The notes under the pieces were generated by a model, which was not told where the DNA came from, searched no databases, and was given only the letters and a program-made list of their open reading frames with translations. From the NCBI RefSeq assembly GCF_003667545.1, contig NZ_RCUV01000003.1:62001-126000 (forward strand): a stretch of DNA of 64,000 nucleotides, written 5' to 3'. This DNA is from Mycetocola manganoxydans (lineage in GTDB: Bacteria > Actinomycetota > Actinomycetes > Actinomycetales > Microbacteriaceae). This document shows, piece after piece, positions 1 to 64,000 of the stretch (position 1 is its first letter; every line of letters begins with the position of its first letter). A program made the translations under genes and the position numbers.

Positions 1-211
1 TGCGGTGGGCGAGAACGGTGGTGCTCACCTTGTCGCCGGGAACCATGGTCCAGTCGGTGAACAGAGTTCCGACGGGTGATCCATCCGTGCGTGTGATGCT
101 GAGGCTGCGTTCACCGGTGTCGGCGGTGGCGACGGATGCTCCGCCGAGCGTGAGTGCAAGAGCTGCGGCGCTCGCGAGCAGGCCGGCGCCGATGCGGGTG
201 AAGATTGTCAT
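1..211 (-). CDS. Secreted protein, N-terminal part only (cut by window edge)
   Basis: The first 70 residues of a protein that runs off the left edge are visible. It begins MTIFTRIGAGLLASAAALAL and has a classical signal peptide with a probable AxA-type cleavage site near residues 28-30 (VATAD). The mature part starts with TGERSLSITRTDGSP and contains no recognisable motif in what is left. Its ATG overlaps the stop of the upstream secreted protein (ATGA), so it is the last visible gene of the alternate-signal export cluster and is probably translationally coupled. The function is unknown; a surface or exported partner of the SipW-type substrates is an inference from position only. Confidence 0.75.
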   Translation of the reverse strand, partial: MTIFTRIGAGLLASAAALALTLGGASVATADTGERSLSITRTDGSPVGTLFTDWTMVPGDKVSTTVLAHR

Positions 212-1395
212 TTGACGAACACCTCGACTTCCAGGTCTTCCGGCGGCGTTCCCGCACCCCACCATTCGAGGACGACGTACTGAACCTTTGTGCCAGTGGT
301 GTCGCGCAACAGAGAATCGACGGAACTCGAGCCTTTGGGAAGAACCACCGTTGGCGTGGCGGTTGGCGACGCATCTGCGGTCACCGTCACGTCGATTTCT
401 CGGGATTGGTACTGCGTCCAGGTGCTGCTCCTCGGGCACGCCGTAGAGCTGTTGTACCAGTTGTCTCTCCAGTCCTCCCACAAAAGCTTGGAGCGACACT
501 GCAACTGCTGGACGGTTGTCGTTGTCGTTGGCCACGCGCCCGAAGCTGAATAGTACTTCTCCGCGAGGTAGGTCGTTGAGTTCCGGTGAACGGCATTGGC
601 TGCCGCCGCAGTGTCGACGCCCGAGAACACGTTGTTGTAATTCGTGGCTCCGGATCCACCATCAACTCGGCACGTCTTACTCGCACAGAACGGATCATTC
701 GCGAAATCGGCGTTCTTGGTTCGACCGTTCGTCAGCATCCAGCTGTAGCGCATAGTCAGGGGGTCGGCATTCGCGCCGGACTGTCCACCAAGCCTGTTGA
801 TACCTCGGTGGGCGTCTCGAAGTTCCACTCCGGGCCGGGTCGAATTGGTCGTTGAGCCGTTGATCGCCAGAAGCGCGTCGGTGTTCAGGCGCGCGCGAGC
901 GAACGGTACGGTTGCACTTGGGGCGGCGTCCCATACGAAAGCGCTTGCTGCCGTTGTGGCGTAGTTACCGCGCCAGGCAGTCAGCTTGATCGACTGGGTC
1001 GCACTCATTCCGGGCGTGCAGCTCCACAGCCTCACGCCGAGCTGGTTCTCGACGCCGCCGATGTGAGGGGCCAACGGCTCGACCGGCTCGAAGCTGCCAT
1101 CGTTGACGACGGGCACAACGAGCATTCGAACGGTCGTTTTTCCGGCTCTCGGATCCGTCGTGCTCTCCGGCGCCTGGATTTCGGTGAACTCGCTCAGCTT
1201 ATAAACGTTCGACGCAACAGCGGGGTTCGGAACCGAACACCAGGTGCCCACGCCGGACGAAGCGTGAACCACAGCCGCCTTTATCGTGAGGTGCGCGCCC
1301 GTTGTCGAGGCGGGCAATCCTATGCCGATCATCGTGACGACCGCTGCTGCAGCGACGATCGCTGTACGCGGAACCGTGCGGAAGGAGATCCTCAT
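208..1395 (-). CDS. Secreted cysteine-containing protein of the alternate-signal export cluster
   Basis: A 395-residue protein with an N-terminal hydrophobic segment (about residues 11-30), so exported or membrane-anchored. The mature part has six cysteines (GTWCSVP, LWSCTPG, DPFCASKTC, QLQCRSK, TACPRS) that could form disulfides outside the cell, and it is rich in Thr, Ser and Asn. I do not recognise a family. The start at 1395 is chosen because this ATG shares one base with the stop of the preceding gene (TGATG) and is followed at once by the hydrophobic segment; a longer reading from 1647 would run into the neighbour and lacks this logic. Context makes it a likely member of the surface-structure operon downstream of two alternate-signal proteins. 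Confidence 0.75.
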   Translation of the reverse strand: MRISFRTVPRTAIVAAAAVVTMIGIGLPASTTGAHLTIKAAVVHASSGVGTWCSVPNPAVASNVYKLSEFTEIQAPESTTDPRAGKTTVRMLVVPVVNDGSFEPVEPLAPHIGGVENQLGVRLWSCTPGMSATQSIKLTAWRGNYATTAASAFVWDAAPSATVPFARARLNTDALLAINGSTTNSTRPGVELRDAHRGINRLGGQSGANADPLTMRYSWMLTNGRTKNADFANDPFCASKTCRVDGGSGATNYNNVFSGVDTAAAANAVHRNSTTYLAEKYYSASGAWPTTTTTVQQLQCRSKLLWEDWRDNWYNSSTACPRSSTWTQYQSREIDVTVTADASPTATPTVVLPKGSSSVDSLLRDTTGTKVQYVVLEWWGAGTPPEDLEVEVFVK

Positions 1396-2069
1396 CAATT
1401 TTCCTCTGCCCGGGGCACCTGCGCGAGTGTTGCGTTGGCCGCGAAATCGACCAAAGGGTTCAACGATGCCGAGCCGCGCAGATTCAACAGTGCGCGTGAA
1501 ACATCGACATTCTTTCCGGAGATGTTCGCAACCGCAGGAATGGAGAGGGTTACGGTGACCTTGCAGCTTTCGCCCGGTTTCAACGTCTGGCCAGGCGCGT
1601 TTCCTATGACCCAGCTCGGGGCGCCCGGGGTTTGATTCACCGTGCACTCGCCGACTGTTTCAGCGTTCACAGCAAGGTAGCCCTTGCTGTAGATCTCCGT
1701 CCAGACGCTCGTCGCTGGAGCGCTGATCGAACCGAGGATCCGGCTCTGAACCGCATCGCCCGATCCACTGGCCAGCGTGTAGGTGATTTTCTGGCCGCGT
1801 TTGCCGGGGATCAGACCTTGCGCGCTCGGCGCGGAGACAGTCGACGCGACGTCGGAGGCGGACGCGAGGTCGAAGTAAGTCGCGGTGATTCCGGCGGTGA
1901 TCGAGAGCAGACCAGATTCGATTTGCTGCGGAGTTTGCTCGGTCGCATCGTTCCAGTACGCCATTGTGACTGGTCCACCGATGAGAGCCGCGGCCGCGAC
2001 GAGTGCTGTGAGCGCGAGTGCCACCGGTTTGGTCACCGGCGCACGAAGTTTGCTTGAGCGGGTTGCCAT
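1395..2069 (-). CDS. Alternate-type signal peptide (SipW-cognate) exported protein 3
   Basis: A 224-residue exported protein. Residues 10-40 form a hydrophobic stretch ending in GGPVTMAYWND, the AYW(N/S)D box typical of SipW-cognate signal peptides of the TasA/camelysin type and of the actinobacterial RER_14450-like exported family. The next segment (TEQTPQQIESGLLSI) aligns by eye with the two paralogues upstream (STPQTISSGTLDL and TAQTISSGDLDF). The start at 2069 is preferred over 2129 because it lies 7 bases after the preceding stop and directly before the signal segment, although no strong ribosome site is visible. Probably processed by the SipW-type peptidase at 5854-6642 and displayed on the cell surface; a structural role is inferred. 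Confidence 0.8.
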   Translation of the reverse strand: MATRSSKLRAPVTKPVALALTALVAAAALIGGPVTMAYWNDATEQTPQQIESGLLSITAGITATYFDLASASDVASTVSAPSAQGLIPGKRGQKITYTLASGSGDAVQSRILGSISAPATSVWTEIYSKGYLAVNAETVGECTVNQTPGAPSWVIGNAPGQTLKPGESCKVTVTLSIPAVANISGKNVDVSRALLNLRGSASLNPLVDFAANATLAQVPRAEEN

Positions 2070-2076
2070 CGGGATG

Positions 2077-2694
2077 CTATGCGGGGATCTGCTCGAGCGT
2101 GTATGTGGCGCCGAGCGAAACCTTGCCACCCATCGCGTCGTTGTATTGGCCAGCCGTCGCGCCCCAAGGGAACGAAACGTCGACCGTGACCGGGATATCG
2201 CGCTTCGCAGTGGAGCTCAGGATGACCGACTGCGCGGCGTCAGCGACACCAGCAAAGTTCGTCTGTTCCACCTTCTTAATGGTGATGGTCATCGCAGAAG
2301 CGAGCGCGGTGTCCGCCTCAGTGGCTGTTGTGTTGACCGCTCCGGCTGTCTTCGTCGGCGCAACGCTGAAGCGGGCCTTCATGTTCTGACCGATCAGGGT
2401 GACGGGAATGCTCACCGTCGCGGTGACGACGTCCCCGGGAACAAGAGGTCCGCCGGAATAAGCTCCGGACGCGCTGCACGAGGTGGGCGAGGTGCAGTTC
2501 TTGATCGTGGGGGTCGCCCCGATCTTGACCTCGGAGGTCGAACCGAGGTCAAGTGTTCCAGACGAAATCGTCTGAGGGGTGCTGGTCGAAGAATCAGACC
2601 AGAAAGCGAGTGAGCCCGCACCGCCCAAGAGGAGTGCGACGCCAAGGGCTGCTGCAACGGATGAGGCGATCAGAGTGCGGGTTGGCTTCTTCAT
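2077..2694 (-). CDS. Alternate-type signal peptide (SipW-cognate) exported protein 2
   Basis: A 205-residue protein starting MKKPTRTLIASS, with a positively charged N terminus, a hydrophobic core and the box GGAGSLAFWSDSS at about residues 24-36. This is the SipW-cognate signal rather than a normal AxA signal peptide. The rest is predicted extracellular, Thr/Ala/Ser-rich, with a single CTSPTSC cysteine pair. The start is supported by GGAAGGACC six bases upstream. It is a paralogue of the genes on both sides and likely cotranscribed with the one that follows (7-base gap). TasA-like or camelysin-like surface protein is the best label; no enzymatic motif is present. Confidence 0.85.
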   Translation of the reverse strand: MKKPTRTLIASSVAAALGVALLLGGAGSLAFWSDSSTSTPQTISSGTLDLGSTSEVKIGATPTIKNCTSPTSCSASGAYSGGPLVPGDVVTATVSIPVTLIGQNMKARFSVAPTKTAGAVNTTATEADTALASAMTITIKKVEQTNFAGVADAAQSVILSSTAKRDIPVTVDVSFPWGATAGQYNDAMGGKVSLGATYTLEQIPA

Positions 2695-2775
2695 GATGGT
2701 CCTTCCGTAGCAGTAAGAGTTAGGGGTGATGCGGTCGGGTGTTGCGGGTGTTGCGTGTGCTGCCTGCGGAGATGT

Positions 2776-2830
2776 GGGCCCTGCCGTGTCGGATACTCGA
2801 CAGGGCCCTGGGATCAGCTCAGCTGATCCC
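2776..2830 (-). terminator. Double inverted repeat, likely terminator of alternate-signal gene 1
   Basis: Two back-to-back inverted repeats lie 24 bases after the stop of the gene ending at 2854. The first has perfect 10-base arms (GGGATCAGCT 2810-2819 and AGCTGATCCC 2821-2830). The second has 8-base arms (GGGCCCTG 2776-2783 and CAGGGCCC 2801-2808). There is no long U-run, as is common in actinobacteria. They separate the first alternate-signal gene from the second and may act as a partial terminator, making the first gene the most expressed. Confidence 0.65.
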
Positions 2831-2853
2831 GCCTCCGCTGCAAGGTGAAGGTA

Positions 2854-3423
2854 TTACGGCGTGACAGTTCCCGCGGCGACCTGCGTCAGTGTGTAGGCGG
2901 CTCCGAAGTTGTAGTTCGAGATCAGCTTCGTGGCGTTCGTGGCGTTCCAGTCGAAAGTCACGACGAGCTTGATTGTGGCGTCCGTCGTAACCTTGACCGG
3001 GGCGGTTACCTTGGTGCCGTTGACAAAGACTTCCTGTGTCACAGCGCTGGTGAGAGCGGCGGGCACTGCGATGGGAGCGACAGTCAGCTCAGCTGCGATG
3101 TTCTGGCCGACAAGCGTCACCGGAAGCGTCAACTGACGTGTAAGCACGTCACCTGGGACGATTTTCATCGTGTCTGGCTTGAAGTCCACCGATGCGGTCT
3201 TCTTGGTAACGCTGGGAGTGCCAGTCGTGACGACCTGCTGAATTTTCCAGGTGTCATTCGCAATGGTCCCAAAGTCGAGGTCACCAGACGAAATGGTCTG
3301 GGCGGTCGTCTCGGCATTGTCAGACCAGTAGGCGAGGGTGCCGGCTCCACCGAGGAGGAGGGCTGCTCCGACTGCTGCTGCGACTGCTGCTGCGGTGGTC
3401 TTCTTCATGTTGAACTTCTTCAT
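2854..3423 (-). CDS. Alternate-type signal peptide (SipW-cognate) exported protein 1
   Basis: A 189-residue protein starting MKKFNMKKTTAAAVAAAVG, with the SipW-type box GGAGTLAYWSDNAET around residues 28-42 and a mature part free of cysteine, built of Thr/Val-rich stretches likely to form beta strands. This is the size and composition of TasA/camelysin-like exported proteins. The start at 3423 is chosen because GGGAAA lies just upstream and the signal begins immediately; the longer in-frame extension to 3642 covers what looks like the promoter region. It is the first gene of the cluster, is followed by strong inverted repeats, and may be the major subunit of a surface structure (inference). 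Confidence 0.85.
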   Translation of the reverse strand: MKKFNMKKTTAAAVAAAVGAALLLGGAGTLAYWSDNAETTAQTISSGDLDFGTIANDTWKIQQVVTTGTPSVTKKTASVDFKPDTMKIVPGDVLTRQLTLPVTLVGQNIAAELTVAPIAVPAALTSAVTQEVFVNGTKVTAPVKVTTDATIKLVVTFDWNATNATKLISNYNFGAAYTLTQVAAGTVTP

Positions 3424-3739
3424 GGTGTTTCCCTTGGGCTGGCAGCGGAGGAGCTGCGGTGATGTTCTTGCCTTGCGCTTCGAACAAGATTGATACTTCC
3501 GAATGAAACCCAAGATGCGACCAGTGCTCCCGCAAGGTTCGGAAAATTCCGGGTCGTTTCCGAAAGACTTGCTCAAGATCGACGCAATTTCGCGTCTTTG
3601 CAACGATGAGAGCGCGATCACGCGTGCGGCGGCATCCAACAATTGATGCTCATTTCGTGACCTTGGTGCTCTCCCGCAGCGGGAGCCTCAGGCGTACCAT
3701 CTGCGCTGAGGGGGCTGAACCTTAAAGGAGGGGACCGCG
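3424..3739. promoter_or_regulatory. Divergent intergenic region with TTCCGAA inverted repeats
   Basis: This 316-base gap separates the alternate-signal operon (leftward) from the AMIN-like gene (rightward) and holds no convincing gene. It contains an 8-base inverted repeat, TTCGGAAA (3538-3545) and TTTCCGAA (3557-3564), with an extra TTCCGAA at 3497-3503, and a second small inverted repeat GACGC-AATTTC-GCGTC (3581-3596). These are candidate operator sites. I cannot assign -35/-10 boxes with confidence. Confidence 0.4.
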
Positions 3740-4288
3740 ATGAAGCGTTCCTTTGCATTACTTCTCAGCGTGCTGCTCGGCGCAGTGTTTCTTGTGTCGA
3801 CCGGTCCCGCTGCCACCGCCGCTCCATATTGCGGCATCACCTGGGGCTCGCTCGCCGAGACCCAGCGGATCGGCTCGCCGGAGGCCTATCCGACCGGAGT
3901 CCGTGCCGGCCAGCACGAGTGCTTCGACCGCATGGTCATCGATATCAACGGGAAGGTCCGTGGATTCGATGTTCGATACGTCAGTTCCGTAAAACGAGAC
4001 GGATCCGGAGCCGTGGTTCCACTACGCGGCGCCGCCGACCTGCAGGTCATCGCTCTCATGGCCAACTACACCTCGACGGGCCAGCAGATCTGGAGAGCGG
4101 GCAACCCCAACGAGCTCGTTCCCCTGACCGGGTTCTCGACGTTCCGTCAGGTCGCCTATGCCGGGAGTTTCGAGGGGCAGACGAACTTCGGACTTGGTGT
4201 TCGCGCACGACTTCCCTTCCGTGCCTTCATCCTTGATGGGCCACTTCACACAAGCCGGCTCGTCATCGACGTCGCGCATCGGTGGTGA
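3740..4288 (+). CDS. Secreted AMIN-like domain protein
   Basis: A 182-residue secreted protein with a clear signal peptide (MKRSFALLLSVLLGAVFLVS, cleavage near ATAAP at 27-29). The mature part carries the pattern of the actinobacterial AMIN-like domain: an early HECFDRMVIDINGKV segment (about 58-72), a central beta-rich region and the closing RLVIDVAHRW. AMIN-type domains bind cell-wall polymers or envelope partners, but the actinobacterial version has no established activity. Two cysteines (YCGITW, HECFDR) could pair. The start is fixed by a strong AAAGGAGG eight bases upstream. It stands alone as a short transcription unit. Confidence 0.75.
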   Translation: MKRSFALLLSVLLGAVFLVSTGPAATAAPYCGITWGSLAETQRIGSPEAYPTGVRAGQHECFDRMVIDINGKVRGFDVRYVSSVKRDGSGAVVPLRGAADLQVIALMANYTSTGQQIWRAGNPNELVPLTGFSTFRQVAYAGSFEGQTNFGLGVRARLPFRAFILDGPLHTSRLVIDVAHRW

Positions 4289-4374
4289 TCGTTGGGGAGG
4301 ATCAGGCGCCTTGGTCCTCCCCAGAGAGGTGTTCCGAGCTAGCTTGCCCACAGAAGCCCTGACTCTCGATTTAT

Positions 4375-4402
4375 TGTCGGTGGTCAGGTGTTAACTTGAG
4401 GC
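4375..4402 (+). promoter_or_regulatory. Conserved box upstream of DUF222/HNH gene 1
   Basis: TGTCGGTGGTC (4375-4385), ten variable bases, then TTGAGGC immediately before the ATG at 4403. The same box with the same ten-base spacing precedes the second DUF222/HNH gene at 48583-48610. TTGAGGC can serve as a weak ribosome site; the role of TGTCGGTGGTC is unknown. Confidence 0.55.
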
Positions 4403-5857
4403 ATGGAAAGCACCGACGCTGCCCCAGACGACTCCCCCGACGAGAGCCCCGACGAGCCCACGCTCGACATCCACGTCGAGCCCACCACGGCCGCGATCAT
4501 CGCCGATACCTCCCTCGCCCTGCTCGGTGCCGTCTCCCAGATCGATCGCCTCGAGGCTCGCCAGTCAGCTTGGAAAGCGGAGTTCATCGATCAGGCCCGT
4601 CGCATCGCGCTCATGACCGAAGAGGCTGTCATCACCGTTGGCAAGAACTTCTCGCCCGCCCAACGCCAGGACCTCGCCCGCCGAGCCTTCATCTCCGAGG
4701 TTGCGTGCGAACTCCGCATCCCCGAGCGCAGTGCCATCGCCCTGATCGACGAGAGTGAAGCACTCATGCACCGCCTGCCGCTCACTCTCGCCGCGCTCCG
4801 CGAGGGCGAGATCACCTATCGTCACGCCCAGTACCTCATCGACGAGACAGCAACTCTCGATCCGGATGCCGCGGGGCAACTCGAACGGGGAGCCCTCCCC
4901 TTCGCGCGCAACCTGACGCCGGCCCGGTTCCGGCAGAAAGCACGAACCCTCCGTGAGAGGCTGCGACCCGAGTCTGCCGTCGACCGGCGCGAGAAGTGCT
5001 CGAGCGACCGCAAGGTCGAGTACATCCCGGCGCGTGACGGTATGGCCTGGCTGAGCCTCTACACGACAGCACCGGTTGCCGGGGCACTGTTCACTTCCAT
5101 CCGAACCCAATCGGTCAGCCTCCAGGGGCCGGCCGAGTCGCGCACGCTCGGGCAACTCGATGCCGATGTTTGTGCCGACGCCCTGTTCGATGGCTTGACG
5201 GGCACGCTGGGCGAGGCGGGCGAGCAGGGCGCGCCCGAATGCGCCGACCCCTCTTTGTCAGCCGGCGCTGACGCTGCCCAAGCTGCGCCAGGCTCAGGAC
5301 CGGGTTCGAAACCGGGCGCCGCGCTCCGCAGGATCACGCCGAACGTGACGGTGACCGTGCCGATACTTTCCCTGCTCGGAAGAAGCGATGAGCCGGCCAC
5401 CCTCGATGGCTTCGGACCCATCGACATCGAAATGGCCCGCAAGCTCGTTGGTCAGGCCACTTCGTTCACAAGAATCCTGACCGACCCCGATTCCGGCGCC
5501 GCCGTCGTCTGGGGAACCAGGAGATACAAGCCGACAACGACGATGAAGAAGTTCCTCCGGTACCGCGATCAACGGTGTCGCTTTCCTGGGTGCAACCGCG
5601 TCGCCGAGTTCTGTGACATCGATCACACGATTCCCTACGGCTTTGGTGGCGAGACCGAGCTCGACAACCTCGCGGCGCTGTGCCCCAAACACCATCGAAT
5701 GAAACATGACACCACCTGGAAGGTGGAGCAACTGGGCGGCGGACGGCTTCGATGGACATCACCGAATGGGCGCACCTATCCGACGCATCCCGAAAACGAG
5801 GTGAGGCCCTTCACTCCGAAGACAACGGCACCGTCGTCGGATCCTCCGCCGTTCTAG
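4403..5857 (+). CDS. DUF222 and HNH endonuclease domain protein (13E12 family), copy 1
   Basis: A 484-residue protein with an acidic N terminus, a DUF222 domain over roughly residues 35-330 and a C-terminal HNH nuclease domain. The HNH part shows CRFPGC, then CDIDHTIPYGFGG, then LCPKHHRMKH (about residues 393-436): the paired cysteines hold zinc and DH/H residues form the metal site. These proteins are numerous in actinobacteria (13E12 repeat family of mycobacteria) and their biological role is unknown; no restriction-modification partner is nearby. The chain ends in DPPPF, like copy 2 at 48611-50185 (EPPPF). Its last four bases overlap the convergent signal peptidase gene. Confidence 0.9.
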   Translation: MESTDAAPDDSPDESPDEPTLDIHVEPTTAAIIADTSLALLGAVSQIDRLEARQSAWKAEFIDQARRIALMTEEAVITVGKNFSPAQRQDLARRAFISEVACELRIPERSAIALIDESEALMHRLPLTLAALREGEITYRHAQYLIDETATLDPDAAGQLERGALPFARNLTPARFRQKARTLRERLRPESAVDRREKCSSDRKVEYIPARDGMAWLSLYTTAPVAGALFTSIRTQSVSLQGPAESRTLGQLDADVCADALFDGLTGTLGEAGEQGAPECADPSLSAGADAAQAAPGSGPGSKPGAALRRITPNVTVTVPILSLLGRSDEPATLDGFGPIDIEMARKLVGQATSFTRILTDPDSGAAVVWGTRRYKPTTTMKKFLRYRDQRCRFPGCNRVAEFCDIDHTIPYGFGGETELDNLAALCPKHHRMKHDTTWKVEQLGGGRLRWTSPNGRTYPTHPENEVRPFTPKTTAPSSDPPPF

Positions 5858-6642
5858 CGGATCGACGTTCTTGGCGAGTTAGCGTTCTCGTCGGTTGATT
5901 CTGCGGAGTCTTCCGTAGATGCGGACGCTCCATCGCCACCGCGCTTCTTTTTTCCCCGAACCGCAACAACCACGAGGGTCACGACCGCGTACCCGATGAG
6001 CCCCACTCCCAGGCCCTGGGCGAGCCAGGTGCGGGCGTCGCTCGTCACACCGTTGGTGACGTAGCCGATCACCGGAAGCCAGTACCAGGCCTTGCCGCGG
6101 ACCTGTTCTTCGCGCACCAGTTCCTGGTCGGGAATCGGGTTGGCATCGCCCTGTGTCTCGAGTCGCACACCGTCAGGAGTGACGTTGACACCGATCACCC
6201 TGTGAGTGACGACATCCGGTTCGCCTGAGCGGATCTGGTAGGTGATCACATCACCAACCGTGATGTCCGCAAAGTCGATCGGCTTCACGACCACGGTGGT
6301 TCCCGGCGGCATGGTCGGCCGCATCGACCCGGTCAGCACTGTGTACGGCGTCGACCCCGTCACCCGTGGCACGAGCACAAACCCGATGATCAGGGCACCG
6401 CACACGATGAGCACGATCCAGCTGACACTCTTCAGCAGGATGCTCCCGATCCGGCCGATCACGGACGGTCGCTTCTCCGGTCGCTTCTCTGTTCCGGATG
6501 CCGACGTTGCCCGAGGCGATCCAGTAGCGCGAGCAGCCCGAGCAGCACGCCGCGTGGGGGCCGGTTCGTCCGCTTCCGGACTTGCTGCTTCCCTGCCCAG
6601 CGTCTCCCCGCCCGGCGATTCCCCGGTCAGCGACTCCGCCAC
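5854..6642 (-). CDS. SipW-type signal peptidase I
   Basis: A 262-residue membrane signal peptidase of the ER/SipW type. A long charged, probably cytoplasmic N terminus (1-60) is followed by a membrane segment (about 66-92), the catalytic Ser106 in VLTGSMRPTM, and His147 in VVTHRVIG in place of the general-base lysine of LepB-type enzymes. The LETQGDANPIPD box supplies the structural Asp, and a second membrane segment lies at about 208-229. The start is GTG two bases after the purA stop, so it is cotranscribed with purA. SipW enzymes process TasA/camelysin-type signals, and three such substrates are encoded at 1395-3423, making them the probable clients (inference). Confidence 0.88.
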   Translation of the reverse strand: MAESLTGESPGGETLGREAASPEADEPAPTRRAARAARATGSPRATSASGTEKRPEKRPSVIGRIGSILLKSVSWIVLIVCGALIIGFVLVPRVTGSTPYTVLTGSMRPTMPPGTTVVVKPIDFADITVGDVITYQIRSGEPDVVTHRVIGVNVTPDGVRLETQGDANPIPDQELVREEQVRGKAWYWLPVIGYVTNGVTSDARTWLAQGLGVGLIGYAVVTLVVVAVRGKKKRGGDGASASTEDSAESTDENANSPRTSIR

Positions 6643-6644
6643 GT

Positions 6645-7931
<1,287 letters not shown>

Positions 7932-7990
7932 GGCGGATGCTCCTTCTTGGCGGAAAAAATTATGGTGCGCCGGCAGGCGACCGGATCGGC

Positions 7991-8470
7991 CTAGTCCTGG
8001 CCCCGGATGAAGAAAACTTCGGTCGAGGGCGGCGGTTCAAGTGGCAGACCCTCGGTTTCGATCCGGGCTGCCGCGGTCTCGTCAGCTCCACGGAGGAACT
8101 CGGTCAGCCGCTCGACTTCGTCGACCTCGCCGATGGCATCCGCAGCGTTACGGAGCGCGTACAGCGCGCGCAGGAATCCCTGGTTCGGCTCGTGCGACCA
8201 CGGCACAGGACCCTGTCCACGCCAGCCAGCTTTACGCAAAGCGTCGAGCCCGCGGTGGTAACCGACCCGGGCATATGCGTAAGCGGCGATCGGGTGAGCA
8301 GAATCGAATGCCGCCTCGGCCAGACGCGCCCAGGCCAGCGACGACGTGGGATGCGCGGCGGCGACGGCAGCGAGATCATCGACAGTTGACGACCGGTCGA
8401 TGGCGTCAACGACCTCGGGTTCCGCCGGCAGGCGTGTCTCCGGTACTCCGAGCAGGTTCTCTCCAGTCAC
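7991..8470 (-). CDS. DUF3151 family protein
   Basis: A 159-residue cytosolic protein of the actinobacterial DUF3151 family, usually found beside purA or fructose-bisphosphate aldolase genes. It shows the family segments [18 protein letters not shown] (about 39-56), [17 protein letters not shown] and [20 protein letters not shown] (82-101), and reads as a TPR-like helical repeat. No function is established. It lies 59 bases upstream of purA on the same strand and is probably cotranscribed, which fits the conserved purA neighbourhood. Confidence 0.85.
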
Positions 8471-8516
8471 GCGACCAGCCTACCGCGTCACTCGATGCAC
8501 GGGCAGCGGAAGCGTT

Positions 8517-9842
8517 CTAGATCGAGACGCCGCGGGCGCGGAGGAAGGGAGCCGGGTTGGTGTGACTTCCGTAGACCTGGATCTTGAGGTCGAGGTGGCA
8601 TCCGGTAGCGACGCCGGTCCGACCGACGTTTGCGATGAACGAACCGGCTTTCACGTAGCTTCCGACACCGACACGGTACGAGCCGGACTGCAGGTGACCG
8701 TAGACCGACTCAACGCCGCCACCGTGGTTGATGATGACCCGGTTGCCGAACCCACCGGCGTTGCCGACGAAGGTGACGCGACCGCCGGCGACGGCACGGA
8801 TGGCCTTGCCACAGGGGTTCGCGAAGTCGATACCTGCGTGGAATGGAACGGAGCAGCCGGTACCGCCACACTTGATCGCGCGCGGGCCGTACCACGAGCT
8901 GATGTAGCCGGGCAGCGGACGCCACCAACCCTGTGCGGACGGCTGGAAGTATGTTCCGGTCGCGCCGGCGTTGGAACCGCCGCCACCACCGCCACCGCTG
9001 CTGCTTCCGCCACCGCTTCCGCTGTTGTTCTTGGCTGCTTCTGCTGCTGCTTTGGCCGCTGCCGCACGTTCACGTGCAGCACGCTCCTCGGCTGCTTTCT
9101 TCGCCGCGGCGACTCCGGCGGCATAGCCGGCTTCGACGGTCGCGGTCCGGCCCTCGAGATAGGACAGCTGGCCGAGGAGGGTCTCCTCGTGCTTCTCCTG
9201 CTCGGCGACGGCGGCCGCTGCGACAGCGGCGGCGTCCTCGGCTGCCTGGAGTTTCACTTCGGATTCAGCGCGGGCGGCTTCGAGCACCTCTGCGGCGACG
9301 ACGGCCTGTTCACTCAGCGACGTGACCTGGTTGGCATCCTGCTTGGCATCATCAAGAAGCTGGGACGACAGGCCGGTGAGCTTGTCGATCGCACCGAGCT
9401 TGTAGAGCGTGTCATCGGCGTTCTCGGCGTCGACGAGCAGGCTCGCGGTGACGTCGAACGAGTTCGTCCTGCCCATGCGGGCGAACATCGATCCAGCCTG
9501 CTTGGCCGACGCTTCGGCTGATGCCTGAGCTTCTTCGAGCTGGATCTTGAGATCCGCGGATTTCTGTTCGGCGGCTTCTGCGACGATCAGCGCGTCCTGG
9601 TATTCGGCTGCGGCAGTGGCCGCCGCTTCCTGGGCTGCCGCTGATGCGTTACGCAGGTCCTCGATCAGCTTCTTGACGGAGTCGATCTGCGCCTTCTTGG
9701 CGGACTCGCTGGCCCGGGCGTTCTTCACATCTTCCCAGCTGGGGTAGCTGACTGCGGCTGCCGCGGGTGCGGAGATACCGACCGCTGACACCACAACCGC
9801 GAGTGAAACGGCAGCGACAAGGGATCGGAAACGCAAACGCAT
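8517..9842 (-). CDS. Secreted coiled-coil M23 (LytM) peptidase-like protein
   Basis: A 441-residue exported protein: signal peptide (1-30, ending SAPAAAAVS), a long Ala/Glu-rich coiled coil (about 35-290), a Gly/Ser linker, and a C-terminal LytM domain (about 310-435). The layout is that of EnvC-like or RipA-type cell-wall hydrolases or hydrolase activators. Zinc ligands His335 and Asp339 (HAGIDF) and His383 (YGHL) are present, but the canonical closing HxH is HLD (His416, Asp418), so one zinc ligand is replaced by Asp. The domain may be weakly active or act as an amidase activator. The start at 9842 is chosen because the signal peptide follows directly. Confidence 0.85.
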   Translation of the reverse strand: MRLRFRSLVAAVSLAVVVSAVGISAPAAAAVSYPSWEDVKNARASESAKKAQIDSVKKLIEDLRNASAAAQEAAATAAAEYQDALIVAEAAEQKSADLKIQLEEAQASAEASAKQAGSMFARMGRTNSFDVTASLLVDAENADDTLYKLGAIDKLTGLSSQLLDDAKQDANQVTSLSEQAVVAAEVLEAARAESEVKLQAAEDAAAVAAAAVAEQEKHEETLLGQLSYLEGRTATVEAGYAAGVAAAKKAAEERAARERAAAAKAAAEAAKNNSGSGGGSSSGGGGGGGSNAGATGTYFQPSAQGWWRPLPGYISSWYGPRAIKCGGTGCSVPFHAGIDFANPCGKAIRAVAGGRVTFVGNAGGFGNRVIINHGGGVESVYGHLQSGSYRVGVGSYVKAGSFIANVGRTGVATGCHLDLKIQVYGSHTNPAPFLRARGVSI

Positions 9843-9890
9843 TTCTTCATGGTGGCAGAAAAAGAGCGATCTGTCTGGTGGGGTTGGGTG

Positions 9891-9946
9891 AGTCGCGTGG
9901 ACCCAAAGCGGGTGACCCCCATTCTCCGCTTCGGGTCCGACGCGAC
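9891..9946 (-). terminator. Terminator of the osmoprotectant transporter operon
   Basis: A long stem-loop that begins within the stop codon of the substrate-binding gene. Outer arms pair AGTCGCGT with ACGCGACT, then GGACCC with GGGTCC, then AAGCGG with CCGCTT, around a 14-base loop, with one bulge and one mismatch. It ends the leftward operon before the M23 gene. Confidence 0.75.
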
Positions 9947-10884
9947 TAGAAGAGGTCCTTTTCAGCGAGCCAGTCGGCAGCGAGAGCCTCGGGTGAGGCC
10001 TTCTCATCACCCTGGTTGCGACCATTGAGTTCGATCAGGTCCTCGGTGGTCAGTTCGGCTGAGACCGCGTTCAACACCTCTTTCACCGTGTCGGACGCCT
10101 TCTCCGAATTGATGAGCGGGAGAACGTTCTGCGGCAGGATCATGTTCTCGGGATCCTCGAGCGTCACGAAGTTGTTCTCCTTGATCGACGGGGTGGTCGA
10201 GAAGATGTCGGCGATGTTCACTGTGCCGTCGAGCAGGGCCGCCGTGGTGAGCGGTCCCCCCGAATCCGAGATCGGAACGAACTGGATGTTCGCTGCATCG
10301 ACGCCGTAAACCTCGGTCAAGCCCTGCGGACCGTATGGTCGCTCAGCCAGTTCGGGGTTGCCGCCGACGATGAGCGGAACGTCGAGGTTCGCGAGATCAG
10401 CGAGGCTCGTGACGCCGTTGGATTCGCTGAATTCCTGGGTGACGTTGTAGCTGTCCTTGTCTTCCGCCTCGGCCTGGTCGAGGACTTCGAAGCCGTCCGG
10501 AAGCGCGTCGGGGAGGGCAGCGAAGACCTCCTCGCTCGACTTCGCGTCTGAATCTTCATCGAAGAACTGCAGCAGGTTTCCGCTGTAGTCGGGGATGAGG
10601 TCGATCGAGCCGTCCTCGAGAGCGGTGATGTAGACATCCCGCTGACCGATCTGGCCGGCGAACTCAACGGTGACGTCGTTCGCCTCGAGAGCCTGGGCGA
10701 AAATCTGGGCGATGATTTCCGACTCGGCGAAGCCGGCCGAGCCGACAATGATCGTTTCGCCGTCACCGGACGGCTCGCTGCCGGGCTCCAGTGGGTCGCC
10801 CCCCGCCCCGCAACCGGTGAGAGCGAGAACGGTGCCCGCCGCGAGGATTCCTGCGGCGAGACGGCCGCGTTGTGAAGTGAACAT
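9946..10884 (-). CDS. Osmoprotectant (glycine betaine/choline-type) ABC transporter substrate-binding lipoprotein
   Basis: A 312-residue lipoprotein with the lipobox LALTGC (Cys25). It belongs to the ProX/OpuCC/OsmF family: IIVGSAGFAESEIIAQIFAQ (about 45-64), the GSIDLIPDYSGNLLQFF segment (about 92-108), and the usual two-lobe length. It delivers a quaternary ammonium compound such as glycine betaine or a carnitine/choline relative to the permeases encoded upstream. It is the last gene of a four-gene operon (ATPase, permease, permease, binding protein) and is followed at once by a strong terminator. The exact substrate cannot be read from sequence. Confidence 0.92.
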   Translation of the reverse strand: MFTSQRGRLAAGILAAGTVLALTGCGAGGDPLEPGSEPSGDGETIIVGSAGFAESEIIAQIFAQALEANDVTVEFAGQIGQRDVYITALEDGSIDLIPDYSGNLLQFFDEDSDAKSSEEVFAALPDALPDGFEVLDQAEAEDKDSYNVTQEFSESNGVTSLADLANLDVPLIVGGNPELAERPYGPQGLTEVYGVDAANIQFVPISDSGGPLTTAALLDGTVNIADIFSTTPSIKENNFVTLEDPENMILPQNVLPLINSEKASDTVKEVLNAVSAELTTEDLIELNGRNQGDEKASPEALAADWLAEKDLF

Positions 10885-10917
10885 GATTTTCCTTACTGTG
10901 TGGTTGGTGCGTCGCCA

Positions 10918-11604
10918 TCAGGCCGAGCGGGTTGCACGGACTCCGGCGGGGACGGTGAGTCGCTGGATCAGAATGAGGATGCCCTCGAGCGCCAGGGCGA
11001 GCAGGGTGACGAGAAGCGCTCCGACAAGCACTTTTGTGTAGTCGCGCACGGGAAGAGCGTCGATGATGTAGCGGCCGAGACCGCCGAGCGAGATGTATGC
11101 GGCGACCGTCGCCGTGGCGACAACCTGCAGCACCGCTGAGCGGATACCGCCGATGATGAGAGGCAGCGCGAGCGGAATCTCCACCTTCCACAGGATCTGC
11201 CATTCCGTCATTCCCATCGACCGCGCCGCATCCACCGTTCTCGGATCGACCGATTCCACCCCGGAGTATGCGCCGGCGAGGAGCGGCGGAATGGCGAGGA
11301 CGACGAGCACGATGATCGTCGGGATGAGAGCGAGCCGGATCCCGAAGCCGAAGGCGATCGCGAGATAGGTGAGCAGGCCAAGTGTGGGAAGAGCACGCAG
11401 TGCGCCCGTTGCGCCGATCGAAATCCCGCGGAAGCGTCCGGTGTGACCGATGTACAACCCGAGTGTGACGGCGAGAAGCACGGCGATGAGAACGGTGAGC
11501 CCGGTGTACCCGAGGTGTTCGGCAAGTCGGGTCGGGATGCCGTCGGGCCCGGTCCAGTGGGCGGGATCGCCGATCCACGCCACCGCTTCGGCGATCGCAT
11601 TCAT
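10918..11604 (-). CDS. Osmoprotectant ABC transporter permease 2 (OpuCD-like)
   Basis: A 228-residue inner-membrane permease of the ProW/OpuCB-D family, with several hydrophobic segments and the cytoplasmic EAA-type loop VDAARSMGMTEWQILWKVEIPLALP (split over residues about 127-151), which docks on the ATPase. The start at 11604 is chosen because its ATG overlaps the preceding permease stop (ATGA); a longer in-frame extension would overlap that gene heavily. Pairs with the permease at 11601-12287 to form the channel. Confidence 0.92.
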   Translation of the reverse strand: MNAIAEAVAWIGDPAHWTGPDGIPTRLAEHLGYTGLTVLIAVLLAVTLGLYIGHTGRFRGISIGATGALRALPTLGLLTYLAIAFGFGIRLALIPTIIVLVVLAIPPLLAGAYSGVESVDPRTVDAARSMGMTEWQILWKVEIPLALPLIIGGIRSAVLQVVATATVAAYISLGGLGRYIIDALPVRDYTKVLVGALLVTLLALALEGILILIQRLTVPAGVRATRSA

Positions 11605-12287
11605 GCGGTCACCGCCTTCGTGGTTGCTGTCTTCGCGTTGCGGCGGGCCGCAGTGTCGACGCGCGCCCACGGCAGGAGCATCCGTCCGAGTATGACGAGC
11701 ACGACATCGAAAACGATGGCGATGAGTACCGTGCCGACGATGCCGGTGAGGATCTCGGTAGCGAAGTTCCGCTGGTAGCCGTTGGTGAAGAGGTAGCCGA
11801 GGCCGGACATCCCGACGAGGGCTCCGAGTGTGACGAGGCTCACGGTGCTCGTGGACACGACACGCAGGCCGGCGAGCAGCACGGGCCCGGCGAGCGGAAG
11901 TTCGACCTGCCAGAACCTCCGCCAGCCGCCGAACCCGACTGCCGTCGCGGACTGGGTCACGTCCTTCGAGACCGCATCGAAAGCATCCGTCGCTGTTCGC
12001 ACCATGAGGGCGATCGCGTAGATCGTGAGAGTCACGATGAGGTTCGCCGGGTTGAGGATTTTGGTACCGAGCAGGGTAGGCATCGCCACGATGAGGGCGA
12101 GTGATGGGATCGTGTAGAGCAGACCGCATACAGTGAGCAACACGCCCCTCGACACCCGGTAGCGGTGGGCGAGCCAGCCGATCGGAACGGCGAGAAGGAA
12201 CCCGACGAGGATCGGCGGAACACTGAGCAGAATGTGGTCGAGGGTGAGCGACCAGATCTGCTCGATGTTCGCCAGGACCCAGGTCAT
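11601..12287 (-). CDS. Osmoprotectant ABC transporter permease 1 (OpuCB-like)
   Basis: A 228-residue permease of the same family as its downstream partner, with the coupling loop QSATAVGFGGWRRFWQVELP (about 131-150) and around six hydrophobic segments. It forms a heterodimeric membrane channel with the next permease for osmoprotectant uptake. Start ATG overlaps the stop of the ATPase gene (ATGA), so translation of the three components is coupled. Confidence 0.92.
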   Translation of the reverse strand: MTWVLANIEQIWSLTLDHILLSVPPILVGFLLAVPIGWLAHRYRVSRGVLLTVCGLLYTIPSLALIVAMPTLLGTKILNPANLIVTLTIYAIALMVRTATDAFDAVSKDVTQSATAVGFGGWRRFWQVELPLAGPVLLAGLRVVSTSTVSLVTLGALVGMSGLGYLFTNGYQRNFATEILTGIVGTVLIAIVFDVVLVILGRMLLPWARVDTAARRNAKTATTKAVTA

Positions 12288-13108
12288 GTCGGGGTGCCGT
12301 CGTTCAGGATGCCGGCGATCCGCCCGGTTCCGTCGACCACCACCTGGCGGCCGGAAACCTGTTCGATTCGGAGCGCGCGTCGCCCACGGTCAGCGCCGAC
12401 GAACGTGTTCACGAAGTCATCGGCGGGGTTGGCGAGAATGTCAGCCGGCGTGCCCACTTGCGCGATCTTGCCGCCGGTCTTGAGGAGGACCACCTGGTCT
12501 CCGAGCAGGAACGCTTCGTCGATGTCGTGGGTGACGAAAACGATCGTCTTGGCGAGGTCCTTCTGAATGCGCACCAGTTCCTGCTGCAGTTCGCTCCGCA
12601 CGAGCGGGTCGACGGCACCGAAAGGTTCGTCCATGAGGAGAATGTTGGGATTCACGGCGAGGCCGCGCGCGACTCCCACCCGCTGCTGCTGACCACCGGA
12701 GAGCTGGGACGGGTATCGCTCGGCGAGCGATCGGTCGAGGCCGACGGTGTCCATCAGCTCGAGCGCCTGGGTTCTGGCGGCGGGTCGCTTCACCCCGGAA
12801 AGCAGCGGGACGGTGGCGATGTTGTCCGCGACGGTGCGGTGCGGCAGCAGGCCCGAATTCTGCATGACGTATCCGATACTGCGCCGAAGTTTCACGGGTT
12901 CGAGCGTCGAGATGTCGTCGTCATCGATCCGGATGCTGCCCGCCGTGGGATCGACCATCCGGTTGATCATCCGCAGAAGCGTCGTCTTGCCCGATCCGCT
13001 CGAACCAACCAGAACGGTTGTGGTGCGAGACGGAAGGGTCAGGTTGAAGTCGTCGACCGCGAGAGTCCCGTCGGGGAACCTCTTCGAAACCGAGTCGAAT
13101 GTGATCAT
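12284..13108 (-). CDS. Osmoprotectant ABC transporter ATP-binding protein (OpuCA-like)
   Basis: A 274-residue cytosolic ATPase that powers the osmoprotectant importer. Walker A is GSSGSGKT (about 36-43), the Q-loop lies in GYVMQNSGLLPH, the signature is LSGGQQQR, Walker B is ILLMDEPFGA and the H-loop is FVTHD. After the nucleotide-binding domain only about 40 residues remain, so the tandem CBS domains found in full-length OpuCA (which sense ionic strength) are missing. First gene of the operon. The ribosome site GAGGGGG lies in one arm of a near-perfect palindrome at 13116-13139. Confidence 0.93.
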   Translation of the reverse strand: MITFDSVSKRFPDGTLAVDDFNLTLPSRTTTVLVGSSGSGKTTLLRMINRMVDPTAGSIRIDDDDISTLEPVKLRRSIGYVMQNSGLLPHRTVADNIATVPLLSGVKRPAARTQALELMDTVGLDRSLAERYPSQLSGGQQQRVGVARGLAVNPNILLMDEPFGAVDPLVRSELQQELVRIQKDLAKTIVFVTHDIDEAFLLGDQVVLLKTGGKIAQVGTPADILANPADDFVNTFVGADRGRRALRIEQVSGRQVVVDGTGRIAGILNDGTPT

Positions 13109-13115
13109 AGTTACC

Positions 13116-13139
13116 CCCTCGAGCGACGTCGTTCGAGGG
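13116..13139 (-). promoter_or_regulatory. Leader palindrome covering the OpuCA-like ribosome site
   Basis: A 24-base near-perfect palindrome with arms CCCTCGAACGAC and GTCGCTCGAGGG (minus-strand sense), one G-T pair. Its 3' arm contains the GAGGG part of the ribosome binding site, seven bases before the ATG. As RNA it would hide the site; as DNA it could be an operator. Confidence 0.5.
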
Positions 13140-13191
13140 AACTGCGCATGATTTCAGCGTAGACAGTGCGGCGCGGAGAACGCCACCATTG

Positions 13192-13560
13192 TTACGCCGG
13201 GGTCTGCTGGTGTAGGGCGATGTGCCAACTGCCACCGCCGTACAGGTACGTGGTCGACATACGCAGTTCCACAGTGTCTTTCCCACGCCGCGCGATGGCG
13301 CGGTACGCGACCGTCCCGGCACGGTCACCGAGCCGGATGATCGCCGGCTCATGGATCTCATACGAGTCCCACGGATCGACCCCGGCGAAAGAGGCAGCGA
13401 TGCCGTCCCGGCCGATCGCCGCACCCTCGACGATCATGAGCGCATCGCGCGTCATCGCTCGTGCATAGTGTTCACCGCCACGTCCCTCGAGGATGGCCTT
13501 CCAGCCGGCGTGCTCCTCGCGCAAGAGGATGGCGGGCAGATCGTCAGTGATCTCAGTCAT
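13192..13560 (-). CDS. SnoaL-like / NTF2-fold protein
   Basis: A 122-residue single-domain protein with the pattern of polyketide-cyclase-like, DUF4440-type NTF2 folds: an N-terminal helix pair (LREEHAGWKAILEGRGGEHY), MTRDALMIVEGAAIGRDGI, a central DPWDSYEIHEPAI strand and the closing YGGGSWHIALHQQTPA. Such proteins are small ligand-binding or isomerase-like domains of very varied role; no catalytic assignment can be made. It is a solitary gene between the osmoprotectant operon and the methyltransferase. Confidence 0.75.
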   Translation of the reverse strand: MTEITDDLPAILLREEHAGWKAILEGRGGEHYARAMTRDALMIVEGAAIGRDGIAASFAGVDPWDSYEIHEPAIIRLGDRAGTVAYRAIARRGKDTVELRMSTTYLYGGGSWHIALHQQTPA

Positions 13561-13569
13561 GGCTTCACG

Positions 13570-14241
13570 CTAGTGCGTCGGGGATGCCACCGGACCATTT
13601 GCATCGAAACTGACGTGTTGCATCACCCAGGTGTGCATGGTGACAGCTGCCGCCGCCGAGGCGTTGATCGACCTGGTCGACCCGAACTGGCTGATCTCGA
13701 GCACAGCATCGGATGCCGCGATCGCCTCGGGAGACAACCCAGGGCCCTCCTGGCCGAAGAGCATCAGGCAACGCTCAGGCAGGCGGAACGTCTCGATCAG
13801 CACGGAGCCGGGCACGTTGTCGATTCCAAGGATCGGCAGGTTCTCCGAGCGAGCCCAGTCGACCAGCCCCGCGACATCCGCATGGTGCAGCACGTGCTGG
13901 TAGCGGTCCGTCACCATCGCACCGCGTTTGTTCCAGCGCCGGCGCCCGACGATGTGCACCGTGTCGGCACCGAACGCGTTGGCCGTACGCACGATCGATC
14001 CGATGTTCATGTCATGCTGCCAGTTCTCGATGGCGACGTGGAACGGATGCCGGTGCTCATCGAGGTCCGCGACGATCGCCTCGAGCTTCCAGTAACGGTA
14101 ACGGTCGATGACGTTTCGGGTGTCACCGTGGGTGAGAAGGTCCGGGTCGAAGTAGTGCTCTTCGGGCCACTCCCCCTGCCACGGTCCGACACCGTTCGTC
14201 GACAGCTCGTGGCTGGGGTTCTCGGCAGGAGGATGAAGCAT
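13570..14241 (-). CDS. TrmH/SpoU-family RNA 2'-O-methyltransferase
   Basis: A 223-residue SPOUT methyltransferase that transfers a methyl group from SAM to a ribose 2'-OH of tRNA or rRNA. All three family motifs are present: NIGSIVRTANAFGAD (about 78-92), LMLFGQEGPGLS (about 161-172) and STRSINASAAAAVTMHTW (about 189-206), which form the trefoil-knot SAM site. The substrate nucleotide cannot be told from sequence. Nine bases separate it from the SnoaL-like gene, so the two may be cotranscribed. Confidence 0.9.
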   Translation of the reverse strand: MLHPPAENPSHELSTNGVGPWQGEWPEEHYFDPDLLTHGDTRNVIDRYRYWKLEAIVADLDEHRHPFHVAIENWQHDMNIGSIVRTANAFGADTVHIVGRRRWNKRGAMVTDRYQHVLHHADVAGLVDWARSENLPILGIDNVPGSVLIETFRLPERCLMLFGQEGPGLSPEAIAASDAVLEISQFGSTRSINASAAAAVTMHTWVMQHVSFDANGPVASPTH

Positions 14242-14291
14242 CCTTCCAGCCTACGGGCGATGTCGTCTGGATTTTCGCGCCACCAGAGTCT

Positions 14292-14334
14292 TTTCGGTGT
14301 ACCGAAAGATTGCTACAGTTTCGGCATGCCGAAA
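14292..14334 (+). promoter_or_regulatory. Twin MntR/DtxR-type operators over the mntH start
   Basis: Two palindromes with the same half-site: TTTCGGTGTACCGAAA (14292-14307, imperfect centre) and TTTCGGCATGCCGAAA (14319-14334, perfect 16 bp). Centres are 27 bp apart. The second covers the ATG at 14326. A possible -10 box TACAGT (14314-14319) lies between them, six bases before the ATG, and there is no ribosome site, so the mRNA may be leaderless. The DtxR-family gene two positions downstream is the probable regulator. Confidence 0.75.
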
Positions 14335-15591
14335 TCTGTCGTCGCTGCCCCGGAGCCGACACCGCTCCGTCAAGCGAAGCCGCCACGGCTGCTGTGGCTC
14401 CTCGGTCCCGCCCTCGTTGCCGGTGTCGCTTATCTGGACCCGGGCAACGTCGCGAGCAACATGACGGCAGGGGCACAGTACGGCTACCTGCTCGTCTGGG
14501 TGGTCGTCGCCGGCAACATCATGGCCTGGCTGATCCAGTACCTCTCGGCGAAGCTCGGCATCGTCACCGGCAGGAGCCTGCCCGAGATCCTCGGCGAGCG
14601 CCTGAAGTCCCGGCCAGGGCGGCTCTCGTACTGGCTGCAGGCGGAACTCGTCGCGATGGCCACCGACGTCGCCGAGGTCATCGGCGGCGCCGTCGCCCTC
14701 TACCTCCTGTTCGACCTTCCACTCATCGTGGGAGGCATCATCACCGGGGCAGTCTCGATGGTGATGCTCACCATCCAGTCCCGTCGCGGCCCGCGCGCAT
14801 TCGAATTCGTCATCGCAAGCCTGCTCATCATCATCGCCATCGGGTTCAGCGCGGGTGTCTTTCTTCATCCCCCGGATGCCAGTGGCGTCGCATCCGGTCT
14901 CGTGCCCCGCTTCGAGGACACGAACTCCGTGCTCCTCGCCGCTTCGATCCTCGGCGCAACGATCATGCCGCACGCCATTTACGCGCACTCCGCGCTCACC
15001 CGCGACCGATTCGCCGTCCGTGCAGCGGGGCTGACGACCGCGCGGCTCCTCACCGTCACCCGCTGGGACGTGTCGATCGCCATGATCATCGCCGGGAGCG
15101 TGAACCTGGCCATCCTGCTCCTCGCGGCGACCAACCTCGCCGGTGTCCCAGGGACGGACAGCCTCGAGGGCGCCCATGCCGCCCTCGAAACCTCCATCGG
15201 CCCTGTCGTCGCGACGCTCTTCGCCGTCGGACTGCTGGCCTCAGGGCTCGCGTCGACCTCTGTCGGCGCGTATGCGGGGGCCGAGATCATGCAGGGTCTC
15301 CTGAAGGTACGCATCGCCCTCCTCACCCGTCGGCTGATCTCGCTGATTCCGGCGCTCGTCATCCTCGGGATCGGATTCGACCCGACCGCTGCCCTCGTCC
15401 TGAGCCAGGTCGTCCTGTCGTTCGGGATCCCGTTCGCCCTCATCCCCCTCGTGATCCTCACCGCCAGGTCGAGTGTTCTCGGCACGTTCGCGAACCGGTG
15501 GCTGACCACGGCGGCCGGGGTCGTGGCATCCGTTCTTCTCGTCTCACTCAATGCGGTACTCCTCTTCCTGCTCTTCACGGGCGCTGCGTGA
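14326..15591 (+). CDS. mntH: Nramp-family divalent metal (Mn2+/Fe2+) transporter
   Basis: A 421-residue proton-coupled metal importer of the cytoplasmic membrane. Family marks are DPGNVASNMTAG in the first membrane helix (about 33-44, metal ligands Asp and Asn) and IMPHAIYAHS in helix 6 (about 214-223, ligand Met and the conserved MPH). About eleven hydrophobic segments follow. The start at 14326 is chosen because the sequence becomes Nramp-like only from MPKSVV onward and a promoter/operator lies directly upstream. The DtxR-type regulator gene follows 24 bases later, and two matching palindromes overlap the start, indicating metal-responsive repression. Confidence 0.93.
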   Translation: MPKSVVAAPEPTPLRQAKPPRLLWLLGPALVAGVAYLDPGNVASNMTAGAQYGYLLVWVVVAGNIMAWLIQYLSAKLGIVTGRSLPEILGERLKSRPGRLSYWLQAELVAMATDVAEVIGGAVALYLLFDLPLIVGGIITGAVSMVMLTIQSRRGPRAFEFVIASLLIIIAIGFSAGVFLHPPDASGVASGLVPRFEDTNSVLLAASILGATIMPHAIYAHSALTRDRFAVRAAGLTTARLLTVTRWDVSIAMIIAGSVNLAILLLAATNLAGVPGTDSLEGAHAALETSIGPVVATLFAVGLLASGLASTSVGAYAGAEIMQGLLKVRIALLTRRLISLIPALVILGIGFDPTAALVLSQVVLSFGIPFALIPLVILTARSSVLGTFANRWLTTAAGVVASVLLVSLNAVLLFLLFTGAA

Positions 15592-15614
15592 AGCGCGGAT
15601 ACGCTGGAGGTCCC

Positions 15615-16253
15615 ATGAAGCCGTCGAAACCCGTTGTCGAGGACTACCTCAAGACCATCTATGCCCACACCGAGTGGCAGGCGGATGCCATCACCCCCTC
15701 CGCGCTCGCGGTGAGACTCGGGCTCGCACCGTCGACCGTCACAGAGATGGTCAAGAAGCTCGCCGCCGCCGGACTCGTCTCCCACGTGCGTTACGGGGCC
15801 ATCAGCCTCACGGAGACGGGCAGGGCCAAGGCCGTGGCCGTTGTCCGCCGGCACCGTCTCGTCGAGACCTGGCTGGTCCGGGAGATGGGGTACAGCTGGG
15901 ACGAGGTGCACGACGAAGCCGAAGTTCTTGAACACGCCATCAGCGACCGCCTGCTTGCGAGCATCGATGAACGGCTCGGGCACCCGGACCGCGACCCGCA
16001 CGGCGACCCCATCCCCGCGGCGAACGGATCGGTGCGCCGCGAACGTGCCGTGCTGCTCGAGGAGGCCGAGCGCGGTCATACCGGAACGGTGCTGCGGATC
16101 AGCGACCGCAGCTCTGCGTTGTTGCGCGACCTGGAGGCATCCGGAATCGATGTCGGTTCGACGGTGTCGGTCGACGAGGGCGCCGTTCTGCTGGGTTCGA
16201 CCCGCGTGGAGCTGCCCGCGGACGCCGGGACGGCCATCTGGCTCAGTGCCTGA
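15615..16253 (+). CDS. mntR: DtxR-family metal-dependent transcriptional regulator (MntR-like)
   Basis: A 212-residue regulator: winged helix-turn-helix (residues 5-65, with ITPSALAVRLGLAPSTVTEMVKKL), dimerisation and metal-binding domain (about 66-135, with HDEAEVLEHAISDRL) and a C-terminal FeoA/SH3-like domain (about 150-210). With bound Mn2+ or Fe2+ such proteins repress metal uptake genes. Start ATG has GGAGG five bases upstream. It follows mntH on the same transcript and probably binds the twin TTTCGG-CCGAAA palindromes at 14292-14334, so regulating both itself and mntH. Whether Mn or Fe is sensed is not decided by sequence; pairing with Nramp favours Mn. Confidence 0.9.
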   Translation: MKPSKPVVEDYLKTIYAHTEWQADAITPSALAVRLGLAPSTVTEMVKKLAAAGLVSHVRYGAISLTETGRAKAVAVVRRHRLVETWLVREMGYSWDEVHDEAEVLEHAISDRLLASIDERLGHPDRDPHGDPIPAANGSVRRERAVLLEEAERGHTGTVLRISDRSSALLRDLEASGIDVGSTVSVDEGAVLLGSTRVELPADAGTAIWLSA

Positions 16254-16294
16254 GCCCGCCACCCTAAACTGGCTTCGAGCGAAGGAGTTGCGGC

Positions 16295-17095
16295 ATGACG
16301 AGACGCGATGAAGTTGAATGCTGGCTGACCGACATGGACGGCGTGCTGGTGCACGAAAACCGGCCACTGCCAGGAGCAGCGGACCTGCTGCAGCAGTGGC
16401 GCGACCAGAACAAGCCATACCTGGTGCTGACCAACAACTCCATCTTCACTCCCCGCGACCTCAGCGCACGGCTTCGGGCATCCGGTCTCGATGTTCCCGA
16501 GGAGTTCATCTGGACCTCCGCCCTCGCGACGGCTGCTTTCCTCAAGGACCAGATGCCCGGCGGTTCCGCCTTCGTCATCGGTGAGGCGGGAATCACGACG
16601 GCCCTCCACGAGGCCGGCTTCATCATGACCGAGACGGCACCCGACTACGTCGTCGTCGGCGAGACGCGCAACTACTCGTTCGAAGCCATCACCAAGGCGA
16701 TCCGCCTGATCAACAACGGTGCCCGTTTCATCGCGACGAACCCGGATGCCACGGGGCCGAGCGCAGACGGCCCGATGCCCGCGACCGGCGCGATTGCGGC
16801 GCTCATCACGAAGGCCACCGGCAAGGAACCATACATTGTGGGCAAGCCGAACCCGATGATGTTCCGTTCCGCCCTCAACAAGATCGGTGCCCACTCGGAG
16901 AACACCGGAATGATCGGTGACCGGATGGACACAGACGTCGTCGCCGGGATCGAGGCCGGGCTGCACACGATCCTCGTGCTCACCGGGATCAGCGACGAGG
17001 CGGAGATCAACAAGTACCCGTTCCGACCCTCAGAGATCCTCGGCGGCGTTGTGGATCTGCTCGAGCCGCACCCGATCGAGTCAGAGGTCGTCTGA
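16295..17095 (+). CDS. HAD-IIA family phosphatase (NagD-like)
   Basis: A 266-residue cytosolic HAD hydrolase. Motif I is LTDMDGVLVHE (nucleophile Asp near residue 13), motif II is VLTNNS (about 43-48), motif III is the Lys in GKPNPMMF and motif IV is GDRMDTDV (about 209-216). The cap between motifs II and III is the IIA type of NagD and 4-nitrophenylphosphatases, which act on nucleotides, sugar phosphates or phosphoglycolate. The physiological substrate is not clear. It lies 41 bases after mntR and may share its transcript. Confidence 0.9.
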   Translation: MTRRDEVECWLTDMDGVLVHENRPLPGAADLLQQWRDQNKPYLVLTNNSIFTPRDLSARLRASGLDVPEEFIWTSALATAAFLKDQMPGGSAFVIGEAGITTALHEAGFIMTETAPDYVVVGETRNYSFEAITKAIRLINNGARFIATNPDATGPSADGPMPATGAIAALITKATGKEPYIVGKPNPMMFRSALNKIGAHSENTGMIGDRMDTDVVAGIEAGLHTILVLTGISDEAEINKYPFRPSEILGGVVDLLEPHPIESEVV

Positions 17096-17115
17096 CCGGA
17101 CGGACTGCCCCTCGC

Positions 17116-18930
17116 TCAGCCCTGCGCTGTCGCGAGGGAGCCGGTGAGCTGTTCCCCGCTTGAACGGCTGACGAAGCAGTAGTAGTTCCGCTCCCCGCTC
17201 GCCCACTGCTCTTCGGTCACCGGGTACGTTCCCTGGACCTGCAGGTCGTCATACTCGCCAGCAGCCTCGGCGTTCAGGACCCCCGGAGCACTGCACCACA
17301 GCGAGAGCTGGGCTAGGATCGCTTCCTCGCCGGGATAGGCGGCAGCCGGGTCGGCGTTCACCGGTGCGGTGAACACCATCTGGGCGGTGTGCCCTGCTCC
17401 ACAATCGACGACGGTGAATGTCTCGGCCCACGGTGTCGAGTACGGCTCGAGGCATTCGCCGCCGCCGAGGGCGGTCCAGTCCTGTTCGCCCGGGGCGGCA
17501 GGACCGACGGGAGCAGCAGGAGCGGTGGGGGTCGGCGTCGGCGTTTCCGTCGGGGTAGGGCTGGGAGATGCGGTCTCGGTCGGCGCAGGCCCGGCAAGCA
17601 GGCGTGGCAGTTGTGAGCCGAGGAAGAACAGCCCACCGAGGACCAGGATCGCGACAAGTGCGATGGCAGCGATGATCACCGGTCGCGGCGCGCGGGCCGC
17701 TGCGGGGCGCGTCGGCCGAGCCGGGCGGTCAGCCGGCGGTTCGTCCGATCCGCCGGTGCCGTCCGTCGCTGCTGCCGGTGTTGGCACGGCCGACTTCCGC
17801 CGTAAGCCGGGGGCGATCGCCGGCTCGGCGAGGGGCGCGATGATCACCGGCTCTGGTGCCTGCTGCTGCTCCGCCTCCTGCCGCAACTGACGGCGGGACG
17901 GCAGCCCGGTGTCCGTGTCGTTGACGGCGTTGTCTGCGTCGTCAGGGTCCTCCGGCCGCGGGGCCTGAACAGGAAGCACAGCGGTCGCGTCGTCCGGGGG
18001 CGCGTCGACGGGGCTGGATGCCCCCTGGGATCCGGGCGCTGAATCCGGCGTGTGGATGAGCGGGTCGAGCGCGTCGTTGGGGGTGAGTTTCCAGCTGAAG
18101 TTGTCGAGATCCTCTGTCTCGTTCTCGGATTCGTCGGACGAGTTCCCGGTCATCGGCCCGTCGGCGGTGACGTCGTCATCCGTGAGTTCCGGAGCGGGAG
18201 CAGACGCGGGAACGACGTAGTCCGACTGGGCCTCCTCCTCGATGATGTGTTCGCGAGCCGACCGCGGCTTGAAGAGCGGCGGCTCGGCCGAGGGGATCAG
18301 CCCCGTCTCGGCCTCATCTGCCGGGCTCTCGTCGATGTCGACCTCGCCTGCTCCGTCGGCATCCGCTTCGTCCACGTCATCCGCTTCATCGACGATGAGC
18401 GGTTCGGGGGTGAAGACCGGGGCAGGAGCAGGAGCGGGCGGTGGAACGAAGGCGGGTTCGGGCACGAAGCTGAAATCGTCATCCCGGGTCGGTTCGGCAG
18501 CGACCTCAGACCGCGAGTCGGCGACGGGCTCGTCACGTGGAGGCTCGAATCGCGCCGGCTCGGGCAGGTCGGGTTCGCTCGGGTTCTGCTCCGAAGAGTC
18601 AGCGGCCTCGCCTTCGGCATCCCGCGGGGCGCGAGCCTCAGGGTTCACGATCGCTTCAGCGGCGATGAGCTTCTCGCGCCACCAGGCCATCACGGGCCGG
18701 TCGGCTTTGCCGGTGTTGCCGACCTCGTCGTCGGCGCCTGCATCGTCGGCGCTTGGGCGCCCTGCGTCATCCGCGTCGTGCGAGGCGGGCCGGATGGCAT
18801 CCATCTGACCTGTCGGTTCCCCGTCGAGCTGGGAGAGCAACCAGTCAGCACCGACGACGTCTCCCTCTCCTGTCGGCGGATCGACCGGAGTGTCGTCTTC
18901 GTCGCCGCGGCGTCCGGAGTCGTCAGACAT
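17116..18930 (-). CDS. Membrane-anchored septum-formation-domain protein with long acidic N terminus
   Basis: A 604-residue bitopic membrane protein. Residues 1-410 are an acidic, Pro/Asp/Glu-rich, probably disordered cytoplasmic region. One membrane segment lies at about 418-440 (VIIAAIALVAILVLGGLFFL), followed by a Pro/Thr-rich linker and an extracellular domain (about 484-590) with four cysteines (GGGECLEP, VVDCGAGH, LWCSAP, YYCFVS) in the pattern of the actinobacterial septum-formation family. The family has been linked to cell division, but its mechanism is not known. The start ATG shares one base with the pyrE stop (TAATG), so the two genes are coupled. Confidence 0.8.
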   Translation of the reverse strand: MSDDSGRRGDEDDTPVDPPTGEGDVVGADWLLSQLDGEPTGQMDAIRPASHDADDAGRPSADDAGADDEVGNTGKADRPVMAWWREKLIAAEAIVNPEARAPRDAEGEAADSSEQNPSEPDLPEPARFEPPRDEPVADSRSEVAAEPTRDDDFSFVPEPAFVPPPAPAPAPVFTPEPLIVDEADDVDEADADGAGEVDIDESPADEAETGLIPSAEPPLFKPRSAREHIIEEEAQSDYVVPASAPAPELTDDDVTADGPMTGNSSDESENETEDLDNFSWKLTPNDALDPLIHTPDSAPGSQGASSPVDAPPDDATAVLPVQAPRPEDPDDADNAVNDTDTGLPSRRQLRQEAEQQQAPEPVIIAPLAEPAIAPGLRRKSAVPTPAAATDGTGGSDEPPADRPARPTRPAAARAPRPVIIAAIALVAILVLGGLFFLGSQLPRLLAGPAPTETASPSPTPTETPTPTPTAPAAPVGPAAPGEQDWTALGGGECLEPYSTPWAETFTVVDCGAGHTAQMVFTAPVNADPAAAYPGEEAILAQLSLWCSAPGVLNAEAAGEYDDLQVQGTYPVTEEQWASGERNYYCFVSRSSGEQLTGSLATAQG

Positions 18931-19478
18931 TATTCGAGTCCCAGGTCAGAGAGGCCGATCGCGGCGAAGTAGGGATAGCCGGCGTTCTCGATGATCTCGC
19001 GAGCACCGGTGTTGCGGTCGACCACGACGGCGACGCCGGCAATTTCAGCGCCCACCTTCTTGAGCGCCTCGATCGCTGCCAAGGGCGATCCGCCCGTCGT
19101 GGACGTGTCCTCGAGAACGATGACGCGCTTCCCGGCCAGTTCGGGCCCTTCGACCTGCTTGCCGCGACCGTGATCCTTCGGTTCCTTGCGCACCACGAAC
19201 GCGTCGTAGGCGAGGCCGCGGGCGGCACCCTGGTGCAGAACGGCGGCGGCGACCGGGTCCGCTCCCATCGTCATCCCGCCGACGGCGACGACATCCGGCA
19301 CATCCGCGATGAGGTCGAGCATGACCTGCCCGATGAGCGGAGCGACTCGGTGGTCGAGGCTGACCCGGCGCAGGTCGACGTAATAGCTGGCCTTCTTGCC
19401 GCTCGTGAGCGTGAAGTCCCCGTGGAACACGGCATCCGCCGTGATGTACTCGATAAGTTGCTTACGCGCGTCGGTCAC
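18930..19478 (-). CDS. pyrE: Orotate phosphoribosyltransferase
   Basis: A 182-residue cytosolic enzyme joining orotate and PRPP to give OMP in de novo pyrimidine synthesis. The PRPP-binding signature VIVLEDTSTTGGS lies at about residues 117-129, and FTLTSGKKASYYVDLR (about 22-37) and VRKEPKDHGRGKQVEG (about 95-110) supply the orotate and catalytic loop residues. The GTG start at 19478 is preferred because family members begin close to TDARKQLIEYI; an upstream in-frame ATG at 19544 would add 22 unrelated residues. The septum-formation gene is coupled downstream. Confidence 0.93.
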   Translation of the reverse strand: MTDARKQLIEYITADAVFHGDFTLTSGKKASYYVDLRRVSLDHRVAPLIGQVMLDLIADVPDVVAVGGMTMGADPVAAAVLHQGAARGLAYDAFVVRKEPKDHGRGKQVEGPELAGKRVIVLEDTSTTGGSPLAAIEALKKVGAEIAGVAVVVDRNTGAREIIENAGYPYFAAIGLSDLGLE

Positions 19479-19549
19479 GTCCGCCAGTTTAGCGATGCAC
19501 GGTTGCGGGCAGCGAATACCCGTATGATGCCGCGCCGCGCACAACGAAA

Positions 19550-19607
19550 TCGCGCCCGCCCCGGGGACTCTCGCATCTGGCGCTGCGGGTCACCCGGGAG
19601 GGCGCGA
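19550..19607 (-). terminator. Stem-loop between the 40-residue gene and pyrE
   Basis: Arms TCGCGCCC (19600-19607 read on the minus strand) and GGGCGCGA (19550-19557) enclose a further CCCGGG/CCCGGGG pairing and are followed on the minus strand by TTTCGTTGT. It could terminate the small upstream gene or form a pyrE leader attenuator; sequence alone does not decide. Confidence 0.45.
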
Positions 19608-19622
19608 AAACGGTGAACTGCC

Positions 19623-19745
19623 TTACGGCAGCAGAGCATAGGTGCGCGTAGGCACCCGACGATATCCGTCGCGCTTCACGACAACGAAGCTACCGACGAC
19701 GGCGGCAGCACTCAGGGCTGCCATGCCTGCAAAGAATACGAACAT
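19623..19745 (-). CDS. 40-residue single-span membrane peptide
   Basis: A short gene encoding 40 residues starting MFVFFAGMAALSAAAVVGSF, one hydrophobic segment over about residues 1-22, then a basic tail with KRDGYRRVPTR. The start has GGAAGGGAC upstream. Codon use is like that of its neighbours and the peptide has the textbook membrane-then-positive-inside layout, which a chance frame would not be expected to show. It is divergent from the LysR gene, the arrangement in which a LysR regulator controls its neighbour. Function unknown. Confidence 0.65.
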   Translation of the reverse strand: MFVFFAGMAALSAAAVVGSFVVVKRDGYRRVPTRTYALLP

Positions 19746-19867
19746 GAGGATTCCAGTCCCTTCCGTGGGTGAAATGCGGCGGTCGCCGCTGGATACTCTT
19801 CAATACTGCCCGCTTCAACTATTCAGGACAAGCGCACAAAGCTTGACTGACTCAGTAGCATTGCTAC

Positions 19868-20821
19868 ATGGATGTTCGACGTCTCGACCTGCTCCGTGAA
19901 CTGGCCGACCGCGGGAGCATCGCCGCCGTCGCCGCGGCTACACACCGAACACCGTCAGCCGTGTCCCAGCAGTTGAAAGTGCTCGAACGCGAGGCGGGCG
20001 TTCCGCTCACGGAACGCAGCGGGCGTGGCATCCTGCTGACGGATGCCGGTCGCGCGCTCGCCCGCAGCGCAACCGATATCGCTGTCGCCATCGAACGCGC
20101 GGGCGCGGTCTGGGACGAGTATCGCAACGACGCCACGGGAACGGTGAGCGTCGCGACGTTTCCGACCGCCGGGCAGATGCTCCTGCCGAAGGTGCTCGCC
20201 TCCCTGCGCTCGACCCCCGGCCTCGACGTGACGATGGCGGATCGCGATCCGGAAACCGAGGACTTCCCGGCACTCACCACCGATTTCGACATCGTGCTCG
20301 CGCATTCCGTGCCCGGAGGCCGGTCCTGGAGCGGGCGCGGACTGCGCAACCTGTACCTGCTGAGTGAACCGCTCGACATCGCGCTCCCGGTCGGACACCG
20401 GCTCGCCGGCGTGAGCGTCCTCACTCCCGAGCACCTCATCGATGAACCCTGGATCGGCGTGCCGGAGGGGTACCCGTTCGACCGGCTGCTGCACGAGATC
20501 GAAGCGGTGACCGGGGCGTCACTCGACGTGGTGCAGCGGGTCACCTCCAGCCGCATCACCGAAGCTCTCGTTGCCGCGGGAATCGGAATCAGCATGATTC
20601 CGCGCTACACGGCATCCGGGCCGGAACGTGGCATCGTGACCCGCCCCCTCACCGGCGTCGACATGTCGAGACACATCGTGGCGTTGATGCGGCCGGACAA
20701 GGCCGAGCGTCTCGCGGTGCGGACGGTGGCGGAAGCACTGCAGAGGGAAGCCACCGCCCTCCAGCAGACGCACGACCCGGTCGACGATCCCGCGCCGTTC
20801 ACGTCTCCGCGCTGGACCTAG
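19868..20821 (+). CDS. LysR-family transcriptional regulator
   Basis: A 317-residue regulator with the N-terminal winged helix (residues 1-60, LADRGSIAAVAAATHRTPSAVSQQL) and a periplasmic-binding-protein-like effector domain (about 90-300). Such proteins bind a small molecule and activate or repress an adjacent, usually divergent, gene. The divergent neighbour here is the 40-residue membrane peptide (19623-19745), 122 bases away. The convergent semialdehyde dehydrogenase is separated by a strong terminator, so there is no reason from layout to link this LysR to the pyrimidine operon. Confidence 0.92.
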   Translation: MDVRRLDLLRELADRGSIAAVAAATHRTPSAVSQQLKVLEREAGVPLTERSGRGILLTDAGRALARSATDIAVAIERAGAVWDEYRNDATGTVSVATFPTAGQMLLPKVLASLRSTPGLDVTMADRDPETEDFPALTTDFDIVLAHSVPGGRSWSGRGLRNLYLLSEPLDIALPVGHRLAGVSVLTPEHLIDEPWIGVPEGYPFDRLLHEIEAVTGASLDVVQRVTSSRITEALVAAGIGISMIPRYTASGPERGIVTRPLTGVDMSRHIVALMRPDKAERLAVRTVAEALQREATALQQTHDPVDDPAPFTSPRWT

Positions 20822-20827
20822 AAACAC

Positions 20828-20883
20828 GAGTTGCCCGGTCTCGCGGGTCCGGAGCTCCGGACACCCACGAAACCGGGCAACTC
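20828..20883. terminator. Bidirectional terminator between lysR and the dehydrogenase
   Basis: Twelve-base perfect arms GAGTTGCCCGGT (20828-20839) and ACCGGGCAACTC (20872-20883) enclose an inner palindrome GTCCGGAGCTCCGGAC. It lies between convergent genes and can end both. Confidence 0.8.
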
Positions 20884-20893
20884 GATCGTCTGA

Positions 20894-22387
20894 TCAGTCG
20901 TGCTCGGGGAATCCGAGGTTGATTCCACCGTGGCTCGGGTCGAGCCACCGGCTGGTCACCGCCTTCTCACGCGTGAAGAACTCGACACCGTGCGGCCCGT
21001 ACGCCTTCGCGTCGCCGAACATCGAGTTCTTCCAGCCACCGAACGAGTGGTACGCGACCGGGACAGGGATCGGCACGTTGATGCCGACCATGCCCACGGT
21101 GACCTCACGCTGGAACCGCCGTGCTGCCCCACCGTCGTTCGTGAAGATGGCGGTGCCGTTGCCGTATTGGCTGTCGTTGATGATGCCGAGTCCTTCGGCG
21201 TAGCTCGACACCCGCACCACCGAAAGGATCGGACCGAAGATCTCGTCGCTGTAGACGGTCGACGATGTCGGCACATTGTCGATGAGTGTCGGGCCGAACC
21301 AGAAGCCGCCCTCGTCACCGTCGACCTCAGGGTTCCGTCCGTCGACCACGACGGTGGCGCCATCCGCTGTCGCAACGTCGACGTATGAGGCGACCTTGTC
21401 TCGGTGCACCTCCGTGATCAGGGGGCCCATGTCACAGCCGCGGCGTCCGTCTCCCGTCTTGAGCGACGACATCCGTTCCGTGATGCGGGCGACGAGGTCG
21501 TCGGCGATGGTGTCGACGGCGAGCAGCACGCTGATCGCCATGCACCGCTCCCCCGCCGAACCGAAACCGGCGTTGACGGCAGCGTCTGCGGCGAGGTCGA
21601 GGTCGGCGTCCGGCAGCACGAGCATGTGGTTCTTCGCCCCGCCGAGCGCCTGGACACGTTTGCCGTGGTGGGCCGCGGTCTCGTAGATGTAGCGGGCGAT
21701 CGGCGTCGACCCGACGAACGAGATCGACTGGACGACGGGATGCTCGAGCAGGGCATCGACGGCTTCCTTGTCGCCGTGCACGACATTGAACACACCGTCG
21801 GGGAGCCCCGCTTCCGTGAGCAGTTCGGCCATCCAGATGGCAGCCGACGGGTCCTTCTCACTCGGCTTCAGCACGACCGTGTTACCCGCAGCGATTGCAA
21901 TCGGGAAGAACCACAGCGGAACCATGGCCGGGAAGTTGAACGGGCTGATGATGCCGACAACACCGAGCGCCTGCTTGAGGGTGTAGACGTCGACGCCGGT
22001 GGAGACGTTCTCCGAGTACTCACCCTTGAGCAGGTGCGGGATGCCGGTGGCGAAGTCCACGACTTCGAGGCCGCGCGCGATCTCCCCGCCGGCATCCGAC
22101 AGAACTTTGCCGTGCTCGGAGGTGAGGATCTCGGCGAGTTCACCCTTGCGGGAGTTCAGCAGCTCACGGAAGTTGAAGAGGACGGCCTGCCGCTTCGACA
22201 GGGAGGCGTCGCTCCACGCCGGGAAGGCGGCGGCCGCTGCCTGGACAGCGCTGTCGACGTCGGCAACGCTGCCGAGGCGGACCTCTTTCTCGACGACCCC
22301 GGTCGCCGGGTTGAACACGGGGGCTGTGCGTGACGAGTCCCCTTCGGCTGCCGATCCACCGATGAAGTGGTTGATGTATGTGGTCAT
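20894..22387 (-). CDS. mmsA: CoA-acylating methylmalonate/malonate-semialdehyde dehydrogenase
   Basis: A 497-residue aldehyde dehydrogenase. The active-site Cys282 lies in GSAGERCMAIS, the form typical of MmsA enzymes, which oxidise (methyl)malonate semialdehyde to acetyl- or propionyl-CoA without an added Glu base. Cofactor segment NTVVLKPSEKDPSA (169-182) and FVGSTPIARYIY are also typical. In this operon it would finish uracil or thymine breakdown after beta-alanine (or beta-aminoisobutyrate) transamination. The ATG overlaps the aminotransferase stop (ATGA), and a strong terminator follows the gene. Confidence 0.9.
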   Translation of the reverse strand: MTTYINHFIGGSAAEGDSSRTAPVFNPATGVVEKEVRLGSVADVDSAVQAAAAAFPAWSDASLSKRQAVLFNFRELLNSRKGELAEILTSEHGKVLSDAGGEIARGLEVVDFATGIPHLLKGEYSENVSTGVDVYTLKQALGVVGIISPFNFPAMVPLWFFPIAIAAGNTVVLKPSEKDPSAAIWMAELLTEAGLPDGVFNVVHGDKEAVDALLEHPVVQSISFVGSTPIARYIYETAAHHGKRVQALGGAKNHMLVLPDADLDLAADAAVNAGFGSAGERCMAISVLLAVDTIADDLVARITERMSSLKTGDGRRGCDMGPLITEVHRDKVASYVDVATADGATVVVDGRNPEVDGDEGGFWFGPTLIDNVPTSSTVYSDEIFGPILSVVRVSSYAEGLGIINDSQYGNGTAIFTNDGGAARRFQREVTVGMVGINVPIPVPVAYHSFGGWKNSMFGDAKAYGPHGVEFFTREKAVTSRWLDPSHGGINLGFPEHD

Positions 22388-23712
22388 GCGTGTCCTCCCT
22401 GGACGGTGGTGAAGACGGCGTCGTAGGCGGCCAGGGCCTCGGCTACCTCGTCGTCGGTGACGGTGCACGGCGGCACCACGTGGATTCTGTTGTCCTGCAC
22501 GAACGGCAGCAGGCCGCGCCCGACGAGGGCTGCCTTGATCTGTCCCATGGTCGCCGCCGGCAGCGGCTCGCGTGTGGCCCGATCGGCGACCAGCTCCATC
22601 GCCCAGAACACGCCCTCGCCGCGCACTTCGCCGATGACGTCGTGCTTGTCGGCGAGATTGGCGAGGCCGGGGCCGATCGCCTCACGGCCGACCCGCGCCG
22701 CGTTGTCGACGATTCCCTCGCCGGCCATCGCATCGAGCGCGCCGATGATCGACGCCATGGCGAGCGGATGCCCCGAGTAGGTCAGCCCGCCCGGGAACAC
22801 CGTTTCGTCGAAATCGGCGGCGATCGGGTCGGAGATGACGACGCCGCCTGCGGGGACGTAGCCGGAGTTGACCCCCTTCGCGAAGGTGATGAGGTCGGGA
22901 ACGACGTCGTACCCGTCGAAAGCGAACCAGCGCCCGGTGCGACCGAACCCGGCCATCACCTCGTCGAGGATGAGCACGATGCCATACCGGTCGCACAGGG
23001 CTCGGACCCCGGCGAGATACCCGGGCGGCGGCACGAGGATGCCTGCGGTTCCCGGAACGGTCTCGAGCATGATGGCAGCGATGGTCGCTGCGCCCTCACC
23101 CTGGATGACCCGCTCGAGGTGATGCAGTGCGCGCTCCGTCTCCTGTTCAGGCGTCGTCGCCCAGAACTCAGAGCGGTACAGGTATGGGCCGAAGAAATGC
23201 ACGTGCCCGCGCGCGTATTCGTTGGGCATCCGGCGCCAGTCCCCGGTCGCGACGATGGCAGCACCGGTGTTGCCATGGTACGAACGGTAGGTCGAGAGGA
23301 CTTTGTCGCGTCCGGTGTGGAGGCGAGCCATCCGGATCGCGTTCTCGTTGGCATCCGCACCGCCGTTGGTGAAGAAGACCTTGTTGAAGCCGTCTGGAGC
23401 GCGATCGGTGATGCGTTTCGCCGCTTCTCCCCTGGTCAGGTTTGCCGTCGACGGCGCGATGGTGGTGAGCAGGTCTGCCTGTTCCTTGATCGCCGCGATG
23501 ACGGCCGGATGCTGGTGACCGATATTCACATTCACCAGCTGGCTGGAGAAGTCGAGGTACTCCGTGCCCTCGAAGTCCCACACTCTCGTTCCGAGACCAC
23601 CGGCGATGACCAGGGGTTTGAGCGAACCCTGCGCTGACCAGGAATGAAAGACGTGGGCGCGGTCGAGGTCGAGTGTGTGCTGATTGCTGTCTGACGTGAG
23701 CGGAAGTGCCAC
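22384..23712 (-). CDS. Class III PLP aminotransferase, probable beta-alanine:2-oxo acid transaminase
   Basis: A 442-residue PLP enzyme with LILDEVMAGFGRTG (248-260, the cofactor Asp250) and the Schiff-base Lys279 in ITFAKGVNSG. Omega-transaminases of this group move the amino group of beta-alanine, GABA or similar to pyruvate or 2-oxoglutarate. Operon position between the importer and the semialdehyde dehydrogenase, behind dihydropyrimidinase and ureidopropionase, argues for beta-alanine/beta-aminoisobutyrate as substrate. Start is GTG with AAAGGAG upstream. A hairpin separates it from the binding-protein gene. Confidence 0.88.
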   Translation of the reverse strand: MALPLTSDSNQHTLDLDRAHVFHSWSAQGSLKPLVIAGGLGTRVWDFEGTEYLDFSSQLVNVNIGHQHPAVIAAIKEQADLLTTIAPSTANLTRGEAAKRITDRAPDGFNKVFFTNGGADANENAIRMARLHTGRDKVLSTYRSYHGNTGAAIVATGDWRRMPNEYARGHVHFFGPYLYRSEFWATTPEQETERALHHLERVIQGEGAATIAAIMLETVPGTAGILVPPPGYLAGVRALCDRYGIVLILDEVMAGFGRTGRWFAFDGYDVVPDLITFAKGVNSGYVPAGGVVISDPIAADFDETVFPGGLTYSGHPLAMASIIGALDAMAGEGIVDNAARVGREAIGPGLANLADKHDVIGEVRGEGVFWAMELVADRATREPLPAATMGQIKAALVGRGLLPFVQDNRIHVVPPCTVTDDEVAEALAAYDAVFTTVQGGHA

Positions 23713-23745
23713 GACATCTCCTTTGTTGCGTGTTACCGATGGGAT

Positions 23746-23778
23746 CCCGGGTGGACGGACGGTGTCCGCCCACCCGGG
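23746..23778 (-). terminator. Hairpin between importer binding protein and aminotransferase
   Basis: Arms CCCGGGTGG and CCACCCGGG with an inner CGGAC/GTCCG pairing around GGT; seven bases after the binding-protein stop. It could end most transcripts here, leaving reduced read-through into the aminotransferase and dehydrogenase genes, or stabilise the 3' end. Confidence 0.65.
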
Positions 23779-23784
23779 GGGGAA

Positions 23785-24942
23785 CTACTGGCCGCCCTCG
23801 TTGAGGGTGACCTCGATGGGTTCGAAGTTCTCGCCCGTCACGTCGACGCCCTCTTCCTCCAGTGCGTCGAGGGCCTGCTGGATGTAGTCGTTCGTCCAGA
23901 CGCCGGCCGGCGGCTCCTCGGTGATGAGGGCCGCGCCACTTTCGTTGACGGCGGAGAGCGCGCCGGCGACGGTACGTTCGAACGCTGCCTGGTCGATGAA
24001 GCCGATGCCGTTCTCAGCCGGCCAGATGAGCTTGTTCGTTTCGTTCACCATCCACAGTTCGTGGCTGGGGCCCCAGCCGGAACCCTCGGCGAGTGTGATC
24101 TCGGCAGCGTCCTCCGGGTTCTCCGCCGCGAAGATCCAGCCCTTGATCACGGCTTTGAGGAACGAGACGGTGGTGTCCTGGTAGTCCTCGTCGTTCTCGA
24201 GCTTCTCCGAGTCGGCCCAGATGGCATCCTGCAGCATCGCGCCGACGGTGTCTTCGTAGCTGATGACGTTGAAGTCGTCCTCGGTGTAGAGCTCGCCCGT
24301 GTCAGGGTCCACGGTCTCGAGCAGCTGCGCGTATTCGTTGTACGTCATCGCCTGCGCCGCGTCGATATCACCCTGCAGGAACGCGTTCATGTTGAAGTCC
24401 TGAGTGATGATCTCGACCGTGGAGGAGTCGAGACCCTCTTCGGCCATGGCGGCGAAGATCTCCCACTCGTTTCCGAAGCCCCACGAGCCGATCTTCTTGC
24501 CCTCGAAGTCGGCGACGCTTTCGATGCCCGAGTCGGCCCACGACACCTGAAGGGTCCCTGACCTCTGGAAGATCTGCGCGATGTTGGTGACGTTCGCGCC
24601 GGCCTCAATCGAGCCGAGGACCTTGGGAACCCACGCGATGGCGTAGTCGACGTCTCCGTTGGCGAGTGCGTCCTGAGGAACGATGTCACCTCCGGACGGG
24701 ATGATTTCGACGTCGAGGCCCTCCTCTTCGAAGTAGCCCTGGTCGAGCGCGGCGAAATAGCCGGCGAACTGTCCCTGCGGCAGCCACTGCAACTGCAGTT
24801 TCACCTCGGTGAGTTCGTCGTCGCCCCCGCCGGTGTTCGATCCTGTCCCGGAGTCGGCTGGTCCTGAACATGCGGAGAGTACGAGCGCTGCCGAGACGGC
24901 AAGCGCACCAACCGTCGCGAAGCGACGTGTGCTGTGTTTCAT
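23785..24942 (-). CDS. ABC transporter substrate-binding lipoprotein (NMT1/THI5-like)
   Basis: A 385-residue lipoprotein with lipobox VLSACS (Cys25). The fold is the SsuA/THI5/NMT1 type, seen in KLQLQWLPQGQFAGYFAALD (about 48-67), a segment shared with binding proteins for pyrimidine-like and other heterocyclic ligands. It serves the two permeases and ATPase upstream. In this operon the ligand is probably a pyrimidine, dihydropyrimidine or hydantoin (inference). The start at 24942 has AAAGGAC upstream and begins the signal peptide; a much longer in-frame extension crosses the permease gene and is rejected. Confidence 0.88.
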   Translation of the reverse strand: MKHSTRRFATVGALAVSAALVLSACSGPADSGTGSNTGGGDDELTEVKLQLQWLPQGQFAGYFAALDQGYFEEEGLDVEIIPSGGDIVPQDALANGDVDYAIAWVPKVLGSIEAGANVTNIAQIFQRSGTLQVSWADSGIESVADFEGKKIGSWGFGNEWEIFAAMAEEGLDSSTVEIITQDFNMNAFLQGDIDAAQAMTYNEYAQLLETVDPDTGELYTEDDFNVISYEDTVGAMLQDAIWADSEKLENDEDYQDTTVSFLKAVIKGWIFAAENPEDAAEITLAEGSGWGPSHELWMVNETNKLIWPAENGIGFIDQAAFERTVAGALSAVNESGAALITEEPPAGVWTNDYIQQALDALEEEGVDVTGENFEPIEVTLNEGGQ

Positions 24943-25001
24943 GGTCTGTCCTTTCATGCGTGCGTGGGGTTTGACCGTCGGTCCGGGCGGACCGGGGACA
25001 T

Positions 25002-25802
25002 TCATGTGCGCTGCCTGCCGCGGGTTGCGAGGCGTTCCAGAGCGAGGGTGGCGAGGAAGAAGATCAGTCCGAGGGCGATCGACGCGAGCACGTATGCCCA
25101 CGCCCTGGGGTAGGCGCTCGACGCGGCGGAGGTCGAGATGAGACCGCCGAGCCCACCGCGCGGGCCACCGAAGTATTCGGCGACGAGAGCGGAAATCACC
25201 GCGAGTGACGAGGCGATGCGGATGCCGGTGAAGACGAACGGGACGGCCGTCGGCAGCGTCACGGTGCGAACGATCTGCCCGGATGACGCGGCGTAGACCT
25301 TCATGAGGTCGCGGTGCACAGGAAGGGTTTGCCGAAATCCGCGGAGCGTGTTGATGAAGACGGGCACGAACGACGCGAGACCGGCGATCGCCTGCCGCCC
25401 GAACTGGCTGTCCGCCCCGAACATCGAGTTCAGCACCGGGGCGAGGGCGACGATCGGGATGACGGCGAGAGACGCGACGATGGGCGCGCTCATCTGGTCG
25501 ATCGGGCGCCAGCCGGCCGCAAGAGCAGCCAGCAGGATGCCGAGAATCGAGCCGATCACGAGGCCAAGCAGCGCGTTCAGTCCTGTGATCATCGTCGCTG
25601 AGACCATCGACGGGAAGAACTCGACGAACTGTTCCACGATCGCAGCGGGACTCGGCAGGAGGTAATCGCTGACGCCGACGACGCTCACGAGGAACTGCCA
25701 CACTCCGAGCACGAGCACGCCGACGGCGACAGGGGCGACGATCCGGAGTGTCGTGTCTCTTTTCGCGGAGGGGGCCGAGCGGCCCGAAAGCGTCAGGGCC
25801 AT
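25002..25802 (-). CDS. ABC transporter permease B of the pyrimidine/hydantoin operon
   Basis: A 266-residue SsuC/TauC-type permease with about six hydrophobic segments and the coupling loop DLMKVYAASSGQIVRTVTLP (about 165-184). It is the second permease of the importer; the first is at 26647-27567. Two different permeases suggest a heterodimeric channel. Its ATG shares one base with the ATPase stop (TGATG). Confidence 0.9.
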   Translation of the reverse strand: MALTLSGRSAPSAKRDTTLRIVAPVAVGVLVLGVWQFLVSVVGVSDYLLPSPAAIVEQFVEFFPSMVSATMITGLNALLGLVIGSILGILLAALAAGWRPIDQMSAPIVASLAVIPIVALAPVLNSMFGADSQFGRQAIAGLASFVPVFINTLRGFRQTLPVHRDLMKVYAASSGQIVRTVTLPTAVPFVFTGIRIASSLAVISALVAEYFGGPRGGLGGLISTSAASSAYPRAWAYVLASIALGLIFFLATLALERLATRGRQRT

Positions 25803-26650
25803 CAGCGGTTCTCCACTCCCCGCGCCCCTGTGGGAACGGGAGATCCGGTGTGCAGGGCTTCGCGCACCGCGGTGACTCCATCGAAGAACGCCCGTTCCTC
25901 ACGGAGCGCCTCGGCGTGAGCCGGATCCCGGTTGAGACCCATCGGGACGATCTCCTGGATGCGGCCCGGTCGCGGCGACATGACGACGACACGGTCGGAG
26001 AGGTAGACCGCCTCGGGGATCGAGTGGGTGACGAACACGACGGCCGCGCCGGTTTCGGCGCAGATCCGCAGCAACTCGGTCTGCATCCGTTCCCTCGTCA
26101 TTTCGTCGAGCGCACCGAACGGTTCGTCCATGAGCAACAGGTCAGGCTTCTCGGCGAGCGCTCGAGCGATAGCGACGCGCTGCTGCATGCCGCCCGAGAG
26201 CTGGTCGGGATACCGATCGGCGAAGTCGCTCAGCCCGACCATGTCGAGGAGTTCACCGACCCGCGCGGTCCGGTCACGACCGGATGCCCCGTGGAGCTCG
26301 AGCGGGAGCCCGACGTTCGCCGCGACGGTTCGCCAGGGGAGCAGACCGGCCTGCTGGAATGCGATGCCATAGTCCTGGTCGAGCCGCGCCTGCTTCGCCG
26401 ACTTTCCGAAGACCGTCACCGTTCCCGCTGTCGGCTGGTCGAGGTCGGCGATGAGCCGCATCAGGGTGGATTTTCCGCAGCCGGACGGGCCGATGAGTGA
26501 GATGAACTCCCCCGCCGAGACAGTGAGGTCGATCCCGGTGAGCGCGTCAACCTGTCCCGAGCGGGTATCGAAGGTCTTGTCGACACCCGTCACGGTGACG
26601 GCGTCGACCGTGCGGGTCGGTGCAACTGGGGTTTCGGGTAGCTGAGTCAC
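25802..26650 (-). CDS. ABC transporter ATP-binding protein of the pyrimidine/hydantoin operon
   Basis: A 282-residue ATPase of the SsuB/TauB group. Walker A is GPSGCGKS, the signature is LSGGMQQR, Walker B is LLLMDEPFGALD and the H-loop FVTHS. It energises the importer made with the two flanking permeases and the NMT1-like lipoprotein. The GTG start at 26650 is chosen because it overlaps the permease stop (GTGA) as elsewhere in this operon; an in-frame ATG 105 bases upstream lies inside the permease gene. Confidence 0.92.
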   Translation of the reverse strand: MTQLPETPVAPTRTVDAVTVTGVDKTFDTRSGQVDALTGIDLTVSAGEFISLIGPSGCGKSTLMRLIADLDQPTAGTVTVFGKSAKQARLDQDYGIAFQQAGLLPWRTVAANVGLPLELHGASGRDRTARVGELLDMVGLSDFADRYPDQLSGGMQQRVAIARALAEKPDLLLMDEPFGALDEMTRERMQTELLRICAETGAAVVFVTHSIPEAVYLSDRVVVMSPRPGRIQEIVPMGLNRDPAHAEALREERAFFDGVTAVREALHTGSPVPTGARGVENR

Positions 26651-27567
26651 GCGTTGATCTCCACACGTCGGTAGTTCCTGAGGATGGCGCCGAGGATGGC
26701 GACCGAGCCTGCCGCTGCCAGGCCGAGCACGATGGAACCGAAAATGGGTCCCCATGCCTTGGACGGATCACCGCTGGCCTGGCCGGCGTACTGGATGAGG
26801 ATGCGCCCGATTCCGCCCTGCATTCCCGTCGAGACTTCGGCGACGACGGCACCGATGACGGCGTTCGCAGCGCCGAGGCGAAGGGCGGGGAGCAGGTACG
26901 GGATGGATGCGGGGATCCGCAGCTTGACGAGCGTCTTCCACCAGCCGACCCCGTAAGTTCTCATGAGTTCGGTGTGGATGGTGTCTGGCGACTGAAGTCC
27001 CTTGAGAGCGCCGACAGCGATCGGGAAGAACGCGAGGTACGACGCGATCACCGCGACGCTCATCCAGTCCTGCCATTCGAACGCACCGATCTCGATGCGT
27101 GACCCCCAGCTGCGAACGACCGGAGCGAATGCGATGAGCGGAACGGTCTGGCTGAGGATGATCCAGGGCAGGAGACCCCATTCCGCGAGTCGCCACCGCT
27201 GCATGATCAACGCGAGCGCGAAGCCGACGACGATGCCGACAAGCCAGCCGACGGCAGCGATCCCGAGCGTGACGAGCGCGGCGAGCGCCACTTCGAGCCA
27301 CAGCGGGTTCGCCGTCGCCGAGCGGGTGACCGGGTCGAACAGCCTGGCGATCATGTCCCAGGTGTGGGGCATCGCGAGATCGGTGGTGCGCGGAAGGATC
27401 CGGGCATCGCCGATCACGACTCCGTCGGACGGACCGAGCAACTTGTAGAGCTCCCACGCCGCCGCAAGGACGAGAATGCCGAGCACCCCGTACGCCCAGC
27501 GCGCCAGCTCCCTGGCGGGCGCACCACGGCGCCGCCGGATCGCCGGGGCCAGGGTTTCGGCGGTCAT
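26647..27567 (-). CDS. ABC transporter permease A of the pyrimidine/hydantoin operon
   Basis: A 306-residue permease, SsuC-like, with an N-terminal basic stretch, about six to seven hydrophobic segments and a coupling loop around LMRTYGVGWWKTLVKLRIP (about 208-226). The start at 27567 overlaps the stop of the LLM oxidoreductase (ATGA), tying the transporter and the catabolic enzymes into one transcript. Confidence 0.9.
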   Translation of the reverse strand: MTAETLAPAIRRRRGAPARELARWAYGVLGILVLAAAWELYKLLGPSDGVVIGDARILPRTTDLAMPHTWDMIARLFDPVTRSATANPLWLEVALAALVTLGIAAVGWLVGIVVGFALALIMQRWRLAEWGLLPWIILSQTVPLIAFAPVVRSWGSRIEIGAFEWQDWMSVAVIASYLAFFPIAVGALKGLQSPDTIHTELMRTYGVGWWKTLVKLRIPASIPYLLPALRLGAANAVIGAVVAEVSTGMQGGIGRILIQYAGQASGDPSKAWGPIFGSIVLGLAAAGSVAILGAILRNYRRVEINA

Positions 27568-28580
27568 GCCGTCGCCACGATCTTTTCCCGGAGCGCTGGA
27601 ATCACGGCCTCGCCGTAGACCCGCAGCGTTTCTTCCTTGTTGTCGTGCTGGAGGTACCCGGCGAACTGGTCGACGCCGATGCTCTTCAGCTCTTCGAGCT
27701 TGGCGATGTGCTCGCTCGCCGTGCCCATCACGCAGAACCGCTCGACGATCTCGTCCGGAACGAAGGCAGCGTGGGTGTTGCCGGCCTTGCCGTGCTCGTT
27801 GTAGTCGTACGACTCCCGGCCCTGGATGTAATCGGTGAGGGCCTGGGGGATCGCCCCTCCCGTTCCGTATTTGGCGACGATGTCGGCGACGTGGTTGCCG
27901 ACCATGCCCCCGAACCACCGGCACTGGTCGCGCATGTGCTCCCAGTCGTCGCCGATGTACATGGGCGCCGCGACGCAGAATTTGATCGACATCGGATCGC
28001 GTCCCGCCTGCTCCGCGGCATCCCGAACCGTCTTGATCATCCATTTGGCGATGTCGACGTCGGCGAGCTGCAGGATGAAGCCGTCGCCGACCTCACCCGT
28101 CAGTTTGAGGGCGAGCGGCCCGTATGCCGCCACCCATACGTCGAGTTTCGACCCGACGCTCCACGGGAACTGCACGGTCGCACCGTTGTACTCCACCGGC
28201 CGGGAGTTGCCGAGTTCGCGAATGACGTGGATCGATTCGCGCAGCGTCTTGAGCGTCGTCGGTGCGCCGTTGGTGGTGCGGACCGCGGAGTCTCCCCGTC
28301 CGATGCCGCAGATCGTGCGGTTTCCATACATCTCGTTGAGGGTGGCGTAGGTGGATGCCGTCACCGTCCAGTCCCTGGTGGCCGGATTAGTGACCATGGG
28401 GCCGACGGTGATCCTCTTCGTTTCGTTGAGGATCTGGCTGTAGATGACATACGGTTCCTGCCACAACAAATGAGAGTCGAACGTCCACACGTGACTGAAA
28501 CCGTATTGCTCGGCGAGCTTGGCGAGGTGGACGGTTCTCGAGGCGGGCGGGTTGGTCTGGATTACTGCTCCGAAGTCCAT
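27564..28580 (-). CDS. LLM-class F420-dependent oxidoreductase (CPS_4043-like) in pyrimidine operon
   Basis: A 338-residue TIM-barrel enzyme of the luciferase-like superfamily, close in pattern to methylenetetrahydromethanopterin-reductase-type F420 proteins. Segments are MDFGAVIQTNPPASRTV, HVWTFDSHLLWQEPYV (about 30-45), GIGRGDSAVRT (about 92-102, phosphate binding) and VWVAAYGPLALKLTGEVGDG (about 149-168). It sits 8 bases after dihydropyrimidinase and overlaps the permease gene, so it belongs to the pathway. No dihydropyrimidine dehydrogenase gene is present, and this enzyme could supply that reduction using F420H2. An FMN-dependent monooxygenase role is the alternative. Start at 28580 chosen by family length. 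Confidence 0.85.
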   Translation of the reverse strand: MDFGAVIQTNPPASRTVHLAKLAEQYGFSHVWTFDSHLLWQEPYVIYSQILNETKRITVGPMVTNPATRDWTVTASTYATLNEMYGNRTICGIGRGDSAVRTTNGAPTTLKTLRESIHVIRELGNSRPVEYNGATVQFPWSVGSKLDVWVAAYGPLALKLTGEVGDGFILQLADVDIAKWMIKTVRDAAEQAGRDPMSIKFCVAAPMYIGDDWEHMRDQCRWFGGMVGNHVADIVAKYGTGGAIPQALTDYIQGRESYDYNEHGKAGNTHAAFVPDEIVERFCVMGTASEHIAKLEELKSIGVDQFAGYLQHDNKEETLRVYGEAVIPALREKIVATA

Positions 28581-28588
28581 GGATGCCC

Positions 28589-30022
28589 TTAGATCAGGTA
28601 CTGGCTGAGGCCGCGGTGGACGTACTTGCCGTCGCCCTTGGTGCCCAGGTACTGGTTGTCGTCGACGATGACCTTGCCGCGGGAGAGCACGGTGTCGACG
28701 TGGCCGTCGATCTCGTATCCTTCCCAGGCGGAGTAGTCCATGTTCATGTGGTGCGTCTTGCCCACTCCGATGGACGTGTGGCCGTTGGGGTCGTAGATGA
28801 CGACGTCGCCATCCGCGCCCGGCTGGAGCACACCCTTCTTTCCGTACATACCGAACATGCGGGCCGGAGTGGTGGAGGTGATCTCGACCCAGCGTTCGAG
28901 CGAGATCTTCTTGTCTACGACGCCCTGGTAGAGCAGGTCCATCCGGTGTTCGACACTCCCGATCCCGTTGGGAATCTTGGAGAAGTCCCCGATTCCCATG
29001 TCTTTCTGCCCCTTCATGCAGAACGGACAGTGGTCGGTGGACACCATCTGGATGTCGTTCGTACGCAGGCTCTGCCACATGTGGTGCTGGTGCCCTTCGT
29101 GCTTGGATCGAAGCGGCGTCGAGCACACCCATTTGGCGCCCTCGAAGTCTCCCCACTCCTCGCTCGATGCACCGAGCTGGTCTTCGAGTGAGAGGTACAG
29201 GTACTGCGGGCAGGTCTCCCCGAACACGTTCTGGCCGTTGTCCCTCGCCTGGGCGATCTGCTCGACGGCTTGCTTGGCGCTGACGTGAACGACGTACAGG
29301 GGAGCACCGGTCAGGTTGGCCAGCATGATGGCCCGGTGAGTTGCTTCTTCTTCTGCCTGCCAGGGCCGCGTCATGCCGTGATAGTACGGCGTGGTGTTTC
29401 CGGCCTGGAGTGATTGCTGCACGAGGAGGTCGATGACGCTTCCGTTCTCGGCGTGCATCATGATCATCGAGCCGTTGTCGCTCGCGCGCTGCATGGCCTT
29501 GACGATCTGTCCGTCGTCGGAGAGGAACACACCCTTGTAGGCCATGAAAAGCTTGAAGCTCGACACTCCCTCGCGAACGAGTTCGTCCATCGCCGTCAGT
29601 GACGAATCCTGAACGTCGCTGAGGATCTGGTGGAACCCGTAGTCGATCGCGCAATTGCTGCGCGCCTTCTCGTGCCAGAGCGAGAACTGGTCGAGCACGT
29701 TCTCGCCGGCGTACTGCACGACGAAGTCGACGATGCTCGTCGTTCCGCCGTGCGCGGCGGCGCGGGTTCCGGTCTCGAAGGTGTCGCTCGCGAAAGTGCC
29801 GCCGAACGGCATCTCCATGTGGGTGTGTGCGTCGATCCCGCCGGGGATGACGTACTTGCCGGCAGCGTCGATCACGGAGTCGACATTGTTCTCGACGTCG
29901 AATCCGAGCAGGGTCGACCCGGGGGCGAGCACGGCGGCGATGGTTTCACCGTCGATGAGCACATCGGCCGGGGCTGAGCCGGTCGAGTTCACGACGGTGC
30001 CGTTCTTGATGAGGGTTTTCAT
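28589..30022 (-). CDS. hydA: Dihydropyrimidinase / D-hydantoinase
   Basis: A 477-residue zinc hydrolase of the amidohydrolase superfamily that opens dihydrouracil or dihydrothymine to the N-carbamoyl beta-amino acid; many also open hydantoins. The metal site is visible as DAHTHMEMPFGG (His66 and His68) and the SFKLFMAYK segment (155-163) with the carboxylated Lys. MMHAENG and VVHVSAK give the other His ligands, and STDHCPF the Asp region. It follows the ureidopropionase by 26 bases and precedes the LLM gene by 8. Confidence 0.95.
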   Translation of the reverse strand: MKTLIKNGTVVNSTGSAPADVLIDGETIAAVLAPGSTLLGFDVENNVDSVIDAAGKYVIPGGIDAHTHMEMPFGGTFASDTFETGTRAAAHGGTTSIVDFVVQYAGENVLDQFSLWHEKARSNCAIDYGFHQILSDVQDSSLTAMDELVREGVSSFKLFMAYKGVFLSDDGQIVKAMQRASDNGSMIMMHAENGSVIDLLVQQSLQAGNTTPYYHGMTRPWQAEEEATHRAIMLANLTGAPLYVVHVSAKQAVEQIAQARDNGQNVFGETCPQYLYLSLEDQLGASSEEWGDFEGAKWVCSTPLRSKHEGHQHHMWQSLRTNDIQMVSTDHCPFCMKGQKDMGIGDFSKIPNGIGSVEHRMDLLYQGVVDKKISLERWVEITSTTPARMFGMYGKKGVLQPGADGDVVIYDPNGHTSIGVGKTHHMNMDYSAWEGYEIDGHVDTVLSRGKVIVDDNQYLGTKGDGKYVHRGLSQYLI

Positions 30023-30048
30023 GGTTTTCCTCTCTCGGTACCGACCGG

Positions 30049-30897
30049 CTATGGCTTGGGGATCGACGTGTAGGACTCCGGGCGACGGTCACGGTAGAAC
30101 TGCCAGTCGTCGCGGACTTTCTTGATCATGTCGAGGTCGAGGTCGCGGATGACGATGTCCTCGTGTTCCGAACTGCCGCGTTCGCCGACGAAGTTCCCCT
30201 GGGGGTCTGCGAACTGGCTCGTGCCGTAGAACGTGACAGCGAGGTCGCCGTATTCGTTGTCCTCGGTACCGACGCGGTTCGGCGCGGCGACGAAGTAGCC
30301 GTTTGCGGCTGCGGCCGTCGCCTGTTCGAGGTCCCACAGCCTGTTGGAGAGGCCCGGCTTCGTGGCGTTCGGGTTGAAGACGATCTGGGCACCGTTGAGT
30401 CCGAGTTCACGCCAGCCCTCCGGGAAATGGCGGTCGTAACAGATGTAGACGCCGACGGGGCCGACAGCGGTGTCGAACACCGGGTAACCCATGTTCCCCG
30501 GGCGGAAGTAGAACTTCTCGTAGAACTTTTCGAGGTGGGGGATGTGGTGCTTGCGGTACTTGCCGAGGATGGTTCCGTCGTTGTCGACGACGACGGCGGT
30601 GTTGTAATACACGCCGGGCATGTCTTCCTCATAGATGGGAAGAACCATCACGAGGTTGAGTTCCTTCGCGAGCTTCGCGAAGCGCTGGACGATGGGGCCA
30701 TCGGCCGGTTCTGCGAACTCGTAGTACTTCTTGTCTTCGGTGATCCCGAAGTATGGGCCGTAGAACAGCTCCTGGAAGCAAATGATCTGCGCTCCCTGAG
30801 CAGCAGCGTCCCGAGCGAACTGTTCGTGTTTCGCGATCATGGATTCTTTGTCGCCGGTCCAGGTTGTCTGGGTGATTGCGGCGCGAACTACCGTCAT
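30049..30897 (-). CDS. Carbon-nitrogen hydrolase, probable beta-ureidopropionase
   Basis: A 282-residue nitrilase-superfamily amidohydrolase expected to split N-carbamoyl-beta-alanine to beta-alanine, CO2 and NH3. The catalytic triad is visible: Glu43 (CFQELFYGP), Lys116 (KYRKHHIP) and Cys153 (YICYDRHFPEG). The start at 30897 is set by GGAGG six bases upstream; an ATG seven codons earlier lies before this site and is less likely. It is the first gene of the operon, divergent from the MocR-type regulator. The 28-32-kDa size matches bacterial PydC-like enzymes. Confidence 0.88.
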   Translation of the reverse strand: MTVVRAAITQTTWTGDKESMIAKHEQFARDAAAQGAQIICFQELFYGPYFGITEDKKYYEFAEPADGPIVQRFAKLAKELNLVMVLPIYEEDMPGVYYNTAVVVDNDGTILGKYRKHHIPHLEKFYEKFYFRPGNMGYPVFDTAVGPVGVYICYDRHFPEGWRELGLNGAQIVFNPNATKPGLSNRLWDLEQATAAAANGYFVAAPNRVGTEDNEYGDLAVTFYGTSQFADPQGNFVGERGSSEHEDIVIRDLDLDMIKKVRDDWQFYRDRRPESYTSIPKP

Positions 30898-30955
30898 CTC
30901 TAGCCTCCGTATCGTCATTGAGCGGTGGGCGCATTACGCCTGATGTGGCGTCCTC

Positions 30956-30984
30956 TTACCGAAGTGGTAAACCCCGGTCCGGGG
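30956..30984. promoter_or_regulatory. Candidate operators in the pyrimidine operon / regulator intergenic region
   Basis: The 194-base divergent gap carries the inverted repeats TTACC-GAAGT-GGTAA (30956-30970) and CCCCGG-T-CCGGGG (30972-30984). They lie near the start of the catabolic operon and are followed toward the regulator by an AT-rich stretch (31000-31045) suited to promoters. Candidate sites for the MocR-type protein encoded next door. Confidence 0.45.
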
Positions 30985-31091
30985 ACTGTTTTACTGTTCC
31001 GCTCATTTGTTATTATTTGAGTTGAACATTTCTCTATTGTTTCCCTTCGTGACGCGTGAGTAAATACCCAGTTTGGGCGGAAGGCCGACTT

Positions 31092-32426
31092 ATGGATCTG
31101 GCGTACGGGGAGATCATCGACGACCGCTCCCCCCGGGGGATCGCGGCGGCCATCGCGAGACTCATCACCGCGGGGACCCTCGCACCGGGCGACCGGCTGC
31201 CGACGGTGCGTGAACTCGGGGCTGAGCTCGGCGTCAGCCCCGCGACCGTCAGCCAGGCCTGGCAGGCAATGGGCAGCGTCGGGCTCATCGTTTCGAAGGG
31301 CCGCAGCGGGAGCTTCGTCCGATCAGCGCCGGTTCCGTGGCTGACACCGCGGGTGCAGTCGATGGCCGGGCACCTCGGTGACGCGAGACTCGATCTCTCC
31401 CGCGGAGCACCGGACCCGCTCCTGCTGCCTGACCTCACCCTGGCTCTCTCCCGGGTATCCGAGTACGCGGGAACGTTCAGCTATCAGGAACTGCCGGTGA
31501 TTCCGCCGCTGCTGAAACACCTGCAGGATGTGTGGCCGTACGACGTCGAGGCGATCACGGTCGTCGACGGCGCACTCGACGGGCTCTCCCGCTCGCTCGA
31601 GCAGGTCATCCGGTTCGGTGACCGGGTCATCGTCGAGGACCCGACCTTCCCCCCGTTCTTCGACCTGCTGGACCAGCTCGGCGCCGTACGCATCCCGGTT
31701 CCCGTGGACGCACACGGGCTCGATCCCGCTGCGCTTCGCCAGGCCCTGAAGCTGGGCCCCGCAGCACTCCTCCTTCAGCCGCGGGCCCAGAACCCGACGG
31801 GAATATCGATGAGCGTCGAACGCGGAGAGGAACTCGCCCGCATCATCGCCGCCAGTCGGCAGGCGAGCGGGCTCATCGTGATCGAGGACGACCACTCAGC
31901 GGGGATCAGTGCGTCGACAGAGATCAGCCTCGGCCGGTGGATCCCCGAACGAGTGCTTCACATCCGCAGTTATTCGAAGTCACACGGACCCGACCTGCGG
32001 ATCGCAGCCCTCGGTGGACCCGAGGCCCTCATCAACCAGGTCGTTGCCCGCCGGATGCTCGGCCCTGGGTGGACCAGCAGAATGGTGCAGACGATCCTCG
32101 TCGAGCTCCTCACCAACTCCGATGCCATGAGCACCGTCGCTGCCGCGAGGAGCGTCTACTACTCGCGTCAGCGCATGTTCGCCGAAGCCATGCGCGACAC
32201 CGGCCGGGCGGTTGCCGAGACGGACGGCCTCAATACCTGGGTCGAAGTCGACGACGAACGCCACGCCCTCGTCCAGCTGGCGGCATCCGGCATCCGGGTG
32301 ACCGGCGGAACTCCCTACCTGTCGGCGCCGGGTGACCGCCAGTTCGTCAGGGTCACCGTCGGGATGCTCCGCGAGGGTCACGCGGACGTCGCGGCCGCGC
32401 TCGCGACCGTCGCTCCCGGACGCTGA
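31092..32426 (+). CDS. MocR/GabR-type regulator (GntR helix-turn-helix fused to aminotransferase fold)
   Basis: A 444-residue regulator: GntR winged helix (about 1-75, LPTVRELGAELGVSPATVSQAW) joined to a fold-type-I PLP domain with QNPTG (about 233-237), IEDDHSAG and the Schiff-base Lys296 in RSYSKSHGPDLR. MocR proteins use PLP to sense amino compounds such as GABA or beta-alanine instead of catalysing. Being divergent from the pyrimidine operon, whose pathway yields beta-alanine, it is the likely pathway-specific regulator. ATG at 31092 is chosen for GGAAGG upstream; a GTG at 31056 is possible. Confidence 0.88.
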   Translation: MDLAYGEIIDDRSPRGIAAAIARLITAGTLAPGDRLPTVRELGAELGVSPATVSQAWQAMGSVGLIVSKGRSGSFVRSAPVPWLTPRVQSMAGHLGDARLDLSRGAPDPLLLPDLTLALSRVSEYAGTFSYQELPVIPPLLKHLQDVWPYDVEAITVVDGALDGLSRSLEQVIRFGDRVIVEDPTFPPFFDLLDQLGAVRIPVPVDAHGLDPAALRQALKLGPAALLLQPRAQNPTGISMSVERGEELARIIAASRQASGLIVIEDDHSAGISASTEISLGRWIPERVLHIRSYSKSHGPDLRIAALGGPEALINQVVARRMLGPGWTSRMVQTILVELLTNSDAMSTVAAARSVYYSRQRMFAEAMRDTGRAVAETDGLNTWVEVDDERHALVQLAASGIRVTGGTPYLSAPGDRQFVRVTVGMLREGHADVAAALATVAPGR

Positions 32427-32504
32427 GGCTTTGCCGTACCCGGGTGTCATTTGCCCTTTCGCGGCGTAGCATCGACAGCATCCGTTCCAGACAAAGGATG
32501 TATC

Positions 32505-33590
32505 GTGTCGCGCTCGTCCCGTAAGTGGCTCCCGGCCATCGTCGTTCCGGCCCTTGTCGTGGGAGGAATAGCCCTCGTTCCGCTGTCTGCCGGTGCATCC
32601 GTCGACCTGCCGGACAAGACCGCAGACGAGGTTCTCCAGCTCATCGCTTCGAGCACCGAGGACTCCTTCTCGGGGACGGTCGAGAAGAACGCGGACCTCG
32701 GGCTGCCGACGCTTCCGGAGGGAATGCCAGGCGCCGGCGAGACCATCGGCTCCGCTTTCGAGATGTTGAGCGGGTCGCACGAAGCGCGAGTCTTCGTGAA
32801 CGGCTCGGAGAACGTCCGGGTCCAGATCACCGACCAGCTTGCCGAACGCAATGCCATTCTGAACGCCACGGATGCCTGGCTGTACGACTCCGAAACCAAC
32901 GTCGCCACGCACGTCGCGATTCCCGCCGACGCCCGCGACGCCATGCGCGATAAGGTCACGGACGCAGCGGGGGCTGTGACCCCCGCCGAGCTCGCCGAGC
33001 GATTCCTCAATGAACTCGGCCCCAGCACGAGCTTTTCCGTTGGAACGGATGCCACCGTGGCGGGCCGCACCGTCTACGAACTCGTGCTGACCCCCAAGGC
33101 ATCGGACACTCTCGCCGAGTCCGTCTCGATCGCCGTCGACTCCGAAACCGGCCTCCCGCTCCAGGTGTCGGTGCACGCGGACGGTCAGGAGGACGCCGCC
33201 TTCTCGGTCGGCTTTACCTCGATCGACCTGGCTGAGCCATCGGCCGATCTGTTCACCTTCGCCCCTGGCGACGGAGTCACGGTCGAAGAGAAGCCGTTCC
33301 CCTCAGCGCCGAGCGACACCGACTATTCCGACAAGCGTTCCGAGGACGTGGATCCCGGCGAGAAGCCGCGTGTAATCGGAACCGGCTGGGATGCCATCGT
33401 CGAAGTGAGCATGCGAACCGCAGGCGGCGATGCGGAAGCCGACCCGCTCCTCGACCAGCTGACCACGAAGGTCGACGGGGGCCGCGTCTTCTCGACCACG
33501 CTCGTCACCGTCCTGCTCACCGATGACGGCCGCGTTCTGGCCGGCTCCGTTCCGCTCGAACGGCTTCAGGCCGCGGCCGCCGAGGGATGA
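32505..33590 (+). CDS. Secreted LolA/RseB-like protein
   Basis: A 361-residue exported protein with an N-terminal signal (VSRSSRKWLPAIVVPALVVG, to about residue 33) and a fold pattern of actinobacterial LolA-like proteins: a repeated antiparallel beta-sheet with AWLYDSETNVATHVAIP and IAVDSETGLPLQVSVHADGQ. In diderms LolA carries lipoproteins; the role of monoderm relatives is unclear and may be sensing or lipid handling. GTG start with AAAGGATG upstream. Its stop overlaps the ATG of an ABC ATPase (ATGA), so it acts together with that exporter. Confidence 0.75.
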   Translation: MSRSSRKWLPAIVVPALVVGGIALVPLSAGASVDLPDKTADEVLQLIASSTEDSFSGTVEKNADLGLPTLPEGMPGAGETIGSAFEMLSGSHEARVFVNGSENVRVQITDQLAERNAILNATDAWLYDSETNVATHVAIPADARDAMRDKVTDAAGAVTPAELAERFLNELGPSTSFSVGTDATVAGRTVYELVLTPKASDTLAESVSIAVDSETGLPLQVSVHADGQEDAAFSVGFTSIDLAEPSADLFTFAPGDGVTVEEKPFPSAPSDTDYSDKRSEDVDPGEKPRVIGTGWDAIVEVSMRTAGGDAEADPLLDQLTTKVDGGRVFSTTLVTVLLTDDGRVLAGSVPLERLQAAAAEG

Positions 33591-34543
33591 CCGCTCCCGA
33601 CCTCGCGATCGAAACCCGGGCGCTGACGAAGACCTTCGGTCGCCAGAGGGCCGTGCAGGGGATCGACCTCGCGGTGCCGCGCGGGTCGGTGTTCGGGTTC
33701 CTCGGGCCGAACGGGTCAGGCAAGACGACGAGCATCCGGATGCTCCTCGGACTCGCGGATGCCACGAGCGGCGAGATGTCCGTTCTCGGCGAATCGATGC
33801 CTGACCGGATCCTCGACGTCCTGCCTCGCGTCGGCGCCCTCGTCGAGGGCCCCGCTTTCTACCCCTTTCTTTCCGGTGAGGACAATCTCCGCCGCCTCGA
33901 CAGCGCCGATCGACACGCGTCACCCCGGACGCGAACCGAGCGCGTCCGGCGGGCGCTCGAGCGGGTGGGCCTCAGCGCGGCTGCGAAGAAGAAGGCCGGA
34001 GCGTATTCACTCGGGATGAAACAGCGCCTCGGGATCGCCAACGCACTTCTCCAGCCGCGCGAACTCCTCGTGCTCGATGAACCGACGAACGGCCTCGACC
34101 CACAGGGGACGCGAGAGGTCCGCTCACTCGTCCGGTCATTCGCCGCCGAGGGCACGACGGTGTTCGTGTCGAGTCACCTGCTCGCCGAGGTGGAACAGGT
34201 GTGCACCCACGCGGCGATCATGAGTGCGGGGTCCCTCGTCGCGCAGGGTTCGCTCGACGAGCTCCGTGGGGCCGGCGAGCGGCACGTGCGTGTGCGTACA
34301 GCGGATGCCGGCCGAGCGGCATCCGTGCTCGCCGGTTTTGGTCTCGAACCGTCATCGCAGGACTATGACGCCTCCAGCGCAGACGTCACCGCTCTGCTCC
34401 CGGCCGGGTTCGCCGCGTCGAACGACATCGTCGCGGCGCTTGTCACAGCGGGGGTCCGCGTCCAGGGGTTCGCCGTCGAGGAGCCAAGCCTTGAGGATCG
34501 CTTCGTCGATCTCACCGGGGAGGGCTTCGATGTCGTCCGCTGA
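33587..34543 (+). CDS. ABC transporter ATP-binding protein (ABC-2 exporter type)
   Basis: A 318-residue ATPase with Walker A GPNGSGKT (about 42-49), the signature YSLGMKQR, Walker B LLVLDEPTNGLDPQG and H-loop VSSHL. The C-terminal 80 residues (a DUF4162-like tail) are usual for exporters of lipids, antibiotics or peptides. It is coupled on both sides: ATGA with the LolA-like gene and a 14-base overlap with the permease. Cargo unknown. Confidence 0.9.
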   Translation: MTAPDLAIETRALTKTFGRQRAVQGIDLAVPRGSVFGFLGPNGSGKTTSIRMLLGLADATSGEMSVLGESMPDRILDVLPRVGALVEGPAFYPFLSGEDNLRRLDSADRHASPRTRTERVRRALERVGLSAAAKKKAGAYSLGMKQRLGIANALLQPRELLVLDEPTNGLDPQGTREVRSLVRSFAAEGTTVFVSSHLLAEVEQVCTHAAIMSAGSLVAQGSLDELRGAGERHVRVRTADAGRAASVLAGFGLEPSSQDYDASSADVTALLPAGFAASNDIVAALVTAGVRVQGFAVEEPSLEDRFVDLTGEGFDVVR

Positions 34544-35378
34544 TCCGAAGGTGAAGCACGGCGCCGGGCTCTCGCTCCTCGCTTCCGAGCTTCGGATCCT
34601 CTTCGGCCGGCGCCGGACCTGGGCGATGCTTGCTGCCGTTGCGCTCATCCCGATCCTGCTCGCTGTTGCGCTGCGACTGACCTCGGCCGGTGTCGAGCCG
34701 GGGCAAGGCCCACCGTTCCTCGACCGGGTCACGCAGAACGGCCTGTTCGTGAGTTTCACGGCGATGGTGGTCGCGATCCCCCTGTTTCTCCCACTCACCG
34801 TGGGCGTCGTCGCTGGCGACACCCTCGCCGGCGAAGCGTCGCATGGCACGCTGCGCTACCTGCTCGTCGCCCCGGCAGGGCGGCTTCGCCTGCTGATCGT
34901 GAAGTTCGCCGGTGCGATCGCGTTCTGCATTGCTGCCACCCTGACGCTCGTCGTCGCCGGCACGATCATCGGGGCCCTGCTGTTCCCAGTCGGTCCGGTG
35001 ACGCTACTGTCCGGCGACGTCATCAGCGTTCCCGAATCCGCGGTCCGCGCCCTCCTGGTCGCCGCCTACGTCAGTCTCTCCCTGCTCGGGCTCAGTGCGA
35101 TCGGACTGTTCATCTCCTCGCTGACGTCGGTGCCTGTCGGAGCGATGGCCGCGACCGTCGTCGTGTCCGTGGTGTCCCAGATCCTCGGAGCCCTCCCGCA
35201 GCTGGAGTGGCTGCACCCGTGGTTGTTCACCGACACCTGGCTCGGTTTCTCCGGATTGCTGAGCCAGCCGATGGATGGGACGGCCTTCGGCGCGAACGCC
35301 GTTCTGCAGGGCGGTTATGCTGCGGTGTTCTTCGCACTGGCGTACAGCAGATTCACGACCAAAGACATCCTCTCGTAA
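34530..35378 (+). CDS. ABC-2 type transporter permease
   Basis: A 282-residue membrane protein with six hydrophobic segments, starting near residue 31 (TWAMLAAVALIPILLAVAL), and a large loop after the first, as in ABC-2 exporters. It partners the ATPase encoded just upstream, overlapping it by 14 bases. The start at 34530 has GGGGAGG upstream and begins right before a family-like cytoplasmic N terminus. Together with the LolA-like protein it may move a lipid or lipoprotein-like cargo (inference). Confidence 0.85.
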   Translation: MSSADPKVKHGAGLSLLASELRILFGRRRTWAMLAAVALIPILLAVALRLTSAGVEPGQGPPFLDRVTQNGLFVSFTAMVVAIPLFLPLTVGVVAGDTLAGEASHGTLRYLLVAPAGRLRLLIVKFAGAIAFCIAATLTLVVAGTIIGALLFPVGPVTLLSGDVISVPESAVRALLVAAYVSLSLLGLSAIGLFISSLTSVPVGAMAATVVVSVVSQILGALPQLEWLHPWLFTDTWLGFSGLLSQPMDGTAFGANAVLQGGYAAVFFALAYSRFTTKDILS

Positions 35379-35505
35379 CACCACGGGTGTACTCTCGAAC
35401 CTGACCACCGGTCGGTTGTGACCGGGTGAGCTTGCCCGGATTTGGGTGGCAGGTCGTACCGCATTCCGCGCTGCACCGTGCCCGCTTCTCCCTATCCGAG
35501 GCCTC
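35379..35505 (+). promoter_or_regulatory. Structured leader upstream of the F420-0 importer
   Basis: The 127-base gap holds two overlapping hairpins in competition: CCGGTC (35408-35413) with GACCGG (35420-35425), and CCGGG (35422-35426) with CCCGG (35435-35439). Ribosome site GAGG lies just before the ATG at 35506. No known riboswitch core (for example the cobalamin box) is recognisable. It could be an attenuator or the terminator of the preceding exporter operon. Confidence 0.35.
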
Positions 35506-36519
35506 ATGACTTCCCGCTCCCCCTTCACCGCCCGTCGCATCCTCCCCCGTCGCGTCCTCGCGGCGGCCGGTCTTCTCACCGGCCTTGCCGCCCTGACCGG
35601 GTGCACCGCCGCTCCGGTCCCTGAGCCAAGCGACTCGCGCGAGCCGACGGCATCCGCGTACCCGCTCACCATCGACAATTGCGGCACCGAGCTCACGATC
35701 GAGAAGGCGCCTGAGCGCGTGCTGACGATCAAGTCGACGTCGACGGAGATGATGCTGGCGCTCGGTCTCGAGGACCGGCTCATCGGTCACGCGTTCCCCG
35801 ACGGCCCGATCCCTGACGAGCTGGGCGGTGAGGACGTCCCGGTGATCAGCGACAAGGTGCCGGGCCAGGAAGCGGTTCTGACGCTCGAACCAGACTTCAT
35901 CTTCGCGGGCTGGGAGTCCAACTTCTCGGCGGACGGCGCAGGGGATCGTGACTCCCTCGCTGAGCTCGGAGTGAACACCTACGTGTCACCCGCCGCCTGC
36001 CAGTCGGCCGAGAAGCCGGCCGAGCTGAGGTTTGAGGACGTCTTCGACCAGATCGCCGAGGTGGGCTCGATCTTCGGCGCTGACGAAGAGGCCACTGCGC
36101 TTATCGCCGAGCAGCGGACGGCGCTGGGCGAACTGACCGCAGCCGCCGGAACCACTGCGCTCTGGTACTCGAGCGGCTCGGATACCCCGTTCGTCGGCGC
36201 CGGCGCCGGCGCCCCGCAGATGATCATGGACGCCATCGGGATCGAGAACATCGCCGCAGGGGTGAATGAATCCTGGACCTCGTTCAACTGGGAGGCCGTC
36301 GTCGATGCGAACCCGGATGTCATCATCCTCGTCGAGTCGGACTGGGGCACCGCTGAGAAGAAGATCGGCGTCCTGCGGTCGAACCCGGCAACGGCGAAGC
36401 TCGACGCCGTCGTGAACGAACGCTTCATCACCGTTCCGTTCGCAGCGACGGAGGCCGGCGTTCGCAATGTCGAGGCGGCACAGATCATCGCTGAGCAGCT
36501 GGAGGCGCTCGGATTGTGA
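35506..36519 (+). CDS. Putative coenzyme F420-0 ABC transporter, substrate-binding lipoprotein
   Basis: A 337-residue lipoprotein (lipobox ALTGCT) of the FecB/BtuF class III binding-protein family, with the two-lobe fold joined by a helix. Segments PERVLTIKSTSTEMMLALGL (about 66-85) and EPDFIFAGWESNF (about 127-139) are typical of the small actinobacterial group predicted to bind F420-0. Cassette order (binding protein, permease, ATPase) and the convergent cofE and F420-dependent oxidoreductase support this over a B12 or siderophore role. The start at 35506 has GAGG upstream; an in-frame ATG at 35446 would add a non-signal extension. The ligand is a bioinformatic proposal, not proven. Confidence 0.8.
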   Translation: MTSRSPFTARRILPRRVLAAAGLLTGLAALTGCTAAPVPEPSDSREPTASAYPLTIDNCGTELTIEKAPERVLTIKSTSTEMMLALGLEDRLIGHAFPDGPIPDELGGEDVPVISDKVPGQEAVLTLEPDFIFAGWESNFSADGAGDRDSLAELGVNTYVSPAACQSAEKPAELRFEDVFDQIAEVGSIFGADEEATALIAEQRTALGELTAAAGTTALWYSSGSDTPFVGAGAGAPQMIMDAIGIENIAAGVNESWTSFNWEAVVDANPDVIILVESDWGTAEKKIGVLRSNPATAKLDAVVNERFITVPFAATEAGVRNVEAAQIIAEQLEALGL

Positions 36520-37595
36520 CGGCGACGATGACGACGCGGCCGGCCGAAGCGGCATCCGCCCGGCGGGAACGCCGGCGCGTGCCCACCGTCGTGCTCGTTC
36601 TCGTGCTCTCCGGAATCCTGCTGCTCTCCATCGTGCTCAGCGTCACCCTCGGCCCGGCAGACATTCGCCCCGCCGAGGTGTGGGGGTCGCTCCTCGGCCA
36701 TCTGGGCTTCGACCCGACGCTTCTCGGCGGGGACGTCCTGTCGCCACTGCGCGACGGCATCATCTGGGAACTGCGGATGCCACGGATCCTCACCGCCGCC
36801 GCGGTGGGCGCCGGTCTCGCCCTCTCCGGTACCGTCATGCAGGCGATCACGCGTAATCCACTCGCCGACCCGTACCTGCTCGGGCTGTCGTCCGGAGCGT
36901 CGCTCGGCGCTGTCGCGGTCATCCTGCTCAGCGTCGGTGTCCTTCTTCCCGTCGCGGCATTTGCCGGCGCCATCGTCGCGTTGCTTGCAACCCTCCTTCT
37001 CGCCGGTGCCGCCGGCGCACTGACGCCGACCCGTACCGTTCTTGCCGGCCTCGCCGTGTCGTCGTTCCTCGGCGCCCTGACGAGCCTCGTCATCTTCTGG
37101 TCTGCGACAGGCGACACCTACCGCGAAATCCTCAGCTGGCTGCTCGGCTCCCTGAGCGGAGCACGCTGGCCCGCCGTCGCGATTGCGCTCGGAGCGTTGC
37201 TGCTCGTTGGAATTCCGCTCATGCTCACCGGCCGGACGCTCGACGCGTTCGCCTTCGGCGACAATGCGGCATCCGCTCTCGGTGTCGGGGTGAACTCAAC
37301 CCGGTGGCTGCTGCTCAGCGCGACGGCGTTGCTCACCGGCGCGATGGTCTCGGTCTCGGGTTCGATCGGTTTCGTCGGGCTGATCCTGCCGCACGCTGTG
37401 CGGCTCGTGGCGGGGCAGCGGAACCGCGTCGTGCTCCCCCTGTCTGCGCTCGCCGGGGCCATCTTCCTGATCTGGATCGACACCGGTGCCCGCACCCTGT
37501 TCGACCCGCGCGAGTTGCCCGTCGGTATTCTCACCGCCGTCGTTGGAGCTCCCGTGTTCGCTCTGCTGTTGCTGAAGGCCAGGAGGATCCGATGA
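36516..37595 (+). CDS. Putative coenzyme F420-0 ABC transporter, permease
   Basis: A 359-residue FecCD/BtuC-type permease with about nine to ten hydrophobic segments. Typical marks are LRMPRILTAAAVGAGLALSG (about 87-106), MQAITRNPLADPYLLGLSSGAS (split, about 109-130) and GSIGFVGLILPHAVR (about 286-300). It forms the import channel with the binding protein and ATPase. GTG start overlaps the binding-protein stop (GTGA); the next gene overlaps its stop (ATGA), so all three are coupled. Confidence 0.85.
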   Translation: MTATMTTRPAEAASARRERRRVPTVVLVLVLSGILLLSIVLSVTLGPADIRPAEVWGSLLGHLGFDPTLLGGDVLSPLRDGIIWELRMPRILTAAAVGAGLALSGTVMQAITRNPLADPYLLGLSSGASLGAVAVILLSVGVLLPVAAFAGAIVALLATLLLAGAAGALTPTRTVLAGLAVSSFLGALTSLVIFWSATGDTYREILSWLLGSLSGARWPAVAIALGALLLVGIPLMLTGRTLDAFAFGDNAASALGVGVNSTRWLLLSATALLTGAMVSVSGSIGFVGLILPHAVRLVAGQRNRVVLPLSALAGAIFLIWIDTGARTLFDPRELPVGILTAVVGAPVFALLLLKARRIR

Positions 37596-38422
37596 CGACG
37601 ACAAACCCGTCCGCCGACATCGTCGACGCTCTGTCCGCGCCCGGGCAGGACTCTCTCAGCGCGAGCAGGTTGACCTTCACGCGCGAGGGAAAGCTTGTCA
37701 TCGATGGCGTCGACGTCTCCCTGCCTGTCGGATCGTTCGGTGCGGTGATCGGTCCGAACGGCGCGGGGAAGTCGACGCTCCTCCAGTTGCTCGTCGGTAC
37801 CCTTCCCGCGGATTCCGGTGCCGTGCTGTTCGACGGCGACGATCTGCTCGCGATGAAGCGGCGCGACCGGGCGCGGCTCGTCGCCCTGAGCGAGCAGCAC
37901 GGCGACGGTGACACCGGGCTCCTGGTGACCGATGTGGTGCTGCTCGGCAGGACCCCGCACATCCCCAGGTGGGCGTCAGAGGGGCCGGCGGACCGGCGGG
38001 TCGTTGCCGATGCGTTGACCGCTGTGGGCATGACGGAGTTCTCGAACCGCCCGTTCGACACCCTCTCCGGCGGGGAACGCCAACGGGTGCAGCTCGCTCG
38101 CGCCCTCGCCCAGGAGCCCAGGCTGTTGCTCCTCGACGAACCGACCAACCACCTCGACGTGCGCGCCCAGCTCAGCCTGCTGTCGCTCGTCCGTGCTCAG
38201 ACAGCGGCGGGGCTGACCGCGCTCGCGGCACTCCACGACCTCAACATTGCGGCTGCGTACGCCGATTCCGTGATCGTGCTGAAGGCGGGTGCCGTCGTCG
38301 CTGCCGGGCCGGCGGCATCCGTTCTCACCGGTGACCTGATCAGCGACGTCTATGGCGTGCGGGCCGATGTGCTCGAGCACCCGCGAACAGGGCGTCCCCT
38401 GATCGCTTTCGACACGACCTAG
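37592..38422 (+). CDS. Putative coenzyme F420-0 ABC transporter, ATP-binding protein
   Basis: A 276-residue FecE/BtuD-type ATPase: Walker A GPNGAGKS (about 52-59), signature LSGGERQR, Walker [13 protein letters not shown] and the H-loop ALHDLN. The ATG at 37592 has AGGAGG upstream and overlaps the permease stop. Its final four bases overlap the convergent cofE gene. Together with the two preceding genes it makes a complete class II importer; F420-0 is the proposed cargo from gene context. Confidence 0.85.
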
Positions 38423-39174
38423 AGTGACTGTCCCGCGCCCGCCGTGAATCCTGCGGCGTATGCCTCGTCCGAGCCGAGCCGGAACATGTCCTTCTCAGCG
38501 CTGCGGACGAGCGCTCGGGCGCCTGGCCCATCCTCGTCTGTGACGAGGTGCGCGAGACCTCGGACGACGGCGACCGGGCGACCGGACGCCTTCCCCTTGA
38601 CCAGGTCCGCGGCTCCGGCGAGTTCGTCGGCGACTGCGGTGATGGTGACGGTGAGCGGGCGACCGGACGCATCCGTCTGTCCTCGCAGGTCGTCGACGAC
38701 ACGGATGCCGGCGGCCCCGATCGCGATGTCGGTCTGCCCTTCCCGCCATGGGCGGCCAACGGTGTCGGTGATCACGATGCCCACACGGAGGCCGATGGTG
38801 CTGCGCACTGCCGAGCGGAGCGCGCGCGCTGAGGCGTCCGGGTCCACCGGCAGCAGGAGAACGGTGCCCTCGTCGGTGTTGCTCGAGTCGACGCCCGCAG
38901 CGGCCATGACGAGACCGAGCCGGTTCTCGACGATCCGGGTGACACCGTTCGGATGCTCACGACTGGCGACCACGCGAACGGTTTCGTCGGTAATCGCCTG
39001 TTCCCGGTCGGCGGCGAGGATGCGTCGCCCCTCGGCCTTCGACACGATCTTGGACGTGATGAGGAGAATGTCTCCGTCCTCGAGGTCCGGGCCGACGGCA
39101 TCCGTCACGATTCTCGCCAGGTCGTCGCCTGCGGTGATCTCGCCTATTCCGTCCGGCGCCCAGATCGACAGCAT
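38419..39174 (-). CDS. cofE: Coenzyme F420-0:L-glutamate ligase
   Basis: A 251-residue GTP-dependent ligase that adds gamma-linked glutamate residues to F420-0, the last step of F420 synthesis. Family segments include [18 protein letters not shown] (about 32-49), [29 protein letters not shown] (about 77-105) and [23 protein letters not shown] (about 130-152). It lacks the C-terminal nitroreductase-like domain of mycobacterial FbiB (about 450 residues), so it is the archaeal-type single-domain form. Coupled to the F420-dependent oxidoreductase upstream by TGATG, and convergent with the putative F420-0 importer. Confidence 0.92.
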
Positions 39175-40175
39175 CAGCGCACCAGTTTCGGGAGGACGTC
39201 GCGGCCGAACGTTTCGATCCAGTCGCGCTGGTTGCGGCCGACGTTATGCAGGTAGATGCGGTCGAAGCCGAGGTCGGCGAAGCGCTGGATGTGGGCGCGG
39301 TGCACGTCGGGATCGGACGAGATGACCATGCGGCCCTCGAAGTCCTCGGGGCGGACCATCTTCGCCATCTGCTCGAATTCGAACGGGGAGCGGATGTCTG
39401 CCTTAGGGAATCGCATGCCGCCGTTGGGCCATTCGACGAGGGCATTGCGCATCGCTTCCTCGTCTGTTCGCGCCCATGACAGGTGCAGTTGCAGAACCTT
39501 GGGCATGGTGGATGCGTCGCGACCGGACTCCCTGGCGCCCTCGGCGAACCGCCCGAACAGCATCGAGATCTTCTCGAGTGGCGCACCGACGGTGATGAGA
39601 CCGTCCACATGTTTTCCCGCGCGCTTCGCTGTGACGGGGCCCGCCGTAGCGACGAGGATCTCCGGCGCCACCTCTGGCATGGTCCACAACCGGGTCGACT
39701 CGAGTTTGAAGTGCTGACCGGTGTGTCTGGTGTCGCGCCCGGCGAGAGACGCCGCGAACAGTTTCTTGATGATGTCGGCTGCCTCGAACATACGTGAGAT
39801 GCGTTCGGCGGGTTCGGGCCAGTACTGGCCGACGACATGCTCGTTGAGCGCCTCACCCGAGCCGAGGCCGAGCCAGTGCCTTCCCGGATACATCGAGGCG
39901 AGGGTCGCGGACGCCTGCGCGACCATCGCCGGATGCAGGCGGAACGTCGGCGCGGTGACCCCGGTGCCGAAGTCGCCGGTCGTCCGCTCCCCCAGTGCCC
40001 CGAGCACACTCCAGACGAACGACGATTGGCCCTGCTGGGGAACCCACGGCTGGAAGTGGTCTGTCGCCATCACCCCGGTGAACCCGTGCTGCTCCGCGAG
40101 CGCGCTCAGCGCTACCGCTTCCCGCGGTTCGAACTGCTCCAGCATCGCGGCATAACCGACCGAGAGAGAACCCAT
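39174..40175 (-). CDS. F420-dependent LLM oxidoreductase, G6PDH family
   Basis: A 333-residue TIM-barrel enzyme of the F420-dependent glucose-6-phosphate dehydrogenase family. Typical segments are [20 protein letters not shown] (about 37-56), [20 protein letters not shown] (about 69-88), [19 protein letters not shown] (about 98-116) and [21 protein letters not shown]420-dependent G6PDH reduces F420 with glucose-6-phosphate; other members act on other alcohols, so the substrate stays open. It is coupled to cofE, linking reduction of F420 with its maturation. The start at 40175 matches the family N terminus; longer extensions overlap the divergent xth gene. Confidence 0.88.
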
Positions 40176-40229
40176 CCCCCCATCCTTGCGCACACTGTGC
40201 TGTCGCCGGGGTCGGATAGCGTTGAGTCC

Positions 40230-41069
40230 ATGCGCATTGCCACCTGGAACGTCAACTCGATCCGTGCCCGCGTTCGCCGAACCGTCGACTGGATGGTGCG
40301 CGAAGACATCGACGTGCTCGCCATGCAGGAGATCAAGTGCCGGCCCGACCAGTTTCCGGCCGACGTCTTCGAGGAGGCGGGCTACGAGCTCGCGATCCAC
40401 GGACTCAACCAGTGGAACGGCGTCGCGTTCGCCAGCCGCCTTCCCATTGAGGACGTCGTCACCGCGTTCACCGACATGCCCGGTTTCCTCAAGGGCGAGG
40501 AGGGTCCCGGCCTTCCGCTCGAGGCCCGCGCGATGGGCGCGACGATCAATGGAGTTCGGCTGTGGAGCCTGTACGTGCCCAACGGCCGGTCGCTCGAGGA
40601 CCCGCACTACATCTACAAGCTCGACTGGCTCGCCCGGTTGAAGACGGATGCCGCAGCGTGGCTGGCCGCGAACCCCGGTGTTCCGTTCGCCCTGATGGGG
40701 GACTTCAATGTCGCACCGTTCGATTCGGACATGGGCGACCCCACCGTCATCCCGGGGCTCTCGACCCACGTCTCTCAGCCGGAGCGTGACGCGCTCGCTG
40801 CGTTCGGAGAGATCGGGCTGACCGACGTCGTTCGGCCGATCGTTCCTGAAGGCTTCACCTACTGGGATTACAAGCAACTCCGCTTTCCGCGCAACGAAGG
40901 CATGAGGATCGACTTCATCCTCGGCTCCCCCGACTTCGCAAACCTCGTGACGGATGCCTCCATCCACCGCAATGAACGCAAGGGCGAGGCACCGAGCGAC
41001 CACGTGCCTGTCGTCGTCGACCTCGATCTGCCGACCGAAGATGATGACGACCGGCCGATGATCTTCTAG
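40230..41069 (+). CDS. xth: Exodeoxyribonuclease III
   Basis: A 279-residue Mg2+-dependent AP endonuclease/3' exonuclease for base-excision repair. Signature residues appear in WNVNSIRAR (6-14), MQEIKCRPDQF (about 32-42, metal ligand Glu), YVPNGRSLEDPHY, GDFNVAP (about 155-161), LRFPRNEGMRIDFIL and the closing SDHVPVVVDL. The ATG at 40230 has a TAGCGT box (40217-40222) seven bases before it and no ribosome site, compatible with a leaderless transcript. Confidence 0.93.
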   Translation: MRIATWNVNSIRARVRRTVDWMVREDIDVLAMQEIKCRPDQFPADVFEEAGYELAIHGLNQWNGVAFASRLPIEDVVTAFTDMPGFLKGEEGPGLPLEARAMGATINGVRLWSLYVPNGRSLEDPHYIYKLDWLARLKTDAAAWLAANPGVPFALMGDFNVAPFDSDMGDPTVIPGLSTHVSQPERDALAAFGEIGLTDVVRPIVPEGFTYWDYKQLRFPRNEGMRIDFILGSPDFANLVTDASIHRNERKGEAPSDHVPVVVDLDLPTEDDDDRPMIF

Positions 41070-41090
41070 AGCGCGGCTCGTTCGAGGCGT

Positions 41091-43100
41091 CTAGTTCGTG
41101 ACGATGGCGAATCCGCCGGGCTGAACGGTGACAGTGGCCGGGCCGGAGATGTTGTGTGACGCGACGAGTTTGCCGCCGGCGTTGTAGCTGCGGAGGGTAC
41201 CGGCGCCGCCGTCGGCGTTCATCTGCACGCGCTGCGGGATCGCGCTCGACGAGTGCGCGAGTTCGGTCCGCCCGGCGTCGCCGGTGAACACGAGGCGACC
41301 GACGACAGGGCGCACGATCAGCGCGTCGATCGACACGGTGCGGTTGAGCGCGGTCACGGATACCGAGGAATGTTTGGCCGGCACGGAGATCGCGAGCGGC
41401 TGCGGCAGGAGAGCACCGGGCACCGCCGAAATCCCCTGAGCACCGACGCCATGTTTGAGCACACCGAGCGGCAGGACGCCGCTCCGCCAGAGGGACCTCG
41501 CCTTGCCGTTCTCGGCGTTGAACGCGACGGGTTCGACGATTCGGGGAGCTGTCGCCGACGGGAGCCGGAACGACGCTGTCTCACCCCGGCTGAGCTCGAG
41601 ATAACCGGTTCCTGAATAGAGGGATTCTCCGGTCCAGAGTGATTCGGGGGTCACGACCGAGCCGGTCGATGTCGCCGTTTCTGCTTCGACCGTGGTCAGC
41701 CCGGACCGCGACTGCACGGCGTTCACGCCCGTCGCCTGTGCGGCGACATCGGGGTGGTCATCTAGGGCGAGCATCGAGAGCTGACCGTGGATGGTGCTCT
41801 CTGCTCCGCTGTTGCGGTTGATCTCGCCCGCCGCTGACACACCGTCGTACGTGACGCCGGTGTCCGGGTCGTACATTGGTTCGCCGGACGCGTTGGTTCC
41901 GAAGTACCAGCTTCCGACCAGGGAGGCGAGTTCATCGAGTCCCGGCAGCTTCGCGACATCCGCCACGGCCAGCAGGGACTGCAGTCGCGAGTCGACACCG
42001 TAGGCGATCTGGGTGCGATCCGTCGGGGTGGGCTGCCAGCCGTTGTCGGGGCCGCCCGCAGTCAGCAGGATCGGGTCGAAGACCGCGGAGTCGGTGATCG
42101 CCGGGCCGAGCAGACTCCTGGTGCTGAGGGTCGCGGATGCGGCGGCGAGGGCTGCGGGCATCTGGGACCCCCAGGCGTGCCACACCGTCCGCGATTCGGC
42201 CCACGGCAGGATCGCTCCGTACGGCCACGTGCGCGCATTCCCTGCGCCCATCTTGGCGATGCCCTCAGCCAGTTTTGACAGGGCGGCGCGAGCGGCAGCA
42301 TCCGTTGGCGCTGCGGAAGCGTACGCGGCGAGCCCGAGAACGGCCTCTGCGCTGGCGTCGGCGCCGTTGGCGATGAGCCACGACGGCAACTTCACCCCGT
42401 CGACGACGTGATAGGTGCCGTAGGTGTCGAGCACCTGCCGATCGACAGCAGCGACGCTCAACTGCAGCCGATCCTGGAGGAAGGCGGCGAACTCCGGGTC
42501 GACATCCCGGAAGGCTGCGTACCCCTCGCCGAGAGCCCACAGCGTGCGGGCGAGCCAGTAACTCTCAGCCGAGTCGGACGGATCAGGGAGTTCGACCGGC
42601 TCGGCGCTGGGATTGAGAGTTCCGTCGTCCTGCATCCACAGCACGACGTTTCCTGCGTTCGGTCCCGTCGCGGTCTGGAGGTAGGCGACCGAGCGGAGGA
42701 GTTCGTACGCCTTCTCCCTGGACGAGGTGTCTCCGAACTGCTGCCAGTGGCGCAGGTAGACGACGGCGGTGCGGGTCACGTCGTCGGCGTTGTATGCGCC
42801 CTGCCCCCAGTGTCCGGTTTCGGGGTCGAGCGGCCCGCCGCCGACGCGTTCGAATGTGCCGCCGTCCCTGGCGTCTGCGTAGGTCCACGGCATGACGAGC
42901 TGCGGTTCGTCGGCGAGCCGGTATGTGGTGTGCTCGGCGGTGTCCGCGGGCGCCACCTCGTCGAGGAGGAAGTCGAGATGCGAGAGGTTCGTGAGCGGAT
43001 CGGGCGCGGCCGCGGCGGGTGAGGCCACCCCGAGTGCGCCGATGGCCAGAGCCCCGACGGTCAGGACCGCGGCGATTTTGCTTCGCGCCCGTGAGAACAT
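41091..43100 (-). CDS. Large secreted protein, probable alpha/alpha-toroid glycan-active protein
   Basis: A 669-residue secreted protein with signal peptide (cleavage near ASPAAAAPD, about 31). Residues 30-450 are helix-rich with many aromatic residues (YWLARTLWALGEGYAAF, TWPYGAILPWAESRTVWHAWG), the look of an (alpha/alpha)6 glycoside hydrolase or lyase barrel. The last 200 residues are beta-rich and could be a carbohydrate-binding part. No specific GH family is recognised. Position behind GH130 and a LacI-regulated sugar transporter supports action on an extracellular glycan. A 38-base gap separates it from GH130. Confidence 0.7.
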   Translation of the reverse strand: MFSRARSKIAAVLTVGALAIGALGVASPAAAAPDPLTNLSHLDFLLDEVAPADTAEHTTYRLADEPQLVMPWTYADARDGGTFERVGGGPLDPETGHWGQGAYNADDVTRTAVVYLRHWQQFGDTSSREKAYELLRSVAYLQTATGPNAGNVVLWMQDDGTLNPSAEPVELPDPSDSAESYWLARTLWALGEGYAAFRDVDPEFAAFLQDRLQLSVAAVDRQVLDTYGTYHVVDGVKLPSWLIANGADASAEAVLGLAAYASAAPTDAAARAALSKLAEGIAKMGAGNARTWPYGAILPWAESRTVWHAWGSQMPAALAAASATLSTRSLLGPAITDSAVFDPILLTAGGPDNGWQPTPTDRTQIAYGVDSRLQSLLAVADVAKLPGLDELASLVGSWYFGTNASGEPMYDPDTGVTYDGVSAAGEINRNSGAESTIHGQLSMLALDDHPDVAAQATGVNAVQSRSGLTTVEAETATSTGSVVTPESLWTGESLYSGTGYLELSRGETASFRLPSATAPRIVEPVAFNAENGKARSLWRSGVLPLGVLKHGVGAQGISAVPGALLPQPLAISVPAKHSSVSVTALNRTVSIDALIVRPVVGRLVFTGDAGRTELAHSSSAIPQRVQMNADGGAGTLRSYNAGGKLVASHNISGPATVTVQPGGFAIVTN

Positions 43101-43138
43101 CCGCCACTCCTCTCAAGCTCCGGTGCTGTGAGTATCCG

Positions 43139-44209
43139 TCAGCTTACGCTCTCCAGCCGGGCAACACCGATCTTCGAGTCTGCCATGCCATAAAAGACGA
43201 AGTGCACTTCCCCGACCTTCTCGATCGCGGTCGGGAAGACGACGTTCGGAACGATGCCACTCTTTTCATCGTCGGTCTCGGCGGAAAGGAGCGGTTCGGC
43301 GCTGCGCGCCACGACTTTCCACGGCTCGTCGGCGTCGAGGAGGATTCCGCCAGCGGCGTAGTTGACGTTCTGCTGCTGGTCGAATGCGCGAGCGAGCACG
43401 CCGGTCACGCCGTGGTGAAGCAGCAGCCAGCCCTCAGGAACCCGGAGCGGCGCTGGCCCTCCCCCGACCTTGACCGCTTCGAAAGCGAACTCGGGGCCGG
43501 CGAGGAACCGGTGACCTCGCCAGAGCGTCAGTGCCCTGATGTCGCGTTCAACCTCGTCGACCGGGACGAAACTGATCCAGATACTCTGCCGTTCGTCCTC
43601 CACCCCCGCGGGGACCCGGATGCCCTGACCCGGTTTGACCTCGTCGAGATCCCACATCGGACGGTGCAGCACGGCGAAGCTGCGGACACCGTCTGGCGCG
43701 GTCACCGCCTCGGGGAAGAACACGGTGTCCTTGTTGTGGAACAGGTTGAGATCCATGTCGAGGTCCTCGTCGTAGGCGAACAGCACCGGTCCGAGGCGGG
43801 TCCAGGTGCGGAGGTCCGTCGAGGTGGCGATGGCGCTCCGCGGGCCGAGCGGCCCATAGGCGACGTAGGTCATCACGTGCAGACCGAGTTCCTCGATCCA
43901 GGTGATCCGCGGGTCTTCGACGCCGGCGTTGCCGACTCCGCGTTCCCAGCCGCGGTCGGGTGCGAGAACGACTCCCTCTCGCTCCACCGAGACGGGCACG
44001 CCGTCTTCGATCACGACGCGCGCGAGGCCCACGCGTGAGACGTTTCCCGCCTCGACCATGCGGGGAAGCAGGTAGAGCTCACCGTCCGGCCCGCGACCCG
44101 AACCGGGGTTGAGCACTCCTTCAGCTTCCAATTCGTTCCCGGGCTCCGGCGTCATGACGACGCCGACTCGGGTGAGCTGGTAGGGGAATCCGGTGGACTG
44201 AACTGACAT
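43139..44209 (-). CDS. GH130-family glycoside phosphorylase/hydrolase (beta-mannoside type)
   Basis: A 356-residue five-bladed beta-propeller enzyme of family GH130, whose members phosphorylate or hydrolyse beta-mannosides. Typical segments are EAEGVLNPGSGR (about 28-39), GVEDPRITWI (about 95-104, with the catalytic Asp of EDPR) and VNYAAGGILLDADEPW (about 280-295). No signal peptide is present, so it acts in the cytosol on sugar brought in by the ABC transporter encoded upstream. Start ATG is two bases after the permease stop. Whether it is a phosphorylase or a beta-1,2-mannosidase cannot be settled by eye. Confidence 0.85.
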   Translation of the reverse strand: MSVQSTGFPYQLTRVGVVMTPEPGNELEAEGVLNPGSGRGPDGELYLLPRMVEAGNVSRVGLARVVIEDGVPVSVEREGVVLAPDRGWERGVGNAGVEDPRITWIEELGLHVMTYVAYGPLGPRSAIATSTDLRTWTRLGPVLFAYDEDLDMDLNLFHNKDTVFFPEAVTAPDGVRSFAVLHRPMWDLDEVKPGQGIRVPAGVEDERQSIWISFVPVDEVERDIRALTLWRGHRFLAGPEFAFEAVKVGGGPAPLRVPEGWLLLHHGVTGVLARAFDQQQNVNYAAGGILLDADEPWKVVARSAEPLLSAETDDEKSGIVPNVVFPTAIEKVGEVHFVFYGMADSKIGVARLESVS

Positions 44210-44211
44210 GT

Positions 44212-45075
44212 TTAACCTTTCACGCCGGACCCGATGTCCGTGGAGATGAAGAACCGCTGGAAGAAGATGAACAGGATGACGACGGGTGCGGCCAGAACGA
44301 CAGCGCCGGCCAGCATCGCACCGAACGGGTTCGCCGTGGATGCCGCGACGGTTGAGATGTAATTCGCGAGGGAGACGGCCAAAGGCTGCAGGCTCGCTTC
44401 CTTCGTGATGAGGAACGGCCAGAGGAACTCGTTCCACGGTCCGATGAAGGTGAGCAGGATCACGGTGACGAGTGCGGGCCGCACCAGCGGGATGGCAATC
44501 TGCCAGAGCACGCGCAACTCGCCGGCGCCGTCGATACGCGCAGCGTCGAACAGCTCCTTCGGAATTTGCAGGAAGTACTGGCGGAAGATCACGACGGCGG
44601 TCGAGTTGATCAGATACGGCAGGATCATGCCCAGGTGGGTGTCGCCGAGACCGTAGTCGCGGGCGATCATGACGTAGAGCGGGATCATCAGCAGCTGGAA
44701 AGGAACGACCTGCACGAGCAGGGCGAGAGCGAAAACGGTTCCCCGCCCTCGCCACTTGAGGACCGCGAGGGCGTAACCGGTCAGCATCCCGAACACAACC
44801 GTGCCGAGCACGACAGCGCCGGCGAAAATGCCGGAGTTGACGAGGCCCGTCATGAGGTTGATGCGCTCGTTGATGGCGACGTAGTTCTCACCGGTGATGT
44901 TCGCCGGGTTCGGGAAGATCCCGCCGATCGAGGTGTCCGGATTCGTCTGCAGCGACCCGATCACCATGTAGTAAAACGGGAAGAGGAACACGAGTGCGCC
45001 AACACCGAGCACGACGCCACGGAGGATCGTCTGCCCGCGGCTGAGTTCGCCGGGGGCGCGGCGACGAATGGCCAT
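44212..45075 (-). CDS. Carbohydrate ABC transporter permease (MalG-like)
   Basis: A 287-residue permease with six hydrophobic segments and the coupling loop ELFDAARIDGAGELRVLWQIAIP (split, about 189-211). It pairs with the MalF-like permease for sugar import in the GH130 locus. Two starts are adjacent, GTG 45078 and ATG 45075; ATG is preferred because AAAGGAG is then five to six bases away and the ATG shares a base with the previous stop. No ATPase gene is in the operon, so a shared MsiK-type ATPase elsewhere would be needed. Confidence 0.9.
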   Translation of the reverse strand: MAIRRRAPGELSRGQTILRGVVLGVGALVFLFPFYYMVIGSLQTNPDTSIGGIFPNPANITGENYVAINERINLMTGLVNSGIFAGAVVLGTVVFGMLTGYALAVLKWRGRGTVFALALLVQVVPFQLLMIPLYVMIARDYGLGDTHLGMILPYLINSTAVVIFRQYFLQIPKELFDAARIDGAGELRVLWQIAIPLVRPALVTVILLTFIGPWNEFLWPFLITKEASLQPLAVSLANYISTVAASTANPFGAMLAGAVVLAAPVVILFIFFQRFFISTDIGSGVKG

Positions 45076-46040
45076 CACTGCTCCTTTCCACCGGCGAACC
45101 GGTTCTGCAGCAAAGCGATGATGAGAACGACAATGACCAGCACGACACCGATGGCAGCCGCGAAGCCGGGTTTCCCCTGCTGCAGACCCTGCTGGTACAT
45201 CAGGAAGACCGGAGAGGTCGACGCGCCATTCGGCCCGCCGCCCCCGGTGAGGAGGTACGGCTCGGTGAACAGGTTCGCGCCGGTGATCGTCGCGAGCACC
45301 AGAACCAGGACCGTGGCCGGTCGCACTCCGGGAACCGTGACGGAGAAGAAAGATCGCACCGGTCCTGCCCCGTCGGTCGACGCCGACTCGTACAGCTCGT
45401 TCGGCACGTTCTGGAGGGCGGCGAGGTAGAGAAGGATGAAGAAGCCGAGCTGCTTCCAGGTGACGAAGAGGGCGATGGTGGGCATGGCGAGGGTCGGGTT
45501 GATGAGCCAGGACGGGTCAGGAGCGATCGGTCCGAGCACCGTGTTGATCAGCCCGCCGCCACTGAACATGAACAGCCAGACACCGACGACCGCGACGCTC
45601 GCCGTGACGTACGGCACATAGAAGCTCACGCGCAGGAACGCCCGGAGGTGGACCACCCGGTTGAGCGCGGTCGCGAGCACGATCGAGAGCACGACGGTGA
45701 GCGGGACGTTGATGATGAGGAAGACGCCGACGTTGAGGAACGAACGGAGAACTTCGGGATCGGTCAGCGCTTCGACATAATTGTCGATTCCGACGAACGG
45801 CCGGTCGACCGTCGCCCCTGGAGCTGAGAAGAAGTAGTCGTGCAGCGACATGTACACGGCGAAGATGAGCGGGTACGCGAAGACGAGGGCGACGAAGAGC
45901 AGGTATGGCGCGCTGAGCAAAGCGCCGAGCGGGTTCTTGCCGAACACCCGCTGTGTCGCCGGAGGCTTACGTCCTGCGCCCCCGGCCGGGCCGCGGGGGT
46001 TGGTGACCCCCGCGGAACGGCCGAGCGTTCTGGATGACAT
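45075..46040 (-). CDS. Carbohydrate ABC transporter permease (MalF-like)
   Basis: A 321-residue permease with a basic N terminus, six hydrophobic segments and the loop ELYESASTDGAGPVRSFFSVTVPG (split, about 229-252). Works with the MalG-like partner and the binding protein upstream (three-base gap to it). Part of the LacI-controlled GH130 operon, so mannoside or a related oligosaccharide is the likely cargo. Confidence 0.9.
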   Translation of the reverse strand: MSSRTLGRSAGVTNPRGPAGGAGRKPPATQRVFGKNPLGALLSAPYLLFVALVFAYPLIFAVYMSLHDYFFSAPGATVDRPFVGIDNYVEALTDPEVLRSFLNVGVFLIINVPLTVVLSIVLATALNRVVHLRAFLRVSFYVPYVTASVAVVGVWLFMFSGGGLINTVLGPIAPDPSWLINPTLAMPTIALFVTWKQLGFFILLYLAALQNVPNELYESASTDGAGPVRSFFSVTVPGVRPATVLVLVLATITGANLFTEPYLLTGGGGPNGASTSPVFLMYQQGLQQGKPGFAAAIGVVLVIVVLIIALLQNRFAGGKEQ

Positions 46041-46043
46041 GGC

Positions 46044-47345
46044 TTAGCCCTCTTCGGCCAGAGCGTCGACCTTCTCTGCCGCTGCCGTGAGCGCTTCCTC
46101 GAGATCGCCTTCACCGGAGATCACTGCGCGGGTGTATGCGTCGCGAAGATCCTGGAGCATCTCGACCGTGTTGCTTCCTGCAGGGACCTCGACGGTCCGC
46201 GCCGCCTGGTCACCGAACTGGGTGTACGCCGGGTTCGCCTCGAAGTAATCCGGGTACGTGTCGGGAAGGTTCGCACGCAGTGGCATCTGTCCGGTCAGTT
46301 CGAGGAGCTGGCCGTCCTGTTCCTCACTCGTGGCGAACTTGAGCACGTCCCACGCGGTCGCCTGGTTCTCGCAGGCCGAGTACAGGCCGACATTCTTGGC
46401 ATCGCTGAAGGTGTAGGTGTCCTCCGGTGCTGTGCCGTCGCTTGTCGGAACAGGAACGGCTCCCCAGTTGACGGCATCCTGATAGACGGAAACCGCCCAC
46501 GGGCCGACGATCGCCATGGCTGCCTCCCCGTCGGCGAACGCGTCGCCCTGGTACTGCTCGCGACCGGAGAGACCCTCGTCATAGAGCGTCTTCCAGAACT
46601 CGGCGACAGCGATTCCCTCGTCGCCGGCGAATGTGGCCTTGCCGTCCTCGACGAGTCCCATACCGCCAGTTTCAGCGGCGAACAGGGGCAGGAAGTCGAA
46701 TTGCGTCTGGAAGAACTCGCTCGTGGGCGCCGGGTTGATGGCGAAGGGGGCTGCTCCGGATTCGACGAGCGTCCGCGATGTCGCGAGGAAGTCGTCGTAG
46801 GTCGACAGCTCCGGGTTCTCCGGGTCGAGTCCCGCGGTGGCGAACATGTCCTTGTTGTAGAAGATCATGACGGGGTTCGACTTCCACGGCATCTGGAAGT
46901 AGCCACCATCGGGTGCTTCGTATTGAGCGGCCGATTCCCCGCTGCGTTCCTCGATGTACGAGGCACCGTCTTCGAACGACGCCAGGTCGACGAGGCCGCC
47001 CTGTTTCTGGAACTGGCCCACGGCGGATGGCGCGGTGTTGAACACGAGGCACGGCGCGGTGCCTGCGGTGATGGCAGCGCCGATGACCTCTTCACTCGAC
47101 TTGCCCGCCGGGATCTCCTGCCCGGTGACCTGTTCGTCGGGGTTTTCGGCGTTCCAGGCCTCGACCATGGCTTTGCCCCAGGCGACTTCCTGCTCGTTGT
47201 TCGAGTACCAGATGGTGATGTCTCCCCGGGCGGAGACGGCGTCGCTGGCGCCACCTCCACCACCTCCTCCACCCGAACAGGCGGTGAGTGCGAGAAGGGC
47301 GACGGCTGCTGTGGCTGTCGCGGCGATCCGAGTGCGTCGTTGCAC
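46044..47345 (-). CDS. Extracellular solute-binding lipoprotein for oligosaccharide
   Basis: A 433-residue family-1 sugar-binding lipoprotein with lipobox LALTACS and a run of glycines after the Cys. DITIWYSNNEQEVAWGKAMV and PWKSNPVMIFYNKDMF (about 143-158) are typical of MalE-like proteins. GTG start with AAGGAG upstream is chosen because it begins the signal peptide. First transporter gene after the LacI regulator in the GH130 locus; the ligand is probably a mannose-containing oligosaccharide (inference). Confidence 0.9.
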   Translation of the reverse strand: MQRRTRIAATATAAVALLALTACSGGGGGGGGASDAVSARGDITIWYSNNEQEVAWGKAMVEAWNAENPDEQVTGQEIPAGKSSEEVIGAAITAGTAPCLVFNTAPSAVGQFQKQGGLVDLASFEDGASYIEERSGESAAQYEAPDGGYFQMPWKSNPVMIFYNKDMFATAGLDPENPELSTYDDFLATSRTLVESGAAPFAINPAPTSEFFQTQFDFLPLFAAETGGMGLVEDGKATFAGDEGIAVAEFWKTLYDEGLSGREQYQGDAFADGEAAMAIVGPWAVSVYQDAVNWGAVPVPTSDGTAPEDTYTFSDAKNVGLYSACENQATAWDVLKFATSEEQDGQLLELTGQMPLRANLPDTYPDYFEANPAYTQFGDQAARTVEVPAGSNTVEMLQDLRDAYTRAVISGEGDLEEALTAAAEKVDALAEEG

Positions 47346-47356
47346 GGTGTTTCTCC

Positions 47357-48406
47357 TTATCGGTGGGCGGCGTGGTGGCCGCTGTCTGATGGTGCTGGGC
47401 CGGTGGAGGCCCGGATGAGTAGTGAGGCTGGCGGAAGTTCGACGCTCTCTGCTGAGCCGGAGCCGATGAGCTCCAGCAGAGTGCGTGCTGCAACCATGCC
47501 CCACTCCACCGGGTCGCTCGTGATGGTGGTGAGGGCAGGAAAGACATAGCCGGAGATGTCGGTACCGTCGAAGCCCGTGATCGACAGATCGGCGGGAACG
47601 CGAAGTCCCCGCTGCTGTGCGACGCCGAGCCCGGCGATCGCCATCGGGTCGTTGGCGTAGACGATCGCTGTCGGAGGGTGGGAATTGTCGAGGAGCCGTT
47701 TCGTGGCATCCGCACCGTTGGAGGCGGAGAAATCGGTGTCGATCACAAGCGACGGGTCGAGCCCTGCCTCGCGCATTGCTTCGTCGAATGAGCTTCGGCG
47801 ACGTCCGCCGTGCATCATCATCGGGTCGCCGGCGACGTGCGCGATGCGGGAATGACCAAGCGAAACGAGGTGTTCGACGGCGCTCGCGATTCCGTGGGTA
47901 TCGTCGACCTGGACGAACGGCATGTCGTCACGCCCTGTGGGGTGACCGAGGGCGACAGCGGGTAGACCGAGGTCGGCGAGGACGGCGAAGCGCTCGTCGT
48001 TTTCCCGGAGGTCGGTGAGGAAGACGCCATCGACACGGTTGTCGCCCGCGAGGGTGCGGTAGGTGCGGAGTTCGGCTTCGGCGTCGGGGACGACGCTGAG
48101 CACGAGCGCCCTGCCCTCTTCGGTGAGGGCGGATTCGACTCCCGCGATGAAAGCGGGAAAGAACGGGTCCGCGCTGATGACTTCGGCCTTGCGGCGAATC
48201 ACGAGACCGAGAGCGAACGAGGTGCGCGTCGACAGGGACCGAGCGGAGAGGCTGGGTCGCCAGCCGAGGTCGCCCGCCACCTCGAGGATGCGTTTGCGCG
48301 TCTCAGGAGAGACACCCGGCTTGTCGTTGAGCGCGAAGGAGACCAGGCCTTTGCTGACTCCGGCGGTGCGTGCGACATCCGTGATGGTCGGCTTGCGAAT
48401 CGCCAT
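47357..48406 (-). CDS. LacI-family transcriptional regulator of the GH130 locus
   Basis: A 349-residue repressor: HTH (residues 5-55, TITDVARTAGVSKGLVSFALN) and a periplasmic-binding-like effector domain (about 60-345). The start at 48406 has GGAGGCG upstream. It lies at the head of the transporter/GH130 operon, with two repeats of ACCGGTTTAGG just upstream, the kind of near-palindrome LacI proteins bind, implying autoregulation and control of the operon. The effector is probably the imported sugar or a breakdown product. Confidence 0.93.
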   Translation of the reverse strand: MAIRKPTITDVARTAGVSKGLVSFALNDKPGVSPETRKRILEVAGDLGWRPSLSARSLSTRTSFALGLVIRRKAEVISADPFFPAFIAGVESALTEEGRALVLSVVPDAEAELRTYRTLAGDNRVDGVFLTDLRENDERFAVLADLGLPAVALGHPTGRDDMPFVQVDDTHGIASAVEHLVSLGHSRIAHVAGDPMMMHGGRRRSSFDEAMREAGLDPSLVIDTDFSASNGADATKRLLDNSHPPTAIVYANDPMAIAGLGVAQQRGLRVPADLSITGFDGTDISGYVFPALTTITSDPVEWGMVAARTLLELIGSGSAESVELPPASLLIRASTGPAPSDSGHHAAHR

Positions 48407-48444
48407 GACGCCTCCACACTGAGTAACGGATGCCGCGGTGCAGC

Positions 48445-48479
48445 TTAACCGGTTTAGGTTCAAGCTATACCGGTTTAGG
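48445..48479 (-). promoter_or_regulatory. Twin LacI-type operators
   Basis: TTAACCGGTTTAGG (48445-48458) and TATACCGGTTTAGG (48466-48479) share the core ACCGGTTTAGG at a 21-bp spacing, two helical turns. Each is centred on ACCGGT. They lie 39-73 bases upstream of the lacI-type gene start. Confidence 0.7.
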
Positions 48480-48582
48480 TGTTGGGTCAAGGATTCCCAT
48501 CGAACTTCCGTTTCTCTTCAGGATGTTTGGGCTTGAAAATCATCCACAGCCGGGTCTTTTCACCGGCTTCATATCGGCGGAA

Positions 48583-48610
48583 TGTCGGTGGTCGCCGGAA
48601 GAATTGAGGC
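48583..48610 (+). promoter_or_regulatory. Conserved box upstream of DUF222/HNH gene 2
   Basis: TGTCGGTGGTC (48583-48593), ten bases, TTGAGGC, ATG: the same arrangement as before copy 1 at 4375-4402. Sequence between and further upstream is not conserved. Confidence 0.55.
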
Positions 48611-50185
48611 ATGGAAGAACTCCACGACGACAGTAACGAGAGGCGCGCTGAACGGCAGCCGAACCTCTCATCCAGATCGCCGCTCGAGTGCGACGACGTG
48701 GAGTTCGTAGGCACCTGGCCGCCTCTTCAGGAGTTCGACGACGCGGCGACCGACGACCTCGAGGCGCCTGCCCCGCAACTCATCGAGTCGACCTACACCA
48801 GAGTCCTCGCCGAAGGCTGCTCGAGCATCGTGGATGAGATCGCGGCGGTCGAGCGGGCAGACGCCAGGCGGCAGGCATGGAAGGTCGAGCTCATCGATGA
48901 GGCGAGGCGCGCATCCGAGGCGACGCTGCACGGGGTGCGGGTGTTCGGCTCGACGCTGTCGCCGGCGAAGCTGCAGGAGATGGCGCGACGATCGCTCGTC
49001 GCAGAACTCGCCTGTGCGTTGAGGATGCCGGAGGCCACGGTGATCGGGATGATCACCGAAGCGGAGGCGTTGACGGGTCGGCTTCCAGAGACCATGGCTG
49101 CCCTGAGGGCCGGCGACGTCTCGTATCGGCATGCTCGAGTGATGGTCGACCAGACTGCCACCCTCGGGGACGATGCCGCCCTGGCGCTCGAGGAACAGGC
49201 GCTGCCGCATGCGAGGGCGCTGACGGTCACCAAGTTTCGCGCGAAGACGCGCCTGCTGCGCGAGAGACTCGACCCGGAGTCGGTCACCGAGCGCGTCACC
49301 CGCTCCGCGAAGGACCGCCGCCTCGAATTTGAGTCCGCCGACGACGGGATGGCGTGGCTGAGCCTGTACACGACCGCCCCGGAGGCCATCTCGATCTTCG
49401 GCGCCGCACGCCAAGCCGCGACAGCGCTGCGGGATCCTCGTGATCCGCGCACGCTTGCCCAGCTCACGGCAGATGTGTTCACCGATGCTGTGTCGGCAGG
49501 GCTCTCCGGCGACATTGCGCCGACGCCAGGGGGAACGGAGGTCGGGGCTGCGCTTGGCGCCGGGGCTCCCCTTGGCTCCGGCTCCGCCTTTCGCCGTATC
49601 TCGCCGACCGTGACCGTGACGGTTCCCGCCCTCACCCTTCTGGGGATCACGGACTCCCCGGCCGTTCTCGAGGGCTACGGTCCGATCGACGCTGACAGTG
49701 CCCGGGCTCTCGCCCGGCAGTCCACAGTTTGGTACCGGATGCTGACCGATCCGAGAACGGGTGCCCCGATTGCCCTGGACAGTACTCAGTACCGTCCGAC
49801 CGAATCGATGAAGCGGTACCTTCGTTACCGCGACGGAACCTGCAGGTTCCCGGGGTGCAATCGAGCCGCGACACACTGTGACCTCGACCATACGAAGGCT
49901 GCCGAATTCGGCGGCCCGACCGAATGCGAGAACCTGTCGCACCTGTGTCGCAAGCATCATCGGCTGAAGCATCAGTCCACCTGGGGTGTGGAACAGCGAG
50001 GCCAGGGAGTACTCGAGTGGGTCTCGCCCGGCGGCGCGACCTACGTCACCGAACCCGAGGTGTTGCTTACTCCGCCTGGCTTCGGAGTTGAAGCGCAGCC
50101 GCCACAGGAGCGGGCACAATTCGAGCAGCGAGACCTGCCGGAGGCGCCGCCCGTTCCGAGACACGATGAACCGCCACCGTTCTGA
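48611..50185 (+). CDS. DUF222 and HNH endonuclease domain protein (13E12 family), copy 2
   Basis: A 524-residue paralogue of the protein at 4403-5857. DUF222 spans about residues 65-370 and the HNH domain about 405-455 with CRFPGC, CDLDHTKAAEFGG and LCRKHHRLKH; zinc Cys and metal-binding His residues are intact. Shared stretches include DGMAWLSLYTTAPEA and the YGPIDADSARALARQ region, and the tail ends EPPPF. It stands alone between the LacI operon and the Cache gene, with no obvious partner. Function unknown. Confidence 0.9.
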   Translation: MEELHDDSNERRAERQPNLSSRSPLECDDVEFVGTWPPLQEFDDAATDDLEAPAPQLIESTYTRVLAEGCSSIVDEIAAVERADARRQAWKVELIDEARRASEATLHGVRVFGSTLSPAKLQEMARRSLVAELACALRMPEATVIGMITEAEALTGRLPETMAALRAGDVSYRHARVMVDQTATLGDDAALALEEQALPHARALTVTKFRAKTRLLRERLDPESVTERVTRSAKDRRLEFESADDGMAWLSLYTTAPEAISIFGAARQAATALRDPRDPRTLAQLTADVFTDAVSAGLSGDIAPTPGGTEVGAALGAGAPLGSGSAFRRISPTVTVTVPALTLLGITDSPAVLEGYGPIDADSARALARQSTVWYRMLTDPRTGAPIALDSTQYRPTESMKRYLRYRDGTCRFPGCNRAATHCDLDHTKAAEFGGPTECENLSHLCRKHHRLKHQSTWGVEQRGQGVLEWVSPGGATYVTEPEVLLTPPGFGVEAQPPQERAQFEQRDLPEAPPVPRHDEPPPF

Positions 50186-50211
50186 CGAGGCAGCGCCCCT
50201 CGCAACCGCGC

Positions 50212-50934
50212 TCAGCGAAGAATGACGACCTCGAGGTCGACAGCGTCGCATCCGCGTCGTTCGAGGACCTCGACCCGGTCCGCTCGAAGGACATCACCGG
50301 CGGAGAAGCGGCGATCTGTCGAGACGAGAACGCGGTTCACCCCGTTCACGAGGAGCACCGGGCTCGCGAGCGCCCGGAGCGGCGGCGTCAGGCGCCGCTC
50401 GATGGTTTCGATCAGCACATCAAGGCCGGCGACTCCGACGAAATTGCCGTCGACCGTCACCGGAGCTGCCGCGGTCATGGTGTACTCATCGCTGCACAGA
50501 TAATCGACATAGGGCCCGGCGACGTGAGAGTTTCCGGTCAGCGACGGGACCCGGAACCACTCCAGGTCGCGATAGTCGATGCTCTGCTTGATGGATCGCG
50601 GAGGGAAGACAAGCTTCCGCCGATCCGCACCCTGCCACCACGCCAGGTGGCTGGGCGCATCGGCCAGCAGATCCACGGTCGCGATGAACCCGGCACCGTA
50701 AATCGGCTCATCGGCGAAGTCAAGCAACTCGTGCGCGTGCGGTTCGACGAGGTCATCCATGCGAGTAGCCGTCAGCCCGTCGCCGCCGCTTTCGACGATC
50801 TCACTCGCGAGCCGCGCTGCGTGTTCCTCGAGCATCGGCAGCAGCTTCGCGAAGTAGGCAGAAACGATCGAGGAAGCTGACTCGAGTACCGGCGTCTCGG
50901 CATCCCCGAGCGTCTGGACCGCCGTCGCAGACAT
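50212..50934 (-). CDS. Soluble Cache-domain protein
   Basis: A 240-residue protein without signal peptide or membrane segment. The ligand-pocket pattern of a dCache domain is clear: YRDLEWFRVPSL (121-132, Tyr121 and Trp126), VAGPYVDYLCSDEYTMTAAAP (split, 138-158, Tyr142 and Asp144) and GVAGLDVLIETIER (167-180, Asp172). These positions resemble the amine/amino-acid-binding motif of sensor Cache domains, which normally lie outside the cell. ATG at 50934 is set by AAGGGAG. It lies behind the GntR gene and near a polyamine-type importer, so it may sense or sequester an amine in the cytosol (inference). Confidence 0.78.
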   Translation of the reverse strand: MSATAVQTLGDAETPVLESASSIVSAYFAKLLPMLEEHAARLASEIVESGGDGLTATRMDDLVEPHAHELLDFADEPIYGAGFIATVDLLADAPSHLAWWQGADRRKLVFPPRSIKQSIDYRDLEWFRVPSLTGNSHVAGPYVDYLCSDEYTMTAAAPVTVDGNFVGVAGLDVLIETIERRLTPPLRALASPVLLVNGVNRVLVSTDRRFSAGDVLRADRVEVLERRGCDAVDLEVVILR

Positions 50935-51007
50935 ACCGTCTCCCTTCTTCGAGCGCTGCGCCTCAACGACGTCACCGTGATCGGCATCGTACACAGGCTG
51001 CACCGGA

Positions 51008-51799
51008 TCAGGCATCATCGGCCCGCAAGCGGAGCTCGTCAAGCGCATCGATGGCGTCTGCGATCAGACGCTCAATGGCTGCTCCTGCAGCATCCTCATC
51101 ACCCGATTCGACCGCACCGAGTACATTCTCGAACAACTCGCGGTGGTGCACGCGGATGCCGGCATCGACATCGATGAGACGGAGCAGCGGTGAGAATTCC
51201 GCCTGCAGTCGCATCTGGTCGCGAGTGAGGCGCGCCGACTGGCTGAGGGCCACGAGTTCAAGGACGAGATCGTCCATGGTTTGACGCCACGCACCGAGTT
51301 CAGTCGGGGTGAGCTCACGCCCGGCGAGGCCATCCAGCCTGCCCAGCCGCGAACGGATTGCCGCAACCTCGACCGGCGCCGAGCGACGCGCAGCGAGGCG
51401 GACTCCCGCCATCGTCAAAGCGGCGTAGTGCACGCCAAGGTCTCGGATCGCGAACCGCGAGGACGCCAAGAGCGTTTCGCGAGCGAATTCGAGAGGATCG
51501 GCTTCCTCGGAGACGAAGCTGCCACCGTTCCTGCCGCGACGGGTGACGACGAGTCCGCGGGATCGCAATCCGAGAAGCGCCTCGCGAACGGTGACTGGCG
51601 CAACACCCATCGTGCGCGCAAGGTCCGCCTCCGATGGCAGCCGATCGCCGGCCCTCAGATGCCCTCCGGTGATTGCCTCGGATATCCGCCGTTCCACGAG
51701 TTCGGCCCGACCGGCGTCACCGATCGGCAGAAACATCGCACCCTGGAGTCGATGTGGTCGCCGATCCGACGCCTGGGGCTGGCTGCTCACGATCCCCAT
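51008..51799 (-). CDS. GntR/FadR-family transcriptional regulator
   Basis: A 263-residue regulator with a winged helix (about 28-95, LPSEADLARTMGVAPVTVREALLGL) and a helical FCD effector domain (about 105-255). It is divergent from the polyamine-type ABC operon and upstream of the Cache gene, and a palindrome TGTCACGATTGTGACA lies between. The start at 51799 is chosen by protein length; other ATG/GTG codons nearby are possible. Probably represses the transporter operon unless its ligand is present. Confidence 0.85.
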   Translation of the reverse strand: MGIVSSQPQASDRRPHRLQGAMFLPIGDAGRAELVERRISEAITGGHLRAGDRLPSEADLARTMGVAPVTVREALLGLRSRGLVVTRRGRNGGSFVSEEADPLEFARETLLASSRFAIRDLGVHYAALTMAGVRLAARRSAPVEVAAIRSRLGRLDGLAGRELTPTELGAWRQTMDDLVLELVALSQSARLTRDQMRLQAEFSPLLRLIDVDAGIRVHHRELFENVLGAVESGDEDAAGAAIERLIADAIDALDELRLRADDA

Positions 51800-51850
51800 C
51801 CTCTCACTCGGCACCTGTAGCCGCCCTCCGACGATGACGCGGAACGCGAA

Positions 51851-51900
51851 TGTCACGATTGTGACACACGCTTGAAATATGACATCTGGTTTTATATGTT
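51851..51900 (+). promoter_or_regulatory. Operator and promoter of the polyamine-type transporter operon
   Basis: Palindrome TGTCAC-GATT-GTGACA (51851-51866) is followed by a -35-like TTGAAA (51872-51877) and, 17 bases on, a -10-like TATGTT (51895-51900). The palindrome is a plausible GntR-family site positioned just upstream of the promoter. Confidence 0.6.
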
Positions 51901-51943
51901 TACTCGTGCACGGAGCACAGAGTCGTCCCGAGGAGAGAACCGC

Positions 51944-53005
51944 ATGTCGTCACCCATCGCCACCACCATGGCTCCAAAGACGGCAGCAGGGGATGTGTCT
52001 CTCACGGGAGTGAGCAAGACCTTCGGTGAGATGACCGCCGTGCAGAACCTCGACCTCGACGTCCCCCAGGGTGAATTCCTGTCGATGCTCGGCCCCTCGG
52101 GCTCGGGCAAGACCACGGTCCTCCGGATGATCGCGGGGTTCGAGGAAGCGACGAGCGGCAGCATCCGGATCGGCGGCGAGGATCTCACGCGGATGCCCCC
52201 TCACCAGCGCCCGGTCAACACGGTGTTCCAGGACTACGCGCTTTTCCCGCACCTGACCATCGCAGAGAACGTCGCGTACGGACTGAGAGTCCGTGGACAA
52301 TCCAAGACCGACCGGGAGGCAGCAGTCGCGAGCGCCATCGCGCAGGTCAAGCTCGGCCACGTCGCGTCACGTTTGCCCCACCAGCTCTCCGGAGGGCAGC
52401 GTCAGCGCATCGCCCTCGCTCGTGCACTGATTCTCCGGCCGCGCGTCCTGCTACTCGACGAACCGCTCGGTGCGCTCGACAAGCAGCTCCGGGAGGAGAT
52501 GCAGATCGAGCTCAAGAGCATCCAGCGCGACGTTGGAATCACGTTTATCTTCGTCACGCACGACCAGGAAGAGGCTCTGACGTTGAGCGACCGGGTCGCC
52601 GTCTTCAACAACGGACGAATCGAACAGATCGGGACGGCCCGTGAGGTGTACGAATACCCGCAGACCGAGTTCGTTGCTCGGTTCCTCGGCCTTTCGAACA
52701 TCATCCCCTCAGACACCGTTGAACGGCTCACCGGAGAAGCTCGAGTCGTCAGCGTCCGTCCGGAGCGGGTTCGCCTTCTGACCGGAACGGACACGGCGTC
52801 CGACAGCGACATCGTTCTCGCCGGGACTGTCGCCGAGATCGTTTACACGGGACCCACCACACGCGTGCTCGTCGACACCGCCGACGGCATCCGGCTGATC
52901 ACCGAAACCCAGAACAGCCACCACCCGGCGGCCGACGTCCAGGCCAGACGCGGCGACAGCGTGCGAGTGGCGTGGACCGATGACCACGCCGCAACTCTGC
53001 CCTGA
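51944..53005 (+). CDS. ABC transporter ATP-binding protein (PotA-like)
   Basis: A 353-residue ATPase: Walker A GPSGSGKT (about 49-56), signature LSGGQRQR, Walker B VLLLDEPLGALD, H-loop FVTHD, and a C-terminal TOBE domain (about 265-350). It powers import of a polyamine or similar cation with the binding protein and two permeases that follow. Start with AGGAGAG upstream. First gene of the operon, 144 bases from the divergent GntR gene. Confidence 0.9.
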   Translation: MSSPIATTMAPKTAAGDVSLTGVSKTFGEMTAVQNLDLDVPQGEFLSMLGPSGSGKTTVLRMIAGFEEATSGSIRIGGEDLTRMPPHQRPVNTVFQDYALFPHLTIAENVAYGLRVRGQSKTDREAAVASAIAQVKLGHVASRLPHQLSGGQRQRIALARALILRPRVLLLDEPLGALDKQLREEMQIELKSIQRDVGITFIFVTHDQEEALTLSDRVAVFNNGRIEQIGTAREVYEYPQTEFVARFLGLSNIIPSDTVERLTGEARVVSVRPERVRLLTGTDTASDSDIVLAGTVAEIVYTGPTTRVLVDTADGIRLITETQNSHHPAADVQARRGDSVRVAWTDDHAATLP

Positions 53006-53069
53006 CCCACCGCTCTCCACCAAGCACCACTCACCCAGCACCAAGAGATACCGACACAAGGAGCAGTCC

Positions 53070-54254
53070 ATGAAAAGCAGGTTCTTCACCGGCGCCGCAG
53101 TCGTTGCGGTCGCCGCCCTCGCGCTTACCGGCTGTACGGCAAGCGCTGACGAGTCCGACTCCGGCGGAGGCGCACTCAAGATCGACGTTCCCGATCTGCC
53201 CATGCACGAAAAGATGGGGGACTTCGAGGACTCGCTCGACATCGTCGCGTGGAGCGGATTCGTCGAGCCCGCCTGGTCTGACGATTTCACCGCCGAAACG
53301 GGATGCACCGTCAACCGTCGCGTCGCCGGCACGAGCGACGAGATGGTTCAACTGATGCGCACCGGTGATTACGACCTGGTCTCGGCCTCGGGCGACGCGA
53401 GCTTGCGCCTGATCGCCGGTGGCGACGTCGCCCCGCTCAACCTCGATCTGGTCCCGAACTTCGGTGACGACATCGTCGAGGGAATGAAGGGACAGATCTA
53501 CGACACCATCAATGGCAAGTCGTACGGTGTGCCGATCGGCCGCGGCGCAAACATCCTGCAGTACAACAGCGAAGTCGTGACGGAAGAACCGACGAGCTGG
53601 TCCGTGGCGTGGGAATCCGACAGCCCGTACGCCGGTCAGATCATCGGATATGACGCCCCGATCTACATCGCAGACGCCGCCGTCTACCTGATGGCGCACG
53701 AGCCGGACCTCGGCATCAAGAACCCGTACGCTCTCGACAAGGAGCAGCTCGCTGCAGCGATCGACCTTCTCAAGCAGCAGAACAAGATCGTTTCCGAGTA
53801 CTGGGCCGACCCGGCCGCGCAGATCACGTCCTTCGTCGGAGGCAACAGCGTCATCGGCACGTCGTGGGAGGTCCTGCGCAAGCTCAGCGAAGACGAGAAG
53901 TTCAAGAGCGTCCTTCCCGAGGAAGGTTCGACCGGTTGGTCGGATGCCTGGATGCTCTCGGGCGAATCCGACAGCCCCAACTGCGCGTACGCGTGGATGG
54001 ATTACACCAGCGCACCCGAGGTGAACGGACAGATCGCCATGGGATTCGGAATGGCTCCGGCGAACGCCGCGTTCTGCGACCTCAACGATGAAGCGAAGGC
54101 ACACTGCGATTACTTCAACGCCACCGACGAGGAGTACTTCAAGAAGGTGTGGTTCTGGACCACCCCCATCGAGCAGTGCATCGACGGTCGCACCGACGTT
54201 CAGTGCACAAACTTCCAGGAGTGGACCGACGCCTGGCTGACCGTCAAGGGATAG
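53070..54254 (+). CDS. Extracellular solute-binding lipoprotein (spermidine/putrescine PotD-like)
   Basis: A 394-residue lipoprotein with lipobox LALTGC (Cys22). The PotD-type fold is indicated by LDIVAWSGFVEPAWSDDFTA (split, about 56-75), TGDYDLVSASGDASLRLIA and GKSYGVPIGRGANILQYN (about 149-166). Ligands in the family include putrescine, spermidine, GABA and other small amines. Start with AAGGAG upstream. A strong hairpin follows the gene before the permeases, which favours higher expression of the binding protein. Confidence 0.9.
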   Translation: MKSRFFTGAAVVAVAALALTGCTASADESDSGGGALKIDVPDLPMHEKMGDFEDSLDIVAWSGFVEPAWSDDFTAETGCTVNRRVAGTSDEMVQLMRTGDYDLVSASGDASLRLIAGGDVAPLNLDLVPNFGDDIVEGMKGQIYDTINGKSYGVPIGRGANILQYNSEVVTEEPTSWSVAWESDSPYAGQIIGYDAPIYIADAAVYLMAHEPDLGIKNPYALDKEQLAAAIDLLKQQNKIVSEYWADPAAQITSFVGGNSVIGTSWEVLRKLSEDEKFKSVLPEEGSTGWSDAWMLSGESDSPNCAYAWMDYTSAPEVNGQIAMGFGMAPANAAFCDLNDEAKAHCDYFNATDEEYFKKVWFWTTPIEQCIDGRTDVQCTNFQEWTDAWLTVKG

Positions 54255-54261
54255 CCCGGGA

Positions 54262-54295
54262 GCTGGGCGGTGCCGCACCAGCGGCGCCGCCCAGC
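54262..54295 (+). terminator. Hairpin between PotD-like and PotB-like genes
   Basis: Fourteen-base arms GCTGGGCGGTGCCG (54262-54275) and CGGCGCCGCCCAGC (54282-54295) with one G-U pair and a six-base loop; no U-run. Likely partial terminator or mRNA-stabilising element. Confidence 0.65.
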
Positions 54296-54340
54296 CGCCT
54301 TCGGCCGAACCGGCCACACTTCGATTGAAAGGTAACGCCC

Positions 54341-55168
54341 ATGAAGCGTCGCGCTCACCTTGCGGGACTGCTCGCCCTCCCGATGTTCTGGCTCATCGGC
54401 ATCTACATCTTCTCGCTCGTCATGCTCCTCGTGACGGCGTTCTGGACGACCGACCCGTTCACGTCGAAAGTGAAACCCGGCTTCACCCTCCGCAACTTCG
54501 AGCAACTGGTCGCTAACCCGGCCTACCTCTCAACGGCTGTCCGCACACTCGTCATCGCACTTGCCGTGACGGTGCTGTGCATGCTGATCTCGGTCCCCCT
54601 GGGTATTTTCATGGCCAAGATCGCGAAACCATGGCTCCGCGCTCTGCTCGCCGTCGCCATCACCCTCCCGCTCTGGGCGGGCTACCTGGTCAAAATCCTC
54701 GCGATGCGAGTGACGTTCACCGACGCCGGCTTCTTCAACTGGGCGCTTGCACCGTTCGGGATCACCGGCCCCAGCTTCAGCATCACCACGGTCGTCCTAA
54801 CCCTGACCTACCTGTGGCTGCCGTACATGGCCGTTCCGGTCTACACCGCGATCCGGCAGCTCCCCGCCAACCTGTTCGACGCATCAGCCGACCTCGGCGC
54901 TGGCGCCTGGCGGACCATCCGCACGATCGTCCTCCCCCTCATCAAACCGGCCATCATCGCCGGGTCGATCTTTACCTTCTCGCTGAGTCTCGGTGACTAC
55001 ATCGCAGCCAAGTTCGTTGGCGGTTCCACCCAGATGATCGGAAGCATCATCGCCTCGAACATCAACCTCAACCCGCCGATCGCCGCCGCCTTCGCTGTCG
55101 TGCCCATCGCTTTCGTCGTCATCTATCTGCTGAGCGTGCAGCGCACAGGCGCGCTCGAGCGGATGTAG
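54341..55168 (+). CDS. ABC transporter permease (PotB-like)
   Basis: A 275-residue permease with six hydrophobic segments; the first runs over LLALPMFWLIGIYIFSLVML and the coupling loop is LFDASADLGAGAWRTIRTIVLP (split, about 184-205). It works with the PotC-like permease to form the channel. The ribosome site is GAAAGG upstream of the ATG. Confidence 0.9.
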   Translation: MKRRAHLAGLLALPMFWLIGIYIFSLVMLLVTAFWTTDPFTSKVKPGFTLRNFEQLVANPAYLSTAVRTLVIALAVTVLCMLISVPLGIFMAKIAKPWLRALLAVAITLPLWAGYLVKILAMRVTFTDAGFFNWALAPFGITGPSFSITTVVLTLTYLWLPYMAVPVYTAIRQLPANLFDASADLGAGAWRTIRTIVLPLIKPAIIAGSIFTFSLSLGDYIAAKFVGGSTQMIGSIIASNINLNPPIAAAFAVVPIAFVVIYLLSVQRTGALERM

Positions 55169-55179
55169 GGAGTTCTCTC

Positions 55180-55992
55180 ATGCTCAGACTTTCCCGTGGG
55201 GCGCGAATCGGTCTCGGCACCATCGTCGCCGTCGTTCTCGTGTTCATGTACACGCCCCTCCTGCTCGTCGTGCTCAACTCATTCAACGCCGCACGGATCG
55301 CCAGTTGGCCCATCCGCGAGTTCTCACTCGAGTGGTGGGGCAAAGCGTTCGCGAGTGAACCGATCCGCGCTGCACTGCTGAACTCGGTGCTCGTCGGCCT
55401 GGGAGCGACCGCGGTCGCACTGCTCCTCGGCACCCTCGTTGCGTTCGCGCTGCAGCGGTACTCCTTCTTCGGCAAGCAGAGCGTCAACCTCCTCGTGGTG
55501 CTCCCCATCGCCCTGCCGGGTGTCGTGACCGGTGTGGCGCTCAACAACACCTACAACCAGCTCCTGGAACCGATCGGAATCCAGGTTGGCTACTTCGGGA
55601 TGATCATTGCTCACGCGACCTTTTGCATCGTGATGGTGTTCAACAACGTGTTCGCGCGACTGCGCCGGCTGAGCCCGAACGTCGAAGAAGCATCCCGCGA
55701 TCTCGGCGCGACGCCCTGGCAGACCTTCCGCCTCATCACGTTCCCGCAGTTCCGTTCAGCGTTCATCGCCGGCGGCATCCTCGCGTTCGCCCTGTCCTTC
55801 GACGAGGTCGTCGTAACGATCTTCACCGCTCCCCCCGGAGTCGACACACTCCCGCTGTGGATGATGAACCAGATGGCCCGCCCGAACGAGGCGAGCATGG
55901 TGAATGTCGTCGCTACCGTCGTGATCCTCTTCTCGCTGCTGCCGGTGTGGGCATCCCAGCGTCTCGGACGCGAGATCAGCGACCGCGACTGA
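55180..55992 (+). CDS. ABC transporter permease (PotC-like)
   Basis: A 270-residue permease with six hydrophobic segments and the coupling loop VEEASRDLGATPWQTFRLITFP (split, about 167-188). Eleven bases separate it from the PotB-like gene. Last gene of the operon; the stop codon is the start of an 11-bp tandem repeat. Confidence 0.9.
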   Translation: MLRLSRGARIGLGTIVAVVLVFMYTPLLLVVLNSFNAARIASWPIREFSLEWWGKAFASEPIRAALLNSVLVGLGATAVALLLGTLVAFALQRYSFFGKQSVNLLVVLPIALPGVVTGVALNNTYNQLLEPIGIQVGYFGMIIAHATFCIVMVFNNVFARLRRLSPNVEEASRDLGATPWQTFRLITFPQFRSAFIAGGILAFALSFDEVVVTIFTAPPGVDTLPLWMMNQMARPNEASMVNVVATVVILFSLLPVWASQRLGREISDRD

Positions 55993-56031
55993 GCCGTCAC
56001 TGAGCCGTCACTGAACTGCCGCTGAGCCGTC
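55988..56031. repeat. 11-bp tandem repeat, four units
   Basis: Four head-to-tail units: ACTGAGCCGTC (55988-55998), ACTGAGCCGTC (55999-56009), ACTGAACTGCC (56010-56020, degenerate) and GCTGAGCCGTC (56021-56031). The first two are identical. The array begins at the stop codon of the permease gene and lies between convergent genes. Confidence 0.7.
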
Positions 56032-56051
56032 GTCCGGTGAAGCACCAGCCG

Positions 56052-56972
56052 TCAGTGCAGCAGCAGCGAGGCGATCAACAGCACCCCGACGGATCCGAAG
56101 GTCGTCAGCAGGATGGTGTCCCGCGCAAGCAACACACCACGGTCGTAGCGCTGCGCATAGTTGAAGACGTTCTGGGCGGTCGGCAGTCCGGCGAGCACCA
56201 CGATCGCAAAGAGTTCGGTCCCCGTGATCCCGAATCCGTACTGACCGATCAACCAGGCAGCGACGGGCATGATCGCGAGTTTGATCGACGTCGCCAGAAC
56301 GACATCGCGCCTGTTGCCGCCCGGTTCCAGAACCCGCGTGCCGTGGAGTGACATCCCGTAGTTGATGAGCATCATCGGCACGGCAGCAGCGCCGATGAGG
56401 CGGAACGGTTCCATGACCGGCACCGGGATCTCGACGCCGGTGACCGACACGACGAGCCCCAGAACGGAGCCGATGATGATGGGGTTCCTGAATGGCTGAG
56501 TGAGAATCCGTCTGACGGATGTTCTGCCACCTGTCCCGATATCGAGGAGCGTCAGCGCGATCGGTGTGAACACCAACAGCTGAAGCAGCACCACCGGTGC
56601 CGAGTACGCGGCATCCCCGAGCACGTAAACCGAGACGGGAATGCCGATGTTGTTCGCGTTCACATAACCGGCGCTGAGCGCACCGATGGTCGCCTCCGGC
56701 AGTTTCCGGCGCCAGAACAGCGCGGCGACGAGAAGAAAAACCGTGAAAGCCGAGACCGCTGCGAGCAGCGAGACTACGAGCAGCGGCGAGAACAACCGGT
56801 CGACCTCGGCATCGGCGAGAACCGTGAACAACAGGAACGGCGAGAGGACGAAGAAGACGGTCCTCGCGATGACCGGCTGACTGTGGGGCCCGAGGAAGTC
56901 GGCCCTGCCGACGATGTAGCCCACGGCGATGATGGCGCCGATGACGCCGAAACCCGTGAGGACGCCAGACAC
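56052..56972 (-). CDS. AEC (auxin efflux carrier) family transporter
   Basis: A 306-residue membrane protein with about ten hydrophobic segments and the AEC pattern: NANNIGIPVSVYVLGDAAYSAPV (split, about 107-129) and the C-terminal VVLAGLPTAQNVFNYAQRYDRG (about 260-281). Members move carboxylates or similar organic anions; the substrate is unknown. Solitary gene, convergent with the polyamine-type operon and divergent from the hydrolase. Confidence 0.85.
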   Translation of the reverse strand: MSGVLTGFGVIGAIIAVGYIVGRADFLGPHSQPVIARTVFFVLSPFLLFTVLADAEVDRLFSPLLVVSLLAAVSAFTVFLLVAALFWRRKLPEATIGALSAGYVNANNIGIPVSVYVLGDAAYSAPVVLLQLLVFTPIALTLLDIGTGGRTSVRRILTQPFRNPIIIGSVLGLVVSVTGVEIPVPVMEPFRLIGAAAVPMMLINYGMSLHGTRVLEPGGNRRDVVLATSIKLAIMPVAAWLIGQYGFGITGTELFAIVVLAGLPTAQNVFNYAQRYDRGVLLARDTILLTTFGSVGVLLIASLLLH

Positions 56973-57051
56973 CCCCTCATTCTGTCAGGTCAGTCCCGGC
57001 AGCAGTGCCATCGCTCTAGCTGTCAGCCCGCCGCCTCGCTACGCTCGAACC

Positions 57052-57870
57052 ATGCCCCACGTCGACGTGCCGGGAGCCCGGCTTTATTACGAAACCGCCG
57101 GTCACGCCTCAGAGGAACCGCTTCTCCTCCTCCACGCCGGCATCGCCACCCTCCGCATGTGGGATCCGCTCATCGATTCCCTCGCACCGAACCACTACGT
57201 GATCCGGTACGACACCCGCTGCTTCGGCCAGACGAGTTGCCAGCCATCCGGGTTCTCCGATCGCGACGACGCGCGAGCGATTCTCGACCACCTCGGTGTC
57301 TCACGAGCCACTTTCATCGGGGCCTCCCGAGGTGGGCGCATCGCCCTCGATGTCGCTGTTGAAACCCCGGAGCGGGTTGCAGGGATCGCGACCATCGGAT
57401 CCGGACCCAGCGGCTTCCCCGAGGTGGAACTCACCGACGAAGAAGATCGGATCTGCACCGACATCGATCAGGCCTGGGACGCGCAGGACTTCGGCAGGAT
57501 CCTCGACCTCGAGACCCGGCTGTGGGCGATCGGCCCGCTTCGCAACGAGGACGATCTCGATCCTGATTTCGTCCGCACCGCATACGAACTCGGCCGATCG
57601 AATCTGCACCACCAGCCGGGCGTCGACGCGCCGGCCGATGAGCTCGAACCTCCCGCATATGACCGCGTGGTCGACCTGGATGTTCCCGCTCTCGTCACGG
57701 TGGGTGAATTCGACCTCTCCCGCGCGCTCCTGCAATTCGAATACCTCGCCGCGACGATTCCCGGCGCCAGGCGCCACGTCTTGCCCGACACCGCCCACCT
57801 GCCGAGCGTCGAACGCCCGAAGGAGTTCCTCGACGTCCTCTCACCGTGGCTGGCTGAGCACGGTCTCTAA
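57052..57870 (+). CDS. Alpha/beta-fold hydrolase
   Basis: A 272-residue alpha/beta hydrolase. The nucleophile elbow is IGASRGG (Ser near residue 93), the oxyanion region is LLLLHAGIATLRMWD (about 26-40) and the catalytic His is in LPDTAHLPSVERP near the C terminus. The pattern is that of esterase or 3-oxoadipate enol-lactonase-like enzymes; no pathway genes are nearby, so the substrate is unknown. ATG 57052 has a -10-like TACGCT six bases upstream and no ribosome site, suggesting a leaderless mRNA. The stop overlaps the convergent photolyase gene by four bases. Confidence 0.85.
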   Translation: MPHVDVPGARLYYETAGHASEEPLLLLHAGIATLRMWDPLIDSLAPNHYVIRYDTRCFGQTSCQPSGFSDRDDARAILDHLGVSRATFIGASRGGRIALDVAVETPERVAGIATIGSGPSGFPEVELTDEEDRICTDIDQAWDAQDFGRILDLETRLWAIGPLRNEDDLDPDFVRTAYELGRSNLHHQPGVDAPADELEPPAYDRVVDLDVPALVTVGEFDLSRALLQFEYLAATIPGARRHVLPDTAHLPSVERPKEFLDVLSPWLAEHGL

Positions 57871-59258
57871 ACGGGCTCCCGCTTCGAACGCGTGACCACG
57901 TCATACGCGGCGAGCGCCGCCTTTCTCGACGACGCAAGATCCACGATCGGCTGCGGGTAGGCATCCGTTCCCCACTCGGGCACGTTCTGGCGGATGTATT
58001 CGCCGTGCGGATCAAACTTCTTAGCTTGCAACTCCGGGTTGAAGATACGGAAGTAGGGCGCAGCATCCGCTCCCGAACCCGCCACCCACTGCCAGTTGAA
58101 CGCGTTGCTAGCCGCATCGGCGTCGACGAGGGTGTCCCAGAACCACTGTTCCCCCAGCCGCCAATCGATCAGGAGGTTCTTCGTCAGGAAGGATGCGACG
58201 ATCATCCGCACCCGGTTGTGCATGGTTCCGGTGCGCCATAGCTCGCGCATTCCGGCATCGACGATGGGGATGCCCGTCGTTCCCTGCTGCCACGCGGCGA
58301 GCGCCGCCTCGTTGAGTGGGGGCCACGGGAACGCGTCGAACTCACGCCGCCAGTTGACGGTCGCGAGATCGGGAGCGGCGAACAGCACGTGTGAGCAGAA
58401 GTCGCGCCAGCCCAGTTCCGTGAGGAATCGCGTCGCTCCGGCAGCAACCGCAGCACCTGCACCCCGGCGAACCTGCTCCGTCTCGTGCAGTACCCGGTTC
58501 GGGCTGATCTCCCCCCAGCGCAGATGCGGGGAGAGCCCGGACGTCGCCCCCTGCGCCGGGATATCGCGTTCGGTGTCGTACGCGGCAAGCTTCTCGTGAA
58601 GGAACTCGTCGAGCAGACGGTGTGCGGATGCTTCGCCCGGCTCCCACGCGTCGCGAAGGCCACCTGCCCAGTCCGGTTGAGTCGGCAGGAGTCGCCACTC
58701 ATCGAGGTCGTCGCCGCCGGCCTGGCCCGCCCATCCGTCGATCGTCGTCGGGGCGTCGAGGGGCGCTCGGGGAGGCGGTGCCGCCTGACACGCCCGCCAG
58801 AACGGTGTGAAGACGGAGTACGGGGTGCCCTGGCCGGTCGCGATCGTCCACGGCTCGTAAAGCAGCGACGCGGCAAAGCTCGAGACCTCGACACCATCGT
58901 CACGCAGCCCTGACTTCAACCGGGCGTCGACCTCCCGCTCAGCGCGGCCATAGCGGCGATTCCAGAACACCGCGCCCGCGCCGGTCTCGGCAACCAGTGC
59001 TGGGAGGATCTGCTCGGCCGGCCCTCGCCGAAGCAGAAGCCGCGCGCTGATCCCCTCGAGGTCAGGGGCGAGAGCGGCGAGGCTGTGATGCAACCACCAT
59101 CGCGCTGCACCGCCGTACGGCCGGAACCCATCCGATTCCTCGTCGAGCAGATAGATCGCGATCACGGGTTCCCCCCGGCTGACCGCGGCGACGAGCGCCG
59201 GGTTGTCGTCGATTCTGAGGTCGTCTCGGAACCAGACGATCGAGGGTGCTCCAACCAT
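57867..59258 (-). CDS. Cryptochrome/deoxyribodipyrimidine photolyase family protein
   Basis: A 463-residue class I photolyase/cryptochrome. The N-terminal Rossmann domain starts APSIVWFRDDLRIDDNPAL (4-22) and the C-terminal FAD-binding helical domain has GATSGLSPHLRWGEISP, WRDFCSHVLF, GIPIVDAGMRELWRTGTMHNRVRM (split) and NAFNWQWVAGSGADAAPYFRIFNP (split). This arrangement is that of CPD photolyases, which repair UV dimers with light. The start at 59258 matches family N termini. It is probably a repair enzyme given the conserved Trp/Asn residues. Confidence 0.92.
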   Translation of the reverse strand: MVGAPSIVWFRDDLRIDDNPALVAAVSRGEPVIAIYLLDEESDGFRPYGGAARWWLHHSLAALAPDLEGISARLLLRRGPAEQILPALVAETGAGAVFWNRRYGRAEREVDARLKSGLRDDGVEVSSFAASLLYEPWTIATGQGTPYSVFTPFWRACQAAPPPRAPLDAPTTIDGWAGQAGGDDLDEWRLLPTQPDWAGGLRDAWEPGEASAHRLLDEFLHEKLAAYDTERDIPAQGATSGLSPHLRWGEISPNRVLHETEQVRRGAGAAVAAGATRFLTELGWRDFCSHVLFAAPDLATVNWRREFDAFPWPPLNEAALAAWQQGTTGIPIVDAGMRELWRTGTMHNRVRMIVASFLTKNLLIDWRLGEQWFWDTLVDADAASNAFNWQWVAGSGADAAPYFRIFNPELQAKKFDPHGEYIRQNVPEWGTDAYPQPIVDLASSRKAALAAYDVVTRSKREPV

Positions 59259-59352
59259 GTCGGCCAGTGTTACACAGTGTTTCGGTGGAGCGAGCAGGGT
59301 TGCGGGCACCTCATTACCGTGTAGTTACCCGCTTCCCTCTTCCGGAGATCTC

Positions 59353-60237
59353 ATGTACCTCGCCAGCACCGCACCTGCCGCCTCTGGCAGTGCGCCCGCT
59401 CGCGCAGGCACGGCGGATGCTGCGTTCGCCGTGGAATTCGAGGGGCTCGGCCGGTCGTTCCCCAGCGACCGCGGAGCATCCAGAACCGTGCTTCGCGATG
59501 TCTCGATCTCGGTACAGCCCGGTGAAGTGCTCGCCATCCTCGGCACGAGCGGCTGTGGAAAATCCACCCTGCTTCGCATCGCAGGAGGCCTCGACTCGGC
59601 AACGGCAGGACGAGTGCTCATCGACGGCACACCGACCGTCGACTTCGACGACCGCACCGCCGTCGGTTTCCAGGAACCCCGACTGCTGCCGTGGCGCAGC
59701 ATCACAGACAATGTCGCCCTCGGACTTCCCCGAGGAACTCCCAAGGCTGACGGCGCCGCGCGCGTCGCCCGGTTGATCGAACTCGTTGGACTCAGCGACT
59801 TCGCCGGGCACCGCCCACGGGAAATTTCCGGCGGAATGGCGCAGCGAGCATCCCTCGCCCGTGCGCTCGCCCGAAACCCGGGCGTCCTGCTCCTCGACGA
59901 ACCCTTCGGCGCTCTCGACGCACTGACGCGGCTGAAGATGCAGGATCTGCTGCTCGACGTGCACGCCGCGGCTCCCACCACTGTTCTACTCGTCACCCAC
60001 GACGTGGATGAAGCCCTCCAGCTCGCCGACCGGATCATTCTCCTCGGCCGCTCGAACGAGTTAGACGGGTCGACCATCGCCCAGGAGATCGTCGTCCCAG
60101 GAACCCGCCCCCGCGATCGCGGCTCAGCGGAACTCGCCGAGCTTCGCGGTCGGCTTCTCGACGGCCTCGGCATCGACCGCCACGGTCAGGCCCGCGGCGT
60201 CGAGACGACCACCGCGATCCCCCACTTCCCCTACTAA
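59353..60237 (+). CDS. ABC transporter ATP-binding protein (SsuB/TauB-like)
   Basis: A 294-residue ATPase with Walker A GTSGCGKS (about 67-74), signature ISGGMAQR, Walker B VLLLDEPFGALD and H-loop LVTHD. It belongs to the nitrate/sulfonate/taurine importers and serves the binding protein and permease that follow. ATG 59353 has GGAG upstream. Confidence 0.9.
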   Translation: MYLASTAPAASGSAPARAGTADAAFAVEFEGLGRSFPSDRGASRTVLRDVSISVQPGEVLAILGTSGCGKSTLLRIAGGLDSATAGRVLIDGTPTVDFDDRTAVGFQEPRLLPWRSITDNVALGLPRGTPKADGAARVARLIELVGLSDFAGHRPREISGGMAQRASLARALARNPGVLLLDEPFGALDALTRLKMQDLLLDVHAAAPTTVLLVTHDVDEALQLADRIILLGRSNELDGSTIAQEIVVPGTRPRDRGSAELAELRGRLLDGLGIDRHGQARGVETTTAIPHFPY

Positions 60238-60255
60238 ACCAACTAAGGACTTGTC

Positions 60256-61299
60256 ATGATTCGCACACGCCTCTCGGCCGCAGCGCTCCTCGCCGGCGCA
60301 GCCGCCCTCCTCCTGACCGGATGTGTCGCCGGCGAGAATGCGTCAAGCGCATCGGAGTCCACCACGGACGCCAGCGGTGAGACCGTCACGACCGGCGGCG
60401 AGCTCAACATCGACTTCGCCACCTACAACCCGCTCTCCCTCATCATCAAGGAGAAGGGCTGGCTCGAGGACGCCCTCGAGGATCAGGATGTCACCGTCAA
60501 CTGGCTCCAGTCGGCCGGTTCGAACAAGGCCAACGAGGCCCTCCGCGCCAACGCCGTCGACGTGGGGTCGACGGCAGGATCAGCCGCGCTCCTCGCTCGC
60601 GCCAACGGTTCACCGATCCAGGTCATCGACCTGTACTCGCAGCCGGAATGGTCGGCCCTCGTCGTCGGACCCGACTCGACGATCACCGACGTCGCCGAGC
60701 TCAAGGGCAAGAAGATCGCGGCGACCAAGGGAACGGACCCGTACTTCTTCCTGCTCCAGGCACTCGAAGAAGCAGGGCTCACTCCCGCGGATGTCACGAT
60801 CGAGAACCTCCAGCACGCCGACGGCTGGGCTGCCCTGCAGAACGGTTCCGTCGACGCCTGGTCAGGACTCGACCCGATCATGGCCGGCGCCGAGCAGTCG
60901 GGCGCCAAGCTCCTCTACCGCAACGTCGATTTCAACAGCTACGGATTCCTCAACGCCACCGAAAGCTTCCTCGAAGAGAAGCCGGACCTTGCGCAGGCCG
61001 TCGTGAATGCCTACGAGCACGCCCGGGTCTGGGCGGCTGAGAACCCCGAGGAGACCGCTGAGATCCTCGCGGATGTCGCTGCTCTCGATCTCGAGGTCGC
61101 CACCAAGGTCATCGCCGAACGCTCGAACCTCGACGTCGACCCGATCCCCGGCAGCGCCCAGCGCGACGTGCTCGAGATCATCGGCCCGATCTTCGTCGAA
61201 ACCGGAGACGTGAAAACCCAGGACGACGTCGACAAAGCACTCGACTCGATCATCAACGACTCCTTCGTGAAGAAGGCTGACGCCGACGCGATCGGCTAG
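60256..61299 (+). CDS. ABC transporter substrate-binding lipoprotein (aliphatic sulfonate SsuA-like)
   Basis: A 347-residue lipoprotein, lipobox LLLTGCV. Segments VNWLQSAGSNKANEALRANA (about 76-95), DVGSTAGSAALLARANGSPI and LKGKKIAATKGTDPYFFLLQ (about 149-168) are typical of SsuA-type aliphatic sulfonate binders. Two regions (WSALVVGPDS, GLDPIMAGAE) fit the family too. A strong hairpin follows it before the permease gene. Substrate class sulfonate/sulfate ester is inferred from family; no monooxygenase (ssuD) is present in the window. Confidence 0.88.
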   Translation: MIRTRLSAAALLAGAAALLLTGCVAGENASSASESTTDASGETVTTGGELNIDFATYNPLSLIIKEKGWLEDALEDQDVTVNWLQSAGSNKANEALRANAVDVGSTAGSAALLARANGSPIQVIDLYSQPEWSALVVGPDSTITDVAELKGKKIAATKGTDPYFFLLQALEEAGLTPADVTIENLQHADGWAALQNGSVDAWSGLDPIMAGAEQSGAKLLYRNVDFNSYGFLNATESFLEEKPDLAQAVVNAYEHARVWAAENPEETAEILADVAALDLEVATKVIAERSNLDVDPIPGSAQRDVLEIIGPIFVETGDVKTQDDVDKALDSIINDSFVKKADADAIG

Positions 61300-61304
61300 T
61301 CGTC

Positions 61305-61330
61305 ACGGCGGGAGCGCTTGCTCCCGCCGT
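61305..61330 (+). terminator. Hairpin between SsuA-like and SsuC-like genes
   Basis: Perfect 11-base arms ACGGCGGGAGC (61305-61315) and GCTCCCGCCGT (61320-61330), loop GCTT, followed by TTTACTACTT. Rho-independent-like; would reduce permease expression relative to the binding protein. Confidence 0.75.
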
Positions 61331-61352
61331 TTACTACTTCTGAGGACTGAGC

Positions 61353-62201
61353 ATGACAGGCAACGACACCCTGACGAGTGATCCACGAACCGCGGATGCC
61401 GTCGGCGACGATCGAGGAAACGGTGCGGCACCCACCCGCCCGCTGACCCGTCGCACCTGGTTCGTCGTCGTCGGGGGCGCACTGATCCCGGTGCTTGTCC
61501 TCTCGATCTGGCAGCTGGTCACAACACTCGAGCTCGTGCCGGTGTCGCAGCTTCCGTCGCCCGCGATGGTGTGGACGGCGGCACTCGAACTCGCCCAGCG
61601 CGGCGAACTCGGCCTGTACACCGCGATCTCCACCCAACGCGTCCTCATCGGTTTCGCCATCGGTGCGGGCCTCGGCCTGGTCTTCGGAGCCGTCGTCGGT
61701 CTCTCTCGACTCGGCGACATCCTTCTCGCGCCGAGCCTCGGCGCCATCCGCGCGGTGCCGTCACTCGCCTGGGTTCCCCTCCTCATCATCTGGCTCAAGT
61801 ACGGCGAAGAGTCGAAGATCACCCTCATCGCGATCGGCGCGTTCTTCCCCGTGTACACGACGGTGTCCGCCGCTCTCCGCCACGTCGACCGCCAGCTCGT
61901 CGAAGCCGGTCGCGCGTTCGGGCTCAACGGCGCCCGGCTCTTCACAACCGTGCAGCTCCCGGCAGTCCTGCCGTCCGTCGTCTCGGGCCTGCGGCTCGCC
62001 CTCGCCCAGGCGTGGCTCTTCCTCGTCGCTGCCGAGTTGCTCGGGGCATCCATGGGTCTGGGCTTCCTGCTGAGTGACTCGCAAAACAACGGCAGGCTCG
62101 ACCGCATCTTCCTCGCAATCGTGCTGCTCGCCCTCCTCGGCAAGATCACCGACTCCCTCGTCGGACTGTTCGAGCGCTGGGTGAACAAACGCTGGGGTTG
62201 A
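61353..62201 (+). CDS. ABC transporter permease (SsuC-like)
   Basis: A 282-residue permease with six hydrophobic segments, a cytoplasmic N terminus of about 30 residues, and the coupling loop LVEAGRAFGLNGARLFTTVQLP (split, about 187-208). As a homodimer it forms the channel of the SsuABC-like importer. Last gene of the operon; a long stem-loop follows. Confidence 0.9.
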   Translation: MTGNDTLTSDPRTADAVGDDRGNGAAPTRPLTRRTWFVVVGGALIPVLVLSIWQLVTTLELVPVSQLPSPAMVWTAALELAQRGELGLYTAISTQRVLIGFAIGAGLGLVFGAVVGLSRLGDILLAPSLGAIRAVPSLAWVPLLIIWLKYGEESKITLIAIGAFFPVYTTVSAALRHVDRQLVEAGRAFGLNGARLFTTVQLPAVLPSVVSGLRLALAQAWLFLVAAELLGASMGLGFLLSDSQNNGRLDRIFLAIVLLALLGKITDSLVGLFERWVNKRWG

Positions 62202-62216
62202 TCCGCAGCTGAACTC

Positions 62217-62297
62217 GGTGCGATTTCACCCACTTCGGACCACGTCACCCGGCGTGCTGCGTGAAAGCGTCCGAACGGGGTGAAATCGTTCCGCACC
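62217..62297 (+). terminator. Extended stem-loop after the SsuC-like gene
   Basis: Nested arms: GGTGCG with CGCACC-type ends, GATTTCACCC (62222-62231) with GGGTGAAATC (62278-62287), and TTCGGAC (62234-62240) with GTCCGAA (62269-62275). It ends the leftmost operon and shares the GATTTCACC/GGTGAAATC words with the element at 63544-63613. Confidence 0.6.
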
Positions 62298-62427
62298 GGC
62301 GCCAGATGTCCCTTGTGAAAGCCGCCTGATGTTGGTGTGATGGGAGTGTTCGCGAAGCGCTACCCGCGCAGATACGAACCCGCCCACACCAGGGGCAGCA
62401 CCATCACCCACAAGGAGATCCCCGACA

Positions 62428-63522
62428 ATGACGTCACCCTTTGATTCCGGCGCGTCCCTCGACGCCCTGCACTCCCCCACGATCGACCACGAAACAGTCC
62501 TGGTCACCCGCGGCATCCGATCCGGTCTGACCATCAGCGTCGCCGTCCATTCCACGAAACTCGGACCAGCCCTCGGTGGCGCCCGGATCTGGAACTACGG
62601 GTCCTGGCTCGAAGCCGTCGAGGATTCCCTCCGGCTCTCGGCCGGGATGACCCTCAAGAACGCCGCGGCAGGGCTCGCCCGCGGCGGCGGCAAGTCCGTC
62701 ATCTTCGTGCCTCACGGAACCACGCTCGACAACACCGCACGCAGAGACGCCATGCTCGACCTCGGAGACGCGGTCGAGAGCCTCGGCGGCAGCTATCAAA
62801 CCGCTGAGGATGTCGGCACGAGCGCCAACGACATGGCCATCGTCTCCGAACGCACCCGGCATGTGTCCGGACTCCCCGCCGATCGGGGTGGCGTCGGTGA
62901 ACCGAGCGACGCGACAGCCGCCGGCGTGTACTCCGCCGTTCTCGCAACCCTCGACACCGTGCTCGGGAACCCCCTTGTCCGCGGCAGACATGTCACAATC
63001 TCGGGGCTCGGGCAGGTCGGTGGACGTCTCGCCCGTAGATTGGCCGCTGCCGGAGCATCCCTCATCGTCACCGACGTGAACCCCGCTCGCCGGGCCCTCG
63101 CGGAGGAGATCGGCGCGAGCTGGATCGAACCGGGTGACGAGCACCTGTTCGAGACGGACCTCTTCGTTCCCTGCGGCGTCGGCGGCGCCCTCACCCGCGA
63201 GATCATCGCCGAACTGCGCTGCCGCGCCGTCGTCGGAGCCGCCAACAACCAGCTCGCCGAACACGATGGTGCCGAGCAGTTGGCGGAGCGGGGCATCCTG
63301 TGGGCGCCGGACTTCATCGTCAACGCCGGCGGGGTGATCTACCTCGACATGGCATCGCGGCCTGGCGCAGATCTCGACTCGATCCTCGCCCGTGTCGACG
63401 GTATCGGGGAGACGCTGCGCTCGGTGTATCGCTCGGCAGCGGAACAGGGAACGACCACTCTCGCCGCAGCCGAGAAGCTCGCGATGGACCGGCTGGAGGG
63501 CGCAACACTCCGGGCGGCCTGA
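62428..63522 (+). CDS. Leucine/valine-dehydrogenase-like amino acid dehydrogenase
   Basis: A 364-residue Glu/Leu/Phe/Val dehydrogenase. The N-terminal catalytic domain has KLGPALGGARI (about 44-54), the Lys-containing LKNAAAGLARGGGKSVI (about 76-92) and AEDVGTSANDM. The NAD-binding domain begins ISGLGQVGGRLARRLAAAG (about 192-210), a Rossmann GxGxxG. It deaminates branched-chain or related amino acids oxidatively with NAD+. AAGGAG lies about ten bases before the ATG. It stands alone between two related stem-loops. Confidence 0.9.
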   Translation: MTSPFDSGASLDALHSPTIDHETVLVTRGIRSGLTISVAVHSTKLGPALGGARIWNYGSWLEAVEDSLRLSAGMTLKNAAAGLARGGGKSVIFVPHGTTLDNTARRDAMLDLGDAVESLGGSYQTAEDVGTSANDMAIVSERTRHVSGLPADRGGVGEPSDATAAGVYSAVLATLDTVLGNPLVRGRHVTISGLGQVGGRLARRLAAAGASLIVTDVNPARRALAEEIGASWIEPGDEHLFETDLFVPCGVGGALTREIIAELRCRAVVGAANNQLAEHDGAEQLAERGILWAPDFIVNAGGVIYLDMASRPGADLDSILARVDGIGETLRSVYRSAAEQGTTTLAAAEKLAMDRLEGATLRAA

Positions 63523-63543
63523 CGAACCCGGCTCGGCGCAGGC

Positions 63544-63613
63544 GCGGATTCACGCGTTCCGGCCCAGATCACGCGGTACGCCGGGTGAATCGGTCCGGGG
63601 TGCGTGAAATCGC
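63544..63613 (+). repeat. Imperfect inverted repeat related to 62217-62297
   Basis: Arms GCGGATTCACGC (63544-63555) and GCGTGAAATCGC (63602-63613) with ACGCGTTCCGG and CCGGGGTGCGT inside. Words TGAAATCG, GGTGAATCGG and TTCACG recur from the element before the dehydrogenase gene. May act as terminator or be a small repeat family. Confidence 0.5.
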
Positions 63614-63772
63614 GGCCATTGTCTGGCGCGGCCAGACCGCCGACGCAGCAAATCTGCGTCAGAAGGACGAACCACGCAGCTCCCGGTCGTGAGAGTCAAG
63701 AAAACGCCTGACCGCGGCCCAATATGCTCGACGTATCCGCAGTTCTCACACTCAAGTACCGGGAGGGTAGTT

Positions 63773-64000
63773 ATGTCGAAATCTCACGCACACGTGATCG
63801 TTGGCGAGCCCGAGGTGCTTGAAGACCGCGCCGACCTGGCCACCCACCCGGCCTGGCTCCGCCTCAAGGACGCAGCCACCGGCATCCGCCCGCTCCAGGT
63901 CAAGGACGGGTCCATTCCAGAGACGGATGTCCACGACTCCGCCCGCGGGTTCGTCGCGACGATCGTCGACGCGGTTCGCGAACTGGCGCCACTGTTCCCG
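63773..64000 (+). CDS. Unidentified gene, N-terminal 76 residues (cut by window edge)
   Basis: Reading runs open from ATG 63773 to the window end. It starts MSKSHAHVIVGEPEVLEDRA and continues with HPAWLRLKDAATGIRPLQVK. GGGAGGG six bases upstream marks the start well. There is no signal peptide or membrane segment. The sequence is hydrophilic with alternating charged stretches. I do not recognise a family and cannot say more without the rest. Confidence 0.6.
   Translation, partial: MSKSHAHVIVGEPEVLEDRADLATHPAWLRLKDAATGIRPLQVKDGSIPETDVHDSARGFVATIVDAVRELAPLFP

Follow-up and report, generated by a model that had tools for sequence, protein, structure and literature searches.

Nine genes, every one on the minus strand, make up a catabolic operon (20894–30897) in the window, the 64,000-nucleotide stretch analysed here from the genome of Mycetocola manganoxydans, an actinobacterium of soil type. 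Eight of the nine reading frames were confirmed to be open by read-through, and the coordinates of the ninth, ABC permease 2 (25002–25802; PF00528), were taken from the list of open reading frames. In order, the operon encodes a carbon–nitrogen hydrolase resembling beta-ureidopropionase (UP, proposed step 3; PF00795; 30049–30897), the dihydropyrimidinase HydA (HYD, step 2; TIGR02033; 28589–30022), an LLM oxidoreductase that we propose as the F420H2-dependent uracil/thymine reductase of step 1 (TIGR03842; 27564–28580), an ABC importer comprising permease 1 (PF00528; 26647–27567), an ATPase (PF00005; 25802–26650), permease 2 and a substrate-binding protein of the NMT1/THI5 type (SBP; PF09084; 23785–24942), a class III (omega) aminotransferase that may act on beta-alanine/3-aminoisobutyrate (NF004718, PF00202; 22384–23712), and a CoA-acylating (methyl)malonate-semialdehyde dehydrogenase (MMSDH; TIGR01722; 20894–22387). 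HYD and LLM are 8 bases apart, and overlaps of 4 bases join LLM to permease 1, permease 1 to the ATPase, and the aminotransferase to MMSDH. These coordinates agree with the original prediction, which had placed LLM just past the dihydropyrimidinase and overlapping the permease; its list of hydrolase, dihydropyrimidinase, importer, aminotransferase and dehydrogenase is likewise borne out by profile matches and open frames. Divergent from the operon lies a MocR-like gene on the plus strand (31056–32426; MocR-family matches all below cut-off), a match to which occurs near LLM in 55 of 80 near relatives and whose product is a possible regulator of the operon.

HYD scores 546.9 bits against TIGR02033 (cut-off 393.25), which makes it a dihydropyrimidinase by that model, and its nearest solved chains carry the names 'dihydropyrimidinase' (3sfw, 5e-143) and 'D-hydantoinase' (1yny, 8e-142), two activities that are inseparable by sequence. 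UP scores 251.6 bits against the N-carbamoylputrescine amidase model, below its cut-off of 410.25, and no curated beta-ureidopropionase model is among its NCBIfam matches. The best solved relatives of UP are CG3027 (1.3e-56) and then two beta-ureidopropionases (8pt4, 2.3e-53; 6ftq, 2.7e-53), with the N-carbamoylputrescine amidohydrolase 5h8i nearly equal to these (8e-53). Solved relatives of the SBP are 4nmy (an unnamed SBP), the formylaminopyrimidine-binding protein 3ix1 and THI5 (4h65). Both enzymes at the end of the operon score well above their cut-offs, MMSDH with 679 bits (TIGR01722, 448.5) and the aminotransferase with 749.4 bits (NF004718, 472); the latter subfamily is named only 'hypothetical protein'.

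The original prediction also held that the first reductase of the pathway is missing, and the genome-wide search supports this. In the window's genome (G000; 99.99% complete), the PreA profile (NF006183) had no match at E 1e-60, and we reject a PreA encoded elsewhere in it; the DHO_dh family had a single match, on a different contig from the operon. A RutA-type oxidative start was likewise rejected, the best RutA score in the genome being 80.7 bits, far below the cut-off of 498.3. Among 296 sampled genomes of the phylum, PreA was found in two (G191, G208), both of which are without LLM above cut-off.

The LLM protein

LLM scores 590.2 bits against TIGR03842 (cut-off 295.45) over model positions 1–329 of 329, and this model is exceeded in 62 of the 296 sampled genomes of the phylum. 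The families concerned were reportedly defined by Selengut and Haft in 2010. The nearest protein to LLM, by sequence and by fold (Foldseek and structure comparison), is Mer, the F420-dependent methylene-H4MPT reductase, for which PMC11094777 gives the cis-peptide valine, Asp96 and catalytic Glu6 discussed below. In the fold comparison Mer has a Z of 33.5, followed by Adf (29.5), FGD2 (28.0) and FGD1 (27.7), with the first other LLM protein at 25.9; F420 enzymes fill the first 15 rows of this Z-ranked comparison and the first 12 of the Foldseek list. The LLM model used is of middling quality (mean pLDDT 81.4; the loops at 36–41, 66–68 and 96–105 score low), and its nearest folds would place the protein in the F420-dependent luciferase-like hydride transferases (LLHT).

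On a residue map built from the sequence alignment, the cis-peptide valine and Asp96 of Mer align with V63 and D97 of LLM, both kept in 60 of 60 distinct homologues below 80% identity, and V63 would thus be the counterpart of the cis-peptide valine. LLM differs from Mer in being only 24–28% identical to it and in having Val6 at the position of catalytic Glu6, where 59 of the 60 homologues carry Val, Thr or Cys (the other has a gap); identity as a methylene-H4MPT reductase is rejected on this ground. Conserved stretches specific to the LLM family lie around 222–238 and 251–263. At the site of LLM Q171, PMC11094777 gives jMer residue 178 as Gln, and the aligned chain reads Asn.

Deazaflavin supply and gene neighbourhoods

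About 4.5 kb from the operon begins a second importer, on the plus strand, whose genes match the F420-0 ABC importer models: a binding protein (35446–36519; TIGR03868, 425.1 bits, cut-off 392.4), a permease (36516–37595; TIGR03869, 484.7 bits, cut-off 437.35) and an ATPase with an inferred start (37592–38422), the best NCBIfam match of which is TIGR03873 with 347 bits, below the cut-off of 372.4. The name, 'putative F420-0' importer, is that of NCBIfam. Adjoining the importer, on the minus strand, is CofE, the F420-0:L-glutamate ligase (38419–39174; TIGR01916, 243.6 bits, cut-off 180.65; NF009810, 311.5 bits, cut-off 304). The window's genome also encodes Fgd (697 bits), and neither CofD nor CofH had a match in it. 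Its organism is thus an apparent F420 salvager by gene content, and the earlier idea that F420 is supplied through an importer near the operon is strengthened.

Across the family, CofD or the F420-0 importer was found in all 52 LLM-positive genomes vs 7 of 58 LLM-negative ones (raw counts, uncorrected for shared ancestry, with the importer of G317, split in two pieces, counted as present); six LLM-negative genomes have importer matches of ~200–230 bits, below cut-off, and counting them would give 13 of 58. Eleven LLM-positive family genomes have no CofD or CofH above cut-off and keep CofE and the importer (one in pieces), and in the phylum sample the LLM-positive draft genomes G119, G160, G173 and G259, besides the window's own, are without CofD. 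The importer occurs in family genomes with and without CofD, yet in none of the 31 with CofH, so FO is a possible ligand of it in some species.

The neighbourhood of LLM was compared in 80 near relatives and at 60 loci across the phylum, the latter from 60 of the 62 LLM-positive genomes (G237 and the window itself, G000, excluded). Dihydropyrimidinase is near LLM in 79 of the 80 and at 45 of the 60, and in 78 near relatives it lies on the same strand within 300 bases. LLM has at least one of HYD, UP, aminotransferase and SBP in its vicinity at 54 of the phylum loci; five of the six loci with none of these are on stretches of ~10 kb or shorter. A match to MMSDH is present at just 28 of the 80 near loci, and the f18 lineage has a HYD with no more than ~42% identity to that of the window, with UP not found there. 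No preA or preT lies near LLM at any of the 140 loci. Throughout, LLM is constant and its partners vary: a carbon–nitrogen hydrolase and ABC importer in the window, an M20-type carbamoylase and NCS1 permease at L139 (the permease passes the general NCS1 model, and its match to allantoin permease is below cut-off), and a Zn-dependent hydrolase and NCS1 permease in Leisingera.

On the Leisingera plasmid, a run cofGHDCE–npdG–LLM is divergent from pntAB–aminotransferase–hydrolase–hydA–NCS1, and cofGHDCE–npdG–LLM stand in line also in Paracoccus; Leisingera gene content here is that of the plasmid. Comparable operons in Cytobacillus, Burkholderia and Roseinatronobacter carry PreTA, their PreT being recognised at 33–35% identity, and within the window's own phylum G208 has an operon HYD–preA–preT. 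The HYD of Leisingera is grouped with those of Roseinatronobacter (98/98) and Burkholderia (100/100), both linked to PreTA, and the importer of the Roseinatronobacter PreTA operon (L198) is related to that of the window (ATPase 55%, SBP 36% identical). Among nine HydA plasmid regions, hand-picked from the 60 records listed and spanning 6 kb each side (one reaches the record end sooner), six have HydA with neither PreTA nor LLM in the stretch read.

Proposed pathway and its relation to known systems

The use of F420 by LLM is strongly supported by this genomic co-occurrence, and the gene context gives the substrate class rather than the reaction. We consider it probable, with good confidence, that the operon serves reductive uracil/thymine catabolism, its first step being carried out by an F420H2-dependent hydride transferase in place of the Fe–S/FMN enzyme PreTA/PydA; by gene context the most likely role of LLM, a protein unrelated to dihydropyrimidine dehydrogenase, is the F420H2-dependent reduction of uracil/thymine. 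Of the reaction first predicted, the F420 part has thus gained support from the co-occurrence, the cof–npdG–LLM runs and the Mer fold, and the uracil/thymine part is indicated by context. The ABC system would import the pyrimidine, and LLM would take a hydride from F420H2 and add it to C6 of uracil or thymine, with C5 protonated, to yield the dihydropyrimidine. By family membership, HydA would then open the ring, the carbon–nitrogen hydrolase release CO2 and NH3, the omega-aminotransferase give (methyl)malonate semialdehyde, and MMSDH form acetyl- or propionyl-CoA. Fgd may provide F420H2 in the window's organism, and NpdG (NADPH:F420 reductase) may do so in Leisingera, the genes being present and their roles those of their families. 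As neither CofD nor CofH is matched in the window's genome, the organism most likely acquires F420-0 or F420 by way of the neighbouring importer and completes it with CofE.

Breakdown of hydantoins or another cyclic ureide, with an F420-dependent LLM reducing or oxidising a different activated bond there, is the strongest alternative and, in our judgement, unlikely. It would fit the similar scores of dihydropyrimidinase and D-hydantoinase, one family, against HYD, the six plasmid regions in which HydA stands apart from PreTA and LLM, and the sub-threshold allantoin permease match at L139. However, hydantoin breakdown yields an alpha-amino acid, for which an omega-aminotransferase and MMSDH are superfluous, and two of the three best solved relatives of UP are named beta-ureidopropionase. 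It is disfavoured because of this beta-amino-acid tail and the related importer in a PreTA operon; the grouping of the Leisingera HYD with PreTA-linked HYDs also argues against it.

We give little credence to LLM acting at another step, in malonate semialdehyde reduction or in a product oxidation that regenerates F420H2, with an unrecognised enzyme elsewhere reducing uracil. Alcohol and sugar-phosphate dehydrogenases of the LLM family (Adf, Fgd) are indeed among its nearest folds, and MMSDH is matched at a minority of the near loci; but the first step is the only one for which these operons have no enzyme by gene family, the presence of NpdG and transhydrogenase genes close to the Leisingera LLM suggests that F420H2 is consumed, and since MMSDH and LLM occur together in the window a semialdehyde reductase is unneeded there. 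Least probable, and hardly credible, is an FMN-dependent, RutA-like monooxygenase acting on the pyrimidine ring without F420: RutA is a uracil-binding LLM protein of the same fold (Z 23.2 to 23.9) and one luciferase is placed among the FGD structures in the Foldseek list, but the co-occurrence with a deazaflavin source in every LLM-positive family genome, the cof–npdG runs ending in LLM, and Mer as nearest fold at the head of rows filled by F420 enzymes make it unlikely, and a product of the Rut pathway would be no HydA substrate.

Returning to F420H2-dependent pyrimidine reduction, we think its wider form somewhat better than an even proposition: that TIGR03842 has this function in Actinomycetota and Alphaproteobacteria, with the F420 pathway in line on Leisingera plasmids, and that deazaflavin taken up from other microbes drives pyrimidine catabolism where CofD and CofH are lacking, namely in Mycetocola and several other Microbacteriaceae. 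If so, a widespread unnamed family of F420 enzymes would have a function, uracil reduction would have arisen independently of dihydropyrimidine dehydrogenase, and F420 would gain a core catabolic role, pyrimidine recycling, in many bacteria. F420 sharing between bacteria would become testable in the eleven family genomes that keep CofE and the importer. A 2021 review (PMC8498797) describes F420H2-dependent reductases in bacteria outside Actinobacteria as being without experimental investigation.

The closest known counterpart is the dihydropyrimidine dehydrogenase PreTA/PydA with its Pyd pathway, as described in PMC7332683. The same reaction is proposed for LLM, and the operons share dihydropyrimidinase and carbamoylase, with one PreTA operon having an aminotransferase and a semialdehyde dehydrogenase as well; in contrast, the LLM fold is unrelated and without an Fe–S or DHO_dh domain, and its proposed donor is F420H2 rather than NAD(P)H or ferredoxin. 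Among the matches listed from the open-licence literature searched, in the parts available, no F420-dependent uracil reductase of pyrimidine catabolism is named. PMC10714638 treats SSGG-03002/NpsU, an F420/FMN-type gene for reducing the C5=C6 bond of uracil in mureidomycin and napsamycin, with in vitro assays of the ring reduction that failed; this differs in belonging to secondary metabolism and acting on a nucleoside peptide. In Chloroflexota urate clusters, as described in PMC12507026, a putative F420-dependent LLM yanthine reductase was proposed from gene neighbourhoods. The substrate there is a purine and the likeness is one of description, TIGR03842 membership aside, but in both cases a PF00296 protein is proposed for a reductive nucleobase pathway, there in place of a YgfK/UacX-type reductase.

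The operon and its first step

The nine-gene operon in the window runs on the minus strand from 30897 to 20894 and encodes, in order, a carbon–nitrogen hydrolase (UP), the dihydropyrimidinase HydA (HYD), a TIGR03842 oxidoreductase (LLM), an ABC permease, an ABC ATPase, another ABC permease, a substrate-binding protein (SBP), an aminotransferase and a (methyl)malonate-semialdehyde dehydrogenase (MMSDH), a content and order that confirm the operon as originally described. Given a gap of 8 bases to HYD and an overlap of 4 bases with the permease, LLM is built into the operon. A MocR-like regulator gene is divergent from it, and the F420-0 importer genes occupy 35446–38422, approximately 4.5 kb past the operon start, followed by CofE. 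Adjoining CofE on the minus strand (39174–41003) is another LLM gene, above the TIGR03557 cut-off; its match covers only residues 282–607 of the listed ORF, and thus its true start is probably about 280 codons inside. Some 1.3 kb past the operon end (18930–19544, minus strand) is a gene above the pyrE (orotate phosphoribosyltransferase) domain cut-off.

HYD is above the dihydropyrimidinase-family cut-off in a profile search; among solved chains, the closest to it is 3sfw, which is named dihydropyrimidinase, and nearly as near is 1yny, named D-hydantoinase. The closest solved relatives of UP are CG3027 and two beta-ureidopropionases, with an N-carbamoylputrescine amidohydrolase close behind. 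Judged by family, HYD, UP, the aminotransferase and MMSDH would cover all steps past uracil reduction. The original prediction that the usual first reduction enzyme is absent holds for the whole genome (3.06 Mb, 32 contigs, completeness 99.99%), which has one DHO_dh-family gene, no PreA at E 1e-60 and no RutA above cut-off (best match 80.7 versus 498.3 bits); thus the gap at the first step is real at the genome level.

Gene neighbourhoods and PreTA counterparts

By sequence search, the closest relatives of the window LLM are from Microbacteriaceae. Among the 80 nearest relatives retained from named genomes, HYD was found near LLM in 79 (on the same strand and less than 300 bases away in 78), UP in 78, the aminotransferase in 71, SBP in 58 and MMSDH in 28, while CofD or the importer permease occurred in the same stretch in 52, and preA and preT in none of the 80 neighbourhoods. 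In a set of 60 loci from LLM-positive genomes across the phylum, HYD was present at 45, and 48 had HYD, UP or both. With the aminotransferase and SBP counted as well, 54 loci had one or more of the four partners, and neither preA nor preT lay near LLM at any of the 60. Five of the six partnerless loci are on stretches of about 10 kb or shorter, and the sixth (L157) has an MMSDH match. LLM is constant while its operon partners vary: at locus L139 (f18 lineage) it occurs with HYD, a class III aminotransferase, an M20-type carbamoylase and an NCS1 permease, and on a Streptomyces plasmid with UP, aminotransferase and HYD. A HYD match is absent from the stretch of a Rhodococcus sp. (L193). One record titled as an Acidobacteria MAG (L075) contains an LLM (83% identity) accompanied by matches to UP, HYD, the aminotransferase and MocR; this gene set is that of Microbacteriaceae, which makes mislabelling or contamination the probable explanation for the contig.

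Operons with PreTA, the classical dihydropyrimidine dehydrogenase, resemble LLM operons in which the first enzyme has been swapped. That of Cytobacillus spongiae encodes a carbon–nitrogen hydrolase, a PreT-like protein, PreA, HydA, NCS1, a PucR regulator, MMSDH and an aminotransferase, and in Burkholderia multivorans and Roseinatronobacter a PreT-like protein and PreA adjoin a Zn-dependent hydrolase and HydA. The Roseinatronobacter region also contains an ABC importer akin to that of the window (ATPase 55%, SBP 36%), as does a Sinorhizobium HydA region with neither PreTA nor LLM in view. Within the phylum of the window, genome G208 carries HYD-preA-preT and no LLM above cut-off. Of nine HydA plasmid regions opened, three had PreTA, none LLM and six neither, such that HydA has no diagnostic value by itself. 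In a HYD tree built from 34 chosen rows, the LLM-linked HYD of Leisingera grouped with the PreTA-linked HYDs of Roseinatronobacter (98/98, in a clade including Sulfitobacter and Sinorhizobium) and Burkholderia (100/100), separate from the actinobacterial LLM-linked HYDs. The LLM label required four changes on this tree, and well-supported branches force two of these; from this placement, LLM has become associated with HYDs of at least two lineages.

Co-occurrence with F420 genes

In the phylum sample (296 genomes), LLM was above cut-off in 62 and CofD in 155. A CofD match was present in 57 of the 62 LLM-positive genomes (in pieces in G195) and not found in five, the window's own genome and the drafts G119, G160, G173 and G259. 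In the family sample (110 genomes), LLM was found in 52, CofD in 45 above cut-off and two in pieces, and the importer binding protein above cut-off in 31. The 11 LLM-positive genomes lacking CofD all have CofE above cut-off, and the importer is above cut-off in 10 and in two pieces in the other (G317). The LLM–CofD association in the phylum (Fisher p = 2e-12, G195 taken as without CofD) and that of LLM with CofD or the importer in the family (52 of 52 LLM-positive genomes versus 7 of 58 others, p = 5e-24) carry p-values that are descriptive, as the tests ignore shared ancestry. The seven leave out six LLM-negative genomes with sub-cut-off importer matches of ~200–230 bits; the three of these checked for CofE (G309, G328, G345) lack it.

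Within the 52 LLM-positive family genomes, 21 have a CofH match (E 6e-43 or better, six above the curated cut-off; this leaves out an 18.8-bit match in G336), 29 have the importer without CofH, and the remaining two (G317, G344) have the importer in pieces and no CofH. None of the 21 combines CofH with an importer above cut-off; the two exclude each other, the weaker, sub-cut-off importer match of G372 aside. Some importer-bearing LLM-positive genomes have CofD and others lack it, and the cargo may be FO in the former and F420-0 or F420 in the latter. The importer families are already named putative F420-0 transporters in NCBIfam, and thus the idea of F420-0 import is not new. Three CofD-positive, LLM-negative genomes (G311, G322, G348) have neither importer nor CofH.

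Separate evidence for F420 use comes from two Alphaproteobacteria, in which LLM stands in line with cof genes and npdG. Leisingera caerulea plasmid NZ_CP081074 (loci L190, L194) has the run cofG-cofH-cofD-cofC-cofE-npdG-TIGR03842 and, divergent to it, pntA-pntB followed by genes for an aminotransferase, a Zn-dependent hydrolase, HydA and an NCS1 symporter; LLM and hydA are on the same ten Leisingera plasmids. The same run in Paracoccus alcaliphilus is followed by an ABC transporter, and hydA was not found in the stretches read around it. With F420 synthesis, F420 reductase, transhydrogenase and pyrimidine catabolic genes together, the L. caerulea plasmid resembles one transferable module.

Fold and proposed reaction

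The predicted LLM structure (mean pLDDT 81.4) is closest to Mer (Z 33.5), with Adf and F420-dependent dehydrogenases next. Ranked by Z, the top 15 entries are all F420 enzymes, as are the top 12 in the Foldseek order, below which luciferases are mixed with FGD1. The catalytic Glu6 of Mer is replaced by Val, Thr or Cys in the LLM family, in which R101, W140, Y153, W222, F223, N229, H230, D233, Y258-D259-Y260, H263 and C283 are conserved in at least 58 of 60 homologues.

Reading substrate, reaction direction, proton donor and transport from the observed gene content, order and associations and from the predicted fold, we suggest that LLM would transfer a hydride from F420H2 to C6 of uracil or thymine, with protonation of C5, giving the reduced ring that HydA would open. 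The F420H2 could come from Fgd in the window's organism (697 bits, encoded at another site on this contig) and from NpdG in Leisingera, perhaps fed by the transhydrogenase. At the genomic level, pathway neighbours and F420 co-occurrence lend good support to F420-dependent pyrimidine reduction by LLM, as originally predicted, and we consider it likely that the TIGR03842 LLM is an F420H2-dependent pyrimidine reductase. Within this known pathway, the first enzyme would be of a new, unrelated kind.

The open-licence literature searched yielded no report of an F420-dependent dihydropyrimidine dehydrogenase and no occurrence of the name TIGR03842. Three neighbouring claims concern PydAc, which depends on ferredoxin (PMC7332683), a putative F420-dependent yanthine reductase of the LLM class in Chloroflexota (PMC12507026) and SSGG-03002/NpsU, a gene of F420/FMN type required for uracil-ring reduction in mureidomycin, for which assays in vitro failed (PMC10714638). 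The proposed chemistry has precedent: an F420 review (PMC8498797) lists members of the LLM family for which didehydroalanine is reduced, or for which picrate or 4-alkyl-proline intermediates are the substrates.

It is improbable that the true substrate is instead a hydantoin or other cyclic ureide.
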